From Paenibacillaceae bacterium (GTDB lineage: Bacteria; Bacillota; Bacilli; Paenibacillales; NBRC-103111), in NCBI GenBank assembly GCA_029256065.1, contig JAQSYT010000002.1, positions 1 through 53,549 of the forward strand: DNA of 53,549 bases, in the 5' to 3' direction. The translations under genes were made by a program, and so were the position numbers. The notes below the pieces were generated by a model. That model was not told where the DNA came from and did not search any database. It was given only the letters and a program-made list of their open reading frames with translations. This document shows, in pieces, positions 1 through 53,549 of this stretch (positions within the stretch are counted from its first letter, which is position 1; every line of letters starts with the position of its first letter).

Positions 1-99
1 GATGACATCAGCCCCCCACTTTTTCGCCAGTTCAAGGGTTAAGGCTTCATATCCGGATTCTCCCGGAAGGGTAAAGCCGCCTGTTTTCTTTTGTACCAT
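1..99 (-). CDS. lnpA: 1,3-beta-galactosyl-N-acetylhexosamine (LNB/GNB) phosphorylase, N-terminal fragment
   Basis: Only the first 33 codons lie in the window; the gene runs off the left edge. It starts at ATG 99-97 behind a GGGAGG ribosome site at about 105-110. The visible N-terminus has a G-x-FTLP motif followed by ELA-x-x-WGAD-x-I, which matches the start of lacto-N-biose/galacto-N-biose phosphorylases (glycoside hydrolase family 112). These cytoplasmic enzymes phosphorolyse Gal-beta-1,3-GlcNAc or Gal-beta-1,3-GalNAc to galactose-1-phosphate and the free HexNAc. The divergent AraC gene and the cre-like box between them fit an inducible, catabolite-repressed glycan gene. The identity rests on a short stretch, so the family is likely but not certain. 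Confidence 0.65.
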   Translation of the reverse strand, partial: MVQKKTGGFTLPGESGYEALTLELAKKWGADVI

Positions 100-132
100 A
101 ATGCGCCTCCCTGCCACTTTGCGGGCAATTTT

Positions 133-148
133 TTGTAAGCGTTTACTC
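133..148. promoter_or_regulatory. cre-like catabolite control site between lnpA and the AraC gene
   Basis: TTGTAAGCGTTTACTC fits the CcpA cre consensus WTGNNARCGNWWWCAW at all but about one defined position, and its core TGTAAGCGTTTACT is a LacI-family-type palindrome. It lies 34-49 bases upstream of the lnpA start, where CcpA binding would repress that gene. A second perfect palindrome, CGTGT-AAA-ACACG, sits at 168-180. The rest of the 235-base divergent intergenic region is AT-rich next to the AraC gene, with no clear -35/-10 pair that I can defend. Confidence 0.6.
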
Positions 149-334
149 TCATGCAAGGACAAAAATCCGTGTAAAACACGAATGATTGGGCTGATAGCCG
201 GAAATGACGGCGGATCGCATTGCCAAAGATGTAAAGTGTGATTATATTAAAAGCATATAGCCCTTTCGGCTTGAATTCAACCTAAGAATTTTCGTGAATA
301 TATAAAAATTTGAGTATCATATAGGAGAAAAGTC

Positions 335-1162
335 ATGGATCATAATATTTTTGTGGTGCTGACGGATACAGAGCTGAAACTGCCCTTTTTTGTGACCAGC
401 GCCGGCGGCTGGGAGCACCAGGACAACATGCTCCGGGAGGGCGGCTTCCCTGACTTTCAATGGATTCAATGCATCTCCGGCGAAGGGATTCTGGAAACGG
501 AGGGCAAACGGTTCCCCGTATCGGCGGGTCAGGGGATGCTTCTTTATCCTAACCGCAAGCATCATTATTATGCGGTCCGGGAGCCATGGGCAACCCGGTG
601 GATTTCCTTCAACGGCGTTCAGGCGGAGAGTATGCTGGCCTCGCTCAAAATGAACGGTTCGGCAGTCCTCCAGCTGTCCCACCCGGATATTGTGCTTCAG
701 AAGCTCCTGGAGGCTAATGAATTGCTGCAGTCCAAGGACCCCTCCCGCTACATCCGCTGCTCTGCCTTAATCTACGCCATCGTTCTGGACCTGTTCATGT
801 ATTCCAGTACGCCGGACATGCGCTCCCGTACCGAGCATTACGAGCAGCTGATGCCGGCCTTATCCTATATCGACGAGCATTTTATGGAGCCGCTGACGTT
901 AGAGACCCTGTCGGGCCAGCTGCGGATCTCCCCCCAATACACCTGCCATCTGTTCCAGAAAAGCTTCGGCCTGCGCCCCTTCGAATATATTAACCGGTTC
1001 CGGTTAAGACGGGCCAAGGAGCTTCTCCTGCGCCATCCCGATGTGGATGTGAAGGATATCGCACGGGCAGTGGGCTATGAGCATGCCAGCTATTTCATCA
1101 AGCTGTTCAAGCAGCAGGAGGGCATTACCCCCAGCGCCTTCCGCAAGGTTCACCGGCAGTGA
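335..1162 (+). CDS. AraC-family transcriptional regulator
   Basis: A 275-residue cytoplasmic regulator with the usual two-part layout: an N-terminal cupin-like sensor (residues about 1-160, with a typical G-x-G-x-LETEG-x-x-FPV-x-x-G strand pair) and a C-terminal AraC DNA-binding domain with two helix-turn-helix units (about 175-273). The final helix reads YEHASYFIKLFKQQEGITPS, the standard AraC signature region. The start ATG 335 is preceded by AGGAG at 323-327. The gene diverges from lnpA, so its most likely job is to activate that gene and any further genes to the left in response to a beta-galactosyl-HexNAc sugar; the ligand is inferred from the neighbour only. A terminator follows at 1200-1234. 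Confidence 0.85.
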   Translation: MDHNIFVVLTDTELKLPFFVTSAGGWEHQDNMLREGGFPDFQWIQCISGEGILETEGKRFPVSAGQGMLLYPNRKHHYYAVREPWATRWISFNGVQAESMLASLKMNGSAVLQLSHPDIVLQKLLEANELLQSKDPSRYIRCSALIYAIVLDLFMYSSTPDMRSRTEHYEQLMPALSYIDEHFMEPLTLETLSGQLRISPQYTCHLFQKSFGLRPFEYINRFRLRRAKELLLRHPDVDVKDIARAVGYEHASYFIKLFKQQEGITPSAFRKVHRQ

Positions 1163-1199
1163 ACACCCCCTCTCCTCCGGCTATACTCCTCCTCTAATG

Positions 1200-1234
1200 C
1201 AGTCTGCCGTTCTTCCGGCAGGCTGTTTGGTTTT
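1200..1234 (+). terminator. Rho-independent terminator after the AraC gene
   Basis: A ten-base-pair stem, CAGTCTGCCG (1200-1209) against CGGCAGGCTG (1216-1225) with one G-T pair and a six-base loop, is followed by TTTGGTTTT. It ends the AraC transcript 38 bases after the stop codon. Confidence 0.7.
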
Positions 1235-1307
1235 CCCGGCTGTCTCTTCGGGAAATTTATTTGCGCCCGGCCGCCCCGGATTGAATACGGCCGCCCGGAT
1301 TTTTCCA

Positions 1308-1328
1308 TACTGGTTACTAAAACCAGTA
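1308..1328 (+). promoter_or_regulatory. Perfect inverted repeat upstream of the PBP ribosome site
   Basis: TACTGGTT (1308-1315) and AACCAGTA (1321-1328) flank a five-base spacer and end exactly where the AGAGGGG ribosome site begins. As DNA it could be a repressor operator; as RNA it would form an eight-base-pair hairpin next to the ribosome site. No convincing promoter hexamers were seen just upstream, so which role applies is open. Confidence 0.4.
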
Positions 1329-1342
1329 GAGGGGTGACACAC

Positions 1343-3400
1343 ATGGCAGAAGAGCGCCGGGAATCCAGAAAGCGGTCCAAAGGCAACCGAGTTGTCCGCG
1401 GCGCAAAACGGATGCTGTCCCTGTTCCTGTCCCTTACCGTAATTGGCGTCATATTAGGCGTTCTAACCTTACTGTACCTGCGTTCCCAGGCACTGCCCGC
1501 GGTAACCGTATCCCAGAATTCCCAGATCCTCGATATGCAGGGCAATCTTATCGACACCTTCCATTCCGGTCAAAACCGCGAGGTAGTGGGCCTTTCTGAT
1601 ATTTCCCCGTATCTGATTCAGGCTGTGCTGTCAGTGGAGGACCGGAGGTTCTACAACCATTTGGGGATCGACCCCAAGGGGCTGGCCAGAGCGGCCGTTC
1701 AGGATATCAAAACCATGTCTATGGAGCAGGGCGCCAGTACAGTGACGCAGCAGCTAGCCCGCAATCTATACCTGAGCCACGACCGCACCTGGTCCCGCAA
1801 AATCAAGGAGGCCTTCTTCGCCCTTCATCTGGAAATGAGACTGACCAAGGATGAAATTCTGGAGCAGTATTTGAACCAGGTATACTTCGGCCATTCCACC
1901 TACGGCGTTCAAGCCGCAGCCAAAATGTTCTTCGGAAAGGACGCCAAGGATTTGGACCTGGCCGAGGCCGCCATGATGGCCGGTGTGCCAAAGGGCGCCA
2001 AATACTATTCCCCCTATCTGAACATGCAAAATGCCAAGGACCGCCAAAAGGTGATCTTGAACGCCATGACGGAAGAGGGCATTATTACCCCGGAGCAGGC
2101 GGAGGCCGCACACCGGGAAGCGCTGACCATTGTGCCACGGCAAACCAACGCTGTCTCAGAGGCCCCTTATTTTCAGGAATATGTGAAGAATGTAGTGCTG
2201 GACAAGCTGAACATGACGGAGGACCAGTATGAGGCAGGCGGGCTGAGAATTTACACCACACTGGATTTGCGGGCCCAAAAGATTGCCGAGGAGGCGGTTG
2301 CCGCGGAAATTCCTGCGGACTCCGAGCTCCAGGCAGCGCTTATCGCCATTGACCCCCGGAACGGCTATATCAAGGCGATGGTAGGCGGGAAGGATTTCAA
2401 GGAAAACCAGTTCAACCGGGTGTTTGCCACCACCAGACAGCCAGGCTCCGCCTTCAAGCCGGTGATCTACCTGGCGGCACTTTCAGAGAATGTTTCCCCC
2501 TTAACTCCGTACAAAAGCGAGCCCACTGTTTTCAGCTATGATCAGGGCCGTAAAACATATGCTCCCAGCAATTACGACAATATTTATGACAATATGGAAA
2601 TCGATATGCGCCGGGCGATTATGAAATCCGACAACATCTATGCGGTCAGCACCATTATGGCTGTAACGCCGGAGAAAACCGTGGATATGGCCCGCAGACT
2701 GGGTATTTCCTCGCCGCTGGCGGCTCTTCCTTCGTTGGCCTTGGGCACCTCCCCTGTCAGCCCCTTCGAAATGGCTTCGGCGTATGGTGTTCTGGCCAAT
2801 GGAGGAGTGCGGGCGGAGCCGATGGCCGTGATCCGGGTGGAGGACCATGCGGGCCGTGTGCTGTATGAAGCCCAGCCTGTGGAATCATCAGTGATTCACC
2901 CGGCATATACCTATGTGTTAACCAATCTGATGCAGTCCGTTTTCGAGGAGGGCGGCACGGGGTACCGGGTATCCGATCTGATGAAGCGGCCGGTAGCCGG
3001 AAAAACCGGCACCACCAACTACGATGCCTGGATGGTGGGCTACACCCCGGAGCTGTCCACCGCCGTATGGGTGGGCTACGATAAGGACAAAACCATCGGC
3101 AAGCTGGACCAGCGCAAAGCGGCACCCATCTTCGCCGAATTCACCGAGAAGACTCTGGAGACAGTGCCACCCAAGCTGTTCCCTGTACCCGAGGGAGTCG
3201 TGAATGTCTACATTGACCCGGACACCGGGAAGCTGGCCAATGACGCCTGCCCCAACGGCCGGATGGAGGCCTTCGTGGAGGGCACCGAGCCGGTGGAATA
3301 CTGCGCGCCGGCCAAAAACGCCGCCGGCGAGAAGGCACCGGAGGGCAAGAAGCAGGACAACTCCTGGTGGAAGGATTTAAAGCGGTGGTGGAATGAATAG
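1343..3400 (+). CDS. pbpG: Class A penicillin-binding protein (PbpG/PBP2d type)
   Basis: A 685-residue bifunctional peptidoglycan synthase. After a basic N-terminus a single membrane anchor spans residues about 24-46. The GT51 glycosyltransferase follows with catalytic Glu99 in SVEDRRF and an EQGASTVTQQLARN motif. The transpeptidase domain has SAFK (Ser369, Lys372), SDN (429-431) and KTGT (554-557). It polymerises and cross-links lipid-II-derived glycan on the outer face of the membrane. Length agrees with B. subtilis PbpG (about 690 residues), and ywhD lies just downstream on the other strand as in Bacillus, which favours pbpG over ponA. ATG 1343 is chosen because AGAGGGG (1328-1334) is spaced eight bases from it; an in-frame GTG at 1334 lies inside that site. 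Confidence 0.88.
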   Translation: MAEERRESRKRSKGNRVVRGAKRMLSLFLSLTVIGVILGVLTLLYLRSQALPAVTVSQNSQILDMQGNLIDTFHSGQNREVVGLSDISPYLIQAVLSVEDRRFYNHLGIDPKGLARAAVQDIKTMSMEQGASTVTQQLARNLYLSHDRTWSRKIKEAFFALHLEMRLTKDEILEQYLNQVYFGHSTYGVQAAAKMFFGKDAKDLDLAEAAMMAGVPKGAKYYSPYLNMQNAKDRQKVILNAMTEEGIITPEQAEAAHREALTIVPRQTNAVSEAPYFQEYVKNVVLDKLNMTEDQYEAGGLRIYTTLDLRAQKIAEEAVAAEIPADSELQAALIAIDPRNGYIKAMVGGKDFKENQFNRVFATTRQPGSAFKPVIYLAALSENVSPLTPYKSEPTVFSYDQGRKTYAPSNYDNIYDNMEIDMRRAIMKSDNIYAVSTIMAVTPEKTVDMARRLGISSPLAALPSLALGTSPVSPFEMASAYGVLANGGVRAEPMAVIRVEDHAGRVLYEAQPVESSVIHPAYTYVLTNLMQSVFEEGGTGYRVSDLMKRPVAGKTGTTNYDAWMVGYTPELSTAVWVGYDKDKTIGKLDQRKAAPIFAEFTEKTLETVPPKLFPVPEGVVNVYIDPDTGKLANDACPNGRMEAFVEGTEPVEYCAPAKNAAGEKAPEGKKQDNSWWKDLKRWWNE

Positions 3401-3406
3401 TTTAAG

Positions 3407-3439
3407 AAGCCTTTCCAGACTGGACTCCGGGAGGCTTTT
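3407..3439 (+). terminator. Probable terminator after pbpG
   Basis: AAGCCT (3407-3412) pairs with AGGCTT (3432-3437), enclosing a small TCCA/TGGA hairpin, and runs into TTTT (3436-3439). The structure is interrupted and the U-run short, so it is weaker than the others in this window. Confidence 0.45.
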
Positions 3440-3502
3440 GGGCTGTTACAAAAATCCGCCCCATTCCCTATTTTTCATGATATGACTACGAAAGCTCTAC
3501 CC

Positions 3503-3677
3503 GGACAGGGGATCCGTTATTTTCCCAAAAGAGGCGCTTTTGATGAATTCGCGGACACAGGGTGCGCTATTTCCCCTACACACCGCCCAAATGTCCATTA
3601 TTCCAGCACATAACGGATTCTGAGTCCGCAGGGATAAGATAAGACCATATTTCTGCCGAATAACGGATCCTCTGTCC
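3503..3677. repeat. Cluster of short dispersed-type repeats (AATARCGGAT...GTCC family)
   Basis: The 300-base gap between pbpG and ywhD has no gene but contains at least four copies of a roughly 19-base motif: 3503-3521 (inverted), 3553-3572 (inverted, more diverged), 3610-3628 and 3659-3677. The first copy, reverse-complemented, is AATAACGGATCCCCTGTCC and differs from the last at one base. A fifth, partial inverted copy is at about 3593-3602. Start-to-start distances of 50 (first to second) and 49 (third to fourth) suggest a spacing rule. The arrangement resembles dispersed intergenic repeats rather than an operator or a CRISPR array, since spacers are unequal and orientation alternates. Confidence 0.6.
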
Positions 3678-3737
3678 ATTTAGCAGCCACATGCAGGAAG
3701 TCGAGCCGCTTTTCGCTTATACATTTTGAGAATTTTA

Positions 3738-3765
3738 AAAAGCCGGGACATCAGTCCCGGCTTTT
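3738..3765. terminator. Bidirectional terminator between pbpG and ywhD
   Basis: AAAAGCCGGGAC (3738-3749) and GTCCCGGCTTTT (3754-3765) form a perfect 12-base-pair stem with a four-base loop, A/T-flanked on both sides, so it can end transcription from either strand. It most clearly serves ywhD, which ends at 3809 on the minus strand. Confidence 0.85.
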
Positions 3766-3808
3766 GTTGTCTTTCTGATAGGGTGCCGCCCCTTAAAGAC
3801 TGTTACTT

Positions 3809-4318
3809 TTATTTCAAAGCCTGCTTCAGCTCCGCCGGGGTACGGTCCCACCATTCCGGGTTATGCCGGATGAGCAGGTCCCGCAGCGCCGCTTTTCCCG
3901 TGGCATCCAAATTTTCCACCAGAATCTGCCGCTTCATGGCCTTATCCATCCGGTTCACATGGTCGGCGAGAACCTTCCAGCCCTTCTTCGCCTCCGGGTC
4001 CACCGACATTTCGCAGGATGCCAATCCGCCGTAGAACTGGCCTTCAGCATTCCGGTCCACGGCTACCCAGGCTACCCAGCATTGTCGCCCGTTAGGCACC
4101 TCATTTTTATCTGCAGTAAAACGGATCCCCTTCTCCAGCTTGCTTCTGGCATGGAGAGTGCCGGCATCAATGTAGGCTTCCCCTCCGTCAATAATGACCC
4201 CGGACACATTGGACAGGTCAATGGAGCCTGCCCCGAAGCCCTTGTGGCTGTTCCGGTTGCTGATGATATTCAAACCGCCCGGTTTGCTGTTCTGGCTGCC
4301 TGTCTCCATTACACTCAC
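3809..4318 (-). CDS. ywhD: YwhD family protein
   Basis: A 169-residue soluble protein that I recognise as the YwhD family of Bacillales. Characteristic stretches are GGLNII near the start, IDAGTLHARSKLEKGI, a W-VAW-VAVDR strand, a CEM-x-VD segment and DHVNRMDKAMKR. No catalytic motif, signal peptide or membrane segment is visible and the family has no established biochemical role. In B. subtilis the gene lies beside pbpG (ywhE); the same adjacency is seen here, but convergent. The start is uncertain: GTG 4318 follows a GAGG at suitable spacing, and ATG 4309 is the alternative, giving 166 residues. Confidence 0.8.
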   Translation of the reverse strand: MSVMETGSQNSKPGGLNIISNRNSHKGFGAGSIDLSNVSGVIIDGGEAYIDAGTLHARSKLEKGIRFTADKNEVPNGRQCWVAWVAVDRNAEGQFYGGLASCEMSVDPEAKKGWKVLADHVNRMDKAMKRQILVENLDATGKAALRDLLIRHNPEWWDRTPAELKQALK

Positions 4319-4360
4319 ACCGCCTCATTGGATTTTGGGCGGACTCCCGGAGAAGCCGCC

Positions 4361-4430
4361 TGTTACATTCACATGGATGTGCTTATGTGACCACTGTAAC
4401 ACAATATTCATATTTGCACCAATCGGACAA
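4361..4430 (-). promoter_or_regulatory. Probable sigma-A promoter of ywhD with an overlapping inverted repeat
   Basis: Read on the minus strand, TTGTCC (4425-4430) and TATTGT (4401-4406) are separated by 18 bases. Immediately downstream of the -10 lies an imperfect inverted repeat with arms TGTTACA (4361-4367) and TGTAACA (4395-4401) and inner CACAT/ATGTG elements, placed where a repressor would block initiation. The rest of the interval up to the lipoprotein start shows no further clear signal. Confidence 0.4.
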
Positions 4431-4529
4431 GGGTGGGAAATGCAGCGTGGATTGGGGATAGCTATGCAACTAAATCCTGAACCCTTCCGTCTAATAGAAA
4501 AAGGAAGATTTGGAATTCCGACCGGGGGA

Positions 4530-6227
4530 ATGATGATGGGAAATAGAAGAAAAATAGTGGTTTGGGGCACCGCTCTGGCAGCTGTGCTTACAGTGGCGGG
4601 ATGCCAAGAGGATGCTGGCCAAGGGGCGCTTCTAAGCGGGGTGTCCGCCGCGCCTGCGACTGATGGGACAACTCCCTCCCCTGGACTCGGCAGCCCTGGT
4701 CCGGAGGTAAAGAAGGATACCGCCGCGCCGCCGGAGGATGTGAAAAAGCTTCTGGCGGATAAGCATATAACCCCTGTAAGCTATGCACCGGGTGAAGGAG
4801 GTCTTCCCGCCTTACTGCGGGTGAAAGGGCTGCAGTCTCCCGGACTGGATGCGGAGGACGTGTACCGCGATCTGTTTTATGGACTCGGGAATGCACTGAA
4901 ATGGGCTCCCTTTCGGGTGGAGGATGACCAAGGCACCGCCATCATGGAGACAGACGCCACCAGCCCCAAGGCCTTCCGGTTGTCCAAGATCGCGGGTGAG
5001 GCGTACTTTTTTGACAAGGAGAGCATCCGGCGGTATCAGCCGGTGAATGCCCTTGCAATTGCAGTCAAGCTGAATCCGCTGTTGCAGGCCGGGTTGAACG
5101 GCAGCTGGGACCCCGGCTCGCTGAAGGCGTTGCTTGGCGATCAAGACAGCAGCTTCGAGGGTTATGACATTTATTTTGATGAGCATGTGGAGGTGGAGGG
5201 TGGAAATATATTGTCCAGCATTCTGTTCCGCAAGGAATATGCGCTGCCGGTCATCGGCAATCTGGGCACAGCCTCCACCAGATCGGATATCGAGTCGCTG
5301 CTGGGCAAGCCGCCATTTGAGGAGGCCGCTCCGCTGTCCGTATTCGGCTACAAGCTGGAGCCGTTCTACCTTTTCTTTACAGGCGAGGCCCCTCCGTATG
5401 AAATAGCTGTTTATCCGCGGAATTCCATGACCAGCAGTACTGGCGGGCCGGAGCTTCCGGAGCTGACAGCTGCTAACACGGGGGAAAATGGCATCCATGT
5501 GCAGCAGCTTGTGGATCAGATGCGGGAGAAGTGGCCGGATTATGAGGTCTTCAGCATCGGAAGAGGAAGCTACGGCGTCACCTATCCCCACCGTGGGATT
5601 TGGACGGATGATCTGTTGGGCGGGGACACGGATTACAAGGGCGGGGTCATCCAGCTGTACGGCAACTATGAGGGAAAGCTGACGGAGGACATCCGTCTGC
5701 CGCAAGACGCGGATAAGCTGAAGCAGCTGGCTACGGCCCCGGAGTGGTCCCCTCCTCTCTCCTCTTACCGGTTCCGGTTGGATGAGGATATGGTGTTTAT
5801 CCGGGAGCAGGAGCGTCTGAGGAACGAGCAGTTCATCCGGGAAGCAGCGGCTAAAGACGGAGTTTCCTCCCCCAACGGCCGGATCATCGCCAAAGCCAAG
5901 GACAACACCACTTTTGAACATGCCGGACTGTATCTGCTTTATCCCGGCAAGGAGCAGCCTCCCCGGGAGGTGCATATCGGCAATTTCATTTGGAACATCA
6001 GCTGGCTGTCGGACCGGTATGTGATTTTTGAGGCGTCGTTCCGGGGGATTGTGGGCTACGACACGGTTCTGAATAAGACCATTAACATCAAAACCTCTCC
6101 TGACTACGCCGACGACTACCGCCTGGTGGAGATAAAAGACGGGATCATCCGGTATACGGACGGCAAGACTGAGGCTGATTTGCCTTATTCGTTCTCCGAA
6201 AATGGGGAGCTTCAACTCCCAAAATAA
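4530..6227 (+). CDS. Predicted lipoprotein of unknown function
   Basis: A 565-residue exported protein. A short basic N-terminus and hydrophobic stretch end in the lipobox LTVAGC (Cys25), so it should be lipid-anchored on the outer membrane face. A low-complexity Pro/Thr/Ser/Gly linker (about 35-65) follows, then a long mixed alpha/beta body without any motif I recognise; the C-terminal third has beta-strand repeats with WNISWLSDRYVIFE that resemble a WD/propeller-like fold only loosely. The start is placed at the triple ATG 4530-4538 behind GGGGGA (4524-4529); the third ATG, 4536, has the best spacing. The long upstream in-frame extension is unlikely to be translated. It converges with the XRE gene, 16 bases away. 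Confidence 0.7.
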   Translation: MMMGNRRKIVVWGTALAAVLTVAGCQEDAGQGALLSGVSAAPATDGTTPSPGLGSPGPEVKKDTAAPPEDVKKLLADKHITPVSYAPGEGGLPALLRVKGLQSPGLDAEDVYRDLFYGLGNALKWAPFRVEDDQGTAIMETDATSPKAFRLSKIAGEAYFFDKESIRRYQPVNALAIAVKLNPLLQAGLNGSWDPGSLKALLGDQDSSFEGYDIYFDEHVEVEGGNILSSILFRKEYALPVIGNLGTASTRSDIESLLGKPPFEEAAPLSVFGYKLEPFYLFFTGEAPPYEIAVYPRNSMTSSTGGPELPELTAANTGENGIHVQQLVDQMREKWPDYEVFSIGRGSYGVTYPHRGIWTDDLLGGDTDYKGGVIQLYGNYEGKLTEDIRLPQDADKLKQLATAPEWSPPLSSYRFRLDEDMVFIREQERLRNEQFIREAAAKDGVSSPNGRIIAKAKDNTTFEHAGLYLLYPGKEQPPREVHIGNFIWNISWLSDRYVIFEASFRGIVGYDTVLNKTINIKTSPDYADDYRLVEIKDGIIRYTDGKTEADLPYSFSENGELQLPK

Positions 6228-6243
6228 TGGAGAGATTCCGGAA

Positions 6244-7323
6244 TTACAACTCTTCCAGCCTTTCGCGAATGCGGATCAACGCAGATTCATAAGTTTCAAT
6301 ACCGGCAAGCGGCTCCCATTCCTTTTCCTCGAGAAGGGATGCAAGGAGCCGTTTTCTTATTTCCAATTGGCCGGAAAGACCAACCTCAAGCGTGATGGTT
6401 CCGAAATAAGGGTTGTCCCTGTAGTCCGTTCCCATGCCCAGCACCCTATCCGCATATCCACTAAACCAGCGGGCTGCTTCTTCGGTTTGGCCGTTACGGA
6501 TGCTTTGAAGGGCCATGCTCCTTGCTCCCGCCCCCATGCCGGTACCGAACAGAAGCTCCAACTGATGAACGGCCGCCAAATAGGTCAGCTTCTCCTGCTC
6601 CCGCCCTTCTCCGTCCGCAGCCTGAGCCAGGTACGACAGCATCACACTGGAGAGAGTCACGTGATGAAGCAGCTGCCGTTGACACAGCTCCTCGATTTGC
6701 CGGAATTTGCCCAGCTTCAGCAATACGGCAGGGTATAGGCTCATGGGCTCAGCCCCCCGGGAAGAAGGAAGCTTCAGGAGCAGCGCTTCAGCGGCCTCCG
6801 GTTCATTCAGCCGCATGTGAATACCAGCGGAGACAAACAGCGCCTCCTCCCGGCGTTCATACCCACAGCTTTCCGCCGCTTCACAAAGCAGCTCCAGGCA
6901 ACGCCGCAGCTTCGCCTCCGCCAACTCCTCAGGCATGTTTTCCCGTATACCCAGGTACATCTGGGCCAGGCCCGCAGCCACCAGCTTCAGTCTGCCGCTG
7001 TTGGGATATTCCTTCATATATCGTTCGGCAGCCGTTTCTCCCGCCTCATCACTATGGAAGAGATAGAGGTTCCTCAGCTCCTCCTTGATCCGCATAAGCT
7101 CCTCTTCCGGCAGCTCCCTATGGAAGGAGAGCAGCTCATCAGGGGTTGTGTCCAGCGCCCGGGCCAATGGACTCAGCAGGAATATATCCGGGGAGGAACC
7201 CCCTGTTTCCCATTTGCTTACCGCCCCAGCTGAGACCCCTACCTTAGCCGCCAGCTGCTCCTGGGTCAGCCCCCGCTTTTTGCGCAGCGCAAAAACTACA
7301 TCTCCCATGTTGCTTTTCTCCAT
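6244..7323 (-). CDS. XRE-family helix-turn-helix regulator with a helical-repeat C-terminus
   Basis: A 359-residue regulator. Residues about 5-65 form a Cro/CI-type DNA-binding domain (ALRKKRGLTQEQLAAKVGVS, then SKWETG and PDI). The remaining 290 residues are Leu/Ala/Glu-rich amphipathic helices in pairs, like TPR-containing regulators that sense a peptide or another small ligand. Start ATG 7323 is chosen because AAGGAG lies nine bases upstream; the 27-codon extension before it would cross the promoter. It reads away from the ssuD operon, but nothing shows that it controls that operon. Ligand and targets are unknown. Confidence 0.75.
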   Translation of the reverse strand: MEKSNMGDVVFALRKKRGLTQEQLAAKVGVSAGAVSKWETGGSSPDIFLLSPLARALDTTPDELLSFHRELPEEELMRIKEELRNLYLFHSDEAGETAAERYMKEYPNSGRLKLVAAGLAQMYLGIRENMPEELAEAKLRRCLELLCEAAESCGYERREEALFVSAGIHMRLNEPEAAEALLLKLPSSRGAEPMSLYPAVLLKLGKFRQIEELCQRQLLHHVTLSSVMLSYLAQAADGEGREQEKLTYLAAVHQLELLFGTGMGAGARSMALQSIRNGQTEEAARWFSGYADRVLGMGTDYRDNPYFGTITLEVGLSGQLEIRKRLLASLLEEKEWEPLAGIETYESALIRIRERLEEL

Positions 7324-7366
7324 AACATTCAGCTCCTTATCCGTGGCGAATCCGTTTGTTATCTTT

Positions 7367-7395
7367 ATTCTACCCTCGGGAGTGTCCGCCAACAA
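7367..7395 (-). promoter_or_regulatory. Sigma-A promoter of the XRE regulator
   Basis: On the minus strand TTGTTG (7390-7395), a 17-base spacer and TAGAAT (7367-7372) lie 44 bases upstream of the start codon, a good vegetative promoter at the expected distance. Confidence 0.55.
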
Positions 7396-7530
7396 TGGAG
7401 GCAAAGTCGCGTACTCTTCAATAAAATGTGAGCCGCGCTCCAGTTAGCAGCAGCGTATCCGGTAAGGTCTGAGCGCCACGCCCGGAGCCCCCACCCCACA
7501 AAATGACAAACGCCCGCTCACGATATGACA

Positions 7531-7559
7531 TTGACCGCTTGGGCCCGGCTTGCTATGAT
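7531..7559 (+). promoter_or_regulatory. Sigma-A promoter of the sulfonate operon
   Basis: TTGACC (7531-7536), a 17-base spacer and TATGAT (7554-7559) are nearly consensus. Transcription would start near 7566, leaving a leader of about 184 bases before ssuD. Confidence 0.75.
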
Positions 7560-7565
7560 GCATAT

Positions 7566-7749
7566 AACAAACTATTCCTATTAAATTTATAGGATTTCTC
7601 GTCCGGTCAACCGGAGAGCGGCATAGGCTTTAACAACACAACAAATTAGGAGTAGAACCTCAAATTGGCTGCGCCAATTTCGAGGCTGCCGCAACCCATC
7701 CGGCCAATGGCTTGGACCGGGTTGCTACGAAAAAGGAGGAGGCTCTGCT
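7566..7749 (+). other. Structured 5' leader of ssuD, class unknown
   Basis: The leader folds into three clear hairpins: 7598-7618 (CTC/GAG and TCCGG/CCGGA around TCAA), 7658-7685 (AAATTGGC/GCCAATTT closed by CCTC/GAGG, 12 pairs), and 7691-7725 (GCAAC/GTTGC, CCGG/CCGG, CCAA/TTGG). The last ends nine bases before the first GGAGG. I looked for S-box, T-box, FMN and cobalamin landmarks and found none. There is no U-run, so it is not an obvious attenuator; translational control of ssuD or RNA stabilisation is possible. Confidence 0.45.
7574..7596 (+). promoter_or_regulatory. CymR-like operator at the start of the sulfonate leader
   Basis: TCCTAT (7576-7581) and ATAGGA (7589-7594) form a perfect inverted repeat around TAAATTT, within an AT-rich ATTCCTAT...ATAGGATT context. 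Rrf2-type CymR repressors of Bacillota bind sites built from TAGGAAT-like half sites at sulfur-assimilation genes. Position a few bases after the predicted transcription start suits repression under sulfur sufficiency. The assignment is by resemblance and by the downstream ssuD, not by a matrix score. Confidence 0.5.
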
Positions 7750-8922
7750 ATGACAAGCACGCAGCATGTGGAATTCGGTTGGTTTATTCCCACTACCGGA
7801 GACAGCGCTTATCTGGGAGTCCCTCCCGAACGGGAGCCCTCCCCCGCTTACCTGGTCCAGGTGGCCCAGGAAGCGGAGCAGGCCGGGTATGAATTTGCCC
7901 TAATTCCCGCAGGCGGGGATTGCCTGGATGGCTGGGTAGTCGGCTCATGGGTAGCTGCCCATACTACGAAGCTGAAAACACTGGTAGCCGTTCGCCCGGG
8001 GCTTATCGCTCCGGTGCTGGCAGCAAGGATGGGGGCAACCCTGGACCGTTTGTCCGGCGGACGGACTCTGATCAATGTGGTCACCGGACATTATCCGGCG
8101 GACCTGAAGGCTACAGGAGACCCGCTGCATGGAGATCATGACGGCCGGTACAAACGAACCGGAGAATTTCTGGAGATTCTGAAGGGCGTTTGGGAGCAGG
8201 AGCATAACGGGCTGTCCGCTGCCGCAAGCCTGAACGGAGCCGGACGCAAGATCGAAGGCTTCAGCTTCCAGGGGGAGCATTACCAGGTGGAGAATGCGGT
8301 GAGCCGCCCGGAGGTGCTGCAGCGCCCCCATCCCCCGCTTTATTTCGGCGGAAGCTCGGAGGCCGGCAAGCGGGTAGCCGCCCGCTGGGCTGACGTATAT
8401 CTCATGTGGGCGGAGCCTCTGGACTGGATTCAAGCGCAAATCAGCGAGATGCACCGCTATCTGGAGGAGCTGGAGGCGGAAACCGGCATCCGGCGCCAGC
8501 TCCGTTACGGGCTGCGGGCCCAGGTGGTGGTCCGGGAGACGGAGGAAGAGGCTTGGGCCGCCGCCCGGCGCATTATCAGCAAGGTACCGCCGGCACAGCT
8601 GGAGGCGCTGGAGAAGGCCCATGCCACCACCGATGCGGTGAATCAGACCCGCCAGAGCCAATTGTACCGGGAATCCGCCGGGAACGGACATATTCTCGGC
8701 CCCAATCTTTGGGCAGGGCTTACTGCCTTAAGAGGTGGCGGCGCTGTTGCACTGGTAGGCACCCCGGAGCAGATCGCCGAACGGCTGGCAGAGTACCGGG
8801 ATGTTGGGATCACCTCCTTCGTTCTCTCCGGCTATCCTCATCTGGAGGAAGCGGAGATCACCGGGAGACTGCTGCTGCCTGCCGCCAAAAAAAGACTGGC
8901 CGGCCCCATTCTGACAAATTGA
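7750..8922 (+). CDS. ssuD: FMNH2-dependent alkanesulfonate monooxygenase (SsuD-type)
   Basis: A 390-residue cytoplasmic TIM-barrel flavin monooxygenase of the bacterial luciferase-like family that splits C-S bonds of sulfonates to give an aldehyde and sulfite. It aligns along its whole length with E. coli SsuD (381 residues): FGWFIPTTGDSAYLG at the start, RPGLIAPVLAARMGATLDRL, the NVVTG flavin-site segment, PPLYFGGSS, and FVLSGYPHLEEA near the end. An insertion of about 20 residues occurs before the KIEGFSFQGEHY strand. ATG 7750 follows GGAGG (7738-7742) at seven bases. It is first in an operon with a sugar-type importer rather than the usual SsuABC, so its substrate may be a sulfonated sugar or glycoside-derived sulfonate; SmoC-type sulfoquinovose monooxygenases belong to the same superfamily. 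No flavin reductase of SsuE type is adjacent. Confidence 0.88.
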   Translation: MTSTQHVEFGWFIPTTGDSAYLGVPPEREPSPAYLVQVAQEAEQAGYEFALIPAGGDCLDGWVVGSWVAAHTTKLKTLVAVRPGLIAPVLAARMGATLDRLSGGRTLINVVTGHYPADLKATGDPLHGDHDGRYKRTGEFLEILKGVWEQEHNGLSAAASLNGAGRKIEGFSFQGEHYQVENAVSRPEVLQRPHPPLYFGGSSEAGKRVAARWADVYLMWAEPLDWIQAQISEMHRYLEELEAETGIRRQLRYGLRAQVVVRETEEEAWAAARRIISKVPPAQLEALEKAHATTDAVNQTRQSQLYRESAGNGHILGPNLWAGLTALRGGGAVALVGTPEQIAERLAEYRDVGITSFVLSGYPHLEEAEITGRLLLPAAKKRLAGPILTN

Positions 8923-8941
8923 CATGTTGGAGGCATTCCAT

Positions 8942-10261
8942 ATGAAAAAAAGCCTGTTTTACCTATTCCTGATTATTCTGGCTGTCAGCACGGTGTTGGC
9001 CGGCTGCGGGAACGGCGGAGCCGCTGACGCAAGCAGCTCCCCCACCGCCACCGGTGCTGCCGGAGCTCCGGCAACAGCAGCTCCTACGGCTAAAACCGGA
9101 GGCACCCCCGTGAAGCTGAGCTTCATCCATTGGCGGGGCGAGGATGTGAAAACCCTGGACGCCATTATTAAGGCTTTCCAGCAGGAGAATCCCAACATTA
9201 CGGTGGAAACACAGACCTTCCCTTCCGCCGACTACCAATCCAGCGCTCAGGCGAAGCTGGTGGACGGCTCTGTAGGAGATGTGTTCACTTCCTTCCCGGG
9301 AGCCCAGTTCGAGGCCATCGCCAAAGCGGGTCTGTTCGCCGACCTCAGTAAAGAAGCCTTTCTCGGCAATTTCACCCCGTCTCTGATTGAAGCGGGCAAA
9401 AAGAACGGCGCCCAGCTGGCCGTTCCCTACCAATTGGTGTACAACATCCCCATTTATAATGTGGAGCTGTTCGAAAAGCATGGCATCACCCCTCCCACTG
9501 ACTGGGAAGGCTTCCTGGCCGCTGCCGAGAAGCTGAAGAACGCCGGCATTACGCCCATCGCTTTTGCCGGAGCGGGTGTGGGTCCGGGCCAGTTTATGAA
9601 CCCGATGGTGATGAACAATGCCCCCGATCCGGAGATTTTCACCAAGCTGGAGGCAGGCACCACCAAGCTCACAGAGGAATGGTGGGTGAAAACCCTGTCC
9701 CAGTTCAAGGAGCTGAACGACAAGGGCTATTTCCAGAAGGATTCCGCAGGCACCAAGGATGAAGGCGCCAATGCTCTTTTTATCCAGGGAAAAGCGGCTA
9801 TTCTGGCTTCCGGCTCCTACCAGATGGCGCCCAACAAGCAGCAGAATCCGGCGCTGAAGCAAAAGCTGCTGGCCCCCATTACCGTGTCCAAGGACAAAGC
9901 AGTGTTCGAGGGCATCCACACCACCACATTTATGCTGGCGGTAAACAGCAAATCGAAGCATCCGGAGGAAGCGAAGAAGTTTATTGAGTTCTTAAGCCGC
10001 AAGGAAATCGCAGGCAAATACGCCAACGAAACCGGACAGAACGTGACGGTGAAGGATGTGGCCTACACCAGCGAGGAGCTGAAAACCATCGCCGAGTGGG
10101 CCTCGAAGAAAACCCGCTTCCAGCCCCGGTTCACCATCACCAACGGGGAAATCCAGAAGGCGGTGCTGGCCTCCATCCAGGCCGTCCTGACGAACAAAAC
10201 ACCGGAGCAGGCGGCTGCGGAGGCCCAAGCAATTGTAGACCAGCAGTTGGGCAAAAAATAG
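8942..10261 (+). CDS. Sugar-type ABC transporter substrate-binding lipoprotein
   Basis: A 439-residue lipoprotein with signal peptide and lipobox VLAGC (Cys at about residue 22), a Ser/Thr/Ala/Pro linker, then a two-lobed family 1 (MalE/UgpB-like) solute-binding fold: LSFIHWRGEDVKTLDAIIKAFQQENP, an AKLVDGSVGDVF segment, PYQLVYNIPIYN, and FIQGKAAILASGSY are typical of CUT1 binding proteins. It captures substrate outside the membrane for the two permeases that follow. ATG 8942 follows GGAGG (8929-8933) at eight bases and only 19 bases after ssuD. Classical sulfonate importers use the unrelated SsuA/TauA fold, so a carbohydrate-like ligand is implied; the exact ligand cannot be read from the sequence. 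Confidence 0.85.
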   Translation: MKKSLFYLFLIILAVSTVLAGCGNGGAADASSSPTATGAAGAPATAAPTAKTGGTPVKLSFIHWRGEDVKTLDAIIKAFQQENPNITVETQTFPSADYQSSAQAKLVDGSVGDVFTSFPGAQFEAIAKAGLFADLSKEAFLGNFTPSLIEAGKKNGAQLAVPYQLVYNIPIYNVELFEKHGITPPTDWEGFLAAAEKLKNAGITPIAFAGAGVGPGQFMNPMVMNNAPDPEIFTKLEAGTTKLTEEWWVKTLSQFKELNDKGYFQKDSAGTKDEGANALFIQGKAAILASGSYQMAPNKQQNPALKQKLLAPITVSKDKAVFEGIHTTTFMLAVNSKSKHPEEAKKFIEFLSRKEIAGKYANETGQNVTVKDVAYTSEELKTIAEWASKKTRFQPRFTITNGEIQKAVLASIQAVLTNKTPEQAAAEAQAIVDQQLGKK

Positions 10262-10262
10262 C

Positions 10263-11135
10263 ATGAAGCGATACCGGTCTCTTCTGCTGTTTTTCCTGCC
10301 GGGAACCGCCCTGTATCTGCTTTTGTTCGTGTACCCCTCCGTCACGGGGCTGTATTATTCCCTGACGGACTGGGACGGCCTTTCTCCAACATACCGGTTT
10401 GTGGGTTTAGACAATTATGCGGTGCTGGCTGAGCATATCGTCTTCCGCAAGTCCCTGGTCAATAACTTGAAGTTTATGCTGGCAGTGGTGCTGCTGCAGT
10501 TTCTTGTATCCTTGCTTTTATCCCTGCAGCTGTCCCGCAACTCCAAGGTAAATGTGGCGCTGCGTTCGCTGTACTTTGTGCCGACTGTGATTTCATCTGT
10601 GGCGGTAGGCTTCATCTGGACCTTCATCTATGATCCCACCCTGGGATTGTTGAACAACCTGCTGGACGGACTAGGACTGGCGGGGTTATCGCAAAACTGG
10701 CTGGGAGACCCCAACCTGGCCATTTTTTCACTGGCCTTCGTGCAGGCCTGGGCCCACATCGGCCAGATGGTGATTCTGTTCGTAGCCGGACTGCAGTCCA
10801 TTCCGGCAGAGCTGGTGGAGGCTGCCCGCCTGGACGGCGCCACCCGCTGGACCCTGTTTCGCCGGGTTACCTGGCCGCTGTTGGCTCCTGCAGCCACCAT
10901 TGTCGCCGCATATACCACCATCCAGTCGTTCAAGGCCTTTGATCTGATCTTCACCATGACCAGCGGCGGCCCCAACTATGCCACGGAGATCCTGTCCACC
11001 TTCATCTACAGTGCCGCTTTTACAAATTACACTTATGGGTTGGCCTCCGCGGCCTCCATGTTCTTCCTGGCGCTGATCTGCCTGTTTACCTACCTCCAAT
11101 TCCGTCTGCTGCGTGCGGAGAGGGTGGCTTATTGA
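10263..11135 (+). CDS. CUT1 ABC transporter permease, MalF/UgpA-like
   Basis: A 290-residue inner-membrane permease with six predicted transmembrane segments, a large periplasmic-side segment after the first, and the cytoplasmic EAA loop EAARLDGATRWTLFRRVTWP (residues about 187-206) that docks the ATPase. SGGPNYATEILSTFIY near the C-terminus is typical of the MalF half of sugar importers. Its ATG lies one base after the binding-protein stop codon and no good ribosome site precedes it, so translation is probably coupled. No ATPase gene is in the operon; such importers often share an MsmK-type ATPase encoded elsewhere. Confidence 0.88.
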   Translation: MKRYRSLLLFFLPGTALYLLLFVYPSVTGLYYSLTDWDGLSPTYRFVGLDNYAVLAEHIVFRKSLVNNLKFMLAVVLLQFLVSLLLSLQLSRNSKVNVALRSLYFVPTVISSVAVGFIWTFIYDPTLGLLNNLLDGLGLAGLSQNWLGDPNLAIFSLAFVQAWAHIGQMVILFVAGLQSIPAELVEAARLDGATRWTLFRRVTWPLLAPAATIVAAYTTIQSFKAFDLIFTMTSGGPNYATEILSTFIYSAAFTNYTYGLASAASMFFLALICLFTYLQFRLLRAERVAY

Positions 11136-11180
11136 TTGGGCCTCAGCAGCATCCCATTTTCGAAAAAAGGAGGCTTTCCC

Positions 11181-11996
11181 ATGGTCCTGCGTATTGCCCG
11201 GACCCTGCTCCTCTCCGGCTTCGCCGTTATCATTCTGGTTCCGCTGCTGCTGGTGGTCTTCACATCCATGAAGTCCAACGTCCAGTTCTACGCCGACCCT
11301 CTGGGACTGCCCCCGGCGCTTCAGGCCGGCAACTTCCGGGAGCTGTTCACCGGCCAGCCCATCTGGACCTACTTCGGCAACAGCATCCTGGTGACGGGCA
11401 GTGCAGTCCTGCTGGAGCTGGTGCTGGGGGCCATGATCGCCTACGGCATCATCCGTTCCGGACGGCGGGTCAGCAGGGGCATGTATGCCCTGTTCGTAGC
11501 GGGGATGGCTATTCCCACCCAGGTGAACATGCTGCCCATCTATTCACTGGTGCGCAGGCTGGGCCTGGTGGACAGCCGTGTGGGTCTGGTGGCGGTGACC
11601 ATCGCTCTCCTGATGCCCTTGTCCGTTTTTATGCTAGCCGGCTTTATGCGCTCCCTGCCCAAGGAGATTCTGGAGGCCGGAGCCATCGACGGCGCCGGGG
11701 AATGGCGGCTTCTGACGCGGATCGCTGTCCCCTTGTCCGCACCCTATCTGGCATCCACGGCAGCCTTTCTTTTTGTCATCGTGTGGAATGATCTGCTGTT
11801 TCCCATGCTGCTCTTGAACGGCAAGACCAAGCTGACTCTGCCCCTGGCCATGCTCCGCTTCCGCGGGGAGTATGTGGCCAATTACACCATGCTGATGACG
11901 GGAGTAGCGGTTACCGCGCTGCCTATGATCCTCATTTATATCTTTCTCCAGCGGTATTTTATCGCCGGAGCCATGGCCGGTTCCCTGAAAGGATAG
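11181..11996 (+). CDS. CUT1 ABC transporter permease, MalG/UgpE-like
   Basis: A 271-residue permease with six transmembrane segments and the EAA motif EAGAIDGAGEWRLLTRIAVP (about 176-195). The second permease of a CUT1 pair normally has this length and ends in YIFLQRYFI-x-G-x-x-x-GSLKG, as here. ATG 11181 is preceded by AAGGAGG at eight bases; the 15-codon upstream in-frame extension starting from TTG is less likely. Together with the gene before it, it forms the membrane channel for the ligand delivered by the binding lipoprotein. Confidence 0.88.
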   Translation: MVLRIARTLLLSGFAVIILVPLLLVVFTSMKSNVQFYADPLGLPPALQAGNFRELFTGQPIWTYFGNSILVTGSAVLLELVLGAMIAYGIIRSGRRVSRGMYALFVAGMAIPTQVNMLPIYSLVRRLGLVDSRVGLVAVTIALLMPLSVFMLAGFMRSLPKEILEAGAIDGAGEWRLLTRIAVPLSAPYLASTAAFLFVIVWNDLLFPMLLLNGKTKLTLPLAMLRFRGEYVANYTMLMTGVAVTALPMILIYIFLQRYFIAGAMAGSLKG

Positions 11997-12008
11997 GAGG
12001 TGGGCGGC

Positions 12009-13964
12009 ATGCCTTCGTCTGTGGTGCAGCAGGAGCTTCTCCAGGAGCATCACCAGGAGTTTCTGGAGGGCTATTACTTTACGCCGTCGGAGCTGGAAAA
12101 ATCCGGTCCCGGCTGGCTCCTGCGCGCCGGAATTTCCCAAGCCAAGCCCAACTACCACATGGGTCCCAAAATCTCCCCTTACCATTATCTGATCTTCGTC
12201 CTGGATGGCGAGGGCCAGCTGACCCAGAACGGGCAAACCTATCCTTTGCGGAAAAATGACCTGTTCGCCCTTTTCCCCAACGAATCCCAGGAGTATTACA
12301 CTCTGAAGGAATCCCTGCTGCTTACAGTGTGGATGGCCTTTGACGGGCGCCATCTGGGGACACTGCTGGCCGGCGCAGGCTTGCTTCCCCGGACTCCCTG
12401 GCGCTCCGGTGCAGTGACGGAGGAGGTGGGGGCATGGTTCAGGGAGTTTTTTCTGTGGCACCGGGCCCACTCGGGACGGGATTCCGATCTTTTCCGGCTG
12501 TCTATGTTTTACCGGCTCTTCGGCCTCTTGGCAGACGGCCAGGATTCAGCCCGGACCTCCAACGGCGCCGAATCCTGGCTGCAGCGCGGCACTGAATATA
12601 TGCAGATCCATTATGCGGAGGGAATCACCGCCCGCCAGGTATCGGATTATGTGGGCATTGACCGCACCCATTTCAGCAAAAAGTTTACTGCCCGCTTCGG
12701 CCTGTCCCCGGGAAAATACATGCAGCGCCTGAAGATGAATGAAGCCCGTCGGCTTTTGATGGAAACCGACTACAAGCTGGCGGAAATAGCCCAGCTGGTG
12801 GGTTATCCCGACCTGTTCTCCTTCTCCAAAAGCTTTAAGAAGGCCTTCGGCCATTCCCCCAGCCGCAACCGGCCCGGAACGGGAAGCGGCCCGGAGCTTC
12901 CGGCAGCATTTGTCCTCCGCATTGCGGAGCTGTACGGCAAACCCGGGGAGCAATGGCTGCGGAATGCGCCCCGGATCGCCGCCTACTGTGAGACGCGCTG
13001 GGGCATAAGGACTGGCGCGCTGCTTTCTCTCTCCGGCCACTACATGGTGGAAGCGGAGCTGGGGGACGGCACGGAAGCGGTGCTGAAGCTGGGCGTGCCC
13101 GGCAAGGCGATCCGCTCGGAGCTGGAGGCTCTCCAGGCCTTCCAGGGCCGGGGCTGCGCCCGGCTCCTGAATGCGGAGGCCGACAGAGGCATCCTGCTGC
13201 TGGAGCGGGTTAAGCCCGGCTACTCTCTGGCGGAGGCCTGCGGCGGAGGGGCCATGCGGCAGGCAGTTGCTCTGCGGAATGCCCCTTCCGCAGCTCCGGT
13301 ACCCGGCAGCAGCATCACTGGAGATGACGCCGCTGTCATTGCCGCCCAGGTCATCCGGGCGCTGCACCAGGACGTTCCCGCAATCCCGGCTGACAGCCGC
13401 TTTGAGAGCCTGCGCCAATGGCCGGAGGAGCTGGCGTCCCTCCGGGACCGGGCTGCCGATCCGGAGGCGGATGCTCTCCTGGGCCGGACGGAGGCATTGC
13501 TGGCCTGGCTTACCGCCACCTCCGGGCCGCAGCGGCTGCTCCACGGCAATCTGGCTTGTTGCCATCTATTGGCCGGAGAAGGGGATGCCTGGACGGCCAT
13601 CCATCCCAAGGGAATCCTTGGCGAAGCCGAGTATGAGGCGGCGCCGTTTTTGTTAAGTCAGCTGCCGGGTGAAGAGGCAGTTGAAGCCATAGGCAGGAAG
13701 GCGCGGCTCCTGGCGGACGCTCTGGGCTGGGATGTGCGGCGGCTCTTGGCTTGGAGCCTGTGCCATTGCGTGCTTGCCGCTTACCGGAGCTGGAACGGGC
13801 CGCAGCAGCTTATGCCCGCGAATGCCTCCGCCGGCTCTGCCGAAGAAAGCGTCACAGACTTCCGGCCGGAGGGTGCCGAAGCTGTTCAAGAGGCATTCCG
13901 GATTGCGTCCGGACTGATCCGTCTTCTGAAAGAGCATCACCACATAGAAGGGAAAAGAGGCTGA
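12009..13964 (+). CDS. AraC-family regulator fused to a degenerate APH(6)/hydroxyurea-kinase-like domain
   Basis: A 651-residue fusion. Residues about 1-160 are an AraC-type cupin sensor and about 190-285 a complete AraC double helix-turn-helix (HFSKKFTARFGLSP, then VGYPDLFSFSKSFKKAFGHSP). Residues about 300-645 resemble streptomycin 6-kinase/hydroxyurea-resistance kinases: AVLKLGVPG with the ATP lysine, SELEAL for the alpha-C glutamate, ILLLERVKPG, and an HG-x-L...HPKG block. In active members this block reads HGDLHxxN and DPKG; here the catalytic Asp is Asn514, the metal-binding Asn is His519 and the metal-binding Asp is His532. All three are lost, so it is probably a pseudokinase that senses a ligand. 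ATG 12009 follows AGGAGG by eight bases, and the gene begins 12 bases after the permease. It likely regulates this operon. Confidence 0.85.
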   Translation: MPSSVVQQELLQEHHQEFLEGYYFTPSELEKSGPGWLLRAGISQAKPNYHMGPKISPYHYLIFVLDGEGQLTQNGQTYPLRKNDLFALFPNESQEYYTLKESLLLTVWMAFDGRHLGTLLAGAGLLPRTPWRSGAVTEEVGAWFREFFLWHRAHSGRDSDLFRLSMFYRLFGLLADGQDSARTSNGAESWLQRGTEYMQIHYAEGITARQVSDYVGIDRTHFSKKFTARFGLSPGKYMQRLKMNEARRLLMETDYKLAEIAQLVGYPDLFSFSKSFKKAFGHSPSRNRPGTGSGPELPAAFVLRIAELYGKPGEQWLRNAPRIAAYCETRWGIRTGALLSLSGHYMVEAELGDGTEAVLKLGVPGKAIRSELEALQAFQGRGCARLLNAEADRGILLLERVKPGYSLAEACGGGAMRQAVALRNAPSAAPVPGSSITGDDAAVIAAQVIRALHQDVPAIPADSRFESLRQWPEELASLRDRAADPEADALLGRTEALLAWLTATSGPQRLLHGNLACCHLLAGEGDAWTAIHPKGILGEAEYEAAPFLLSQLPGEEAVEAIGRKARLLADALGWDVRRLLAWSLCHCVLAAYRSWNGPQQLMPANASAGSAEESVTDFRPEGAEAVQEAFRIASGLIRLLKEHHHIEGKRG

Positions 13965-13969
13965 AATTC

Positions 13970-15238
13970 ATGACATTCGTTGCTTCCGCTGTTTCAGGGC
14001 AAAAGCGCCAGCTGGCCCTGCAGGAGGTCATTGCCAAATACAGCGATGTCTCCCCATTGGCGATTGTAAAATCCGATGTGATCCGCCGGGGGATTGTCTA
14101 TACGGAGCGTGCCTTAAGCGCCGTTGACCGGGAAAAGCACCAATACCAGCAGCGGGTGCTGGTCGGCTCCAACGGTGAGGAGAATTCCGTGGTGCCGGTA
14201 TCCCTTACCCTGCGGGACGGCACAACGATTATTATCGGACCCAATCCCAAGGCTCCTGATCCGTACCAGATTGACCTGGTGGACGGCAAGCCGTTTATTG
14301 TGGACCGGGGAGTGCCTATTGAAGAAGTCGACTATTGGTACCAGCCGGATTTTTATAAAAAAACCACCTCACTTGGCACCCCCATGTGGCAGGTAGCGTC
14401 AGCCCGGCCCCAGCGGATGGACATCGATCCCAACAGCCACTGCTTTTTCTGGCAAAAGGATGCCGGAGGCGCCTGCAAATTCTGCAATATCAACGCCAAC
14501 TCCGGCAAAAGCAAAAAGGAGCGTAACATCGCCGTCAATCTGAAGGCGCAGGATGTGTACGAAACCGTCCGGGAGGCGTTGAGGCAGCCGGGGGCGTTTA
14601 CCAACCTGAAAATGAGCTCCGGCTCCATCCTCACCGGCGAAGCGGTGCTGGATGACGAGGTGGACATGTATATTGAGATGCTGCAGGCGGCAGGAGATAA
14701 CTTTCGCGCGAAGAAGTTTCCCAGCACCATCGTAGCCTCGGCCTTCAGCGAGAAGCAGCTGGCCCGGCTTTATGAAAATACGGGGCTGACCACCTACACC
14801 TCGGACATCGAGGTTCTGAATGAAGAGAAATTTGCCTGGATTTGCCCCGGCAAGCATAAGGTTATCGGCTATCAGGAGTGGAAGCGGCGGATTATTGCCG
14901 CTGTGGATATTTTCGGCAGAGGCAATGTCAGCACGGGTACGGTAGGCGGCGTGGAAACCGCCCAGCCCTATGGTTTTGCGGACGAGGACGAGGCGCTGAA
15001 GGCGGTGCTTGAGGAAGCAGAGGATTTTGTCCGGCAGGGTGTCAGTGTGGTCCACTGCGTCTGGGTGCCGATCCCGGGCTCCGCCTTCCACAAGCAAACG
15101 GCTCCTTCTCTGGAGTATTACGTCCGGCTGGCCAAGGGACTCCGTGACCTGCGCCGCCAGTATGGCCTGAATGTGGACATGGACAACTACCGCCGCTGCG
15201 GCAACCACCCGGACACGGATTTGGACCGGGTGCACTAG
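13970..15238 (+). CDS. Radical-SAM-like protein with an atypical cysteine motif
   Basis: A 422-residue cytoplasmic protein. Residues about 145-395 read as a radical-SAM/biotin-synthase-like barrel: a three-cysteine cluster in which the first Cys is ten residues before a C-KF-C pair (CX10CX2C, not CX3CX2C), then LKMSSGSILTGEA, YTSDIEVLNEE, STGTVGGVE and a VHCVWVPIPGSAFH strand. The C-terminus has DMDNYRRCGNHPDTDLDR with another Cys. The first 140 residues are a separate beta-rich domain. The start ATG 13970 has AGAGG nine bases upstream and lies five bases after the AraC-kinase stop, so it belongs to the sulfonate operon. The reaction is unknown; a role in processing the imported sulfonate or an organosulfur product is inference from the neighbours. 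Confidence 0.65.
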   Translation: MTFVASAVSGQKRQLALQEVIAKYSDVSPLAIVKSDVIRRGIVYTERALSAVDREKHQYQQRVLVGSNGEENSVVPVSLTLRDGTTIIIGPNPKAPDPYQIDLVDGKPFIVDRGVPIEEVDYWYQPDFYKKTTSLGTPMWQVASARPQRMDIDPNSHCFFWQKDAGGACKFCNINANSGKSKKERNIAVNLKAQDVYETVREALRQPGAFTNLKMSSGSILTGEAVLDDEVDMYIEMLQAAGDNFRAKKFPSTIVASAFSEKQLARLYENTGLTTYTSDIEVLNEEKFAWICPGKHKVIGYQEWKRRIIAAVDIFGRGNVSTGTVGGVETAQPYGFADEDEALKAVLEEAEDFVRQGVSVVHCVWVPIPGSAFHKQTAPSLEYYVRLAKGLRDLRRQYGLNVDMDNYRRCGNHPDTDLDRVH

Positions 15239-15248
15239 GGGCGGGCAC

Positions 15249-15443
15249 TGTAAGCGCCAAACAATGTACGTTATCCTCCTCACCCCCCCGACTTTTGGCC
15301 ATGTAAGCGCCAAGCAATGTACGCTATTGGCCCAAAAAAACCTTATACAGCAGCCTTTTCAGCTAATAGGTACATTTTATGTATGCTATTTCCTCCCGGC
15401 GAGGGGATGGCAGTCCAATAGCGTACATTTGATGCCCGCTATC
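15249..15443. repeat. Direct and inverted short repeats (AATGTACGCTATT family)
   Basis: The 244-base gap between the radical-SAM and split-barrel genes contains two 27-base direct copies at 15249-15275 and 15302-15328 (24 of 27 identical, sharing TGTAAGCGCCAA and CAATGTACG). The 15-mer AATGTACGCTATTGG at 15316-15330 recurs exactly inverted at 15415-15429. Related TATGCTATT and CCCGCTATC segments are at 15379-15390 and 15433-15443. No ORF with a ribosome site lies here. The motif shares AATARCG with the cluster near 3500, suggesting one superfamily of dispersed repeats. Confidence 0.65.
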
Positions 15444-15482
15444 ATGAGCCTACAAGCAAATATCAAAGAAGGAGGAACCCGC

Positions 15483-15944
15483 ATGTCTTTTCAATGGGAT
15501 GAGCAAGCCGCCCGGCTTCTGCACGACCCAACCGCCACCAAGATTCTGGTATCTAATGACCGGTACGGCAGCCCACAGATCGTTGTGGACCCAACCATTA
15601 CGCTGAATGAGGACGGCTGCATCGTATACCTGGAGCTTCTGGAGACCTCAGAAAGCAATTCCAATCTGGTGAACAGCCTCTGGTTCAAAAAAGATGTGGC
15701 GCTCCATGTGACCGACGGCACCGTGAGCTTCCAGGTGAAGGGTATCCCCACCCGCTCCATTGTCAGCGGTCCTGTATTCGGGCATTATTACCGTCAGGCT
15801 CAGAACCGGGACCCGGAGGATGACCTGTCCACCGTTTGGATTATTGAGCCCCGGTCTCTCACCAACGAAACCTACACGGTGAAGCGGCAGCAGGAGCGGG
15901 AGAATCACCCGCTGACCATACATTTGGACCGGCTGGCCAAATAA
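15483..15944 (+). CDS. Pyridoxamine-phosphate-oxidase-like split-barrel protein (putative flavoprotein)
   Basis: A 153-residue soluble protein. The layout of N-terminal helix, TKILVSNDRYGSPQIVV strand pair, a VNSLWFKKDVALHV segment and later strands resembles the FMN-binding split-barrel family (PNPOx-like), which includes small flavin reductases. The match is by general pattern; no single diagnostic residue proves flavin binding. ATG 15483 follows AAGGAGG at about eight bases. It is in the same orientation as the sulfonate operon and no terminator separates them, though 244 bases of repeats do. If it binds or reduces flavin it could supply FMNH2 to the SsuD-type enzyme, which has no other reductase nearby. 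A strong terminator follows. Confidence 0.5.
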   Translation: MSFQWDEQAARLLHDPTATKILVSNDRYGSPQIVVDPTITLNEDGCIVYLELLETSESNSNLVNSLWFKKDVALHVTDGTVSFQVKGIPTRSIVSGPVFGHYYRQAQNRDPEDDLSTVWIIEPRSLTNETYTVKRQQERENHPLTIHLDRLAK

Positions 15945-15958
15945 ATGGCAATATGAAA

Positions 15959-15989
15959 GGCACAAGCTTTCGGAGCTTGTGTCTTTTTT
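15959..15989 (+). terminator. Rho-independent terminator closing the sulfonate operon
   Basis: GGCACAAGCT (15959-15968) pairs with AGCTTGTGTC (15974-15983) across a TTCGG loop and is followed by six T. It lies 14 bases after the split-barrel gene. Confidence 0.85.
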
Positions 15990-16101
15990 CATGCCCGGAA
16001 TACCCTCTCAAGATTTGTCCCATGAGTTTCGGCACGCCGGATATATTTGTCCACCCCCCCACATATACATGCTGTAGACGCTTGTCAACGGGGTGAATGT
16101 A

Positions 16102-18078
16102 ATGAAACCGAAACTGTCCAACCGCATGTTCCAATGGGGACTGGTGCTGGCCTTTGGCCTGGCTGTCACCTTGACTGTCTCCTCGTTCTTTCCTGGTCCG
16201 GGTGCTAACGTGCAGACCGCTCTGGGCGATGAACCCGCAGCAGGCGAGTCCCTCTCCACGGAAATCCCCCGGGAGAGCGATTCTGAACCGGCCTTAAGCA
16301 ACCGTCTGGTGGAATATCATATGGCCGTCTCCCTTTCCCCGGACGAAAAGCTGCTTCAGGGCGCCCAATCGGTCACCTGGAGAAATCCGGGGGCCCAGCC
16401 CGTATCCCAGCTGTATCTGCACCTGTATCCCAATGCCTTTGTCTCCAAAAAAACCACCTTCATGCAAGAGTCGGGCGGCCGCCTGCGGAACGATAAGCAG
16501 CAGGGTGACGGGTTCGGCCAGATGCGTCTGGACAGCCTTTCCACAGAGGAAGGAATCAATTTAATAGGCCGGACCAGCTATGTGCAGCCCGATGACGGCA
16601 ACAAGAATGACCAGTCCCTGATGAAAATTGAGCTCCCCACCCCTGTCCAGCCCGGAGGCAAAATCACCCTGACCATGGATTTCCGGGTCAAGCTTCCCCA
16701 GGTATTCGCCCGTATGGGCTACTCCGGTGATTTCGTGATGGCCGGCCAATGGTTTCCCAAGCTGGCCAAGTATGAGCCCGCCGGCACCCGCGGAAGAGCC
16801 CAGGAGGGCTGGAATCTCCATCAATACCACGGCAATTCGGAATTTTACGCCGACTTCGGCATTTACAATGTGAAGATCAAGGTGCCTGCCGACTATACCG
16901 TAGCAGCCACCGGCTTCCCCACCAAACCTGCGGCCATAGAAAACGGCACGAAGGTGTACCGGTTCTACGCCGACGATGTCCATGATTTCGCCTGGGCGGC
17001 TTCGCCGGATTTCATCTATGTGGAGGAGCCCTTCTCCACACCCAATGTTCCCGGGGTCAAGATCAAGCTGTATCTGGACCCGGCCCATGAGCATCTGAAA
17101 AGCCGTTACCTGGCCGCCGCCAAAAAATCCCTGGCCCGCTACAGCGAATGGTACGGTCCCTACCCCTATTCCACGCTCTCTGTGGTCGTTCCCCCTGCAG
17201 GGGGCAATGGTGCCGGCGGGATGGAATATCCCACCCTGGTCACAGCCTGGGGGGCGGACGATCCCAGCCCCGGCCTGGATTTGGAGCGGGTGGTGGTGCA
17301 TGAGATCGGTCATCAGTTTTTCTACGGTATGGTAGCCTCCAATGAATTCGAAGAGGCGTGGCTGGATGAGGGCTTTACCTCCTACGCCGAGGACAAGGTT
17401 ATGGAGAAGGAATACGGAGTGCGTTCCAACTTGCCTGTAGAGGCCAGCTATATTACCTCTCCCGAACCGCTGACCAGGAATGCATGGGATTACGGCAGCC
17501 ATGATGAATATGCCGAGAATGTCTATACCCGGGCAAAGCTGGCGCTGTTCGCCATCGAGAAGGAAATCGGCAGCGACCAGATGGCCAAGGTAATGAAGTC
17601 TTATTTCACACGGTGGAAATTCAAGCATCCCGCAACCGCCGACTTCCAAGCTGTCCTAGAAGAAAAGACCGGTAAAAGCTGGAAGGAGTTCTTCGACCAG
17701 TTTATCTATGCCGGAGGCATGGCGGATTTTGAGGTGGCAGCCATCAAGGTGGATAAAACGCCGGAGGGCAGCTATAACAGCCAGGTGCTCATCCGTAAAA
17801 AAGGAGCCAACGTGTCTCCGGTGCCTATCCGCTTCCGCTTCACCGACGGCACTGTTATGGAGAAAAGCTGGGATGCCCAAGGCAGCGAAATCGTCTATAC
17901 CCTGAACCACAGCGCTCCTCTGGAGTGGGCCTTCATCGACCCCGGCTACAGCCTTGTGCTGGAGAATAAGCATATTAACAACTTTATGAAGCATAAAACG
18001 GACAACAAAACCTCCATCCGTTTGAATGTGAGCGTAACCCGTGTGATGGAGCTGCTTTTCGGCTGGCTGGCTTGGTAA
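16102..18078 (+). CDS. Membrane-anchored or secreted M1-family metallopeptidase
   Basis: A 658-residue peptidase. A hydrophobic segment at residues about 12-30 is a signal or anchor, followed by an acidic linker and the beta-rich N-terminal domain. The catalytic domain has GGMEYP (372-377), equivalent to the GAMEN exopeptidase motif, and the zinc site HEIGH (400-404) with Glu423 exactly 18 residues on (HEXXH-X18-E), Glu401 being the catalytic base. Such enzymes act as zinc aminopeptidases, here on the outer face. A C-terminal beta domain follows (about 540-640). ATG 16102 is favoured over GTG 16093 because the GGGGTG site at 16090-16095 covers the GTG. The next gene starts 30 bases downstream and is probably cotranscribed. 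The natural substrate is unknown. Confidence 0.85.
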   Translation: MKPKLSNRMFQWGLVLAFGLAVTLTVSSFFPGPGANVQTALGDEPAAGESLSTEIPRESDSEPALSNRLVEYHMAVSLSPDEKLLQGAQSVTWRNPGAQPVSQLYLHLYPNAFVSKKTTFMQESGGRLRNDKQQGDGFGQMRLDSLSTEEGINLIGRTSYVQPDDGNKNDQSLMKIELPTPVQPGGKITLTMDFRVKLPQVFARMGYSGDFVMAGQWFPKLAKYEPAGTRGRAQEGWNLHQYHGNSEFYADFGIYNVKIKVPADYTVAATGFPTKPAAIENGTKVYRFYADDVHDFAWAASPDFIYVEEPFSTPNVPGVKIKLYLDPAHEHLKSRYLAAAKKSLARYSEWYGPYPYSTLSVVVPPAGGNGAGGMEYPTLVTAWGADDPSPGLDLERVVVHEIGHQFFYGMVASNEFEEAWLDEGFTSYAEDKVMEKEYGVRSNLPVEASYITSPEPLTRNAWDYGSHDEYAENVYTRAKLALFAIEKEIGSDQMAKVMKSYFTRWKFKHPATADFQAVLEEKTGKSWKEFFDQFIYAGGMADFEVAAIKVDKTPEGSYNSQVLIRKKGANVSPVPIRFRFTDGTVMEKSWDAQGSEIVYTLNHSAPLEWAFIDPGYSLVLENKHINNFMKHKTDNKTSIRLNVSVTRVMELLFGWLAW

Positions 18079-18108
18079 ACCCTACTTTTCCTCCGGGAGG
18101 TGAAATCC

Positions 18109-18927
18109 TTGTTCAAATATATCAAATCCGGCCTGCGCTCCACTTTGAACCAGCCATTTTCCGTTTTGGTGCTGTTTTTGTACCGGTTCGGCTGGGGCGT
18201 GGCCCTTTATAAGCTGGTTCAATCCTACATCCTGCCTATTCTTCACCGCTACCCGAATGTGGAGGGTTTAGAAACCCAAACCAACCTGTTCCTGGCGGAG
18301 GCCCAATTTGTCCTGTTCAAAACCGATATCAGCCACTCTGTCCTTTGGCTTCTGGCCGCCTTGTTGGCCATCCGTATGGTGCTGACGCCGCTTCTGAATG
18401 CCGGGGTGCTATTTTCCCTGAGCAATCCCCACTACAATGCCGGATACCGTTTTGTCCGCGGGATCAAGGAGCTGTGGAAAAGCTACACCCTGCTCTATAC
18501 CGGGCAAACGCTGCTGACCCTCCTTCCCATGTGGTGGATGCTGCCGCGGTTGAAAACAGCCTTCCTCTCCGCCCGCACCTATCCGGAGATGGCGTCCGAG
18601 CTGCTTCCGCTGCTTGCATTGCTTCTCGGCTACAGCTTTGTGGTGCGGTTGGTCTTCCTTTACCTGCAGTTGGGCCGGGCCACCTCCCATACTGCTGCAC
18701 GTTCCTTGGGGATTGCCTTCAAATCCCTGCCTGTCATGCTGGGAGTTGCTGCGCTGCTGCTTTTGGCCGCCTCCCTTTGCTCTCTCGCCGTTCTGGGCTC
18801 CACCATCGTCTGGGCTGGCTTCTGGATGCTGGTGCTGTATCAGGCGTACCGCTTCATCCAGACGCTGTTCACCGTGTGGGGCATTGCCAGCCAGCAGGAG
18901 ATTTATACGGCACGGGCGGAGAGATAA
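18109..18927 (+). CDS. Polytopic membrane protein of unknown function
   Basis: A 272-residue integral membrane protein with about five to six hydrophobic segments (roughly residues 15-40, 80-105, 130-150, 170-195, 210-245) and no motif that I recognise. GGAGGTGA (18097-18104), a perfect ribosome site, points to TTG 18109 as the start; GTG 18100 lies inside that site and would add three residues. It follows the M1 peptidase by 30 bases and may cooperate with it, but the sequence does not show how. A terminator shared with the opposite strand follows. Confidence 0.65.
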   Translation: MFKYIKSGLRSTLNQPFSVLVLFLYRFGWGVALYKLVQSYILPILHRYPNVEGLETQTNLFLAEAQFVLFKTDISHSVLWLLAALLAIRMVLTPLLNAGVLFSLSNPHYNAGYRFVRGIKELWKSYTLLYTGQTLLTLLPMWWMLPRLKTAFLSARTYPEMASELLPLLALLLGYSFVVRLVFLYLQLGRATSHTAARSLGIAFKSLPVMLGVAALLLLAASLCSLAVLGSTIVWAGFWMLVLYQAYRFIQTLFTVWGIASQQEIYTARAER

Positions 18928-18944
18928 CAGTTTTGTGGAAAACG

Positions 18945-18988
18945 AAAAGCCGCGGCGGAACCTGTGACGGTTCCTGCCGCGGCCTTTT
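18945..18988. terminator. Bidirectional terminator
   Basis: AAAAG and a CCGCGGC-GGAACC arm (18949-18963) pair with GGTTCC-T-GCCGCGG (18969-18982), followed by CCTTTT. It is placed to end both the plus-strand membrane-protein transcript and the 23-kb minus-strand surface operon, whose last gene stops at 18996. Confidence 0.8.
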
Positions 18989-18995
18989 GCTTTCT

Positions 18996-21900
18996 TTACT
19001 CGGTCAAGCCTGAAAGCTTCAGCAGCTTCTGTACAATGGTCGCTACCTCTGCCCGGGTCATCAGGGCATCAGGCGCAATCTCTGTGCTGCTTCTGCCGGA
19101 GACCAGCCCTGCCTTGACACTTGCGGCAATGGCGGTTTTTGCATAGTCCGCAATGCCGTCGGCATCCTCGAAGGTAGCGAGAAGGTTTTGCACTTCTTCG
19201 TCGCTAGCCTCTGCAGGAAGACCTGTCAATGCCATCGCTCTGGCCAGGATGGCCATCGCCTGCTGGCGGCTGATTTCTTCCTGAGCCCGCACAGTACCGT
19301 CTTCGAAGCCGGAAATCAATCCGAATTCATACGCGCTGGCCAGATAGGTTGCATACCAGTCGGCTGCGTTCACATCCTGGAACGGCAACGCTTTGCTGCC
19401 TGTACCCTCCAAGCCCAGCGCCTTCACCGCAATAGCGGCAAATTCGGCACGGGTAATGGAGCGGTCCGGTTCAAACATTCCCGGAGCGGAGCCGCCGACC
19501 ATTCTTCTGGCCGCCAGATCACCGATGGAGGCTTGAGCCCAATGACCCTGCGCATCGTTGAAATCCCATGCAGCGGAGGACACAACCGCGAAGGTCCCGG
19601 AGCCGGCTACACTGTTCAGCGCCACCGCCTGTTTTCCTTCGTAGCTGATCAGACGGGAAGGAACAGGGCTGATGCTGCTGTTTGCCTGGAGCATGACACC
19701 CGCGGGGGATATAGAAGCTGCCGCCCCATTAGGGAGAAGCAGAATCCGCTCCGCATACCCTGCAAGCTTGCCCAGCTCCTTCAACTGATTGCCTTCCACC
19801 TTAGCGATCTTGAAGGCAACCGGTGAGATCTGGATTTCATATCCATTGGCTTTTGCAGTAACCTGCATTTGCTTCAGTTCCGCATTGGTCAGCTGTGCTA
19901 CCGTAAACCGGAGGCTTCCGCCTTCGGCACCTGCTTGCGCCAGCACACCGGCCGGTACCCGGTAGACGGCTCCCTGATTCTTCACCAGGAGAACAGCTTC
20001 ATGGGCAGCCATTTCCTTGACCAATTCGGCCTTCAGCTCAGCTGTTGCCACTTGGATGCCCTCACCGAAGACTACGGCTACTTCCGTTCCCTTTTGGCCG
20101 TCCTTCAGGAGAGACTTCACTGCTTCATCCTTCAGCACCACAACAGTCTCTGCGCCGCTGGCAGATTGGCTTACTGTGGAGGTGATATCCTTGCCGCCTA
20201 CGGATGCCGTTACATTGCTGGGCGCTCCGCCGCCGCCACCGCCACCGCCGCCTTGTACGATCTTTTTAAATTCGGCGGCGTATACAGCGCTGTTGTTTTT
20301 ACCGTCAACCACCGCAATTGCTTTAATGGTGACAGCATCTTTAATTTCGATAGGCTGCGTATATACAGTAGAAAGCTCAGTCGGTTGTGTGCCGTTTGTG
20401 GTGTAATAGATCACCGCATCAGCTTCAGCCGTTTCAAGCACGATACTGGTTTTATCCTTGAACTGCTTCTCCGTGGAGCTTGTAGGTGCTGCTGCTGTAA
20501 GCTCATAAACCAGCGGGACTCTGCCAATCGCCACCGCACGGCTTGCGCCGGCCTTGGAGGCTGTAAGCACAGTGATGCTTCCCGATTGGGAAGTGGTCCA
20601 CGTGATGGAGGCATCACCTGCTGTGCGGTATGCGCCCGTCACGCTGAAGGCCGTATCATTATCGGCCAATACTACCGCGGCAGTGGATAACCCGCTTTCC
20701 GGTGTCCCTGCAAAACGGGACAGCTGCGGATAAAAGCCTTGTTGTGCCGTCCACACAGAAGCACTCAGAGCGGCAGGCAGTACGCCTTCCACAAGCTTGG
20801 CTGTTGACAGCCCTTCAGCTTGACCGGCTTCCGCTCTTACCTTGCTGCCTGCTTCTGTATAATAGGCAACCGGGAATTGGAGCATTTGGATATCGTAGAT
20901 GTTTCCGGTCAAAGCTGCTCCTTCGGCCAATTGTCCCGCTACACCGCCGGCAAAGGTTTTGCCCTTCACCAGAATACCGCCGACACCGGCGGAGGCTTGA
21001 CCTCCGCTGACATTGCCGGTTAATGCTCCGGCTGTATACCCGGCCACACCGCCTGCACGGGCAGTTTCCACACCCTTGGCGTTGATGCTTCCGGTATTGT
21101 AGCTAGCAGCGATTGTGCCCTCGTTCACGCCAGCAATCCCTCCGGCATCAGCTGCTGCGGCATCAGCGGATACTTCCCCATAGGAGAAGCTTTCACTGAT
21201 AGAGCCTTCCACGCTCTGAATGCCGGCAATGCCGCCTGCGGCACTTTGGCCTTCCGTTTGGGATGCCGTTACCCGGCCCCCTGCATGTGAGGTTTGGATG
21301 CTGCCTTCATTCGTTCCGGCAATGCCGCCCGCTTGGGCTGCAGCCGTAACCGTTACATCTGTTGTGTGGCTGCTCTCAATCGTACGGGTGTTTACCCCGG
21401 CGATGCCGCCTGCTGTTTCCTTACCATTGACGCTGAAGTTCTGTACCGCCACATCGCTCAACTGGCTCCGGTTTTCACCGGCAATGCCTCCGGCTGCTGT
21501 GCCGGCAGACACGCTTCCGCCGGTCACCGTAACATGGCTGATCAGGCCTTCAGTGCCATTTAGCCCCGCTACTGCGCCTGCGTAGGCTGCACCGTCCAGC
21601 TGCGGCTGGAGCAGTGTCAGATTCGCGATGACGCCGCGGTTCTCCGAAACAAATCCCAGCTTGCTTCCTTCAATAAGACTCCGCTTCATTCCGGATATAT
21701 TGTGGCTGCCACCGTCCAGCTCCCCGCGGAACACCGCAATAGGCGTCCACAGTTTGCCTTCCAGGGCAAGATCTGCGGTCAAGGTCAGCTTCGATACCGC
21801 CGTAACGGTAGTTGCTTCCCGGTTGTACAGTCTGTAGAAAGCCGCACCTTCATCCTGCAGAAGAGCAAAACCTGCCAACTGCTCAGGTGTGGCCACCTCA

Positions 21901-24900
21901 AAAGCGGCTGTATTCTTGGCGGATACGGTCATAAACCCTAAATCGGGGGCAAACCGCCATCCGGACAGGTTCGCCAGATCAGGCACAACCGAGTCTCCGT
22001 TACCGGCAAGGGTCCATACCGGCGCATCACCGGTAAAGCTCCAGTTAGCAAGCGGCTGACCGTCTCCCGGCAGAGGCTTCACATTGGCGCTTTGCCCGCT
22101 GCTGGTGTCATACATGATAGCCGCCAAAGATCCGGTGGAGTAGGAATCCGCCACCCGGCCATCCCGGTAGTTGTAGCCAATGAGAGAGCCCATATAGGAA
22201 TTGGCTCCTCCGGCTAAGGAGGTGATGTGGGCAGCCTTGGCGTAAACCCGGCTCAGGTTCCCGTCATTATGTCCGGCAAAACCGCCTGCATAAGCGCGGG
22301 TAGCAACACCGGTTCCCGCTACGTACACCTCATCCTGCATGGCATACGCATCGGCAATGGTGCCGCCGAGATAGATAACCCCGGCAAAACCGCCGCCTCT
22401 GGCATCAAAAGAGGAGCTTTTCACATTGCCTGTGGCATACGCCTGGTTGATCTCATATGCATTCACCACACCGGCGAAGCCGCCTGCGTAAGCACCTGCT
22501 TTGCCATCCAGGGTAACTGATCCCTTGGCATATGCACCATCAATGGCTCCATGAGCCGTGTCGCCCAGAATTCCGGCAAAGCCGCCCGCCGAAATCGTGG
22601 CGTAAGGGTTGACGATGGTTGCTTCTATGTCCATATCCGCAGATGCGTTCTTGATGGTTGTGGCATCTGCTTGTCCCACAAATCCGCCGATCCGGGCATA
22701 GGTCGCCTGGCGGTTGGCCGCCACGCTTTCACCGATAACAATCGGCTTATCGTTTAAGGAAGCAGTACGGGAATAGGAGATTTCACTATTATCCGCCTGT
22801 CCTGCCAGACCACCTGCACTGTAGTTGGAGCTGCTGCCTGCGCCGAGCTGGCTTTGGGCAGCAATATTGACCGCCGCGCTGCCGGACAAAAGACCCGCTG
22901 CACCGCCCATAACCGCATGGGAGGCTCCTGTTACGTCTACAGCTGCAGAGGAAACAGAATTATACAGGGAAGCAGAGTGAAGCTTGCCCACAAGGCCGCC
23001 TGCGTACAGATCCAGGGTTTGTCCCGAGCCTGTCATGACAATGCTGCCTGCTGTCACCTTAGCATCATAGATGCCGGGATAAAACGGTGTATAATACCCG
23101 AAATCCAGCGCTGCATTCCGCTGCTCGCTGCTTGCCTCCATCACACCGGCGATGCCGCCTGCGGCATTCGACCGTGTTTCCGTGGCCATCGAAGCGATGA
23201 AGGGGATGCTTTCGGGTTCGGCGGCAGAGAGCTCGATTCGGGGAGCCGCCTCAGTCAGATAAAGGATGGAATTGTAGGCAGAGCCAACAACCCCGCCGGC
23301 CTTCACATCATTTTTGCTGGCCGTCAGACTTCCTTGGAATACAGCTTCCTTCACAGCAGTGTCCGCCAGTTTGCCGGCGATGCCGCCCAGTGCGCTTCTT
23401 CCCGCGGTAACGGTAAGGGAAACTCCCTTCACCTCTACCTTTTCCAGTTCAAACACATTGGTGCCCAAGCCTGCTTTATCTCCGGCAATACCGCCGGCAG
23501 CCGCTGCTGCGGCAATCTCTCCGCCATTGCCGCCGATGCCTGTGACTACGGCATTCTTAATGGTTTGTCCCGCGGCGGAACGGCCGATCATACCGCCGGC
23601 GATGGAGCCTGCACCGTCTGCCCGGATGCTTCCACCGGTCAAGGTGACGGCAACATCATTAGCTGCGCCTGATACATATGTGCCCACCAAACCGCCGGCC
23701 AGACTGCCTTCACCGCTTGCGTGAATGCTTCCTCCGGCTCCAATAGTGGTTTTGGAGGTTTGAATATCGCCTGTTTGCTTACCGGCCAGGCCGCCTGCTA
23801 CAGCTGCTTCACCGAAGGCTTCAATTGTACCGCCCGCAAGCACGACGCCTGATGCGGGAATAGCCGATTGGTTGTCACCGACAAGTCCGCCTACTGCGGC
23901 ATTAGCAGCTGCGCTTTTCACCGTGCCACCGTCTTTGGCGGTAAACGTCAAGTTTGTAACGGTTCCTGTATTTTGTCCGATGATACCGCCGACATAGTTC
24001 CCGCCGGTCACTTGGGCTTGGCTGGACAAGGCCACGCTGATTTCGGACACCTTGCCTTGATTAAGACCGGCCAATGTACCTACCCATTGGGTACCGGTAA
24101 CGTTCACCGGCTCCAGAGCGACCTGGCGCACAGCAGCATAGCTTCCAATAATTCCGAACAAGCCGGTATAGTCACCGCCGGAAACCTTCAAGCCGCTGAT
24201 CAGATTCCCGTTGCCCACGAACTGCCCTTGGAAAGCGTGAGCCGTATCGGCGCCGATGGGATCCCAGTGGGTGGATTGAATATGGACCGGAGCAGTCAGT
24301 TGGATGGTTTTTCCTTTAAAATCAAATTTGTTTACGCCGGTAACCGTTCCGTTCACAACAGCCGCCAGACCGGCAAGATCGGCTTCTGTCTGAAGGGTGA
24401 AGGTAAGTGCATTGGTGTTCTTGGTATACCAGTTGATGTTCATGCTGACAGGGCTTCCCCCGCCGCCGTTGTTTCCTCCGTCTCCGCCATTATTGGCGCT
24501 GAGATTCAGCTCCGGATACCGGTATTCGGCATTCTCCGAGCCATAGCGCCAGGCTGTATCGCTGAAGGTCCATCCCGACAGAGCCGGGAAGGCATTGCGG
24601 TCAGCCAGCGTAGTGGAGAGGATCGGGCTCAAGCGGGAATATTGGTTGAGCTCATAATAGGTGCCGCCACCAAAATCCAGCAGCCCGCTGTTAATGGATT
24701 TGCTCTCATCCTTGACGTAATAGGTGTTATCGATGAGTTCCTTGCTTGTATTCTTATAATAGCCTGCAAAACCGCCGGCATAAGCGCCGTTGTCACCGGT
24801 AACCTGGCCACCGGAATAGCTGCCTGCCACCGTTCCGGTGGTCATCCGGCCGATCAGACCGCCGACGAAGGAGCCTGTGCCATGTGCCGTTACGTTCTTG

Positions 24901-27900
24901 GCTGCATAGGAATTGGCTACCGAGCCGCTATGATCGCCCACCAAGCCGCCGGTGAAGGTATACGCACCGTTGGAGGTAACCACTGCGGAGGTGAAGCTGT
25001 TTCTGATCTCGCCTGTATTTTTACCGACGAGACCACCCAGCGCCGCATATTCGCCGCTGGTTCCCACCGCATTTCCCGTAAGATCTGTCTCTGTATACGA
25101 AGCAATGACATGGCCTGCATTCAATCCGGCAAGTCCGCCGATGACAGTGGATTCACCGCTGGCCGTTACGATGGCATTGGAGTACGAATAGTACACCGTA
25201 CCCTTGCCGGAGTTTTGGCCGATGAGTCCGCCTACCGTGCTGTTATTGCCGTCAGACAGAACCGGAAGCTTTTCGGCAATGCTGTTGTTGGCGACAACGC
25301 TGCGGTTTTCACCGATCAATCCGCCGGTAACCGAACCCGGTCCATGTACCGTAACACTCCCGGTGTACCGGCTGCTTCCGATGGAGCTTACCGCTGAAGC
25401 AATATTAACTTCAGCGTCCTCATCGGTCCGTTCATCATTGATGCCGATTAAACCACCGGTTGTGGAGGAAGCGGCAGTAGCGGCCAAGTTGATGGTCAGG
25501 TTCTCCAGATAGCTGCCCCGGATAACCTGAGCCTGTCCCTCTTCTCCATAGCCGGCCAAGCCGCGGTTATAGCCTGCCAGGCCGCCAACGGTAGAATGAG
25601 GGCCCTTGACCGTCAGCTTCACCAGCTGGCCAAAAAGATTGTTCAGACTTCCATCTGTCAAATGACCTGCAACTCCGCCTGCTGTCAGGCCTGCGGCAGT
25701 ATCAGCGCCAGTAATTAGCAGATTTTCCACATTCGTTTGGGCTGAATCTCCGGTAATGGCACTATTCTGCGCCTTACCAGCTACACCGCCGACTTTGCTG
25801 TCCGCGCCATAGAGGTTGAACACTGCATATTCAGGCAGCATGCCTCTGACTGCGGAGTCGGTAATATTGGCACCGGTAATTTCACCTGCCAAACCGCCTG
25901 CCAACGAATTCGCGCCTTTAGCCGTCACAATCGGACTTTCGGCAATCACGTCGGTCAGCGGCGAAGCATCGCTGAAGCCGACGATGCCACCGATGCGGGC
26001 ACCGCTTGCGGTTGCCTCGGCATTCACAACAAGCCCAGCAGAGCTGCTTGCAGTTCCATCTCCGGTAACTGAGGCGTTCTTCACTAACCCAGCCACGCCG
26101 CCTGCGGAAGCACCTGCTCCTTGCAGTGTCAGTGTGAGTCCCGCTTCACCTGCATAAACCAGAGGACGGATAACCGCCGCGTCCGTGTATCCTGCCAGAC
26201 CGCCTGCCTGGTTGTCCGCACCGCCGGAGACAATCTCGATACCGGTAGCTTCCAAATCCGTCAGCACACCGCTATTGGAGCCGGTAATGCCGCCCAATAT
26301 GGAACGGTTGCCTTGGACTTGGATGGAAATATCAAATACCTGCTTCAGACGTTCTCTGTCTAACGGAGTTTCATTGCGTCCGATTACCCCGCCCACAGCA
26401 TTGTCATCACCGGCCGCACTGGCCGTAATGTGATGAACACTGACCGGTGTTTCCTGTGTACCTGCCATTGTCTGGGCTGAAGTAATCCCGGCAAGACCGC
26501 CCAGCTTCACTTGGGCTGCCGCAGCGCTGGATTCCAGGCTGATGCCGGAGGCCGTGATAGACTCCAAACGGAGATTCCCGCTGTCCTTGCCGATTACACC
26601 ACCGGCAGCAACCTCAGAAGCTTCCACTGCGATGCTTACCTTGTAGGAATCGGCTTCAGGTGCTGCATTCCCAACGGATGCTACCGAGATGCGGCCTTGG
26701 GCCAGACCGGCAATGCCGCCTGCTGTGCCGCCAGCTCCTGTAGCTTCTATCCGGGCTTGATGGACTGCAGCCTGGGCAATTTCCCCGTTGGCGTAACCGG
26801 CTACACCGCCTACCTGCCCGTCGGAATGAAGGACGACCGAAGTCGAAGCGGTGCCGCCAACTGTCACATTGCTGATGGAATTGCCGTTCAGGTAACCGGC
26901 AATGCCGCCGGTGTATACGTCATGCGCCTCGTCCGCAGACGCAGTGGAGGTTACATGAATGGAGGAGGCAAAGGCTTCTCCCGCAACTGCAGGATCAGTT
27001 CCTGACACCATCCCGAAATAACCGCCGGTGTACAAACGCTGTGCGCCTGTTACTGCAATGGCCCCGCTGCTTGCCACATTATTGGCTGCCTTTGTATAAG
27101 ACCTGTTGGCGATAATGCCGCCGGTATACACATCGGATGCCGTACCGGTGACCGTAATGCCGCCGGTGTTGCTATATGCTGCTGCCGCACTATTGCCCAG
27201 TGTCAGGCTATTGGCCGCATACCCTGCCAAACCGCCGGTATACACATGATTACCGGAAGCGTCAACCTGGACCGCTCCCTGATTGACCGCCGCACTATCG
27301 AAAGCCAGAGCCGCGCCAGCCTTACCGACCAAACCGCCGGTGTACAGCTCAGATACGCCACTGACCGTTACAGGCACGGTCCCTGAGAAGGCTTGGGTCC
27401 AAACCAGGTCACCAGTAACGCTGCCGGCAATGCCGCCCGTATATGCGCGTATGCCGCCATGGTGAACAATTTCACCCGATTGGACAAATGCCGCACGGGA
27501 GTTGGTCGCCTGGGGAATTTCCAGGGAGCCGATCAAACCGCCTGCGTAGGTATCCGCCGCGGAAGAACCGGCATCAAGACGGATTCCTCCCGAGTTGGTG
27601 GTCAGAGCCGAAAATTCTACAGCCGCTGCCGGTCCTGCCCTGCCCACAATCCCGCCCAAAGCGCCGCTACCGGTATTCTGCACCGTGAGCTGGCCGCTGT
27701 TGCGGATGAAGGTATCTTCCTCATCCATATCCAGCTTTCCATGGGCAAAACCGATAATGCCACCCGCGTCGGACCGGTAGACACTTCCGGTTACACTGAC
27801 GGGTCCCTTGTTATCGTTTTTCTTCAACACCAGCTCACCGCTGCCTGCTCCGGTAATACCGCCGGCCTGTACCTCACCCACACCGTTTACTGTGATGCCG

Positions 27901-28520
27901 CCCCGGTTTTCCACATTGGACAGGAGGCCAACGCTGCTGCCTACTATACCGCCGGCCTGGACATGTGCGGCCGGGGAACCGGTAATTTGAATCTCCACAT
28001 TGCTTTTTACATCAAGAATGGTACTTTTATGATCCATATATCCAGCCACGGCACCGGCATATGCATTGCCGCCGTTAACGTGAAGATTAATGCTGCCCTC
28101 CAAATTTAAGCGGCCAATGGTGCCTTCATACATATAGCCGACCAGACCGGCATAATCACCGCTGTTTACGGTAAGACCGGTTACAGCCTTATTGGAGCCC
28201 ATCGGCCCCATCATAACGCCGCGGAACGGCTGCTCAGGCGTACCGATGGGGCGCCATTCATGAGCCGACAAATCCAGGTCGGTTACAATCTCCAGGATTT
28301 TGCCCTTGAAGTCGATACCGCCGTAAACCAGCTCGGAAACACCTGCCAGCTTTTCGGATGTATCAATGGTAAATGTCACATAGTCCGCGTTATACCATGT
28401 GGTATCCGCATAGCTTGACCAGCTGCCGCTTGCCGCCTTTGCCCCCAGACCTGCGGGGACAAAGGAGACCAGCAGCAGAAGGCAGCAGACAAGCTTGATC
28501 CACTTTTGTCTGAAAAGCAT
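18996..28520 (-). CDS. Giant GLUG-repeat surface protein with three C-terminal SLH domains
   Basis: A 3174-residue secreted protein. A signal peptide (about 1-31, ending AKAA) is followed by three blocks of GLUG-type repeats (GGLAG-x-N-x-G and relatives, predicted right-handed beta helix) at about 35-1340, 1360-2170 and 2190-2640. Each block opens with a leading domain of the form W-x-PIG...F-x-G. An N/G-rich linker separates the first two. A chitobiase C-terminal-like domain (ITLEG-free form with YYTTNGTQPTEL, about 2665-2755), a nine-glycine linker, a beta stalk and three SLH domains (about 2990-3174, the first and third with TRAE) complete it. SLH domains bind pyruvylated secondary wall polymer, so it sits on the cell surface as a likely adhesin. 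ATG 28520 follows AAGGTG; an ATG seven codons earlier is less likely. It is last in the operon. Confidence 0.85.
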   Translation of the reverse strand: MLFRQKWIKLVCCLLLLVSFVPAGLGAKAASGSWSSYADTTWYNADYVTFTIDTSEKLAGVSELVYGGIDFKGKILEIVTDLDLSAHEWRPIGTPEQPFRGVMMGPMGSNKAVTGLTVNSGDYAGLVGYMYEGTIGRLNLEGSINLHVNGGNAYAGAVAGYMDHKSTILDVKSNVEIQITGSPAAHVQAGGIVGSSVGLLSNVENRGGITVNGVGEVQAGGITGAGSGELVLKKNDNKGPVSVTGSVYRSDAGGIIGFAHGKLDMDEEDTFIRNSGQLTVQNTGSGALGGIVGRAGPAAAVEFSALTTNSGGIRLDAGSSAADTYAGGLIGSLEIPQATNSRAAFVQSGEIVHHGGIRAYTGGIAGSVTGDLVWTQAFSGTVPVTVSGVSELYTGGLVGKAGAALAFDSAAVNQGAVQVDASGNHVYTGGLAGYAANSLTLGNSAAAAYSNTGGITVTGTASDVYTGGIIANRSYTKAANNVASSGAIAVTGAQRLYTGGYFGMVSGTDPAVAGEAFASSIHVTSTASADEAHDVYTGGIAGYLNGNSISNVTVGGTASTSVVLHSDGQVGGVAGYANGEIAQAAVHQARIEATGAGGTAGGIAGLAQGRISVASVGNAAPEADSYKVSIAVEASEVAAGGVIGKDSGNLRLESITASGISLESSAAAAQVKLGGLAGITSAQTMAGTQETPVSVHHITASAAGDDNAVGGVIGRNETPLDRERLKQVFDISIQVQGNRSILGGITGSNSGVLTDLEATGIEIVSGGADNQAGGLAGYTDAAVIRPLVYAGEAGLTLTLQGAGASAGGVAGLVKNASVTGDGTASSSAGLVVNAEATASGARIGGIVGFSDASPLTDVIAESPIVTAKGANSLAGGLAGEITGANITDSAVRGMLPEYAVFNLYGADSKVGGVAGKAQNSAITGDSAQTNVENLLITGADTAAGLTAGGVAGHLTDGSLNNLFGQLVKLTVKGPHSTVGGLAGYNRGLAGYGEEGQAQVIRGSYLENLTINLAATAASSTTGGLIGINDERTDEDAEVNIASAVSSIGSSRYTGSVTVHGPGSVTGGLIGENRSVVANNSIAEKLPVLSDGNNSTVGGLIGQNSGKGTVYYSYSNAIVTASGESTVIGGLAGLNAGHVIASYTETDLTGNAVGTSGEYAALGGLVGKNTGEIRNSFTSAVVTSNGAYTFTGGLVGDHSGSVANSYAAKNVTAHGTGSFVGGLIGRMTTGTVAGSYSGGQVTGDNGAYAGGFAGYYKNTSKELIDNTYYVKDESKSINSGLLDFGGGTYYELNQYSRLSPILSTTLADRNAFPALSGWTFSDTAWRYGSENAEYRYPELNLSANNGGDGGNNGGGGSPVSMNINWYTKNTNALTFTLQTEADLAGLAAVVNGTVTGVNKFDFKGKTIQLTAPVHIQSTHWDPIGADTAHAFQGQFVGNGNLISGLKVSGGDYTGLFGIIGSYAAVRQVALEPVNVTGTQWVGTLAGLNQGKVSEISVALSSQAQVTGGNYVGGIIGQNTGTVTNLTFTAKDGGTVKSAAANAAVGGLVGDNQSAIPASGVVLAGGTIEAFGEAAVAGGLAGKQTGDIQTSKTTIGAGGSIHASGEGSLAGGLVGTYVSGAANDVAVTLTGGSIRADGAGSIAGGMIGRSAAGQTIKNAVVTGIGGNGGEIAAAAAAGGIAGDKAGLGTNVFELEKVEVKGVSLTVTAGRSALGGIAGKLADTAVKEAVFQGSLTASKNDVKAGGVVGSAYNSILYLTEAAPRIELSAAEPESIPFIASMATETRSNAAGGIAGVMEASSEQRNAALDFGYYTPFYPGIYDAKVTAGSIVMTGSGQTLDLYAGGLVGKLHSASLYNSVSSAAVDVTGASHAVMGGAAGLLSGSAAVNIAAQSQLGAGSSSNYSAGGLAGQADNSEISYSRTASLNDKPIVIGESVAANRQATYARIGGFVGQADATTIKNASADMDIEATIVNPYATISAGGFAGILGDTAHGAIDGAYAKGSVTLDGKAGAYAGGFAGVVNAYEINQAYATGNVKSSSFDARGGGFAGVIYLGGTIADAYAMQDEVYVAGTGVATRAYAGGFAGHNDGNLSRVYAKAAHITSLAGGANSYMGSLIGYNYRDGRVADSYSTGSLAAIMYDTSSGQSANVKPLPGDGQPLANWSFTGDAPVWTLAGNGDSVVPDLANLSGWRFAPDLGFMTVSAKNTAAFEVATPEQLAGFALLQDEGAAFYRLYNREATTVTAVSKLTLTADLALEGKLWTPIAVFRGELDGGSHNISGMKRSLIEGSKLGFVSENRGVIANLTLLQPQLDGAAYAGAVAGLNGTEGLISHVTVTGGSVSAGTAAGGIAGENRSQLSDVAVQNFSVNGKETAGGIAGVNTRTIESSHTTDVTVTAAAQAGGIAGTNEGSIQTSHAGGRVTASQTEGQSAAGGIAGIQSVEGSISESFSYGEVSADAAAADAGGIAGVNEGTIAASYNTGSINAKGVETARAGGVAGYTAGALTGNVSGGQASAGVGGILVKGKTFAGGVAGQLAEGAALTGNIYDIQMLQFPVAYYTEAGSKVRAEAGQAEGLSTAKLVEGVLPAALSASVWTAQQGFYPQLSRFAGTPESGLSTAAVVLADNDTAFSVTGAYRTAGDASITWTTSQSGSITVLTASKAGASRAVAIGRVPLVYELTAAAPTSSTEKQFKDKTSIVLETAEADAVIYYTTNGTQPTELSTVYTQPIEIKDAVTIKAIAVVDGKNNSAVYAAEFKKIVQGGGGGGGGGAPSNVTASVGGKDITSTVSQSASGAETVVVLKDEAVKSLLKDGQKGTEVAVVFGEGIQVATAELKAELVKEMAAHEAVLLVKNQGAVYRVPAGVLAQAGAEGGSLRFTVAQLTNAELKQMQVTAKANGYEIQISPVAFKIAKVEGNQLKELGKLAGYAERILLLPNGAAASISPAGVMLQANSSISPVPSRLISYEGKQAVALNSVAGSGTFAVVSSAAWDFNDAQGHWAQASIGDLAARRMVGGSAPGMFEPDRSITRAEFAAIAVKALGLEGTGSKALPFQDVNAADWYATYLASAYEFGLISGFEDGTVRAQEEISRQQAMAILARAMALTGLPAEASDEEVQNLLATFEDADGIADYAKTAIAASVKAGLVSGRSSTEIAPDALMTRAEVATIVQKLLKLSGLTE

Positions 28521-28562
28521 AAAGCACCTTCCTGCTCTCATAGTCGGATTGCTCTTAACTTC

Positions 28563-31500
28563 TTACAGCTTGCCTACGGGTACCTTCTGATTCAACCGGG
28601 CTGCGATTGCCGCAGCTTGGGCGCGGGTAAGCGCTCCGTCCGGAAGCAGAGCTTGATCCTGGCCGTTAATAATTCCCTCACGGATACAGAGAGCAACAGC
28701 TTCTCTTGCCCATTCCGGAATGGACGTCCCGTCCTCAAACGCACCCAGAATCGTATTGACGTCCGCTTCATTCACTGCCGTATTTCCTCCAAGCAGCGTG
28801 AGCGCCCGGCCTGCCATAACCATAGCCTCCAACCGGGTGAGTTCACCTCCGGGACGGAAGGTACCGTCCTCGAAGCCGTCCACCAGACCGTTAGCGGAAG
28901 CGATGGCAACACTGCGGCTGAACCAGTCATCCGCGGATACATCGGTGAAGCCTGATGTGGCTTGCTGGCTCATCAGACCAAGCACACGGAGCAGCACAGT
29001 GGGATATTCCGCACGGGTAATGCGGCTGTCGGGAGCGAATTCATCCGCTCCGCGGCCCAGCATGAACAGCTTACCGCTGGCTTCTGCAATCACATCCTTG
29101 GCCCAGCTGTCTGCAGCCACATCGGCAAAGGAAGGGTTGTTCTTGATGAAGGCAATGCTGCCATCATCGGTCAAGGTCACATTCACATACGCTTTGTTGT
29201 TGTCGATATCCAGTTTCCATGGAACAGTGGTCCAATCGCCGTTTTTGCTTCTCAGCACCACGCCTGTGATATCCTTGGCAGCAATGCTGTCGGGAATCGC
29301 CACTCTTGCAGCAATGGAACGTCCGGCATAAATTCCGGATTGGTTAATTTCAAAGGTGACGCCTTCTCCGTCTCCCAGCAGTTCAGCCTGGAGAGAAGCG
29401 GCGACCTTTTCCAGCTCTGCTTTTTCGGAAGCGGTGTTTTTCTCCAGCACAAGCTTCAGATCCTTGCCGGACTCAGCTGCAAGATTAGCCGGAATGGCCA
29501 GATCCGCGAAGGGCAGTGCCAAACGGAGGGTTTGTCCGTTCTTGGCTGCTTGGGCCAGCAGGCTGGAGCCGATTTCAAACTCGTAGCCGTTTACCAGCGT
29601 GTTATTGCCTTCGATCAGCAGCTGCTTCGGATTGGCGGCGCTGGTTCCCGCTTTGTCAATCCGGGCCGCCAAGCGGTCATTGCGCATCTCGGTTTGAACG
29701 GTGTCACCGTTGGCTTTAATGTCCGAGTTACCTGGAGCACCGCCGCCTCCACCGCCAGGGAAGCCTCCTGACTGACTCCATACACTTGCAGGCATCAGCG
29801 TGGAAACAGCCAACGCTTGTTTGCCCCCTACTGCCCGTTTGGCTACCCCGATTTTGTCACCGGCCACTGCGGATACAACACCGTCCGCCGGGAGGAGCGC
29901 CCATCCGCTTACATCATCCTTGTACCGGGGGGCTGCGAGAGCTGCGCTTGCCGCCGGATACACCTTATACACCAGCTCCGCATCCGCCATCTCTCCGGCA
30001 GATACCACATTCACCTTGGTAACGCCGGCCTTGTTGGCGACAGCAGCGGTATAAGCCTTGACCTCGCTGGTCACATCCACCACGGTCATCCCCTGGAGAA
30101 CAACATCATCGGTAAGCTGGTAATCGGCCTTCACAATAGCTGCACCCTCGGATACCGCCTTGACCGTGCCGCTACCTGATACACTGGCCGCTTCACCGGT
30201 GTAAAGGGAGTAAGTCAGTTTATCCAAATCTGCCGCAGGTACGGCTACTTCCTTAAACTTGAGCTTTTTGGCCTCATCAAGGCCATCCGGGTACCGCAGG
30301 AACGCTTCTGCCTTCTTTTCATCCTGTACGTACAAATTGGGCAGCTTCCGCAGCACCAGCGCCACAGGCACCTGGTAACCGCCGTTGGTCACCTCCACGG
30401 TTGTGCCGTTGCTGTTGCCAGCCCGGTCTACTGCTTCAAACACCAGATCAAGCTTCGGCTCACTTCCGGAAACGGTAATGTCACCTGCGAACCGGCCGTC
30501 CTGGCCTACCGTCACACGCTGCCCGTTTACCCTGAGCTCCGCATCGTTGCTGGTTTGCCCTTCTACCCGTATTTTCCCGCCGGCAGTACGGTCGCCGGTA
30601 AGCGGAGTGTCAAGATAGAGTACCGGAGCAATGGTATCCACTGTCAGATACAGCATCGTAATGGAGAAATCGCCGGTCTGTTTGTTGGTGGACCGCAATT
30701 CCACCGCATACGTTCCGTCTGTTGTAAAGCTGGAAAAGTCCAATGCTCCTGAGCTGCCGGAGCCATTGTCAGCCAGTTGGGTTTTGCCAACGGACCGGCC
30801 GTCATACAAAGCCTCCACCTCTGTATTTTGCTGGTCGGAGGTGAGGAGAATCCTCTGCTGTGTGGCGCTGGTCAGCACATCCGCGTAAGCATTGGTTGCC
30901 TCCGCTACCTTCACACTATCCGAGGTTTTAATGCCGAGAACCGGTTTTGCAGGAACAGGCAGCAAGGTGTTTGCCGTATCCGTCCGGTTGGAATAATGCA
31001 GATTTTCATTCTTGTCGGATGCTTTATCGGGTTTTACTGCTGCCAATACGCCAACCACATATTTTTGTCCAACCTGCAGCCCCTGGTAGGAGACGGGTTC
31101 CCCTTCAATAGGCTTGCTGACCAGGGTGGATTGATCCACTGCGCTGGAACGGGAAACCCGGGTCCAGCCGCCCAGGCGGATGCCTTCATACTTGCCGCTT
31201 TGGGCATTCCAGTAGGGGGCCAGCTCTTCTTCCGTAAACAGGAGGGAAGCGAAGCTGCCATATTCCGTCAGCGTTCCGTTTTGCTCCTGCATCACCTCGA
31301 TGCTGTAGCTGTGCCCGAAGCCGGCTTGGGCCGGTTTCTTGGCTGCAGGACGGAAGGAGAGATCGAAATATCCGTTGCCTGCAGGTTTTACCGAAACATC
31401 CTGCACCTCTCCGGGTGCCAGCGGATCGATTACGGTGAACTTGTCCGCGCTGGTCTTCGTGCCGAAGGTGTTGGAGGATTTCAGCTCCGCCCGCAAATAA

Positions 31501-34500
31501 TAGTCGCCTTGGGGCAGCAAACCACGGATATCCTCAGTAGCGCCCAAAAGCGAAACCTGGGACACATCAATCACCGTGCTGCCTGTTGCTGTTGTGCCGG
31601 ACATATTGCCTCCGGCGGTAACCTCCAGATCCTTGGCTACCAGAAGTCCTGCCGAGCCTGGAGCTGCTGCTTCTTCTCCTGCGGCGGCAGGAGGCAGAAC
31701 GGCATCCTTGGTCAAATAGAGGCTTACCGTATCTCCCGGCTTGGCATTGGCTACCTTCCAGGAAGCCGTAAATGTGTTCGGGTTTTGGTCCGGCTTCGTC
31801 AAACGGACTTCGTCCAGCTTGGAGACGATCGGAATATTCAGAAGTCTGGAATCCACTTGCTGGTCGGCGTACAGCTTCCATGTTCCGCCGGCTTGATTTG
31901 CCGGTACGGCAATGTAGACCTTTTTCACAAGACCGTTCTGTCCATTAATTTCCTGGGTAAAAGCATTGGCATCCGGATCATTCGTTCTGTTCACATCATA
32001 GAACAACGGATAGTCCTGACCGTTGTTATCCTTCATAACCAGATTCGGCACGTTATTTCCGGAATACTCCACCTCCAACAGTGCATCCCCGGAAACGGAG
32101 CTCATGGGAATCTCATGCAACCGTCCTTCATCCGAAACCTTGATGCCGCCGATGCCCACTCCAAAGGAGCCGTTATCCAGCAGGTCCACACCATTAGCTA
32201 CACTGTGGTATTCAATTTCATGAAGCGTGTCTTCCTTGGTCACCCAAGAGGTAGCCAATGTTTCCACGCCTTGACCCAATACAATCAGCTTGGGACCTGT
32301 CTCCGGATCCTGAATCCGCAAATACGCCAGACCTTCCGGCAGCGTTTCGCCGGAGGTGCCGAATTCAATGCCTCCGTTAAAGTAGTAGGTCACACCCAAG
32401 GTAATGAAAAGAAGGGTGTAGCTGCCCCACATCTTATCATTGTTGATCCCCAAGGAAACACCGGCCAGGGGCATGCCGCCCACAACCGGGACATCTGAAG
32501 GAATTTGCAGCTTGGCGCTGAGGAAACCCTCGAAATCGATCCGGTTCTTAATCAAATTCTGGCCCACAAACAATGAGGCCTTACCAATAATGACATCCCA
32601 GCCCAGCACGTCCACTTCCACAGATGCACTGACGAACCAAGGCGTTGCCCATTGGGCGGCAATTTTTGCCTCCGTGATCATAGTCAGCCGCTCGGAATTG
32701 GGGCTCGGCGAATAATCCAGAGCTCCTACAATCCGGATGCCTGTTTTCTTCAGGGTCAAATCAATGCTGCCATAGAAGGTGGCAGGAGGTATGCCGAAGG
32801 AAATATCCGCTCCCGCTTCAATGGTCAGCGGCACATTTCCTTCCCCGGCAATGGTATCCGCCAGCTCGCGGATAGCGCCGCGGATGCCTTGCAGGTAGGT
32901 GGCGCCGGCAATCATGACGCCGGGGTCGCCCAGCTCCGCCTCGAAGCCAATGACATCCGGCAGAATCCGCTTGTCCGGCACCTGCTTGAAGGCAAGCTCC
33001 ACTCCCACGCCGAAGCTGGCCAGCTCCGCTTTGAACTTAATGCCGTAGGTATTGGAGACATCCTCCACTTCCTGCACATAGTGGACAATGGTAATTTCAC
33101 CGGAGGGCAGCTCCGGGTCATCCTCGCCTTTTTTGCTTGAGCTAATTAAACCGATGCCCTCATTCAGATCAAACTTCAGATTGGCGTCAATCCCCACAAA
33201 ACCCTTATCATTGAAAACAACGTTGTTGATTTCCGATTCAACGATCTTAAGGTTGATGCTGCCGCCAAAAGAGATTCCGCCCGGACGGAGAATAAATTCG
33301 CTGAATTTCATCCCGAAGCCGCTGATGGAGAAGCTGGGAGCGGCAAACAGGCTGTGCCGGTTGAAATATACGTCCTCAATGACCAACTGGCGCAAGGGAT
33401 TTAACCGGTCGGATAAACCGCCGGTTGCCCATTCCAAGGAACCGTTCAGAGAGTCGTCCTCTCCGCCTTCTTGCTTTTTATCCTTGTCCTGATCCCCGTC
33501 CTCCGGCTCCTCTTCCTCCTCATCGTCATCATCCTCATCATCCGATTGCGATAATGATTTGCTGAAGCCATTATAGAAATCCAGTGTCCATTCACCGCTA
33601 TGAAAGATGAAACCGCTGCTGGCTACGGAGAGGGTACCGTCACCCTTCACCGCCAGGGTGCGGAAAAAGGGAGAATCGGCCGCTCCCGAAATCGTGCTTA
33701 GACCCAGCACATCCAGCTGCCCTTGGGCAAATACCATATCCTTGCCGCGGTAGGCTACGGCATTGTTGATGATGGCCGGTTCACTGGTGGTGTCCACCAC
33801 GTACTGCGCATCCTCGCCGCTGCCGATGCGGTTAATCATCCCGCGGATTTCAACCAGAACCTCGTCTCCGCTTTCCTCCTCCTCGTCGCTGCCGACTCCC
33901 GGTTCCTCTCCGGCAAGCTCTTCCTTGAAGGCCTCCAGCTCCTCCTCGCTTTCGAAGGCCTCCAGACGGTAGGCGGGAATTTCCTCCGGCTTCTCCAGAT
34001 ACTCTCCGCTGAATTCCGGGTCAAGGGCTTTGCCGGCCAATACCATCTTGCTCATGGCGCTGGCAAAGGTATTTTTCATCGCTTCCAGATCCACCTTGGA
34101 TGGCAGTTCCTCTCCCGGGAACGCCTCCTCGTAAGATTCCTTCATGTCCTTATAGTCTTCTGTCAGATCAAAGGTTGATTTGACTACTGCCAGGATATTT
34201 GCTTTTTTCACACGGGCTGACTCATTCTCAGTGACTGCAAAGCGTTGGGTTGTGATCAAATCATACAGTCCTGCCGTATCGGCCGTGTCCTTATAGTCCA
34301 CCTCTACCTGATATTCGCCCAAAGGCAGTGTGGGGCCAAGATCCTTCAGCTCCTTGCCGCTGCTATCCTTCATCACCTCACCCTTGGCATCCACAAGATC
34401 GCCTGTGCGGTAAGTAATCCGCATGTCACCCAGCATGCCGTCATTGGCAGGTTGAAGAATAACAGAATCACTCACCGGTACCTTGTAACGGTTGCCTGTT

Positions 34501-36155
34501 GCAATTTCTTTCAAATACAGGTCAAAGTTAGGCGGCGATGTGGCATTGCCTGGGTTATATGCCTCCACATTGGACAAATTCAATGTGATATATTTGACAT
34601 CCGTCGAGTAGGCCTCCTCCGGAGACATGGCATACACAAAGGTTTGTGCAGCAACCCCTACCGGAGGCAAGAAGACAAAGTTGGCCTTGCTGGATTTGTA
34701 CTGGGCCTTAATCGACTCATCCGTTACTCCGTCCAGCTTCTTTTCCGTTTCCGGGCTGCTTACAGACAGCATATATTCCGGAGTTGTCGGCCAGGGGCGG
34801 CCCTTGGCCATCACCTTGAAGGAGGCTGTCACCGTTTCACCCGGCTTGAAGGGGGGCTGGATTCCCAACTCGGCCTCCGCCGGCGTTGCTTCCTTGTAGA
34901 AAATGGCGTTCTGGCTGCTGCCTGCCAGAGTCTTGATTTTTCCGTCAGCGCCTCTGACTACCTGCCCCCTGTCATCCAGCTCCACGAACTTCAGCGCATT
35001 GTCCAACTGCAGACTGACATGGATGCTGGATTGCTCCATTTTAAAGTCGGCCAGATTTTCAATCTCTGCGGTAATATCGAAAACTCCCTCATTCTCATAG
35101 CCGCTGCTGTCGTCGAGAGTAGCCAATTGGTTCACAGGATCAATATAGCGGATGGAGAAAACCTTATCGGGCTGGATAATTTCACCCAAACCATAGACGG
35201 TTTCGAAGCTGCGGGCAGACCCGGCCGGCACCCGGTCGGGATTCCAATACAGCGCTACGGCAGAATCCGCCGAGCCATAGTCATTGGTGTCCGTGGTGAA
35301 ATCCAGATTGGGATTGATTTCATAATCCCACTTGGTGTTGGCCATTTTAGCCCAGTGGCCAACCACCATTTCATCCACAATGTTGATGTCATTCTCCGAA
35401 AAGTTGTTAAAGCCGTATGCCATGACATTGGTGGCCAACGGATTGGAGCTGTCGTATTTGTCCTTCATGACCCAATAGCCGGGTAGGGTATGCAGCGGCT
35501 TCTCCTCTTCGGAAATCGTGGAGGGCAGCTTGTCCGCATCCATCAACCTGCGCTCTACCTGCAGCGGCACCTTATACGCAGTACCTACCTGAAAGGCGGG
35601 GCCGTCATTGCTGCCCAGCATGGTATCCAAGAGAATCCGGGAGCCTACCTGCACATCCGCTTGAGTCGGGTTGTTGACGATGTAGCCGACATTCACGTTG
35701 CCGGCATTCATCTTGTCGGAGGTGTTGATATAGAGCTTCAGAATCTGCGTGATTTGAATCCCCTTGATGCTCCAGGTGGTCTCGATTTGCTTGGTGCCGT
35801 CCGAATTTTCCACAACCCGCGGAGTGGAAATCTCCGAGAAGAAGTCCGCTCCGAATTTATAGGGGTTGCCAAAAATATAGTCTGTTCCGTCAATCCGGAA
35901 AGTGGTAAAGGAGGTTTCAGGATCATCTCCCTGAAACATCATATTCACGTTCTGGTCATTCTTGCGGACGGGTTGGCCGTCCACCGTCCGGACCGCAAAG
36001 CGGCCCGTATGGTTATTGACCGTCACCTTGACGAAGCTGTTGCTTAACACCGTTACGTCTTCCTTGCCTATTTCATTGGCAAAGGCCGAGACCGGAAGCC
36101 CAAATGCCAGCATGGCAACAAGTAAAATGGCGATTGCCTGTTTAAATCCTCTCAT
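28563..36155 (-). CDS. Giant multidomain surface protein with three C-terminal SLH domains
   Basis: A 2530-residue secreted protein. The signal peptide (residues 1-27, AFA-N) precedes a large beta-rich N-terminal region I cannot assign, with an acidic helical segment near 690-780. An Asp/Glu tract lies at about 870-895 and may bind calcium. Residues about 930-1280 are amphipathic beta repeats (for example IKFKAELASFGVGVELAF), then fibronectin/Ig-like modules up to about 1950 (one with DTIAPVLYLDTPLTGD). A Gly-rich linker (about 2130), a stalk and three SLH domains (about 2345-2525, with ITRAE, LTRLE and LTRAQ) anchor it to the wall. The start ATG 36155 has AAGGAG ten bases upstream. It follows the 1789-residue gene by 32 bases and shares the anchor plan of the next gene. 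Confidence 0.82.
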   Translation of the reverse strand: MRGFKQAIAILLVAMLAFGLPVSAFANEIGKEDVTVLSNSFVKVTVNNHTGRFAVRTVDGQPVRKNDQNVNMMFQGDDPETSFTTFRIDGTDYIFGNPYKFGADFFSEISTPRVVENSDGTKQIETTWSIKGIQITQILKLYINTSDKMNAGNVNVGYIVNNPTQADVQVGSRILLDTMLGSNDGPAFQVGTAYKVPLQVERRLMDADKLPSTISEEEKPLHTLPGYWVMKDKYDSSNPLATNVMAYGFNNFSENDINIVDEMVVGHWAKMANTKWDYEINPNLDFTTDTNDYGSADSAVALYWNPDRVPAGSARSFETVYGLGEIIQPDKVFSIRYIDPVNQLATLDDSSGYENEGVFDITAEIENLADFKMEQSSIHVSLQLDNALKFVELDDRGQVVRGADGKIKTLAGSSQNAIFYKEATPAEAELGIQPPFKPGETVTASFKVMAKGRPWPTTPEYMLSVSSPETEKKLDGVTDESIKAQYKSSKANFVFLPPVGVAAQTFVYAMSPEEAYSTDVKYITLNLSNVEAYNPGNATSPPNFDLYLKEIATGNRYKVPVSDSVILQPANDGMLGDMRITYRTGDLVDAKGEVMKDSSGKELKDLGPTLPLGEYQVEVDYKDTADTAGLYDLITTQRFAVTENESARVKKANILAVVKSTFDLTEDYKDMKESYEEAFPGEELPSKVDLEAMKNTFASAMSKMVLAGKALDPEFSGEYLEKPEEIPAYRLEAFESEEELEAFKEELAGEEPGVGSDEEEESGDEVLVEIRGMINRIGSGEDAQYVVDTTSEPAIINNAVAYRGKDMVFAQGQLDVLGLSTISGAADSPFFRTLAVKGDGTLSVASSGFIFHSGEWTLDFYNGFSKSLSQSDDEDDDDEEEEEPEDGDQDKDKKQEGGEDDSLNGSLEWATGGLSDRLNPLRQLVIEDVYFNRHSLFAAPSFSISGFGMKFSEFILRPGGISFGGSINLKIVESEINNVVFNDKGFVGIDANLKFDLNEGIGLISSSKKGEDDPELPSGEITIVHYVQEVEDVSNTYGIKFKAELASFGVGVELAFKQVPDKRILPDVIGFEAELGDPGVMIAGATYLQGIRGAIRELADTIAGEGNVPLTIEAGADISFGIPPATFYGSIDLTLKKTGIRIVGALDYSPSPNSERLTMITEAKIAAQWATPWFVSASVEVDVLGWDVIIGKASLFVGQNLIKNRIDFEGFLSAKLQIPSDVPVVGGMPLAGVSLGINNDKMWGSYTLLFITLGVTYYFNGGIEFGTSGETLPEGLAYLRIQDPETGPKLIVLGQGVETLATSWVTKEDTLHEIEYHSVANGVDLLDNGSFGVGIGGIKVSDEGRLHEIPMSSVSGDALLEVEYSGNNVPNLVMKDNNGQDYPLFYDVNRTNDPDANAFTQEINGQNGLVKKVYIAVPANQAGGTWKLYADQQVDSRLLNIPIVSKLDEVRLTKPDQNPNTFTASWKVANAKPGDTVSLYLTKDAVLPPAAAGEEAAAPGSAGLLVAKDLEVTAGGNMSGTTATGSTVIDVSQVSLLGATEDIRGLLPQGDYYLRAELKSSNTFGTKTSADKFTVIDPLAPGEVQDVSVKPAGNGYFDLSFRPAAKKPAQAGFGHSYSIEVMQEQNGTLTEYGSFASLLFTEEELAPYWNAQSGKYEGIRLGGWTRVSRSSAVDQSTLVSKPIEGEPVSYQGLQVGQKYVVGVLAAVKPDKASDKNENLHYSNRTDTANTLLPVPAKPVLGIKTSDSVKVAEATNAYADVLTSATQQRILLTSDQQNTEVEALYDGRSVGKTQLADNGSGSSGALDFSSFTTDGTYAVELRSTNKQTGDFSITMLYLTVDTIAPVLYLDTPLTGDRTAGGKIRVEGQTSNDAELRVNGQRVTVGQDGRFAGDITVSGSEPKLDLVFEAVDRAGNSNGTTVEVTNGGYQVPVALVLRKLPNLYVQDEKKAEAFLRYPDGLDEAKKLKFKEVAVPAADLDKLTYSLYTGEAASVSGSGTVKAVSEGAAIVKADYQLTDDVVLQGMTVVDVTSEVKAYTAAVANKAGVTKVNVVSAGEMADAELVYKVYPAASAALAAPRYKDDVSGWALLPADGVVSAVAGDKIGVAKRAVGGKQALAVSTLMPASVWSQSGGFPGGGGGGAPGNSDIKANGDTVQTEMRNDRLAARIDKAGTSAANPKQLLIEGNNTLVNGYEFEIGSSLLAQAAKNGQTLRLALPFADLAIPANLAAESGKDLKLVLEKNTASEKAELEKVAASLQAELLGDGEGVTFEINQSGIYAGRSIAARVAIPDSIAAKDITGVVLRSKNGDWTTVPWKLDIDNNKAYVNVTLTDDGSIAFIKNNPSFADVAADSWAKDVIAEASGKLFMLGRGADEFAPDSRITRAEYPTVLLRVLGLMSQQATSGFTDVSADDWFSRSVAIASANGLVDGFEDGTFRPGGELTRLEAMVMAGRALTLLGGNTAVNEADVNTILGAFEDGTSIPEWAREAVALCIREGIINGQDQALLPDGALTRAQAAAIAARLNQKVPVGKL

Positions 36156-36187
36156 CCGCTTTTGACTCCTTCATTCTTGGGATTGGC

Positions 36188-39100
36188 TTAATCCGTATTG
36201 CCCACAAAGAAGGAAGCGAACTCCCTTTCTCTCTCTTGCGTTCTGACAATAATGGTGTACCAGCCTGCTTTGGGGAAGGTAACCTGGAATTGCTGTGCGG
36301 TCAGTGCTTCGTAGGATATTTCCTCGGCAATATATTTCATTTGCCCTTCCCGGTACAGTCCGGAATGATACAGAATTGTAAAGGTAGCCCGTTCATTGGT
36401 TGCCTTTGCTCCTCCGACCATCATTTCGTCATAACCCTGTACGCGGAAGGTGATTTTGTTGGTATCGAACAAAATGGATTCCTCTGCATTAGCGGACAAG
36501 ATTTCCCCGTTACCGGTAATAAGCAGCCCGGTATCCGGCATAACCACAACCGATTGGCTGATGCTTGTGCTATTGCCAACCTCATCCGTCACAGTGTAGG
36601 TAACGGTTTGCTTGCCTGTTTTGGTCAGGTCCAGATCACTGATGGACACGGTCAGGTTATCCGCAGCAGACAGATTGTCGGAAACTGTATACCCGCCCAA
36701 ATCGGTGTAAGGGTTAAAGCCAACCTGGTTCCGGATAAGGGAGGCAACAGGACGGTTCAGTACGAGTTCAGGCGCCGTATTATCCAAACCCGATACTTCA
36801 ATTTGGGAAAGCACTGTATGTCCCAGAAGATCGGTGATTGCAATTCTTGTGCGCCCGTTGGTGCTGTAAACGGCTGAGTGGCTGTAGCTGCCATCCGGGC
36901 CGCTTAACTGGTTTACGTAGCTTCCATCTTGCAAGGACGGTGCAGTTCCCAGGAAGATCTTATTAGGAGAGCCGACCTGTCCGCTCAAGGTTACCTTCAC
37001 CTTGCCTTTGGCATAGGTTTTGCCGCCGATGGTCACGATTTTTTCCGGAGGGAGCAGCGTCCCGTTCTCATCCACGTATTCGTAGACAATTTGCGGTGCG
37101 GTGAACGCCGGAGCGATATAAGCAATCTCCTGTTCCAGAACCGTGGTATTGCCCATTTGGTCCCGGACGGCAAATTCCACCTTGCCGTTCTCCAGCATCG
37201 TAACCGGGCTTTGGCCCTGAACGATTGTAAAGTCCTTGGCGCTGTCAGCGGTTTTGGCTGCGCTCAGCACAACACCCTCAGCCAAAACCACATTGCCTTG
37301 GTTGTCTGTGATGGTCTTAAAGGTTTTTGATCCGTTGGTACCGTACGTATATGCCGCCACAATTTTAACGGAGGGGGGCGTTTTGTCGATGTTGCCGACT
37401 GTCGCCGCCAGCGTGTTTTTGTTGCCTGCTTCATCCTCGAATTCAAAGGTGAAGGTGTCGTTCTCCGTAAATATATGGCGTCTGCTGCCGTCATTGTTCA
37501 ACACCCGCACCGGCTCCGAGGTTTGCAGCTCAGCTGTCACATTGGAGGAAGTTGGCCCGGTAATGTTGTAAACAATCACTCCTTCAGGAGGAGTATCGTC
37601 AATATTCTTCACGACTGCCACGAGCTTAGCATTGCGGTCAGGTGCGGTCAGATCGGTCATGTCAAAGGTGTATACGCCGTTCTGCGGGATATTGTAGGTA
37701 TTGCCCTTGGCATGTACCGGAGCTGCAGGATTTTCCGTAGTGGAAGGCTTCACCTTCACACCTGCCGGAACCGATATGGTCAATGCTACGGCACCGCTGC
37801 CTACCGACTTCAAGGTGCTGTAGGAGACAATACCGTACAGCGGATCTGCCTCAGGGTTGAATCCCTTGGTATCCACATCGGCCGGACTGCTTTCGCCTCC
37901 ATAGGGAGAGCGGAATTTCACCTTCAGCTTCAGTTGGGACGGTGTTTTTTCATCAACAGAAATACGGACAAAATTGGTATATGGCATCCAAGTGGTCCAT
38001 GTGGCGCCGTTATCCTTGGATACGGCATATTCATAGCCGTCCTTGGTTGAATTTTGCAGCTCCAGCTGGAGCACAGCCTTGTATCCGTCGGTATCGTTGC
38101 CCTCGAAGGCGATGAGATCAGATTGGAGCACCTGCACCGGACGGTCATCCTCGCGGGACAGCAGGAATGTTCCCGTGTGGGTAACGGCAGTGTTGCCGGC
38201 CCCGTCTGCAGCCAGGACATACAAGATGAAGTTGGCGGTTTCTCCAACGACCAGTCCGGAGTTATCCAGCACAGCCTTATGATCCTCAGGGAGAGTTTGC
38301 CAGCCTGCCGTTCCCTCACCTGGCGCTGGAATTTCCTCCCGGAGCCACAGGTACTTCACCGTCATGCCATCCTGCCGGTACGGCTCGGTTGCCGTTACAA
38401 CGACAGTGTGGCTTGGTTTCGCGTAGTTAACGCCGTTGATGTTGAATGTAACAGCAGGCGCAGTATTATCGAGCTTGTACAATTGGTTGAAGTAATAGTT
38501 TTGTCCATCCAATTCTTTGACCCGAATATGCAGATATTGCTCTCCGTTCAGCGTGGTGTCTGCCGGAATCCGAACCACAGCATCATAAACCGCCGAGGTA
38601 ACGGTGTTAGCCCCATAAACGGAGTTAGTGACGGAAGGCTCCACAGTGATGCCGGTGTCCACTGTCAAATCACCGGCTGTTGGGTTATTCCCGTATACGG
38701 CAGCACTGACTGTGGGCTTAAATTGGCCGTCCGCCGGGCGCACCACGGTATTGCTGAACGTATAGGCAATCTCCTCCACTTGGATGCTGTTCTCGATTCC
38801 TTTAAAGGAGAATTCCACATCCCGGCTCTTCATGTAGGTATCCGATGTTGAAGAAAAGGAAATCTCCATTTTCTTGGAGGAATTCACTTTGGCAACATCC
38901 TTCATTTGTGCAGCGGTTGTATTTCCGGCATAGTCCGCAGCCTGCAGATACAAAACATAGCTGCCGTCTTCAAAAACATGGTTTTGGGTGGAGACAATAT
39001 GGTCTGCAGGAACGACACTCCACGCTATTCCACTTGGCGCTTCATTTTCCTTCACCCATTGGTATTGCAGCTTGGCGGGGTCGATACCGCTATGCTTATC

Positions 39101-41557
39101 AGTTGCTGTTATCTTTGCTTCAACCTGGGCAGTGTCCTGGCCGCTGCCAAGCTCTGCGTAGAGTTCAGGGGCTTTATTATCCAGCAGCAGAGTGGCTTTG
39201 TTGTAAATCCAGTTGGAGTCATCGAATTTGAAATCATCTGGCGTCCACATGGCCAGATTTTCATATTCCCCTACTGCCACCAGTGCTTTGCCGGAAGCAT
39301 AGATTTCCGCATCCGCATCGGAAGCACCGGGATGACCCGCCAGATACTCATTCTTCCAAGCGGCATATTGGGCCGCGTTATCGGTTTCGAATACCTTCTT
39401 CTTCTTGTATTGCATCAGTTCCCGGGCCGTATCCCATGTCATATCTGCTGTCCAGGTATGCAGGTACCAGGGGCCGCTTGCTTCAGAGGCGAGGGCCTCT
39501 GCCGGAGGAGAAAGAAGGTTGGTTTTGTTATTGGCGACCATAAATTTCAAACCCGTTAAATCCGGATACAGACCATTGCTTGGCTGCAGTCCTGTCAGTG
39601 AATACCGCTTTACTGCGGCATAATGATCGGCTTCTTTACCTTTGAGCGGGTTCTCCGCATTATTGCTCCAGTAGTAAAAAACCAACCCCACTCCTGGAGA
39701 GTTGCTTCCGGTACCGCCGGTCATATTCAGCGGACGGTAGATGCCACGGCTTGGCCGTACGAAACCAGCCTCATCCGGATCAAGAGGGGGAGCCGTCACC
39801 GATGGGTCATTGGCGTCAATGGTGATTTTCCCTTTTTTGCCGTAGACCGCATCGGTTGCACCATCGCTGTCATAGTTGTAGCTGAATTCCGGATCCTGAT
39901 TATCAATGGACAGCTTTGCCCAGTCGATCTTGGTTTCAGCGATCCGCTGGGAGGGATCTGTGGGAACAGGCTCTGACGATTTGCTGGTGTTGGCCGCATC
40001 CATCAGCAGATTGCCGGCATAATCCTGGATCACACCTTTGTCGGCGTAGCCCGGTGCACGGCTTTCATGGGTGAGGGCAATCACCTTCAGCAGCGCCACG
40101 TCCACATCGGCATCTGTTACCTTAGCCTCGAACATCCAGACGTCCTCGTTCATGCCGCTTACATATTTGGCTTTCATGCCATTATTGAAATAAAGAAATA
40201 AATCATCTGAGTCCAAGCTGTCTTTAATAATGACCTTCTCCGTAAGCTGTACCTTGAAATCAATCACATCTCCGCCATTCAAGGTACTCCCCGTGACGAT
40301 TTCAGGCTGAATGCCGTTGGCCACAAAAGAATATTTGGGCGGAACGGCGTCGACAATTACACGATAGCCGTCATTACCATTGATCGTCTCATCCGGATCG
40401 ACATGTTCATCAAATGGATTTATCGCCTTGCCGCTTAAAAAGGAGGAACCGGCAGCAGAAGCCTTCTTGCCGAAATTGCTGACAATTAGCGGATTGCCGG
40501 CAGGATCATGAAAATCGGCGGCAATAATTTTTTCCTTAAGCGAGTAATCGTTCAGTCCACCGCTTGAAGGAAGCGACATCAGTTCTCCGCCGTTCTTGAT
40601 CGGCAGATTGCCTGAATGATGGAGGGGCGTGGGAGAGTAGGAATAAGCCAGCCTGTCTGTAAACTGGCTCCAATTGGTTGAAGCCGGCAGCTTCATCGCC
40701 TGGTTTTGCCCGGCTCCTGGCAAGCCCGTTCCGGCCGGGTTGGTAAATAGATAATGGACGTTGAGGTCAGCGGCATCCCCCGGCGAGCTCGGTTTGACCA
40801 GCTCGCTGAAGGGATAGTCAAGCTTCAGATTTTCATCGGCTTTTATAAACAGTTCTTTCTCACCAATGGTGGTGTTGTCACGTTCTGTACCGGTGGAGGT
40901 AAATTGATAGTCCTCCATCTTCGGCGGAGTGATATCCCGGAAATACAGATGTAGCCCGTCAAAAGCGGCGGTTCCATCCCGGACCAATGTAATGGTGATC
41001 ACATCATTGGGGTCAAGTGTCTGCCAGCCCGTATCAACATTATCATTGCGGTCGGGATTGCTCCCCCCATTCTCCTCCCTATACTTGTAGTAGCCTGACC
41101 TGTTCGTTTCGACCTCCATACTGATGAAGTCGTCATCAGATTCCCACATCGTGTTGATGAAGAAGCGAAATTGCCCTTGACCACTGGCGGCAAGCGCCTG
41201 CAAACCGGGTATATCGGCCACATGAATAGAACCCTTGAAATCACTTGCATGTTCTGTACCCCCAGAGAGGCTATCTCCTCCATACGCAATATTAACCCCT
41301 GGAAACCCAGCGCCTCTGCTCTGCTGGTAGAACCACATCCAAGCGTCATACTCTCCTACGTCACTTTCACCCGATATCGCGGGAACCGCGGGGTTCTTGC
41401 TAATCGTACTGGCATTATAAATCTTTCTCTGATTAATAAACACATCCTCATACTGTCCTGCCGCCTTCACTTCCGTGGTTCCTGCAGGCATAAACATTGC
41501 CGGCAGCAGGCTGGCAGCAAGGATGACCGACGTCCACTTTTTTAACCTTTTCAGCAT
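36188..41557 (-). CDS. Very large secreted Ig-like multidomain protein without SLH anchor
   Basis: A 1789-residue exported protein. A signal peptide (about 1-33, ending VKAA) follows a basic start MLKRLKKW. The mature part is a string of beta-sandwich modules: repeated DNTAPEL/DNTAPAV openings, TDKHSGIDPAKL, AADYAGNTT and AADGAGNTA closings mark Ig-like surface modules, and a bacterial Ig-like repeat near 1590-1690 ends VTYTVTDEVGNSTS. It has no SLH domain, LPXTG motif or C-terminal hydrophobic segment, so it is either released or held by its SLH-bearing neighbours. ATG 41557 is chosen for the GGGAGG eight bases upstream; the 17-codon extension lacks a ribosome site and would run into the protease gene. 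Function unknown; extracellular binding is the best guess. Confidence 0.8.
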   Translation of the reverse strand: MLKRLKKWTSVILAASLLPAMFMPAGTTEVKAAGQYEDVFINQRKIYNASTISKNPAVPAISGESDVGEYDAWMWFYQQSRGAGFPGVNIAYGGDSLSGGTEHASDFKGSIHVADIPGLQALAASGQGQFRFFINTMWESDDDFISMEVETNRSGYYKYREENGGSNPDRNDNVDTGWQTLDPNDVITITLVRDGTAAFDGLHLYFRDITPPKMEDYQFTSTGTERDNTTIGEKELFIKADENLKLDYPFSELVKPSSPGDAADLNVHYLFTNPAGTGLPGAGQNQAMKLPASTNWSQFTDRLAYSYSPTPLHHSGNLPIKNGGELMSLPSSGGLNDYSLKEKIIAADFHDPAGNPLIVSNFGKKASAAGSSFLSGKAINPFDEHVDPDETINGNDGYRVIVDAVPPKYSFVANGIQPEIVTGSTLNGGDVIDFKVQLTEKVIIKDSLDSDDLFLYFNNGMKAKYVSGMNEDVWMFEAKVTDADVDVALLKVIALTHESRAPGYADKGVIQDYAGNLLMDAANTSKSSEPVPTDPSQRIAETKIDWAKLSIDNQDPEFSYNYDSDGATDAVYGKKGKITIDANDPSVTAPPLDPDEAGFVRPSRGIYRPLNMTGGTGSNSPGVGLVFYYWSNNAENPLKGKEADHYAAVKRYSLTGLQPSNGLYPDLTGLKFMVANNKTNLLSPPAEALASEASGPWYLHTWTADMTWDTARELMQYKKKKVFETDNAAQYAAWKNEYLAGHPGASDADAEIYASGKALVAVGEYENLAMWTPDDFKFDDSNWIYNKATLLLDNKAPELYAELGSGQDTAQVEAKITATDKHSGIDPAKLQYQWVKENEAPSGIAWSVVPADHIVSTQNHVFEDGSYVLYLQAADYAGNTTAAQMKDVAKVNSSKKMEISFSSTSDTYMKSRDVEFSFKGIENSIQVEEIAYTFSNTVVRPADGQFKPTVSAAVYGNNPTAGDLTVDTGITVEPSVTNSVYGANTVTSAVYDAVVRIPADTTLNGEQYLHIRVKELDGQNYYFNQLYKLDNTAPAVTFNINGVNYAKPSHTVVVTATEPYRQDGMTVKYLWLREEIPAPGEGTAGWQTLPEDHKAVLDNSGLVVGETANFILYVLAADGAGNTAVTHTGTFLLSREDDRPVQVLQSDLIAFEGNDTDGYKAVLQLELQNSTKDGYEYAVSKDNGATWTTWMPYTNFVRISVDEKTPSQLKLKVKFRSPYGGESSPADVDTKGFNPEADPLYGIVSYSTLKSVGSGAVALTISVPAGVKVKPSTTENPAAPVHAKGNTYNIPQNGVYTFDMTDLTAPDRNAKLVAVVKNIDDTPPEGVIVYNITGPTSSNVTAELQTSEPVRVLNNDGSRRHIFTENDTFTFEFEDEAGNKNTLAATVGNIDKTPPSVKIVAAYTYGTNGSKTFKTITDNQGNVVLAEGVVLSAAKTADSAKDFTIVQGQSPVTMLENGKVEFAVRDQMGNTTVLEQEIAYIAPAFTAPQIVYEYVDENGTLLPPEKIVTIGGKTYAKGKVKVTLSGQVGSPNKIFLGTAPSLQDGSYVNQLSGPDGSYSHSAVYSTNGRTRIAITDLLGHTVLSQIEVSGLDNTAPELVLNRPVASLIRNQVGFNPYTDLGGYTVSDNLSAADNLTVSISDLDLTKTGKQTVTYTVTDEVGNSTSISQSVVVMPDTGLLITGNGEILSANAEESILFDTNKITFRVQGYDEMMVGGAKATNERATFTILYHSGLYREGQMKYIAEEISYEALTAQQFQVTFPKAGWYTIIVRTQEREREFASFFVGNTD

Positions 41558-41597
41558 TATGTATCCTCCCAAAGCAACCTTATGTGGATAGTTTTCT

Positions 41598-42272
41598 TCA
41601 CTTCGCAACTGCCGCCGCTTCCTCAGCGCTGACAGCCAAATGAATGCCGCTCATGGTCCGCAGCGAGCCGGACAGAATGCCTGCCGCATAGCCGTGCTCA
41701 TCCAATAACGGGCCGCCGGACATGCCGTTGACCAGCTCTGCCGAAACCAGCACCCGGTCCCTACCGTTGATGGAAGCACGGGCCGCATTCACAATGCCTT
41801 CTGTGATGATCTTCGTTCCCTTCATCGGAAACCCGATGGCAAAAACCCTCTCGCCATGCTTCACCTGACCCGTGCGCAACGGGATGAACGGATATGTACG
41901 TTGTATTCCTGCGTTGTCCGCCGGCTGCTCCAGCTTCAGAACGGCCGTATCAGCCGCTTCGTTCCTGGCAATCACCCGCCCTGTCACTGTTGACAGGTCA
42001 TTCAGCACGCATTCAACCTGCTCTGTCTCTACTACTACATGGTACGCAGTCAGTGCCGTGCCGTCCGGACGGATCACAAACCCGGTGCCCACATCCTTCA
42101 GCGTTCCATCCTCCCGGAGCACCCTTACATAAAAAATTGCCTCCTCTGCATGAGAATAAAGCTCCTCCGCATTATAACGGGGAGGGGAATCCGCCTCAGA
42201 AACGGAAAACCCGTTTACGGTCAGCAACAGGGCCATTAGTATTGCAAACATCAGTCCGCCCCTTCGCCACAC
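41598..42272 (-). CDS. Exported trypsin-like serine protease, HtrA-type core without PDZ
   Basis: A 224-residue protease with an N-terminal hydrophobic segment (about 7-27), signal or anchor, and a single chymotrypsin-fold domain. The triad is His78 (LTAYHVV), Asp108 (AADTAVLKL) and Ser185 (GMSGGPL). HtrA/DegP proteins have the same motifs but carry a PDZ domain, which is absent here because the protein ends soon after the last strand. The start is taken as GTG 42272, which gives a good signal sequence; ATG 42251 is an alternative. It is first in the operon, 40 bases before the 1789-residue secreted protein, so it may mature or turn over the giant surface proteins on the outer membrane face. 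Confidence 0.82.
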   Translation of the reverse strand: MWRRGGLMFAILMALLLTVNGFSVSEADSPPRYNAEELYSHAEEAIFYVRVLREDGTLKDVGTGFVIRPDGTALTAYHVVVETEQVECVLNDLSTVTGRVIARNEAADTAVLKLEQPADNAGIQRTYPFIPLRTGQVKHGERVFAIGFPMKGTKIITEGIVNAARASINGRDRVLVSAELVNGMSGGPLLDEHGYAAGILSGSLRTMSGIHLAVSAEEAAAVAK

Positions 42273-42321
42273 TTCGCCACCACTCTCCGTTCTGCGACTT
42301 TTGTCGCTATTAATAGTTATT

Positions 42322-42357
42322 ATTATAGAGTAGGCTTCTCTCAAAATTCTCTCAAAA
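42322..42357 (-). promoter_or_regulatory. Promoter of the protease/surface operon with tandem 11-base repeats
   Basis: On the minus strand a consensus -10, TATAAT (42322-42327), is preceded after exactly eight bases by two identical, abutting 11-mers TTTTGAGAGAA (42336-42346 and 42347-42357). There is no good -35, as expected for an activator-dependent promoter. Direct repeats at 11-bp spacing next to a -10 are the site architecture of SARP-type regulators, and a SARP response regulator is encoded next door. The same TTKTGAG core recurs at the kinase promoter. Confidence 0.65.
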
Positions 42358-42439
42358 GTCGGATGCCAGCTAAAATGCTAGTTCCTGCGGCTCACCCCGG
42401 TTTTCAGGGATAAATCAAAGAAAATGGCCACTAAATGCC

Positions 42440-42470
42440 AAAAAACCCTGCAGCATTTAAGCTGCAGGGT
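42440..42470 (-). terminator. Terminator of the response-regulator transcript
   Basis: ACCCTGCAGC (42445-42454) and GCTGCAGGGT (42461-42470) form a perfect ten-base-pair stem with a six-base loop; read on the minus strand it is followed by a run of T (AAAAA at 42441-42445 on the plus strand). It separates the two-component genes from the surface operon, which therefore needs its own promoter. The 80 bases between it and that promoter show nothing further. Confidence 0.85.
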
Positions 42471-42490
42471 CCACTTTTTTATTTTCCACT

Positions 42491-43645
42491 TTACTGGCGT
42501 TTATCTATTATTTTCGACAATTCCATATACATCTTAACTTTTCTGCTGATTTCCCCAGGTACTTCCATTCCCATCTCCCTGCGGTACTGGGTTTCGAAGA
42601 GGGAGTAGTGCCGGGTAACCCTCTCCCGTTTACCGGATGCCGCGTACACCTCCATAAGAAGCAGGTTCAGCTCCTCTTCCAGGGGATAATAGGAGAGGCA
42701 GGTGAGCAGCCGCTGCTCCGCCCGGTCCCAGTCGCCTTCCGCAAGATAGCGCTTTGCCAGACTGCAGCCGATGGCCCTGTATTGCTTGCCGCAGCTTTCC
42801 TCCAATTGGACTTTCCACATATAATCCTTGTGCCCCAAGAGCGTCCCGCGGTACAAGGCAAACAGAGATTCCAGCCGCTCCGGCTCCGTCTGCTCCATTT
42901 TCCCCGGTCCCGGCATGCCTTGCAGAAACTCCAGCAGATCATAACCGGTATCCAGAGCCTTCAGCAGATAGCCGTCTCCGGTTTTGACCACATCCATCCC
43001 GATGTCCTGCTCCTTCATGAGCTTTTTCAGCCGGTACACGGTATTGTGCAGATTATGGGTAGCCCGTTCCTCGCTCATCTCCGGCCACAAGAGATCCACC
43101 AGCTTCCACTTGGAGATGTCCTGATTGGGCCAACACAGCAGGTAGGCGTACAGCTCTTCCGTTTTCTTGGTGGGCCAGCGGACCAATTCATTCTGGGGGC
43201 TGCGCACCTCGAAGCTGCCGAGGCAGCGGATGAAGGCCTTGGGCACAGACTCAGCAGGCGGCGCAGCCTCAGTTCCCGCACGGCCTGCCTCCTTCAGCAA
43301 GCGGGTGGTAATCCGGTCGATGGCGCTGGTCATCACCGGCTTCAATATATAATCGAAGGCGAAAACCCGGAATGCCTCCAGAGCGTATTCCTTGTATGCA
43401 GTGGTAAACACAATACGGGTGCCCTCGCAGCACTCATTCAGCCTCTGGGCCAGCTCAAGGCCGGACAGCTTGGGCATTTCCACGTCCAGGAACGCAATGT
43501 CCGGCTGAAGCTCAGGCAGTTTTTCCAGTGCCTCCAGCGGATTGTTGAAGGCACCGATAATCCGGCAGTGGGGATTGCGGCCCACAACTACCTTCATCAG
43601 CTCCAGAATGGGCTTTTCATCCTCCACGATGACAACGCTGAACAT
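42491..43645 (-). CDS. Response regulator with SARP-type (winged helix plus BTAD) output
   Basis: A 384-residue regulator. The receiver domain (about 1-120) has the acidic pair in VEDE, phospho-acceptor Asp54 (FLDVEMP), the Thr in FTTAY and Lys in LKP. An OmpR-like winged helix (about 145-225, KTEELYAYLLCWPNQDIS...NTVYRLKK) and a helical bacterial transcriptional activation domain (about 235-375) follow, the SARP layout. ATG 43645 sits just after AGGGGGAGAGGGG and begins exactly at the receiver fold. An ATG at 43675 overlaps the kinase stop (ATGA) and would add ten residues, so coupled translation is an alternative. It is the obvious partner of the hybrid kinase and a candidate regulator of the surface operon. 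Confidence 0.85.
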   Translation of the reverse strand: MFSVVIVEDEKPILELMKVVVGRNPHCRIIGAFNNPLEALEKLPELQPDIAFLDVEMPKLSGLELAQRLNECCEGTRIVFTTAYKEYALEAFRVFAFDYILKPVMTSAIDRITTRLLKEAGRAGTEAAPPAESVPKAFIRCLGSFEVRSPQNELVRWPTKKTEELYAYLLCWPNQDISKWKLVDLLWPEMSEERATHNLHNTVYRLKKLMKEQDIGMDVVKTGDGYLLKALDTGYDLLEFLQGMPGPGKMEQTEPERLESLFALYRGTLLGHKDYMWKVQLEESCGKQYRAIGCSLAKRYLAEGDWDRAEQRLLTCLSYYPLEEELNLLLMEVYAASGKRERVTRHYSLFETQYRREMGMEVPGEISRKVKMYMELSKIIDKRQ

Positions 43646-43671
43646 TCCCCTCTCCCCCTTTCCCAAGCTGT

Positions 43672-46600
43672 TCATATTTCCTCATCCCGCGGCAGCCGCA
43701 GCTCAATTCTGGTCCCGCGGCCCGGCTCCGAGGCTACCTGCAAGGCGGCCCCCGGAATGGACTCCAAACGGCGCCGGATGTTGAGTATGCCGATTCCGAT
43801 ACCGTCTCCGGGCTTGCCGGGACCGGCAATTCTGGTCAAAACGTCCTCCGGTATGCCGGTTCCGTCATCCTCGATCGTTACCCGCACCCCTTCCGCCACC
43901 TTGTCTACGGTGAGAATAACGGTGCCCCGGCCGTCCTGGTCGAAGAAGCCATGCCGGATGGCATTTTCCACAAACGGCTGAATGCAGAGGGAGGGAACGG
44001 GAAACTCCTCGAGCCCTTTTTCCACATGGCTGACAAACTCAAACCGGTCGTCGAAACGGGCACGTTCAATTTCCACATACGCTTCGATCAGCTCCAGCTC
44101 ACGGCATAACGGCACCAGCAGCTCATGCCTGTCCATATCCAGAATGTAGCGGAGATATTGGCTGAGCCGCGAAAGCAGATACGCCGCCTTTTCCCCGTCG
44201 GTGTAACAGAAGGAGATGACGCTGCTTAGAGCATTATACAGGAAATGAGGCTTAATCTGCGCCTGGTGGAAGGCCAGCTCATTGCGGACCGCCTCCTGGA
44301 AGGCTGACTTCATAGCCAGCAGCGTCTGAATCCGGGCCAGCATGGTTTCCCCTTCGAAGGGTTTGGTAACATAGTCGTTGGCGCCTGCGGCAAAGCCCAA
44401 GGCCACATCCTGGGAACGGTCCTTGGCCGTAGCGAACAGAATGGGCAGTGACAATATGGAATGCTGCTCCCTAAGCATCCGGCAAAGCTCGATGCCGGAC
44501 ACATCGGGCATCATCACGTCCAGGATAATCAGGTCAATATTCGGATGCCGGGCGATTTGGGCTAAGGCTTCCTTAGCAGACAAGGCAGACAGCAAATTGT
44601 AAGGATGGCGGCGCAGAATGTTCAGCAGGGTGTAAATATTGGAAGGCTCGTCATCCACGATCAGAATAGTTTGCTTATGCTCGCCTACAATGTCCAGAGG
44701 CTCCAGGATTTGAAGAGAGTGGCGCCGGGGGGATTCCGCGCCTCCGCCATCCTCCACAGAAACGGCAGCCTCTTCCAGCGGCAGGCTGATTTTCATCCGT
44801 GTGCCCCGGCCGGGCTCAGACCATTCAATGTCCATGGAGCCGTTCATACCCTCCGCCAGCTTGCGGCAGATATACAGCCCAACACCCATTCCGGTGTACC
44901 CCTCAGCCGGAGAATCATAGCCGAAGGGGTCTTCTTTGTTCAATAACCGCTGCTGTTTTTCTGGTGTTATGCCTGCCCCTGTATCCTCAACGGTAATCAG
45001 GGCCGCACTTCCGGCAACTGTGCTGTTCAAGGTAATACTTCCCGCTTCTGTATGCTTGATGGCGTTATGCACCAGATTATACAGCACCTGGCGGAGACGG
45101 TTTTCGTCCGCATGCACCCAAAGGGCAGCGGGAATTTCGTTTAGCAACGCTACGTTTTTGCCCGCCAGCTCGAACTGCAGAATATCCAGCACAAGCTTGG
45201 CCACGGACCGGACGTTAACGGAGGTAATCTGCATGTTCATCTCGCCATGGCGCAGCCGGGTAACATCAATCAGGTCCTGCATCAGCATAGTCAGCTTGAC
45301 GGAGGTGTCCTTCACCAGCCGCAGGTCCTGCTGCTGCTTGGCGGAGAGCGCGCCCTCCCCATCGTCCATAAGATGGGAGGTAATATTCATAATGGCGTTC
45401 AGCGGCGTCCGGATTTCATGAGAGGTCATGATGAGGAATTCGTCCTTGGCCTGGTTGGAGGCGGTCAATTGGCGGGTCAGACTTTTCGTTTCCTCCATGG
45501 TCCGCGCAAAGCGGAATGCCAGCAGTATGTTCATCAGGATGGTGAACAGCACCGCCCCCATCTTGCCGATGAAGTCAGACGACATCATACTTTCCTTGGC
45601 CAAGGAATCCGCCACCAGATAAACCAGCAGACATACCACAGCGGCAATAAACAAAAGCAGCTCCTTGCTTTCATAGCTGCCTTTTTGCCGCCGGGAGTAC
45701 AGACGGACCATTCCCAAAACCATGCTAAACTCTACAATTGCCAGATAGAACATCACATACAGCTTGAAATCATTGAAAACATGGTAAGGAATAAACGGTA
45801 TCACGCCAACACATAAAACCAGCGGGAGGATAAGAATAATCTGCGCCCGCTTGGACATCATCCGGCTATTTAGGGAGCTGAACAGCAGCACGGCTACCAG
45901 GGCAGAGAGAATGATCGTGATATCCAGCGCCTTATAGATGACATCAAACGGAATCTGGGGAAGGAGCCGCTGGGCAATTTTCTCGTCCTGCATGGTCTGC
46001 CCGATGGCAATCAGCACCAGGAACAGCCCGCAATACAAATAGCTGCGGTCCTCGCGCCTGGGCAAATACTGAAGGAGCTGGTGGATGCCCACCAGGGTAA
46101 AGATCAGCACACACGCCAGATCCCCTCCCAAGCTTAACGCCGTCTGGATCATCACGTCCCTTTGTGCGCCAAGCTGAATGGGTCTGGCAATTCCCCCATT
46201 AAAAAATACATGGTTGGACACTTGAATGACAATTTCGATTTCATCGTTATCCGACTGAAAAAACACCGTATACGGTGTATTGCCGGGGCTGTGTTCCTCC
46301 CGCGTATAAGCGGGGGTTCCGCTTCCCCCCTCAAGATGACCGTTAATGTACAGCTTGTGGGCCATGCGGATGTTCGTAATTTTGATTCCGTATATAGCTT
46401 CATCGGCAGGCACCAGCACCTTCAACCGGTATGTGCCTGAGCCCTTTGCATGGACGCCGCCGTTCTCATGCTTGCCCCGCCAGGTCCAGGGAGTCTCCAG
46501 GTAAATAGCTTCACCCGGCTGTTCAAACACAGGGTCGCCCGGTTCCAGTAGCTTGTCCGGAACAAACTCCCATTCCCCGCTCAGCTGTGCCATCCCCCGC

Positions 46601-46752
46601 TCCGGCAAACCCAGCCCCCGCAGATCCATAACTCCCTTTTGTGCTGGCGGCGCGCTCCCATGCTCAACCAATCCTGTATATAACAACGTTACCAGCAGAA
46701 TAAGCGCTGCCGTAAGCGAAGTGATCCCAATCCATTTCCCTGCCGCTTTCAT
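43672..46752 (-). CDS. Hybrid sensor kinase with 7TMR-DISM input and two kinase modules
   Basis: A 1026-residue membrane kinase. After an N-terminal membrane segment (about 8-28) an extracellular galactose-binding-like DISMED2 domain (about 45-195) and seven transmembrane helices (about 205-420) form the 7TMR-DISM sensor. Then come HisKA with His445 (SHEIRTPLN) and a HATPase (N/G boxes, DTGAGI, GMGVGLYI), a receiver with Asp745 (LDVMMPD), and a second, LytS-type kinase with His836 (QIKPHFLYNALSS) and its own HATPase (FVENAIRHG, GTGIPEDV). Signals can therefore pass through an internal phosphorelay before reaching the SARP regulator, whose gene overlaps or abuts the stop codon. A sugar-like or cell-surface ligand is suggested by the DISMED2 domain. 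ATG 46752 is 36 bases downstream of a TATAAT box. Confidence 0.85.
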   Translation of the reverse strand: MKAAGKWIGITSLTAALILLVTLLYTGLVEHGSAPPAQKGVMDLRGLGLPERGMAQLSGEWEFVPDKLLEPGDPVFEQPGEAIYLETPWTWRGKHENGGVHAKGSGTYRLKVLVPADEAIYGIKITNIRMAHKLYINGHLEGGSGTPAYTREEHSPGNTPYTVFFQSDNDEIEIVIQVSNHVFFNGGIARPIQLGAQRDVMIQTALSLGGDLACVLIFTLVGIHQLLQYLPRREDRSYLYCGLFLVLIAIGQTMQDEKIAQRLLPQIPFDVIYKALDITIILSALVAVLLFSSLNSRMMSKRAQIILILPLVLCVGVIPFIPYHVFNDFKLYVMFYLAIVEFSMVLGMVRLYSRRQKGSYESKELLLFIAAVVCLLVYLVADSLAKESMMSSDFIGKMGAVLFTILMNILLAFRFARTMEETKSLTRQLTASNQAKDEFLIMTSHEIRTPLNAIMNITSHLMDDGEGALSAKQQQDLRLVKDTSVKLTMLMQDLIDVTRLRHGEMNMQITSVNVRSVAKLVLDILQFELAGKNVALLNEIPAALWVHADENRLRQVLYNLVHNAIKHTEAGSITLNSTVAGSAALITVEDTGAGITPEKQQRLLNKEDPFGYDSPAEGYTGMGVGLYICRKLAEGMNGSMDIEWSEPGRGTRMKISLPLEEAAVSVEDGGGAESPRRHSLQILEPLDIVGEHKQTILIVDDEPSNIYTLLNILRRHPYNLLSALSAKEALAQIARHPNIDLIILDVMMPDVSGIELCRMLREQHSILSLPILFATAKDRSQDVALGFAAGANDYVTKPFEGETMLARIQTLLAMKSAFQEAVRNELAFHQAQIKPHFLYNALSSVISFCYTDGEKAAYLLSRLSQYLRYILDMDRHELLVPLCRELELIEAYVEIERARFDDRFEFVSHVEKGLEEFPVPSLCIQPFVENAIRHGFFDQDGRGTVILTVDKVAEGVRVTIEDDGTGIPEDVLTRIAGPGKPGDGIGIGILNIRRRLESIPGAALQVASEPGRGTRIELRLPRDEEI

Positions 46753-46787
46753 ACTGCCGCCCCTCTATCAGATAAAAAATACACGCA

Positions 46788-46826
46788 ATTATATCATACG
46801 ATAGCAAGCTCACAAGAAACTCACAA
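46788..46826 (-). promoter_or_regulatory. Promoter of the kinase/regulator operon with 11-bp spaced heptamers
   Basis: Read on the minus strand, TATAAT (46788-46793), overlapped by a second possible -10 TATGAT (46793-46798), lies downstream of two direct copies of TTGTGAG at 46809-46815 and 46820-46826. The copies are spaced 11 bp, and the nearer one also overlaps a -35-like TTGTGA. The heptamer differs by one base from the TTTTGAG pair at the surface-operon promoter, which suggests autoregulation by the same response regulator. A separate palindrome ATGAAC-TTA-GTTCAT lies further up at 46860-46874; nothing else is clear up to 47002. Confidence 0.6.
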
Positions 46827-47002
46827 GGGCAATATATAACAATTTTCGACTTTTGCAAAATGAACTTAGTTCATCGGTCGCATACATAAAAGAAGAACTC
46901 AGAGGCATGGGGTTATCTGCCGGATTTTTGGTTGAAAGGAAGAAGCAATGTGGGGGTTAAACTGATGATTCGACAAAATCTGGTCAGGATGGCCCGGTCC
47001 TT

Positions 47003-47030
47003 TTGTCCATTCAGTGAACTTTCCTATATT
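47003..47030 (+). promoter_or_regulatory. Sigma-A promoter of the riboswitch/NlpC transcript
   Basis: TTGTCC (47003-47008) and TATATT (47025-47030) are separated by 16 bases. Transcription would begin near 47037, upstream of the complete c-di-AMP riboswitch. Confidence 0.55.
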
Positions 47031-47099
47031 CCTGAAGAAATCCTTATCTTTTTTTAAAGAGTGGAGGAGGAAATTGTCCTTGCGGGGAGAATATTTAGA

Positions 47100-47240
47100 C
47101 TTGGAAAAAATAACATGCCGAATTCCCGTTTATGGGAAACGGGGGAACCACTTTGGGTGAATTGGTCTCGCATCACAGTGACCATAGGGAACCTTCAACC
47201 GAACCCTTCAGCTAACCTCGCAGGCACCAGGAAGGGGCTT
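47100..47240 (+). promoter_or_regulatory. c-di-AMP riboswitch (ydaO-yuaA type)
   Basis: The leader carries the landmarks of the ydaO-yuaA RNA in order: GCCGAAT (about 47118), a CCGT...ACGGGGGAACCA hairpin, GGGTGAATTGGT, TAGGGAACCTTCAACCGAACCC, and CAGCTAACCTCGCAGGC. It ends only about 20 bases before the start codon of a cell-wall hydrolase, a classical target. Binding of c-di-AMP turns such genes off. There is no U-rich terminator after the aptamer; instead CAGG (47221-47224) can pair with CCTG around the GAAGGGG ribosome site, so control may be at translation. Confidence 0.88.
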
Positions 47241-47245
47241 ACCTG

Positions 47246-47731
47246 TTGTTTTCATTCATCAAGAAGTCTGTTGTTGCACTCGTCGCTGCCGTCATGCTGC
47301 TCAGTTTCTCGGCAGGCACCGCTTCGGCTGCCACCCCGCTGAACGAGCAAATCGACGCCCTAATTGGAACCCCTTACAAATCAGGGGGCACATCCACGAA
47401 GGGATTCGATTGTTCGGGCTTCACCCAGTACCTGTTCGCCCAGTTCAATTTTGAACTGTCCCGCAGCTCCGTTTCCCAGAATGATGAAGGCTATTGGATC
47501 CCTAAATCCGACCTTCGCCCCGGGGACCTGGTGTTCTTCAACACCAGCGGTAAAGGCATTTCGCATGTGGGCGTCTACATCGGCGACGGAATGTTTGCCC
47601 ATTCCGCCAGTGATGAGGGCGTAACCAAGAGCAGCCTGGATGAATCCTACTACAAGAAACGCTATGTTTCGGCCCGTCGCGTGCTGTGGGAAGAGCTCTA
47701 TACCCAAATGACCTCTGAACCCGCAGCGTAA
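47246..47731 (+). CDS. Secreted NlpC/P60 cell-wall endopeptidase
   Basis: A 161-residue exported cysteine peptidase. A signal peptide (about 1-28, TASA-A) is followed by one NlpC/P60 domain with catalytic Cys56 (FDCSGF), His107 (SHVGVYIG) and His119 as third polar residue. These enzymes cut peptidoglycan stem peptides, usually gamma-D-Glu-diaminopimelate bonds, during wall growth or remodelling. It has no LysM or SH3 binding domain. The start is TTG 47246 with AAGGGG eight bases upstream. It stands alone behind the c-di-AMP riboswitch and before a terminator, so its level should follow c-di-AMP and osmotic or wall stress. Confidence 0.88.
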   Translation: MFSFIKKSVVALVAAVMLLSFSAGTASAATPLNEQIDALIGTPYKSGGTSTKGFDCSGFTQYLFAQFNFELSRSSVSQNDEGYWIPKSDLRPGDLVFFNTSGKGISHVGVYIGDGMFAHSASDEGVTKSSLDESYYKKRYVSARRVLWEELYTQMTSEPAA

Positions 47732-47751
47732 CGTTGATTACCTAACCTTTC

Positions 47752-47797
47752 AAGCGAGCCCTGCCGTGATTGATCTCCGGCGGGGTTCGTTATTTTT
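47752..47797 (+). terminator. Terminator after the NlpC/P60 gene
   Basis: An AGCGAGCCCTGCCG arm (from about 47753) pairs, with some G-T pairs, with CCGGCGGGGTTCGTT, followed by ATTTTTT. Confidence 0.75.
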
Positions 47798-47830
47798 TAC
47801 CCCTATAATCTGTAGACGAAACAGGTCCAT

Positions 47831-47847
47831 TTAGGACCTGGTCTTGA
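47831..47847 (+). promoter_or_regulatory. FapR-like operator and palindrome at the fabV promoter
   Basis: TTAGGACCTGGTCTTGA matches about 13 of 17 positions of the FapR site TTAGTACCTGGTACTAA as I recall it, including the ACCTGGT core, and overlaps the -35 of the fabV promoter. The same place holds a perfect inverted repeat, CAGGTCC (47822-47828) and GGACCTG (47834-47840). FapR is the malonyl-CoA-responsive repressor of fatty-acid genes, so the context fits, but another repressor could use the palindrome. Confidence 0.45.
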
Positions 47848-47872
47848 AAAACTCCTCGCTAACATATATATT
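47844..47872 (+). promoter_or_regulatory. Sigma-A promoter of fabV
   Basis: TTGAAA (47844-47849), a 17-base spacer and TATATT (47867-47872) lie 48 bases upstream of the fabV start. Confidence 0.6.
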
Positions 47873-47920
47873 ATGAAGGACAAGGAATACCACATGATTT
47901 CAGGGAGGAACTCCTGCCAT

Positions 47921-49099
47921 ATGATCATTAAACCGAAAATACGCGGCTTTATCTGCACCACTGCCCATCCGGAAGGCTGTGCCGAAAGTGTTCGGCGCCA
48001 AATTGCTGCCGTACAGGCCCGAAAGCCTGTGGCGGGGGCCAAAAAAGTGCTGGTAATCGGAGCATCCACCGGCTATGGCCTGGCATCGCGAATCGCCGCC
48101 GCCTTCGGTATGGGCGCTGATACTGTCGGGCTGTTTTTTGAACGCCCGGCGACAGATGACCGGACAGCCACCGCCGGCTGGTACAACACCGCCGCCTTCG
48201 AGAAGGCTGCGCGTGAAGCGGGTCTTGTGGCGGAAAGCCTGAACGGCGATGCCTTCTCCCAAGCAATAAAGGAAGAGGCCGTACGTCTTGTCCGGGAGAA
48301 GCTGGGCAAGGTGGATATGGTCGTCTACAGTGTAGCGGCACCGCGCAGAACAGATCCGGTCAGCGGCGAGGTGTATACCTCTGTGCTGAAGCCCATCGGG
48401 CAGGCATTCGCCAATAAATCTGTGAATGTGCAGAACGGTGTGGTCAACGAGGTGACAATGGAGCCCGCCAGCGATGAGGAAATCCGGCATACCACCAAGG
48501 TGATGGGCGGCGAGGACTGGAGCCTGTGGATGCAGCTTCTGGCCAAGGAGGATCTCCTGGCTGACAATGTGATCACCCTCGCCTATTCCTACATCGGACC
48601 GGAGGTTACCCACGCCATTTACAAGGAGGGGACCATCGGCCGTGCCAAGGAGGATCTGGAGGTCGCTGCCCGCCAGCTTACAGCAGAGCTTGCCCCATAT
48701 AACGGCAAAGCGTATGTCTCCGTCAACAAAGCGCTTGTGACCCAAGCCAGCTCGGCTATTCCCGTAGTGCCCCTGTACATTTCCCTTCTGTACAAGCAGA
48801 TGAAGGCCATGGGAACCCATGAGGGCTGCATCGAGCAAATGGCCCGCATGATGGAACGGATTTATGGAGCGGACGGAGAAGTTCTTACGGATACCGAAGG
48901 CCGCATCCGGATGGACGATTGGGAAATGGACACAAGCATTCAGTCCGAAATCAATAAGGCATGGTCTGCCGTCTCCACCGAAACCCTGCCGGAGCTGGGA
49001 GATCTGGAGGGGTACCGGCAGGATTTCCTGCAGCTCTTCGGCTTCGGCTTCGACAATGTGGATTATGAGGCAGATGTCAATCCTAACGTGCAGCTGTAA
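47921..49099 (+). CDS. fabV: Trans-2-enoyl-ACP reductase FabV (NADH-dependent)
   Basis: A 392-residue cytoplasmic enzyme of the last step of fatty-acid elongation, reducing trans-2-enoyl-ACP (or -CoA) with NADH. It begins with the canonical MIIKPKIRGFICTTAHPEGC and carries the Rossmann motif GASTGYG (47-53) and the FabV active site Tyr234-X8-Lys243, the spacing that separates FabV from FabI (Y-X6-K). FabV enzymes are usually insensitive to triclosan. The start ATG 47921 is taken from the conserved N-terminus; GGGAGG is 12 bases upstream, a long spacing, and the 16-codon in-frame extension has no family match. It is a single-gene unit with its own promoter and terminator. Confidence 0.93.
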   Translation: MIIKPKIRGFICTTAHPEGCAESVRRQIAAVQARKPVAGAKKVLVIGASTGYGLASRIAAAFGMGADTVGLFFERPATDDRTATAGWYNTAAFEKAAREAGLVAESLNGDAFSQAIKEEAVRLVREKLGKVDMVVYSVAAPRRTDPVSGEVYTSVLKPIGQAFANKSVNVQNGVVNEVTMEPASDEEIRHTTKVMGGEDWSLWMQLLAKEDLLADNVITLAYSYIGPEVTHAIYKEGTIGRAKEDLEVAARQLTAELAPYNGKAYVSVNKALVTQASSAIPVVPLYISLLYKQMKAMGTHEGCIEQMARMMERIYGADGEVLTDTEGRIRMDDWEMDTSIQSEINKAWSAVSTETLPELGDLEGYRQDFLQLFGFGFDNVDYEADVNPNVQL

Positions 49100-49146
49100 A
49101 GCCGTTTTGCAAGGCCTTGGCTGCCGCAATGCCTGGCTTGTGAAGG

Positions 49147-49190
49147 AACGTCCCCGCTTGGCCTTATCCGGCCTGGCGCGGGGCGTTTTT
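49147..49190 (+). terminator. Terminator after fabV
   Basis: An ACGTCCCCGC arm (49148-49157) pairs with GCGCGGGGCGT (49177-49186), enclosing a GGCC...GGCC inner stem, and is followed by five T. Confidence 0.8.
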
Positions 49191-49283
49191 GCCTATTCAA
49201 AAATTCCACTTAGCAGAATTCTTTTCCCTTTTGCAGGCTCATAAGTATGAGGGAAGCTTGCATATGACGAAAAGGGTGAGAAC

Positions 49284-52200
49284 ATGCCGTTTCCGAGCAA
49301 TGTCCAATTTACGCCCATTACGGTAGGAGGCGTCCCACCCACAGGCAATGCGGATGCCGCATTTCCCGCCAGCCTGGATATCGTGGGCAACAGCCAGTTT
49401 CCTCCGGCGTATTTTGCGTATGACGGAAGGAATGTGTATTTCCGCTTCCGCCTGAGGGGCGATCCGCGCTCCCGGAGCGGTTTTCTGAATCAAACCTGGG
49501 GAGTACTGCTGGATTTAAACAACAACCCGTCCAGCTATGAATGGATGTTCACGCTGAACGGGGGCACCAGCCAGATTAACCTGATCCAGAACACCTCAGT
49601 GGGCAGCGATCCCCTGAATGATCCGGCGGAGCGGAACAACTTCTCCCGCCCAGTGAACAATTTTGACCTGGCCCGGGCCACACCAACCCAGGACGGGTCC
49701 AATTTTGGCGGACAGGAAAATTACTTCCTGGACTATTTTGTGGACCAGGGCACCTTCTTCAGCCAGCTTGTCATCAACGCCAATACTGTGATCCGCATCC
49801 TCTTCTTTACCTCAACGCTTGCTAATCAGGTAAACCGCGACCATCTCCCGTTTTCCGATCCCGTGACACTGAATCAGGCCAATGTGCGCGCCCAGCTGTC
49901 TGTCTCCCAAGCTCTGATTGACCCTCCATCTGTTATTCCCTCAGGCAGCATTGCCAGCTTAAACGGAAGGTTCACCGTACGGAATGCAGGGTCAAGCGCC
50001 GCCTCTGCGGTGTTCGCCACGGTTTCCTTCCTGCCGGACAGGGTGGACTCTTTCCGGATTACGTCGGTTAATATCGGCAATGCCAATTTCAATGCACTGA
50101 CGGCTGTGCTTAGCTGGAACATCGGCACCCTGGCAAGCGGCGCCACGGTGGAGCTTACCTACAACCTGGGAGCGGTTTTCGGCCAGGCGGGAACCCGGCC
50201 GTTCAATTCCTTTGTCGTAACCGGAATCGACCAGTTCACCGGCAATATGCTGCCGAACATAACCGGTTCGCTGGAGATAACCGTCCAGGCCGGAGGCAGT
50301 CTCTCGGGCATTGTGCAGAACAATAACGGGTTGCCCCAGCCAGGTGTTGCCGTTGCGCTGACTGCCCAGGGCGGCAGCGCCCCCGCTGCGTCCACCTCCA
50401 CCAACAGCGATGGCGTATACAGCCTGATCGGCCTGCCGCCGGGCAATTACACGGCAGCCTTCAGCAACCCGCTGTTTCTGCCCCAGACTATTGCTGTGGC
50501 CGTTGCCGCCAACACAGGGACTGTGTTGAACGTGCTGCTGCAGCCCTTACCCGCTACCCTGCAGGGGACCGTAACCTCTGCACTGGACGGGGCTCCCATC
50601 CAGGGAGCAGTACTGAATGTGTCCAACCAGAGCAATGTGAGAATCGCCACCGTTGCCACGGATGCCACCGGTCAATACAGCATCGGCAATTTGCCCCCCG
50701 GCACCTCCATTTCGTTGACCGTGGCCGCTGCCAACTTCCAATTGCAGAGTACGGATTTTTTCCTGGAGCCGGGTGTGACCAGGGTATTTAATGCCGCTCT
50801 TGCTCCCAGTCCCACAAGCGTATCCGGCACCGTCATTGGAGCAGGAGGCGGGCCCATTGCCGGAGCCACCGTTACGCTTTTGGACCGGAACAGCAATGTG
50901 CAGGCGGAGACGGTAACCGGGGCAACCGGCCAATATACCATCAATTCGCTTGTTCCCGGAGTGGGCTATTTGCTACGGGCAACCGCACCTGCCTTCGAAA
51001 CCTCTCTTGCCGGAATCCAGACCCTTCCCGGAGAGGCGGCCACGCTGAATTTTACCCTGCAGCCTTCTCCGGGCAGTATATCCGGAACTGTGACAGAGGA
51101 GGGAACCGGCCTGCCCTTGGAGGGTGTTTCCATACGGATATATGACAGCCGGGATCTCACAGTAATGACCACGATTACGGATGTCAACGGCCAATATACC
51201 GTTACATCCCTTCCCCCGGATTCCTATACACTGCTGTTCTCCTCTGCCGCATTTGCCGCCCGGACCATAGGAGCAACCGTACGTCCAGGGGAAAATACCG
51301 TTGTCAATGTTCTGCTGGTACGGCTTACCGGCTCGCTGGAGGGTACTGTCAGAACCACTGGCGGGCAGCCGGTTGCCGGCGTCAGCGTATCCGTTATTGA
51401 CAACGGAACAGTGGTGGCCCGGGATACCACCGATGCCGACGGCGAATTTATGATGTCCGGTCTTTTTCCCAAAAGCTATACCGTCAATGCGGCGGCAGAA
51501 GGCTTTGCCACCAAAACACTGGGTGTCTTCATCCGCCCGCTGGAAACCTCTGTGCTGGAATTTGTGCTGGAGGCCACTACAGGTATAATCCGGGGCACAG
51601 TAACCAACAGCGCCGGGGCTCTGCTGACAGGCGCCCTGATCGGCTTAAACAGCAATCTGCTTGGTATTTCCATGCTGCGGGAGCGCACTGTTACCAATAA
51701 TCAGGGGGTATTTATCCTGCAGGGCATTGCACCCGGGGATTATATGCTGAGTGTCACGCTCCGGGGATTCCAGAATGCCATCGTCAGCACAAGCGTCCTG
51801 GCGGACACGGTGACGATTCTATCTATTTCCCTTCTCCCCAACCCGGGCTCCATCCGGGGAACGGTGGTGGACGATGAGGGTGTGCCCATTTCGCCAGCCG
51901 TATCTGTCAATATCCGGATTAACGATGCAAACGGCGGACTTGCCGCCACACCAGCGGTGGATTCGGCCAGCCAATTCCGTGCGGATGATCTGGCACCCGG
52001 GACTTATTCGGTTTATGCCGCGGCTGCAGGATACCGGACGGAGAGTGCGACGGTTACCGTCACTTCCGGAGTGGAAACGGCTACGACGATCGTGCTGGCG
52101 CCGCTTCCCGGCTCGATTCAAGGAACCATTGCCGACAGACAAACCAGCCTGCCTATAGGGGGAGCCCTGATTAAGGCTGTCACCCAAAACGGCATCATCC

Positions 52201-53549
52201 TGGGCATCGCCATGACGGACCAGAACGGATTTTATCAAATTGACGGATTGCGTCCGGGCAGCTATGTGGTCCTTACCCAAGCTCAAAACTACAACATTGG
52301 GCAGACAGGTGCCATCATCAAGCCCGATACCGTCACCCAAACCGATATCCTGCTGGATCAGCTGCCAGGGAGTATCGAAGGCAGGGTGGAGCCGGCAATT
52401 CCACGGATTCTGATCCAGCTGTACACGCTGCAAAATACGCCCATCAGCTCCGTCTACTCCCAAGAGGACGGCACTTTCCGCTTCACCAATTTGGCCGCCG
52501 CCCAGTATATTCTGAATGCCCATGCCCTTGCCTACTCATCCGGTCCCGTGGGCGCTCTGGTATCTCCCGGGCAAACGGCCAGCTGTGTGATCCAGCTGTT
52601 TCCCAACCCGGGAACCGTGTCCGGGAGAGCCACCGCCACAGACGGCCGTCCCCTGCCCAATGCCGTAGTCCTCGTCCTTGACCGGAATGAGTCTCCGCGG
52701 GGGAGGGCACAGACGGATAGCGCCGGCCGCTATTTCATCGGAGAGCTTCCTGCAGGTATTCTCAGCCTGGTGGCCTCCGCCCCCGGCTTTGCATCAGAGT
52801 CTGCTGCGGTCCAGCTTCAGCCAGGGCAGGTGCTGGAGAATATCGACTTTGCCCTTCCCCCCAATCCCGGTGGGATAAGCGGTCTTGTGACCGACCTGGC
52901 TACCGATCTGCCCATTAATGGCGCCGAGGTAAATGTGCGGTTTTCCGAAGCCTCCGGTTTAAGCATAGCAGCGGTAACCACCAGCCAATTCGGCGAATTC
53001 CTCGTGAATGATCTGGCCCCTTCCTCCTATGCGCTGACGGTGTTTGCGCCAGGTTATCAAACGGGCTTTATCGGGGCTATTGTGGAAAGTGGCCAGACTA
53101 CCAGCGCTTCCGTTATGCTGGCTGCTCTGCCCGCATCTATCCGGGGCCAGGTATTGACGGTGGATGGCGCTGAATTGACCAGCAATAATACCTATATCAA
53201 GCTGTTTACCTCCAGCGGCACCCTGATTCAGACTCTGTTTGCCGACAGCAACGGCCGTTTTCTTGTTGAAGACCTGGCCCCGGATATTTATACCCTCAGC
53301 GCCACTGCCGAAGGCCATGCCACTGACTCCCAGACAGTTTTGCTGGCGCCGGGAGAATTAAAAATGGTGGTGTTCCGCCTGGTGCCTGTGGTGTCCTTTG
53401 TCAGCGGTCTGGTAACGGACGCGGTCACCCGCCTTCCCATAGTGGGCGCTCTGGTCACTGTAAACAGCCGGACTACGCTGCCCATCGACACAACCTTCAC
53501 CGACCAGCTGGGCCAGTTTATGTTCGACTCCATCTCGGCGGGAAGACGG
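49284..53549 (+). CDS. Very long carboxypeptidase-regulatory-like repeat protein, 3' end missing
   Basis: The frame stays open from ATG 49284 to the window edge: 1422 codons, incomplete at the C-terminus. AGGGTGA lies five bases upstream. Residues 1-200 form a beta-rich N-terminal domain (MPFPSNVQFTPITVGG, later WGVLLDLNNNP and YFLDYFVDQG); about 205-335 is a DUF11-like Ig module. From about 336 to the end there are 13 carboxypeptidase-regulatory-like repeats of 80-90 residues, each starting PGSI-x-GTV and containing a DA-x-GQY-x-I-x-x-LPPG loop; the last is cut. There is no signal peptide or membrane segment, odd for a protein of this kind, which is normally extracellular. It may leave by another route, be released on lysis, or sit on the spore surface. 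Function unknown. Confidence 0.8.
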   Translation, partial: MPFPSNVQFTPITVGGVPPTGNADAAFPASLDIVGNSQFPPAYFAYDGRNVYFRFRLRGDPRSRSGFLNQTWGVLLDLNNNPSSYEWMFTLNGGTSQINLIQNTSVGSDPLNDPAERNNFSRPVNNFDLARATPTQDGSNFGGQENYFLDYFVDQGTFFSQLVINANTVIRILFFTSTLANQVNRDHLPFSDPVTLNQANVRAQLSVSQALIDPPSVIPSGSIASLNGRFTVRNAGSSAASAVFATVSFLPDRVDSFRITSVNIGNANFNALTAVLSWNIGTLASGATVELTYNLGAVFGQAGTRPFNSFVVTGIDQFTGNMLPNITGSLEITVQAGGSLSGIVQNNNGLPQPGVAVALTAQGGSAPAASTSTNSDGVYSLIGLPPGNYTAAFSNPLFLPQTIAVAVAANTGTVLNVLLQPLPATLQGTVTSALDGAPIQGAVLNVSNQSNVRIATVATDATGQYSIGNLPPGTSISLTVAAANFQLQSTDFFLEPGVTRVFNAALAPSPTSVSGTVIGAGGGPIAGATVTLLDRNSNVQAETVTGATGQYTINSLVPGVGYLLRATAPAFETSLAGIQTLPGEAATLNFTLQPSPGSISGTVTEEGTGLPLEGVSIRIYDSRDLTVMTTITDVNGQYTVTSLPPDSYTLLFSSAAFAARTIGATVRPGENTVVNVLLVRLTGSLEGTVRTTGGQPVAGVSVSVIDNGTVVARDTTDADGEFMMSGLFPKSYTVNAAAEGFATKTLGVFIRPLETSVLEFVLEATTGIIRGTVTNSAGALLTGALIGLNSNLLGISMLRERTVTNNQGVFILQGIAPGDYMLSVTLRGFQNAIVSTSVLADTVTILSISLLPNPGSIRGTVVDDEGVPISPAVSVNIRINDANGGLAATPAVDSASQFRADDLAPGTYSVYAAAAGYRTESATVTVTSGVETATTIVLAPLPGSIQGTIADRQTSLPIGGALIKAVTQNGIILGIAMTDQNGFYQIDGLRPGSYVVLTQAQNYNIGQTGAIIKPDTVTQTDILLDQLPGSIEGRVEPAIPRILIQLYTLQNTPISSVYSQEDGTFRFTNLAAAQYILNAHALAYSSGPVGALVSPGQTASCVIQLFPNPGTVSGRATATDGRPLPNAVVLVLDRNESPRGRAQTDSAGRYFIGELPAGILSLVASAPGFASESAAVQLQPGQVLENIDFALPPNPGGISGLVTDLATDLPINGAEVNVRFSEASGLSIAAVTTSQFGEFLVNDLAPSSYALTVFAPGYQTGFIGAIVESGQTTSASVMLAALPASIRGQVLTVDGAELTSNNTYIKLFTSSGTLIQTLFADSNGRFLVEDLAPDIYTLSATAEGHATDSQTVLLAPGELKMVVFRLVPVVSFVSGLVTDAVTRLPIVGALVTVNSRTTLPIDTTFTDQLGQFMFDSISAGRR

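Follow-up and report, generated by a model that had tools for sequence, protein, structure and literature searches.

A putative direct-repeat operator shared by a SARP-type response regulator operon and a surface-protein operon in a Paenibacillus-like bacterium

Genes and regulatory features of the locus

The window, the whole stretch of 53,549 nucleotides of a Paenibacillaceae draft genome that was analyzed here, carries on its minus strand a kinase–regulator gene pair, followed by genes for a protease and three large surface proteins (Table 1). The kinase has two kinase cores, one of the HisKA–HATPase type and one with a LytS-type His_kinase and HATPase, with a receiver in between. The start codon of the regulator gene may be the ATG at 43645. 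Transcription of the surface operon is probably separate from that of the kinase–regulator operon, since the regulator gene is followed by an intrinsic terminator. The surface genes span 23 kb and form a putative single transcript, with no convincing minus-strand terminator at the gene junctions inside the operon. An alternative start of the protease gene, the TTG at 42344, falls within the putative operator described below. A gene for a secreted NlpC/P60 peptidase (47246–47731, plus strand) diverges from the kinase promoter. In a sister genome (locus L051, genome G001), an IS605-type transposase gene (6601–7713, plus strand) lies between the protease gene and the gene of the 1800-aa surface protein.

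Table 1. Coordinates of genes and regulatory elements in the window
Feature	Position	Strand	Remarks
Hybrid sensor kinase	43672..46752	-	7TMR-DISM, HisKA, HATPase, receiver, LytS-type His_kinase, HATPase
Kinase–regulator operon operator (putative), TTGTGAG-TTTC-TTGTGAG	46809..46826	-	kept in 27/29 orthologous loci
Kinase -10, TATGAT	46793..46798	-	10 bp past second heptamer
Response regulator	42491..43675	-	receiver, OmpR-type winged helix and BTAD (SARP domain)
Intrinsic terminator, CCCTGCAGC-TTAAAT-GCTGCAGGG-TTTTTT	42438..42471	-	between regulator gene and surface promoter; bidirectional
Surface-operon operator (putative), TTGAGAG-AATT-TTGAGAG	42338..42355	-	core of two abutting 11-mers; conserved in orthologs
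Surface -10, TATAAT	42322..42327	-	10 bp past second heptamer, 8 bp past 11-mer
Secreted trypsin/HtrA-like protease	41598..42251	-	first surface-operon gene; ATG start inferred
Secreted Ig-like surface protein	36188..41557	-	about 1790 aa
Surface protein	28563..36155	-	2530 aa, three SLH domains
Surface protein	18996..28541	-	3181 aa, GLUG repeats and three SLH domains

The regulator joins a receiver to a SARP domain

The earlier note had described the gene between the two promoters as encoding a receiver–SARP regulator, and profile and fold comparisons both reveal a genuine winged helix and BTAD. The receiver occupies residues 14–119 of the 394-aa open reading frame, and its phospho-acceptor D54, together with T82 and K102, is invariant in 27 orthologs. 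The BTAD is recognized by Pfam with 27.7 bits (cut-off 22.1). In profile comparison, the winged helix and BTAD match AfsR with an E-value of 7e-6, and the best PDB profile match to the same region is EmbR (2fez, E 2e-8), with which the fold also agrees. In the structure model (pLDDT 90), residues 133–381 match AfsR from its RNAP–promoter complex with Z scores of 18.1–18.4 over 239–243 residues. The AfsR contact residues W74, R92, R94 and K95 correspond in the profile alignment to W187, R205, K207 and K208 (numbered from the ATG at 43645). W187, K207 and K208 are invariant in the 27 orthologs, and R205 is a leucine in a few of them. Comparison of motifs with recognition helices revealed no clear heptamer change in the orthologs with R205 changed to leucine, and we therefore make no claim of covariation.

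SARPs are described mainly from actinomycetes, as activators of antibiotic genes (PMC10936776). Streptomyces AfsR and other SARPs, which act on the afs box or on heptamers of the PimR/DnrI class, likewise consist of an OmpR-type winged helix followed by a BTAD (PMC10936776, PMC5930380). EmbR of Mycobacterium tuberculosis shares this pair of domains, but ends in an FHA domain and has no receiver. OmpR/PhoB response regulators such as M. tuberculosis PhoP share the receiver and the winged helix, but lack the BTAD; a repeat kept at strictly 8 bp from the -10 is the pattern of SARPs. The SARP domain is N-terminal in the small and large SARPs described previously, whereas here the receiver precedes it and a hybrid kinase gene lies alongside; we therefore refer to the protein as a SARP-output response regulator, probably SARP-like in its action and distinct from a canonical SARP. 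Gene adjacency predicts that the neighboring kinase phosphorylates it. Many of the relatives' genomes encode several SARP-type response regulators.

Both promoters share one repeat geometry

Abutting repeat copies eight bases before a TATAAT at the surface promoter, and two TTGTGAG heptamers at 11-bp spacing before the kinase operon promoter, had been noticed earlier, and both are present exactly as stated. The surface promoter carries two abutting copies of TTTTGAGAGAA (42336–42357, minus strand), 8 bp after which the TATAAT begins, and the kinase promoter carries the pair TTGTGAGTTTCTTGTGAG. The pattern TTKTGAG-N4-TTKTGAG with at most one mismatch has two matches in the window, compared with 0.05 expected from shuffles. 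A pattern search of the 5.26-Mb draft assembly (79% complete) found exact copies only at these two sites, both within the window.

The shared core originally proposed, TTKTGAG, was dropped for TTGWGAG once orthologs were compared: at the surface promoter it is two bases out of register, since the conserved unit TTGAGAG lies 2 bp downstream of the earlier TTTTGAG inside each TTTTGAGAGAA. In the ortholog register, the surface promoter reads TTGAGAG-AATT-TTGAGAG-aagcctactc-TATAAT and the kinase promoter TTGTGAG-TTTC-TTGTGAG-cttgctatcg-TATGAT. A TATAAT 5 bp downstream of the TATGAT, at offset 15, was rejected as the kinase -10: it is not conserved, the sister genome having TATATT there and keeping TATGAT at offset 10, the offset that the orthologs use. 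With this register and this -10, the two geometries are identical (TTGWGAG-N4-TTGWGAG-N10-TATRAT), and the supposed weak point, a heptamer-to--10 distance of 12 at one promoter and 10 or 15 at the other, vanishes as a register error, both distances being 10. The comparison defines a 34-bp conserved box, TTGWGAG-N4-TTGWGAG-N10-TANNNT.

This arrangement resembles that of AfsR, whose two 11-bp repeats, bound by a side-by-side dimer, leave 8 bp between the 3' repeat and the -10 (PMC10936776): here, too, two 11-bp direct repeats lie around the -35 position and stop 8 bp short of the -10, as in the Streptomyces SARPs (PMC10936776, PMC5930380). A winged helix followed by a BTAD, and 11-bp repeats with this distance to the -10, are features of SARP-domain regulators. 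The system differs from the Streptomyces SARPs in its heptamer, TTGWGAG, in its Paenibacillus-like hosts, and in its predicted targets, which are SLH surface proteins and not antibiotic clusters.

A box in promoter position at a fixed distance from the -10 might also be explained without an activator, with an alternative sigma factor using it as its core promoter. We give this reading next to no credence: the -10 hexamer is of the usual TATAAT-like kind, frequently with a TGn extension, and tandem copies one helical turn apart suit two protein protomers rather than a -35/-10 pair.

The box is conserved at orthologous loci

A search of 149 relatives for the regulator was followed by retrieval of mostly 15–20 kb around 40 matches; the ortholog set comprises 29 loci with a regulator identity of at least 47%, including the window. 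The earlier note had proposed searching such loci for paired repeats, with their absence from relatives carrying the same genes as grounds for refutation; the repeats are present. A box with at most two mismatches lies upstream of the kinase gene in 27 of the 29 loci, in every case with TANNNT at offset 10. At the two exceptions, L052 and L061, the neighboring kinases are non-orthologous (41% and 32% identical). Downstream of the regulator gene, a box with at most one mismatch occurs within 1.5 kb in 18 of the 29 loci; at several of the others, the surface operon and its box sit elsewhere in the genome.

The spacing of the box is fixed across dozens of related bacteria. At the regulator loci, all 49 gene-strand TTGWGAG pairs within 40 bp have a spacing of 11, compared with a single pair, at spacing 30, on the opposite strand. 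TANNNT follows at offset 10 in 47 of 48 exact pairs, a count restricted to the regulator loci, so that the -10 played no part in selection. The spacer between the heptamers (42345–42348 and 46816–46819 in the window) is TTTT, TTTC or ATTT at most kinase promoters and AATT at most promoters of surface genes, unlinked ones among them. Multi-copy kinase–regulator clusters in two genomes (L081 in G107; L084 and L151–L153 in G110) carry two box variants, TTGTGAG pairs and TTGAGAG pairs, which are perhaps paralog-specific sites.

The box co-occurs with the regulator

Across the 149 relatives, the exact 34-bp pattern has about 80 matches, compared with one for the reversed control, and it is found in 36 genomes. 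These include 33 of the 38 genomes with a strong regulator match (at least 290 bits) and 3 of the 111 others (Fisher p 2.4e-24, with genomes treated as independent and relatedness uncorrected); as scoring in the regulator search was limited to 12 candidates in each genome, orthologs may in some cases be missed. Five genomes with the regulator lack an exact box: four of them carry boxes with one or two mismatches, and the fifth, G093, lies outside the fetched loci.

The kinase ortholog is also absent from the three box-bearing genomes without a strong regulator match (G083, G063 and G038). Flanks of G083 align at 92–95% with those of G072 across a deletion of the kinase, the regulator and most of the target, apparently a recent event that took out regulator and target together; this natural deletion (L138, about 4011–4258, compared with L064) left the kinase promoter and its box behind. 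G063 has lost a target gene and retains its promoter. In G038, the box stands upstream of a different SARP regulator gene; there and in G052 (L147 and L149, about position 2000 with the box turned to the plus strand), this gene encodes a distant SARP response regulator with 25% identity, which suggests a regulatory cascade.

Among 80 loci taken from named records (1.05 Mb), only those of Paenibacillus wynnii, a Brevibacillus MAG and Cohnella endophytica carry a box with at most one mismatch; no other of these loci has a regulator that reaches 42% identity. Promoters of 20 paralogous kinases (about 31–35% identity) contained no box at up to two mismatches, and a de novo search of them for 11-bp repeats gave only scattered, chance-like matches. 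No box was found near paralogous SARP regulators in the same genome or the sister genome, and a plasmid search at E 1e-40 returned no regulator homolog.

Taken together, the comparative evidence is very strong that both repeat pairs represent one conserved, shared putative operator. This conservation indicates constraint on the site and does not by itself identify the protein that acts there. Seven-bp direct repeats with 4-bp spacers are also used by OmpR/PhoB-family regulators such as PhoP (PMC4832192), and winged-helix response regulators in general can do so; another member of this family could therefore bind the boxes and control both operons. This is most unlikely, as the box tracks the ortholog of the SARP regulator genome by genome (the comparison covered this regulator's ortholog), adjoins its gene and is missing at paralogous systems. 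Strong, indirect evidence thus points to the adjacent SARP regulator as the probable binding protein.

A predicted regulon of surface proteins

The 82 distinct box sites, assigned with rough gene starts, precede the kinase (25 sites), the protease operon (11), SLH proteins (19), proteins like that of 1806 aa (2), other apparently secreted proteins (9) and SARP regulators (2); the remaining sites precede mixed genes or none that is clear. In G049, G035 and G076, the operon of the protease, 1806-aa and 2530-aa genes lies on another contig than the regulator and has retained its box. Other unlinked boxes are mostly upstream of secreted SLH proteins, and Pfam confirmed SLH domains in sampled target proteins.

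In L132 (G078, site 1940 with the box turned to the plus strand), the gene behind the box encodes a CheY-like receiver, which may point to a connection with chemotaxis or motility. In L052 (G106, 6592–17940), where the regulator is 70% identical and the 41% identical kinase lacks a box, an operon that does carry one has genes for a dockerin protein and for a cohesin/SLH protein, possibly components of a surface-anchored complex.

Proposed mechanism and significance

The earlier proposal that shared repeats tie the SARP system to the surface operon is thus supported by ortholog conservation, co-occurrence and the SARP fold. The 7TMR-DISM membrane hybrid kinase would phosphorylate the regulator, which would then bind as a side-by-side dimer near the -35 position, with one protomer on each 11-bp repeat, and recruit RNA polymerase to promoters that have a -10 and no -35. 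In this way it would activate its own kinase–regulator operon in a positive feedback and, as a separate downstream transcript, the operon of the protease and the giant SLH surface proteins. That the phosphorylated regulator binds and activates both promoters is, in our assessment, highly probable, even though boxes before non-surface genes (CheY-like and another SARP regulator) count against it. Phosphorylation presumably controls its activity.

The box overlaps space taken by the polymerase: from a position between -35 and -10 repression is also conceivable, and the spacers that differ by promoter class (TTTT/TTTC at the kinase, AATT at targets) could mean different outcomes or affinities. 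The same regulator might then repress through these sites, or repress its own operon while activating the surface operon. We consider this improbable, since the base frequencies of the boxes contain no recognizable -35 hexamer at the proper distance, which fits activator-dependent promoters, and since the characterized SARPs with this geometry are activators (PMC10936776). By analogy with the SARP family and from the missing -35, we infer activation at both promoters.

A literature search turned up no paper reporting where a SARP-type response regulator of Paenibacillus-like bacteria binds or which genes it controls, and nothing relevant on SARPs together with Paenibacillus, Firmicutes or 7TMR-DISM. 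It is likely that these bacteria possess a phosphorelay-driven SARP regulon, in which a single pair of 7TMR-DISM kinase and SARP response regulator, itself under positive feedback, governs a set of giant SLH surface proteins through an operator with the strict geometry used by antibiotic regulators of actinomycetes, with the site kept at unlinked targets and regulator and targets at times lost together. One SARP-type response regulator of Paenibacillus-like bacteria thereby gains a precise putative operator, a predicted surface-protein regulon and a testable mechanism.
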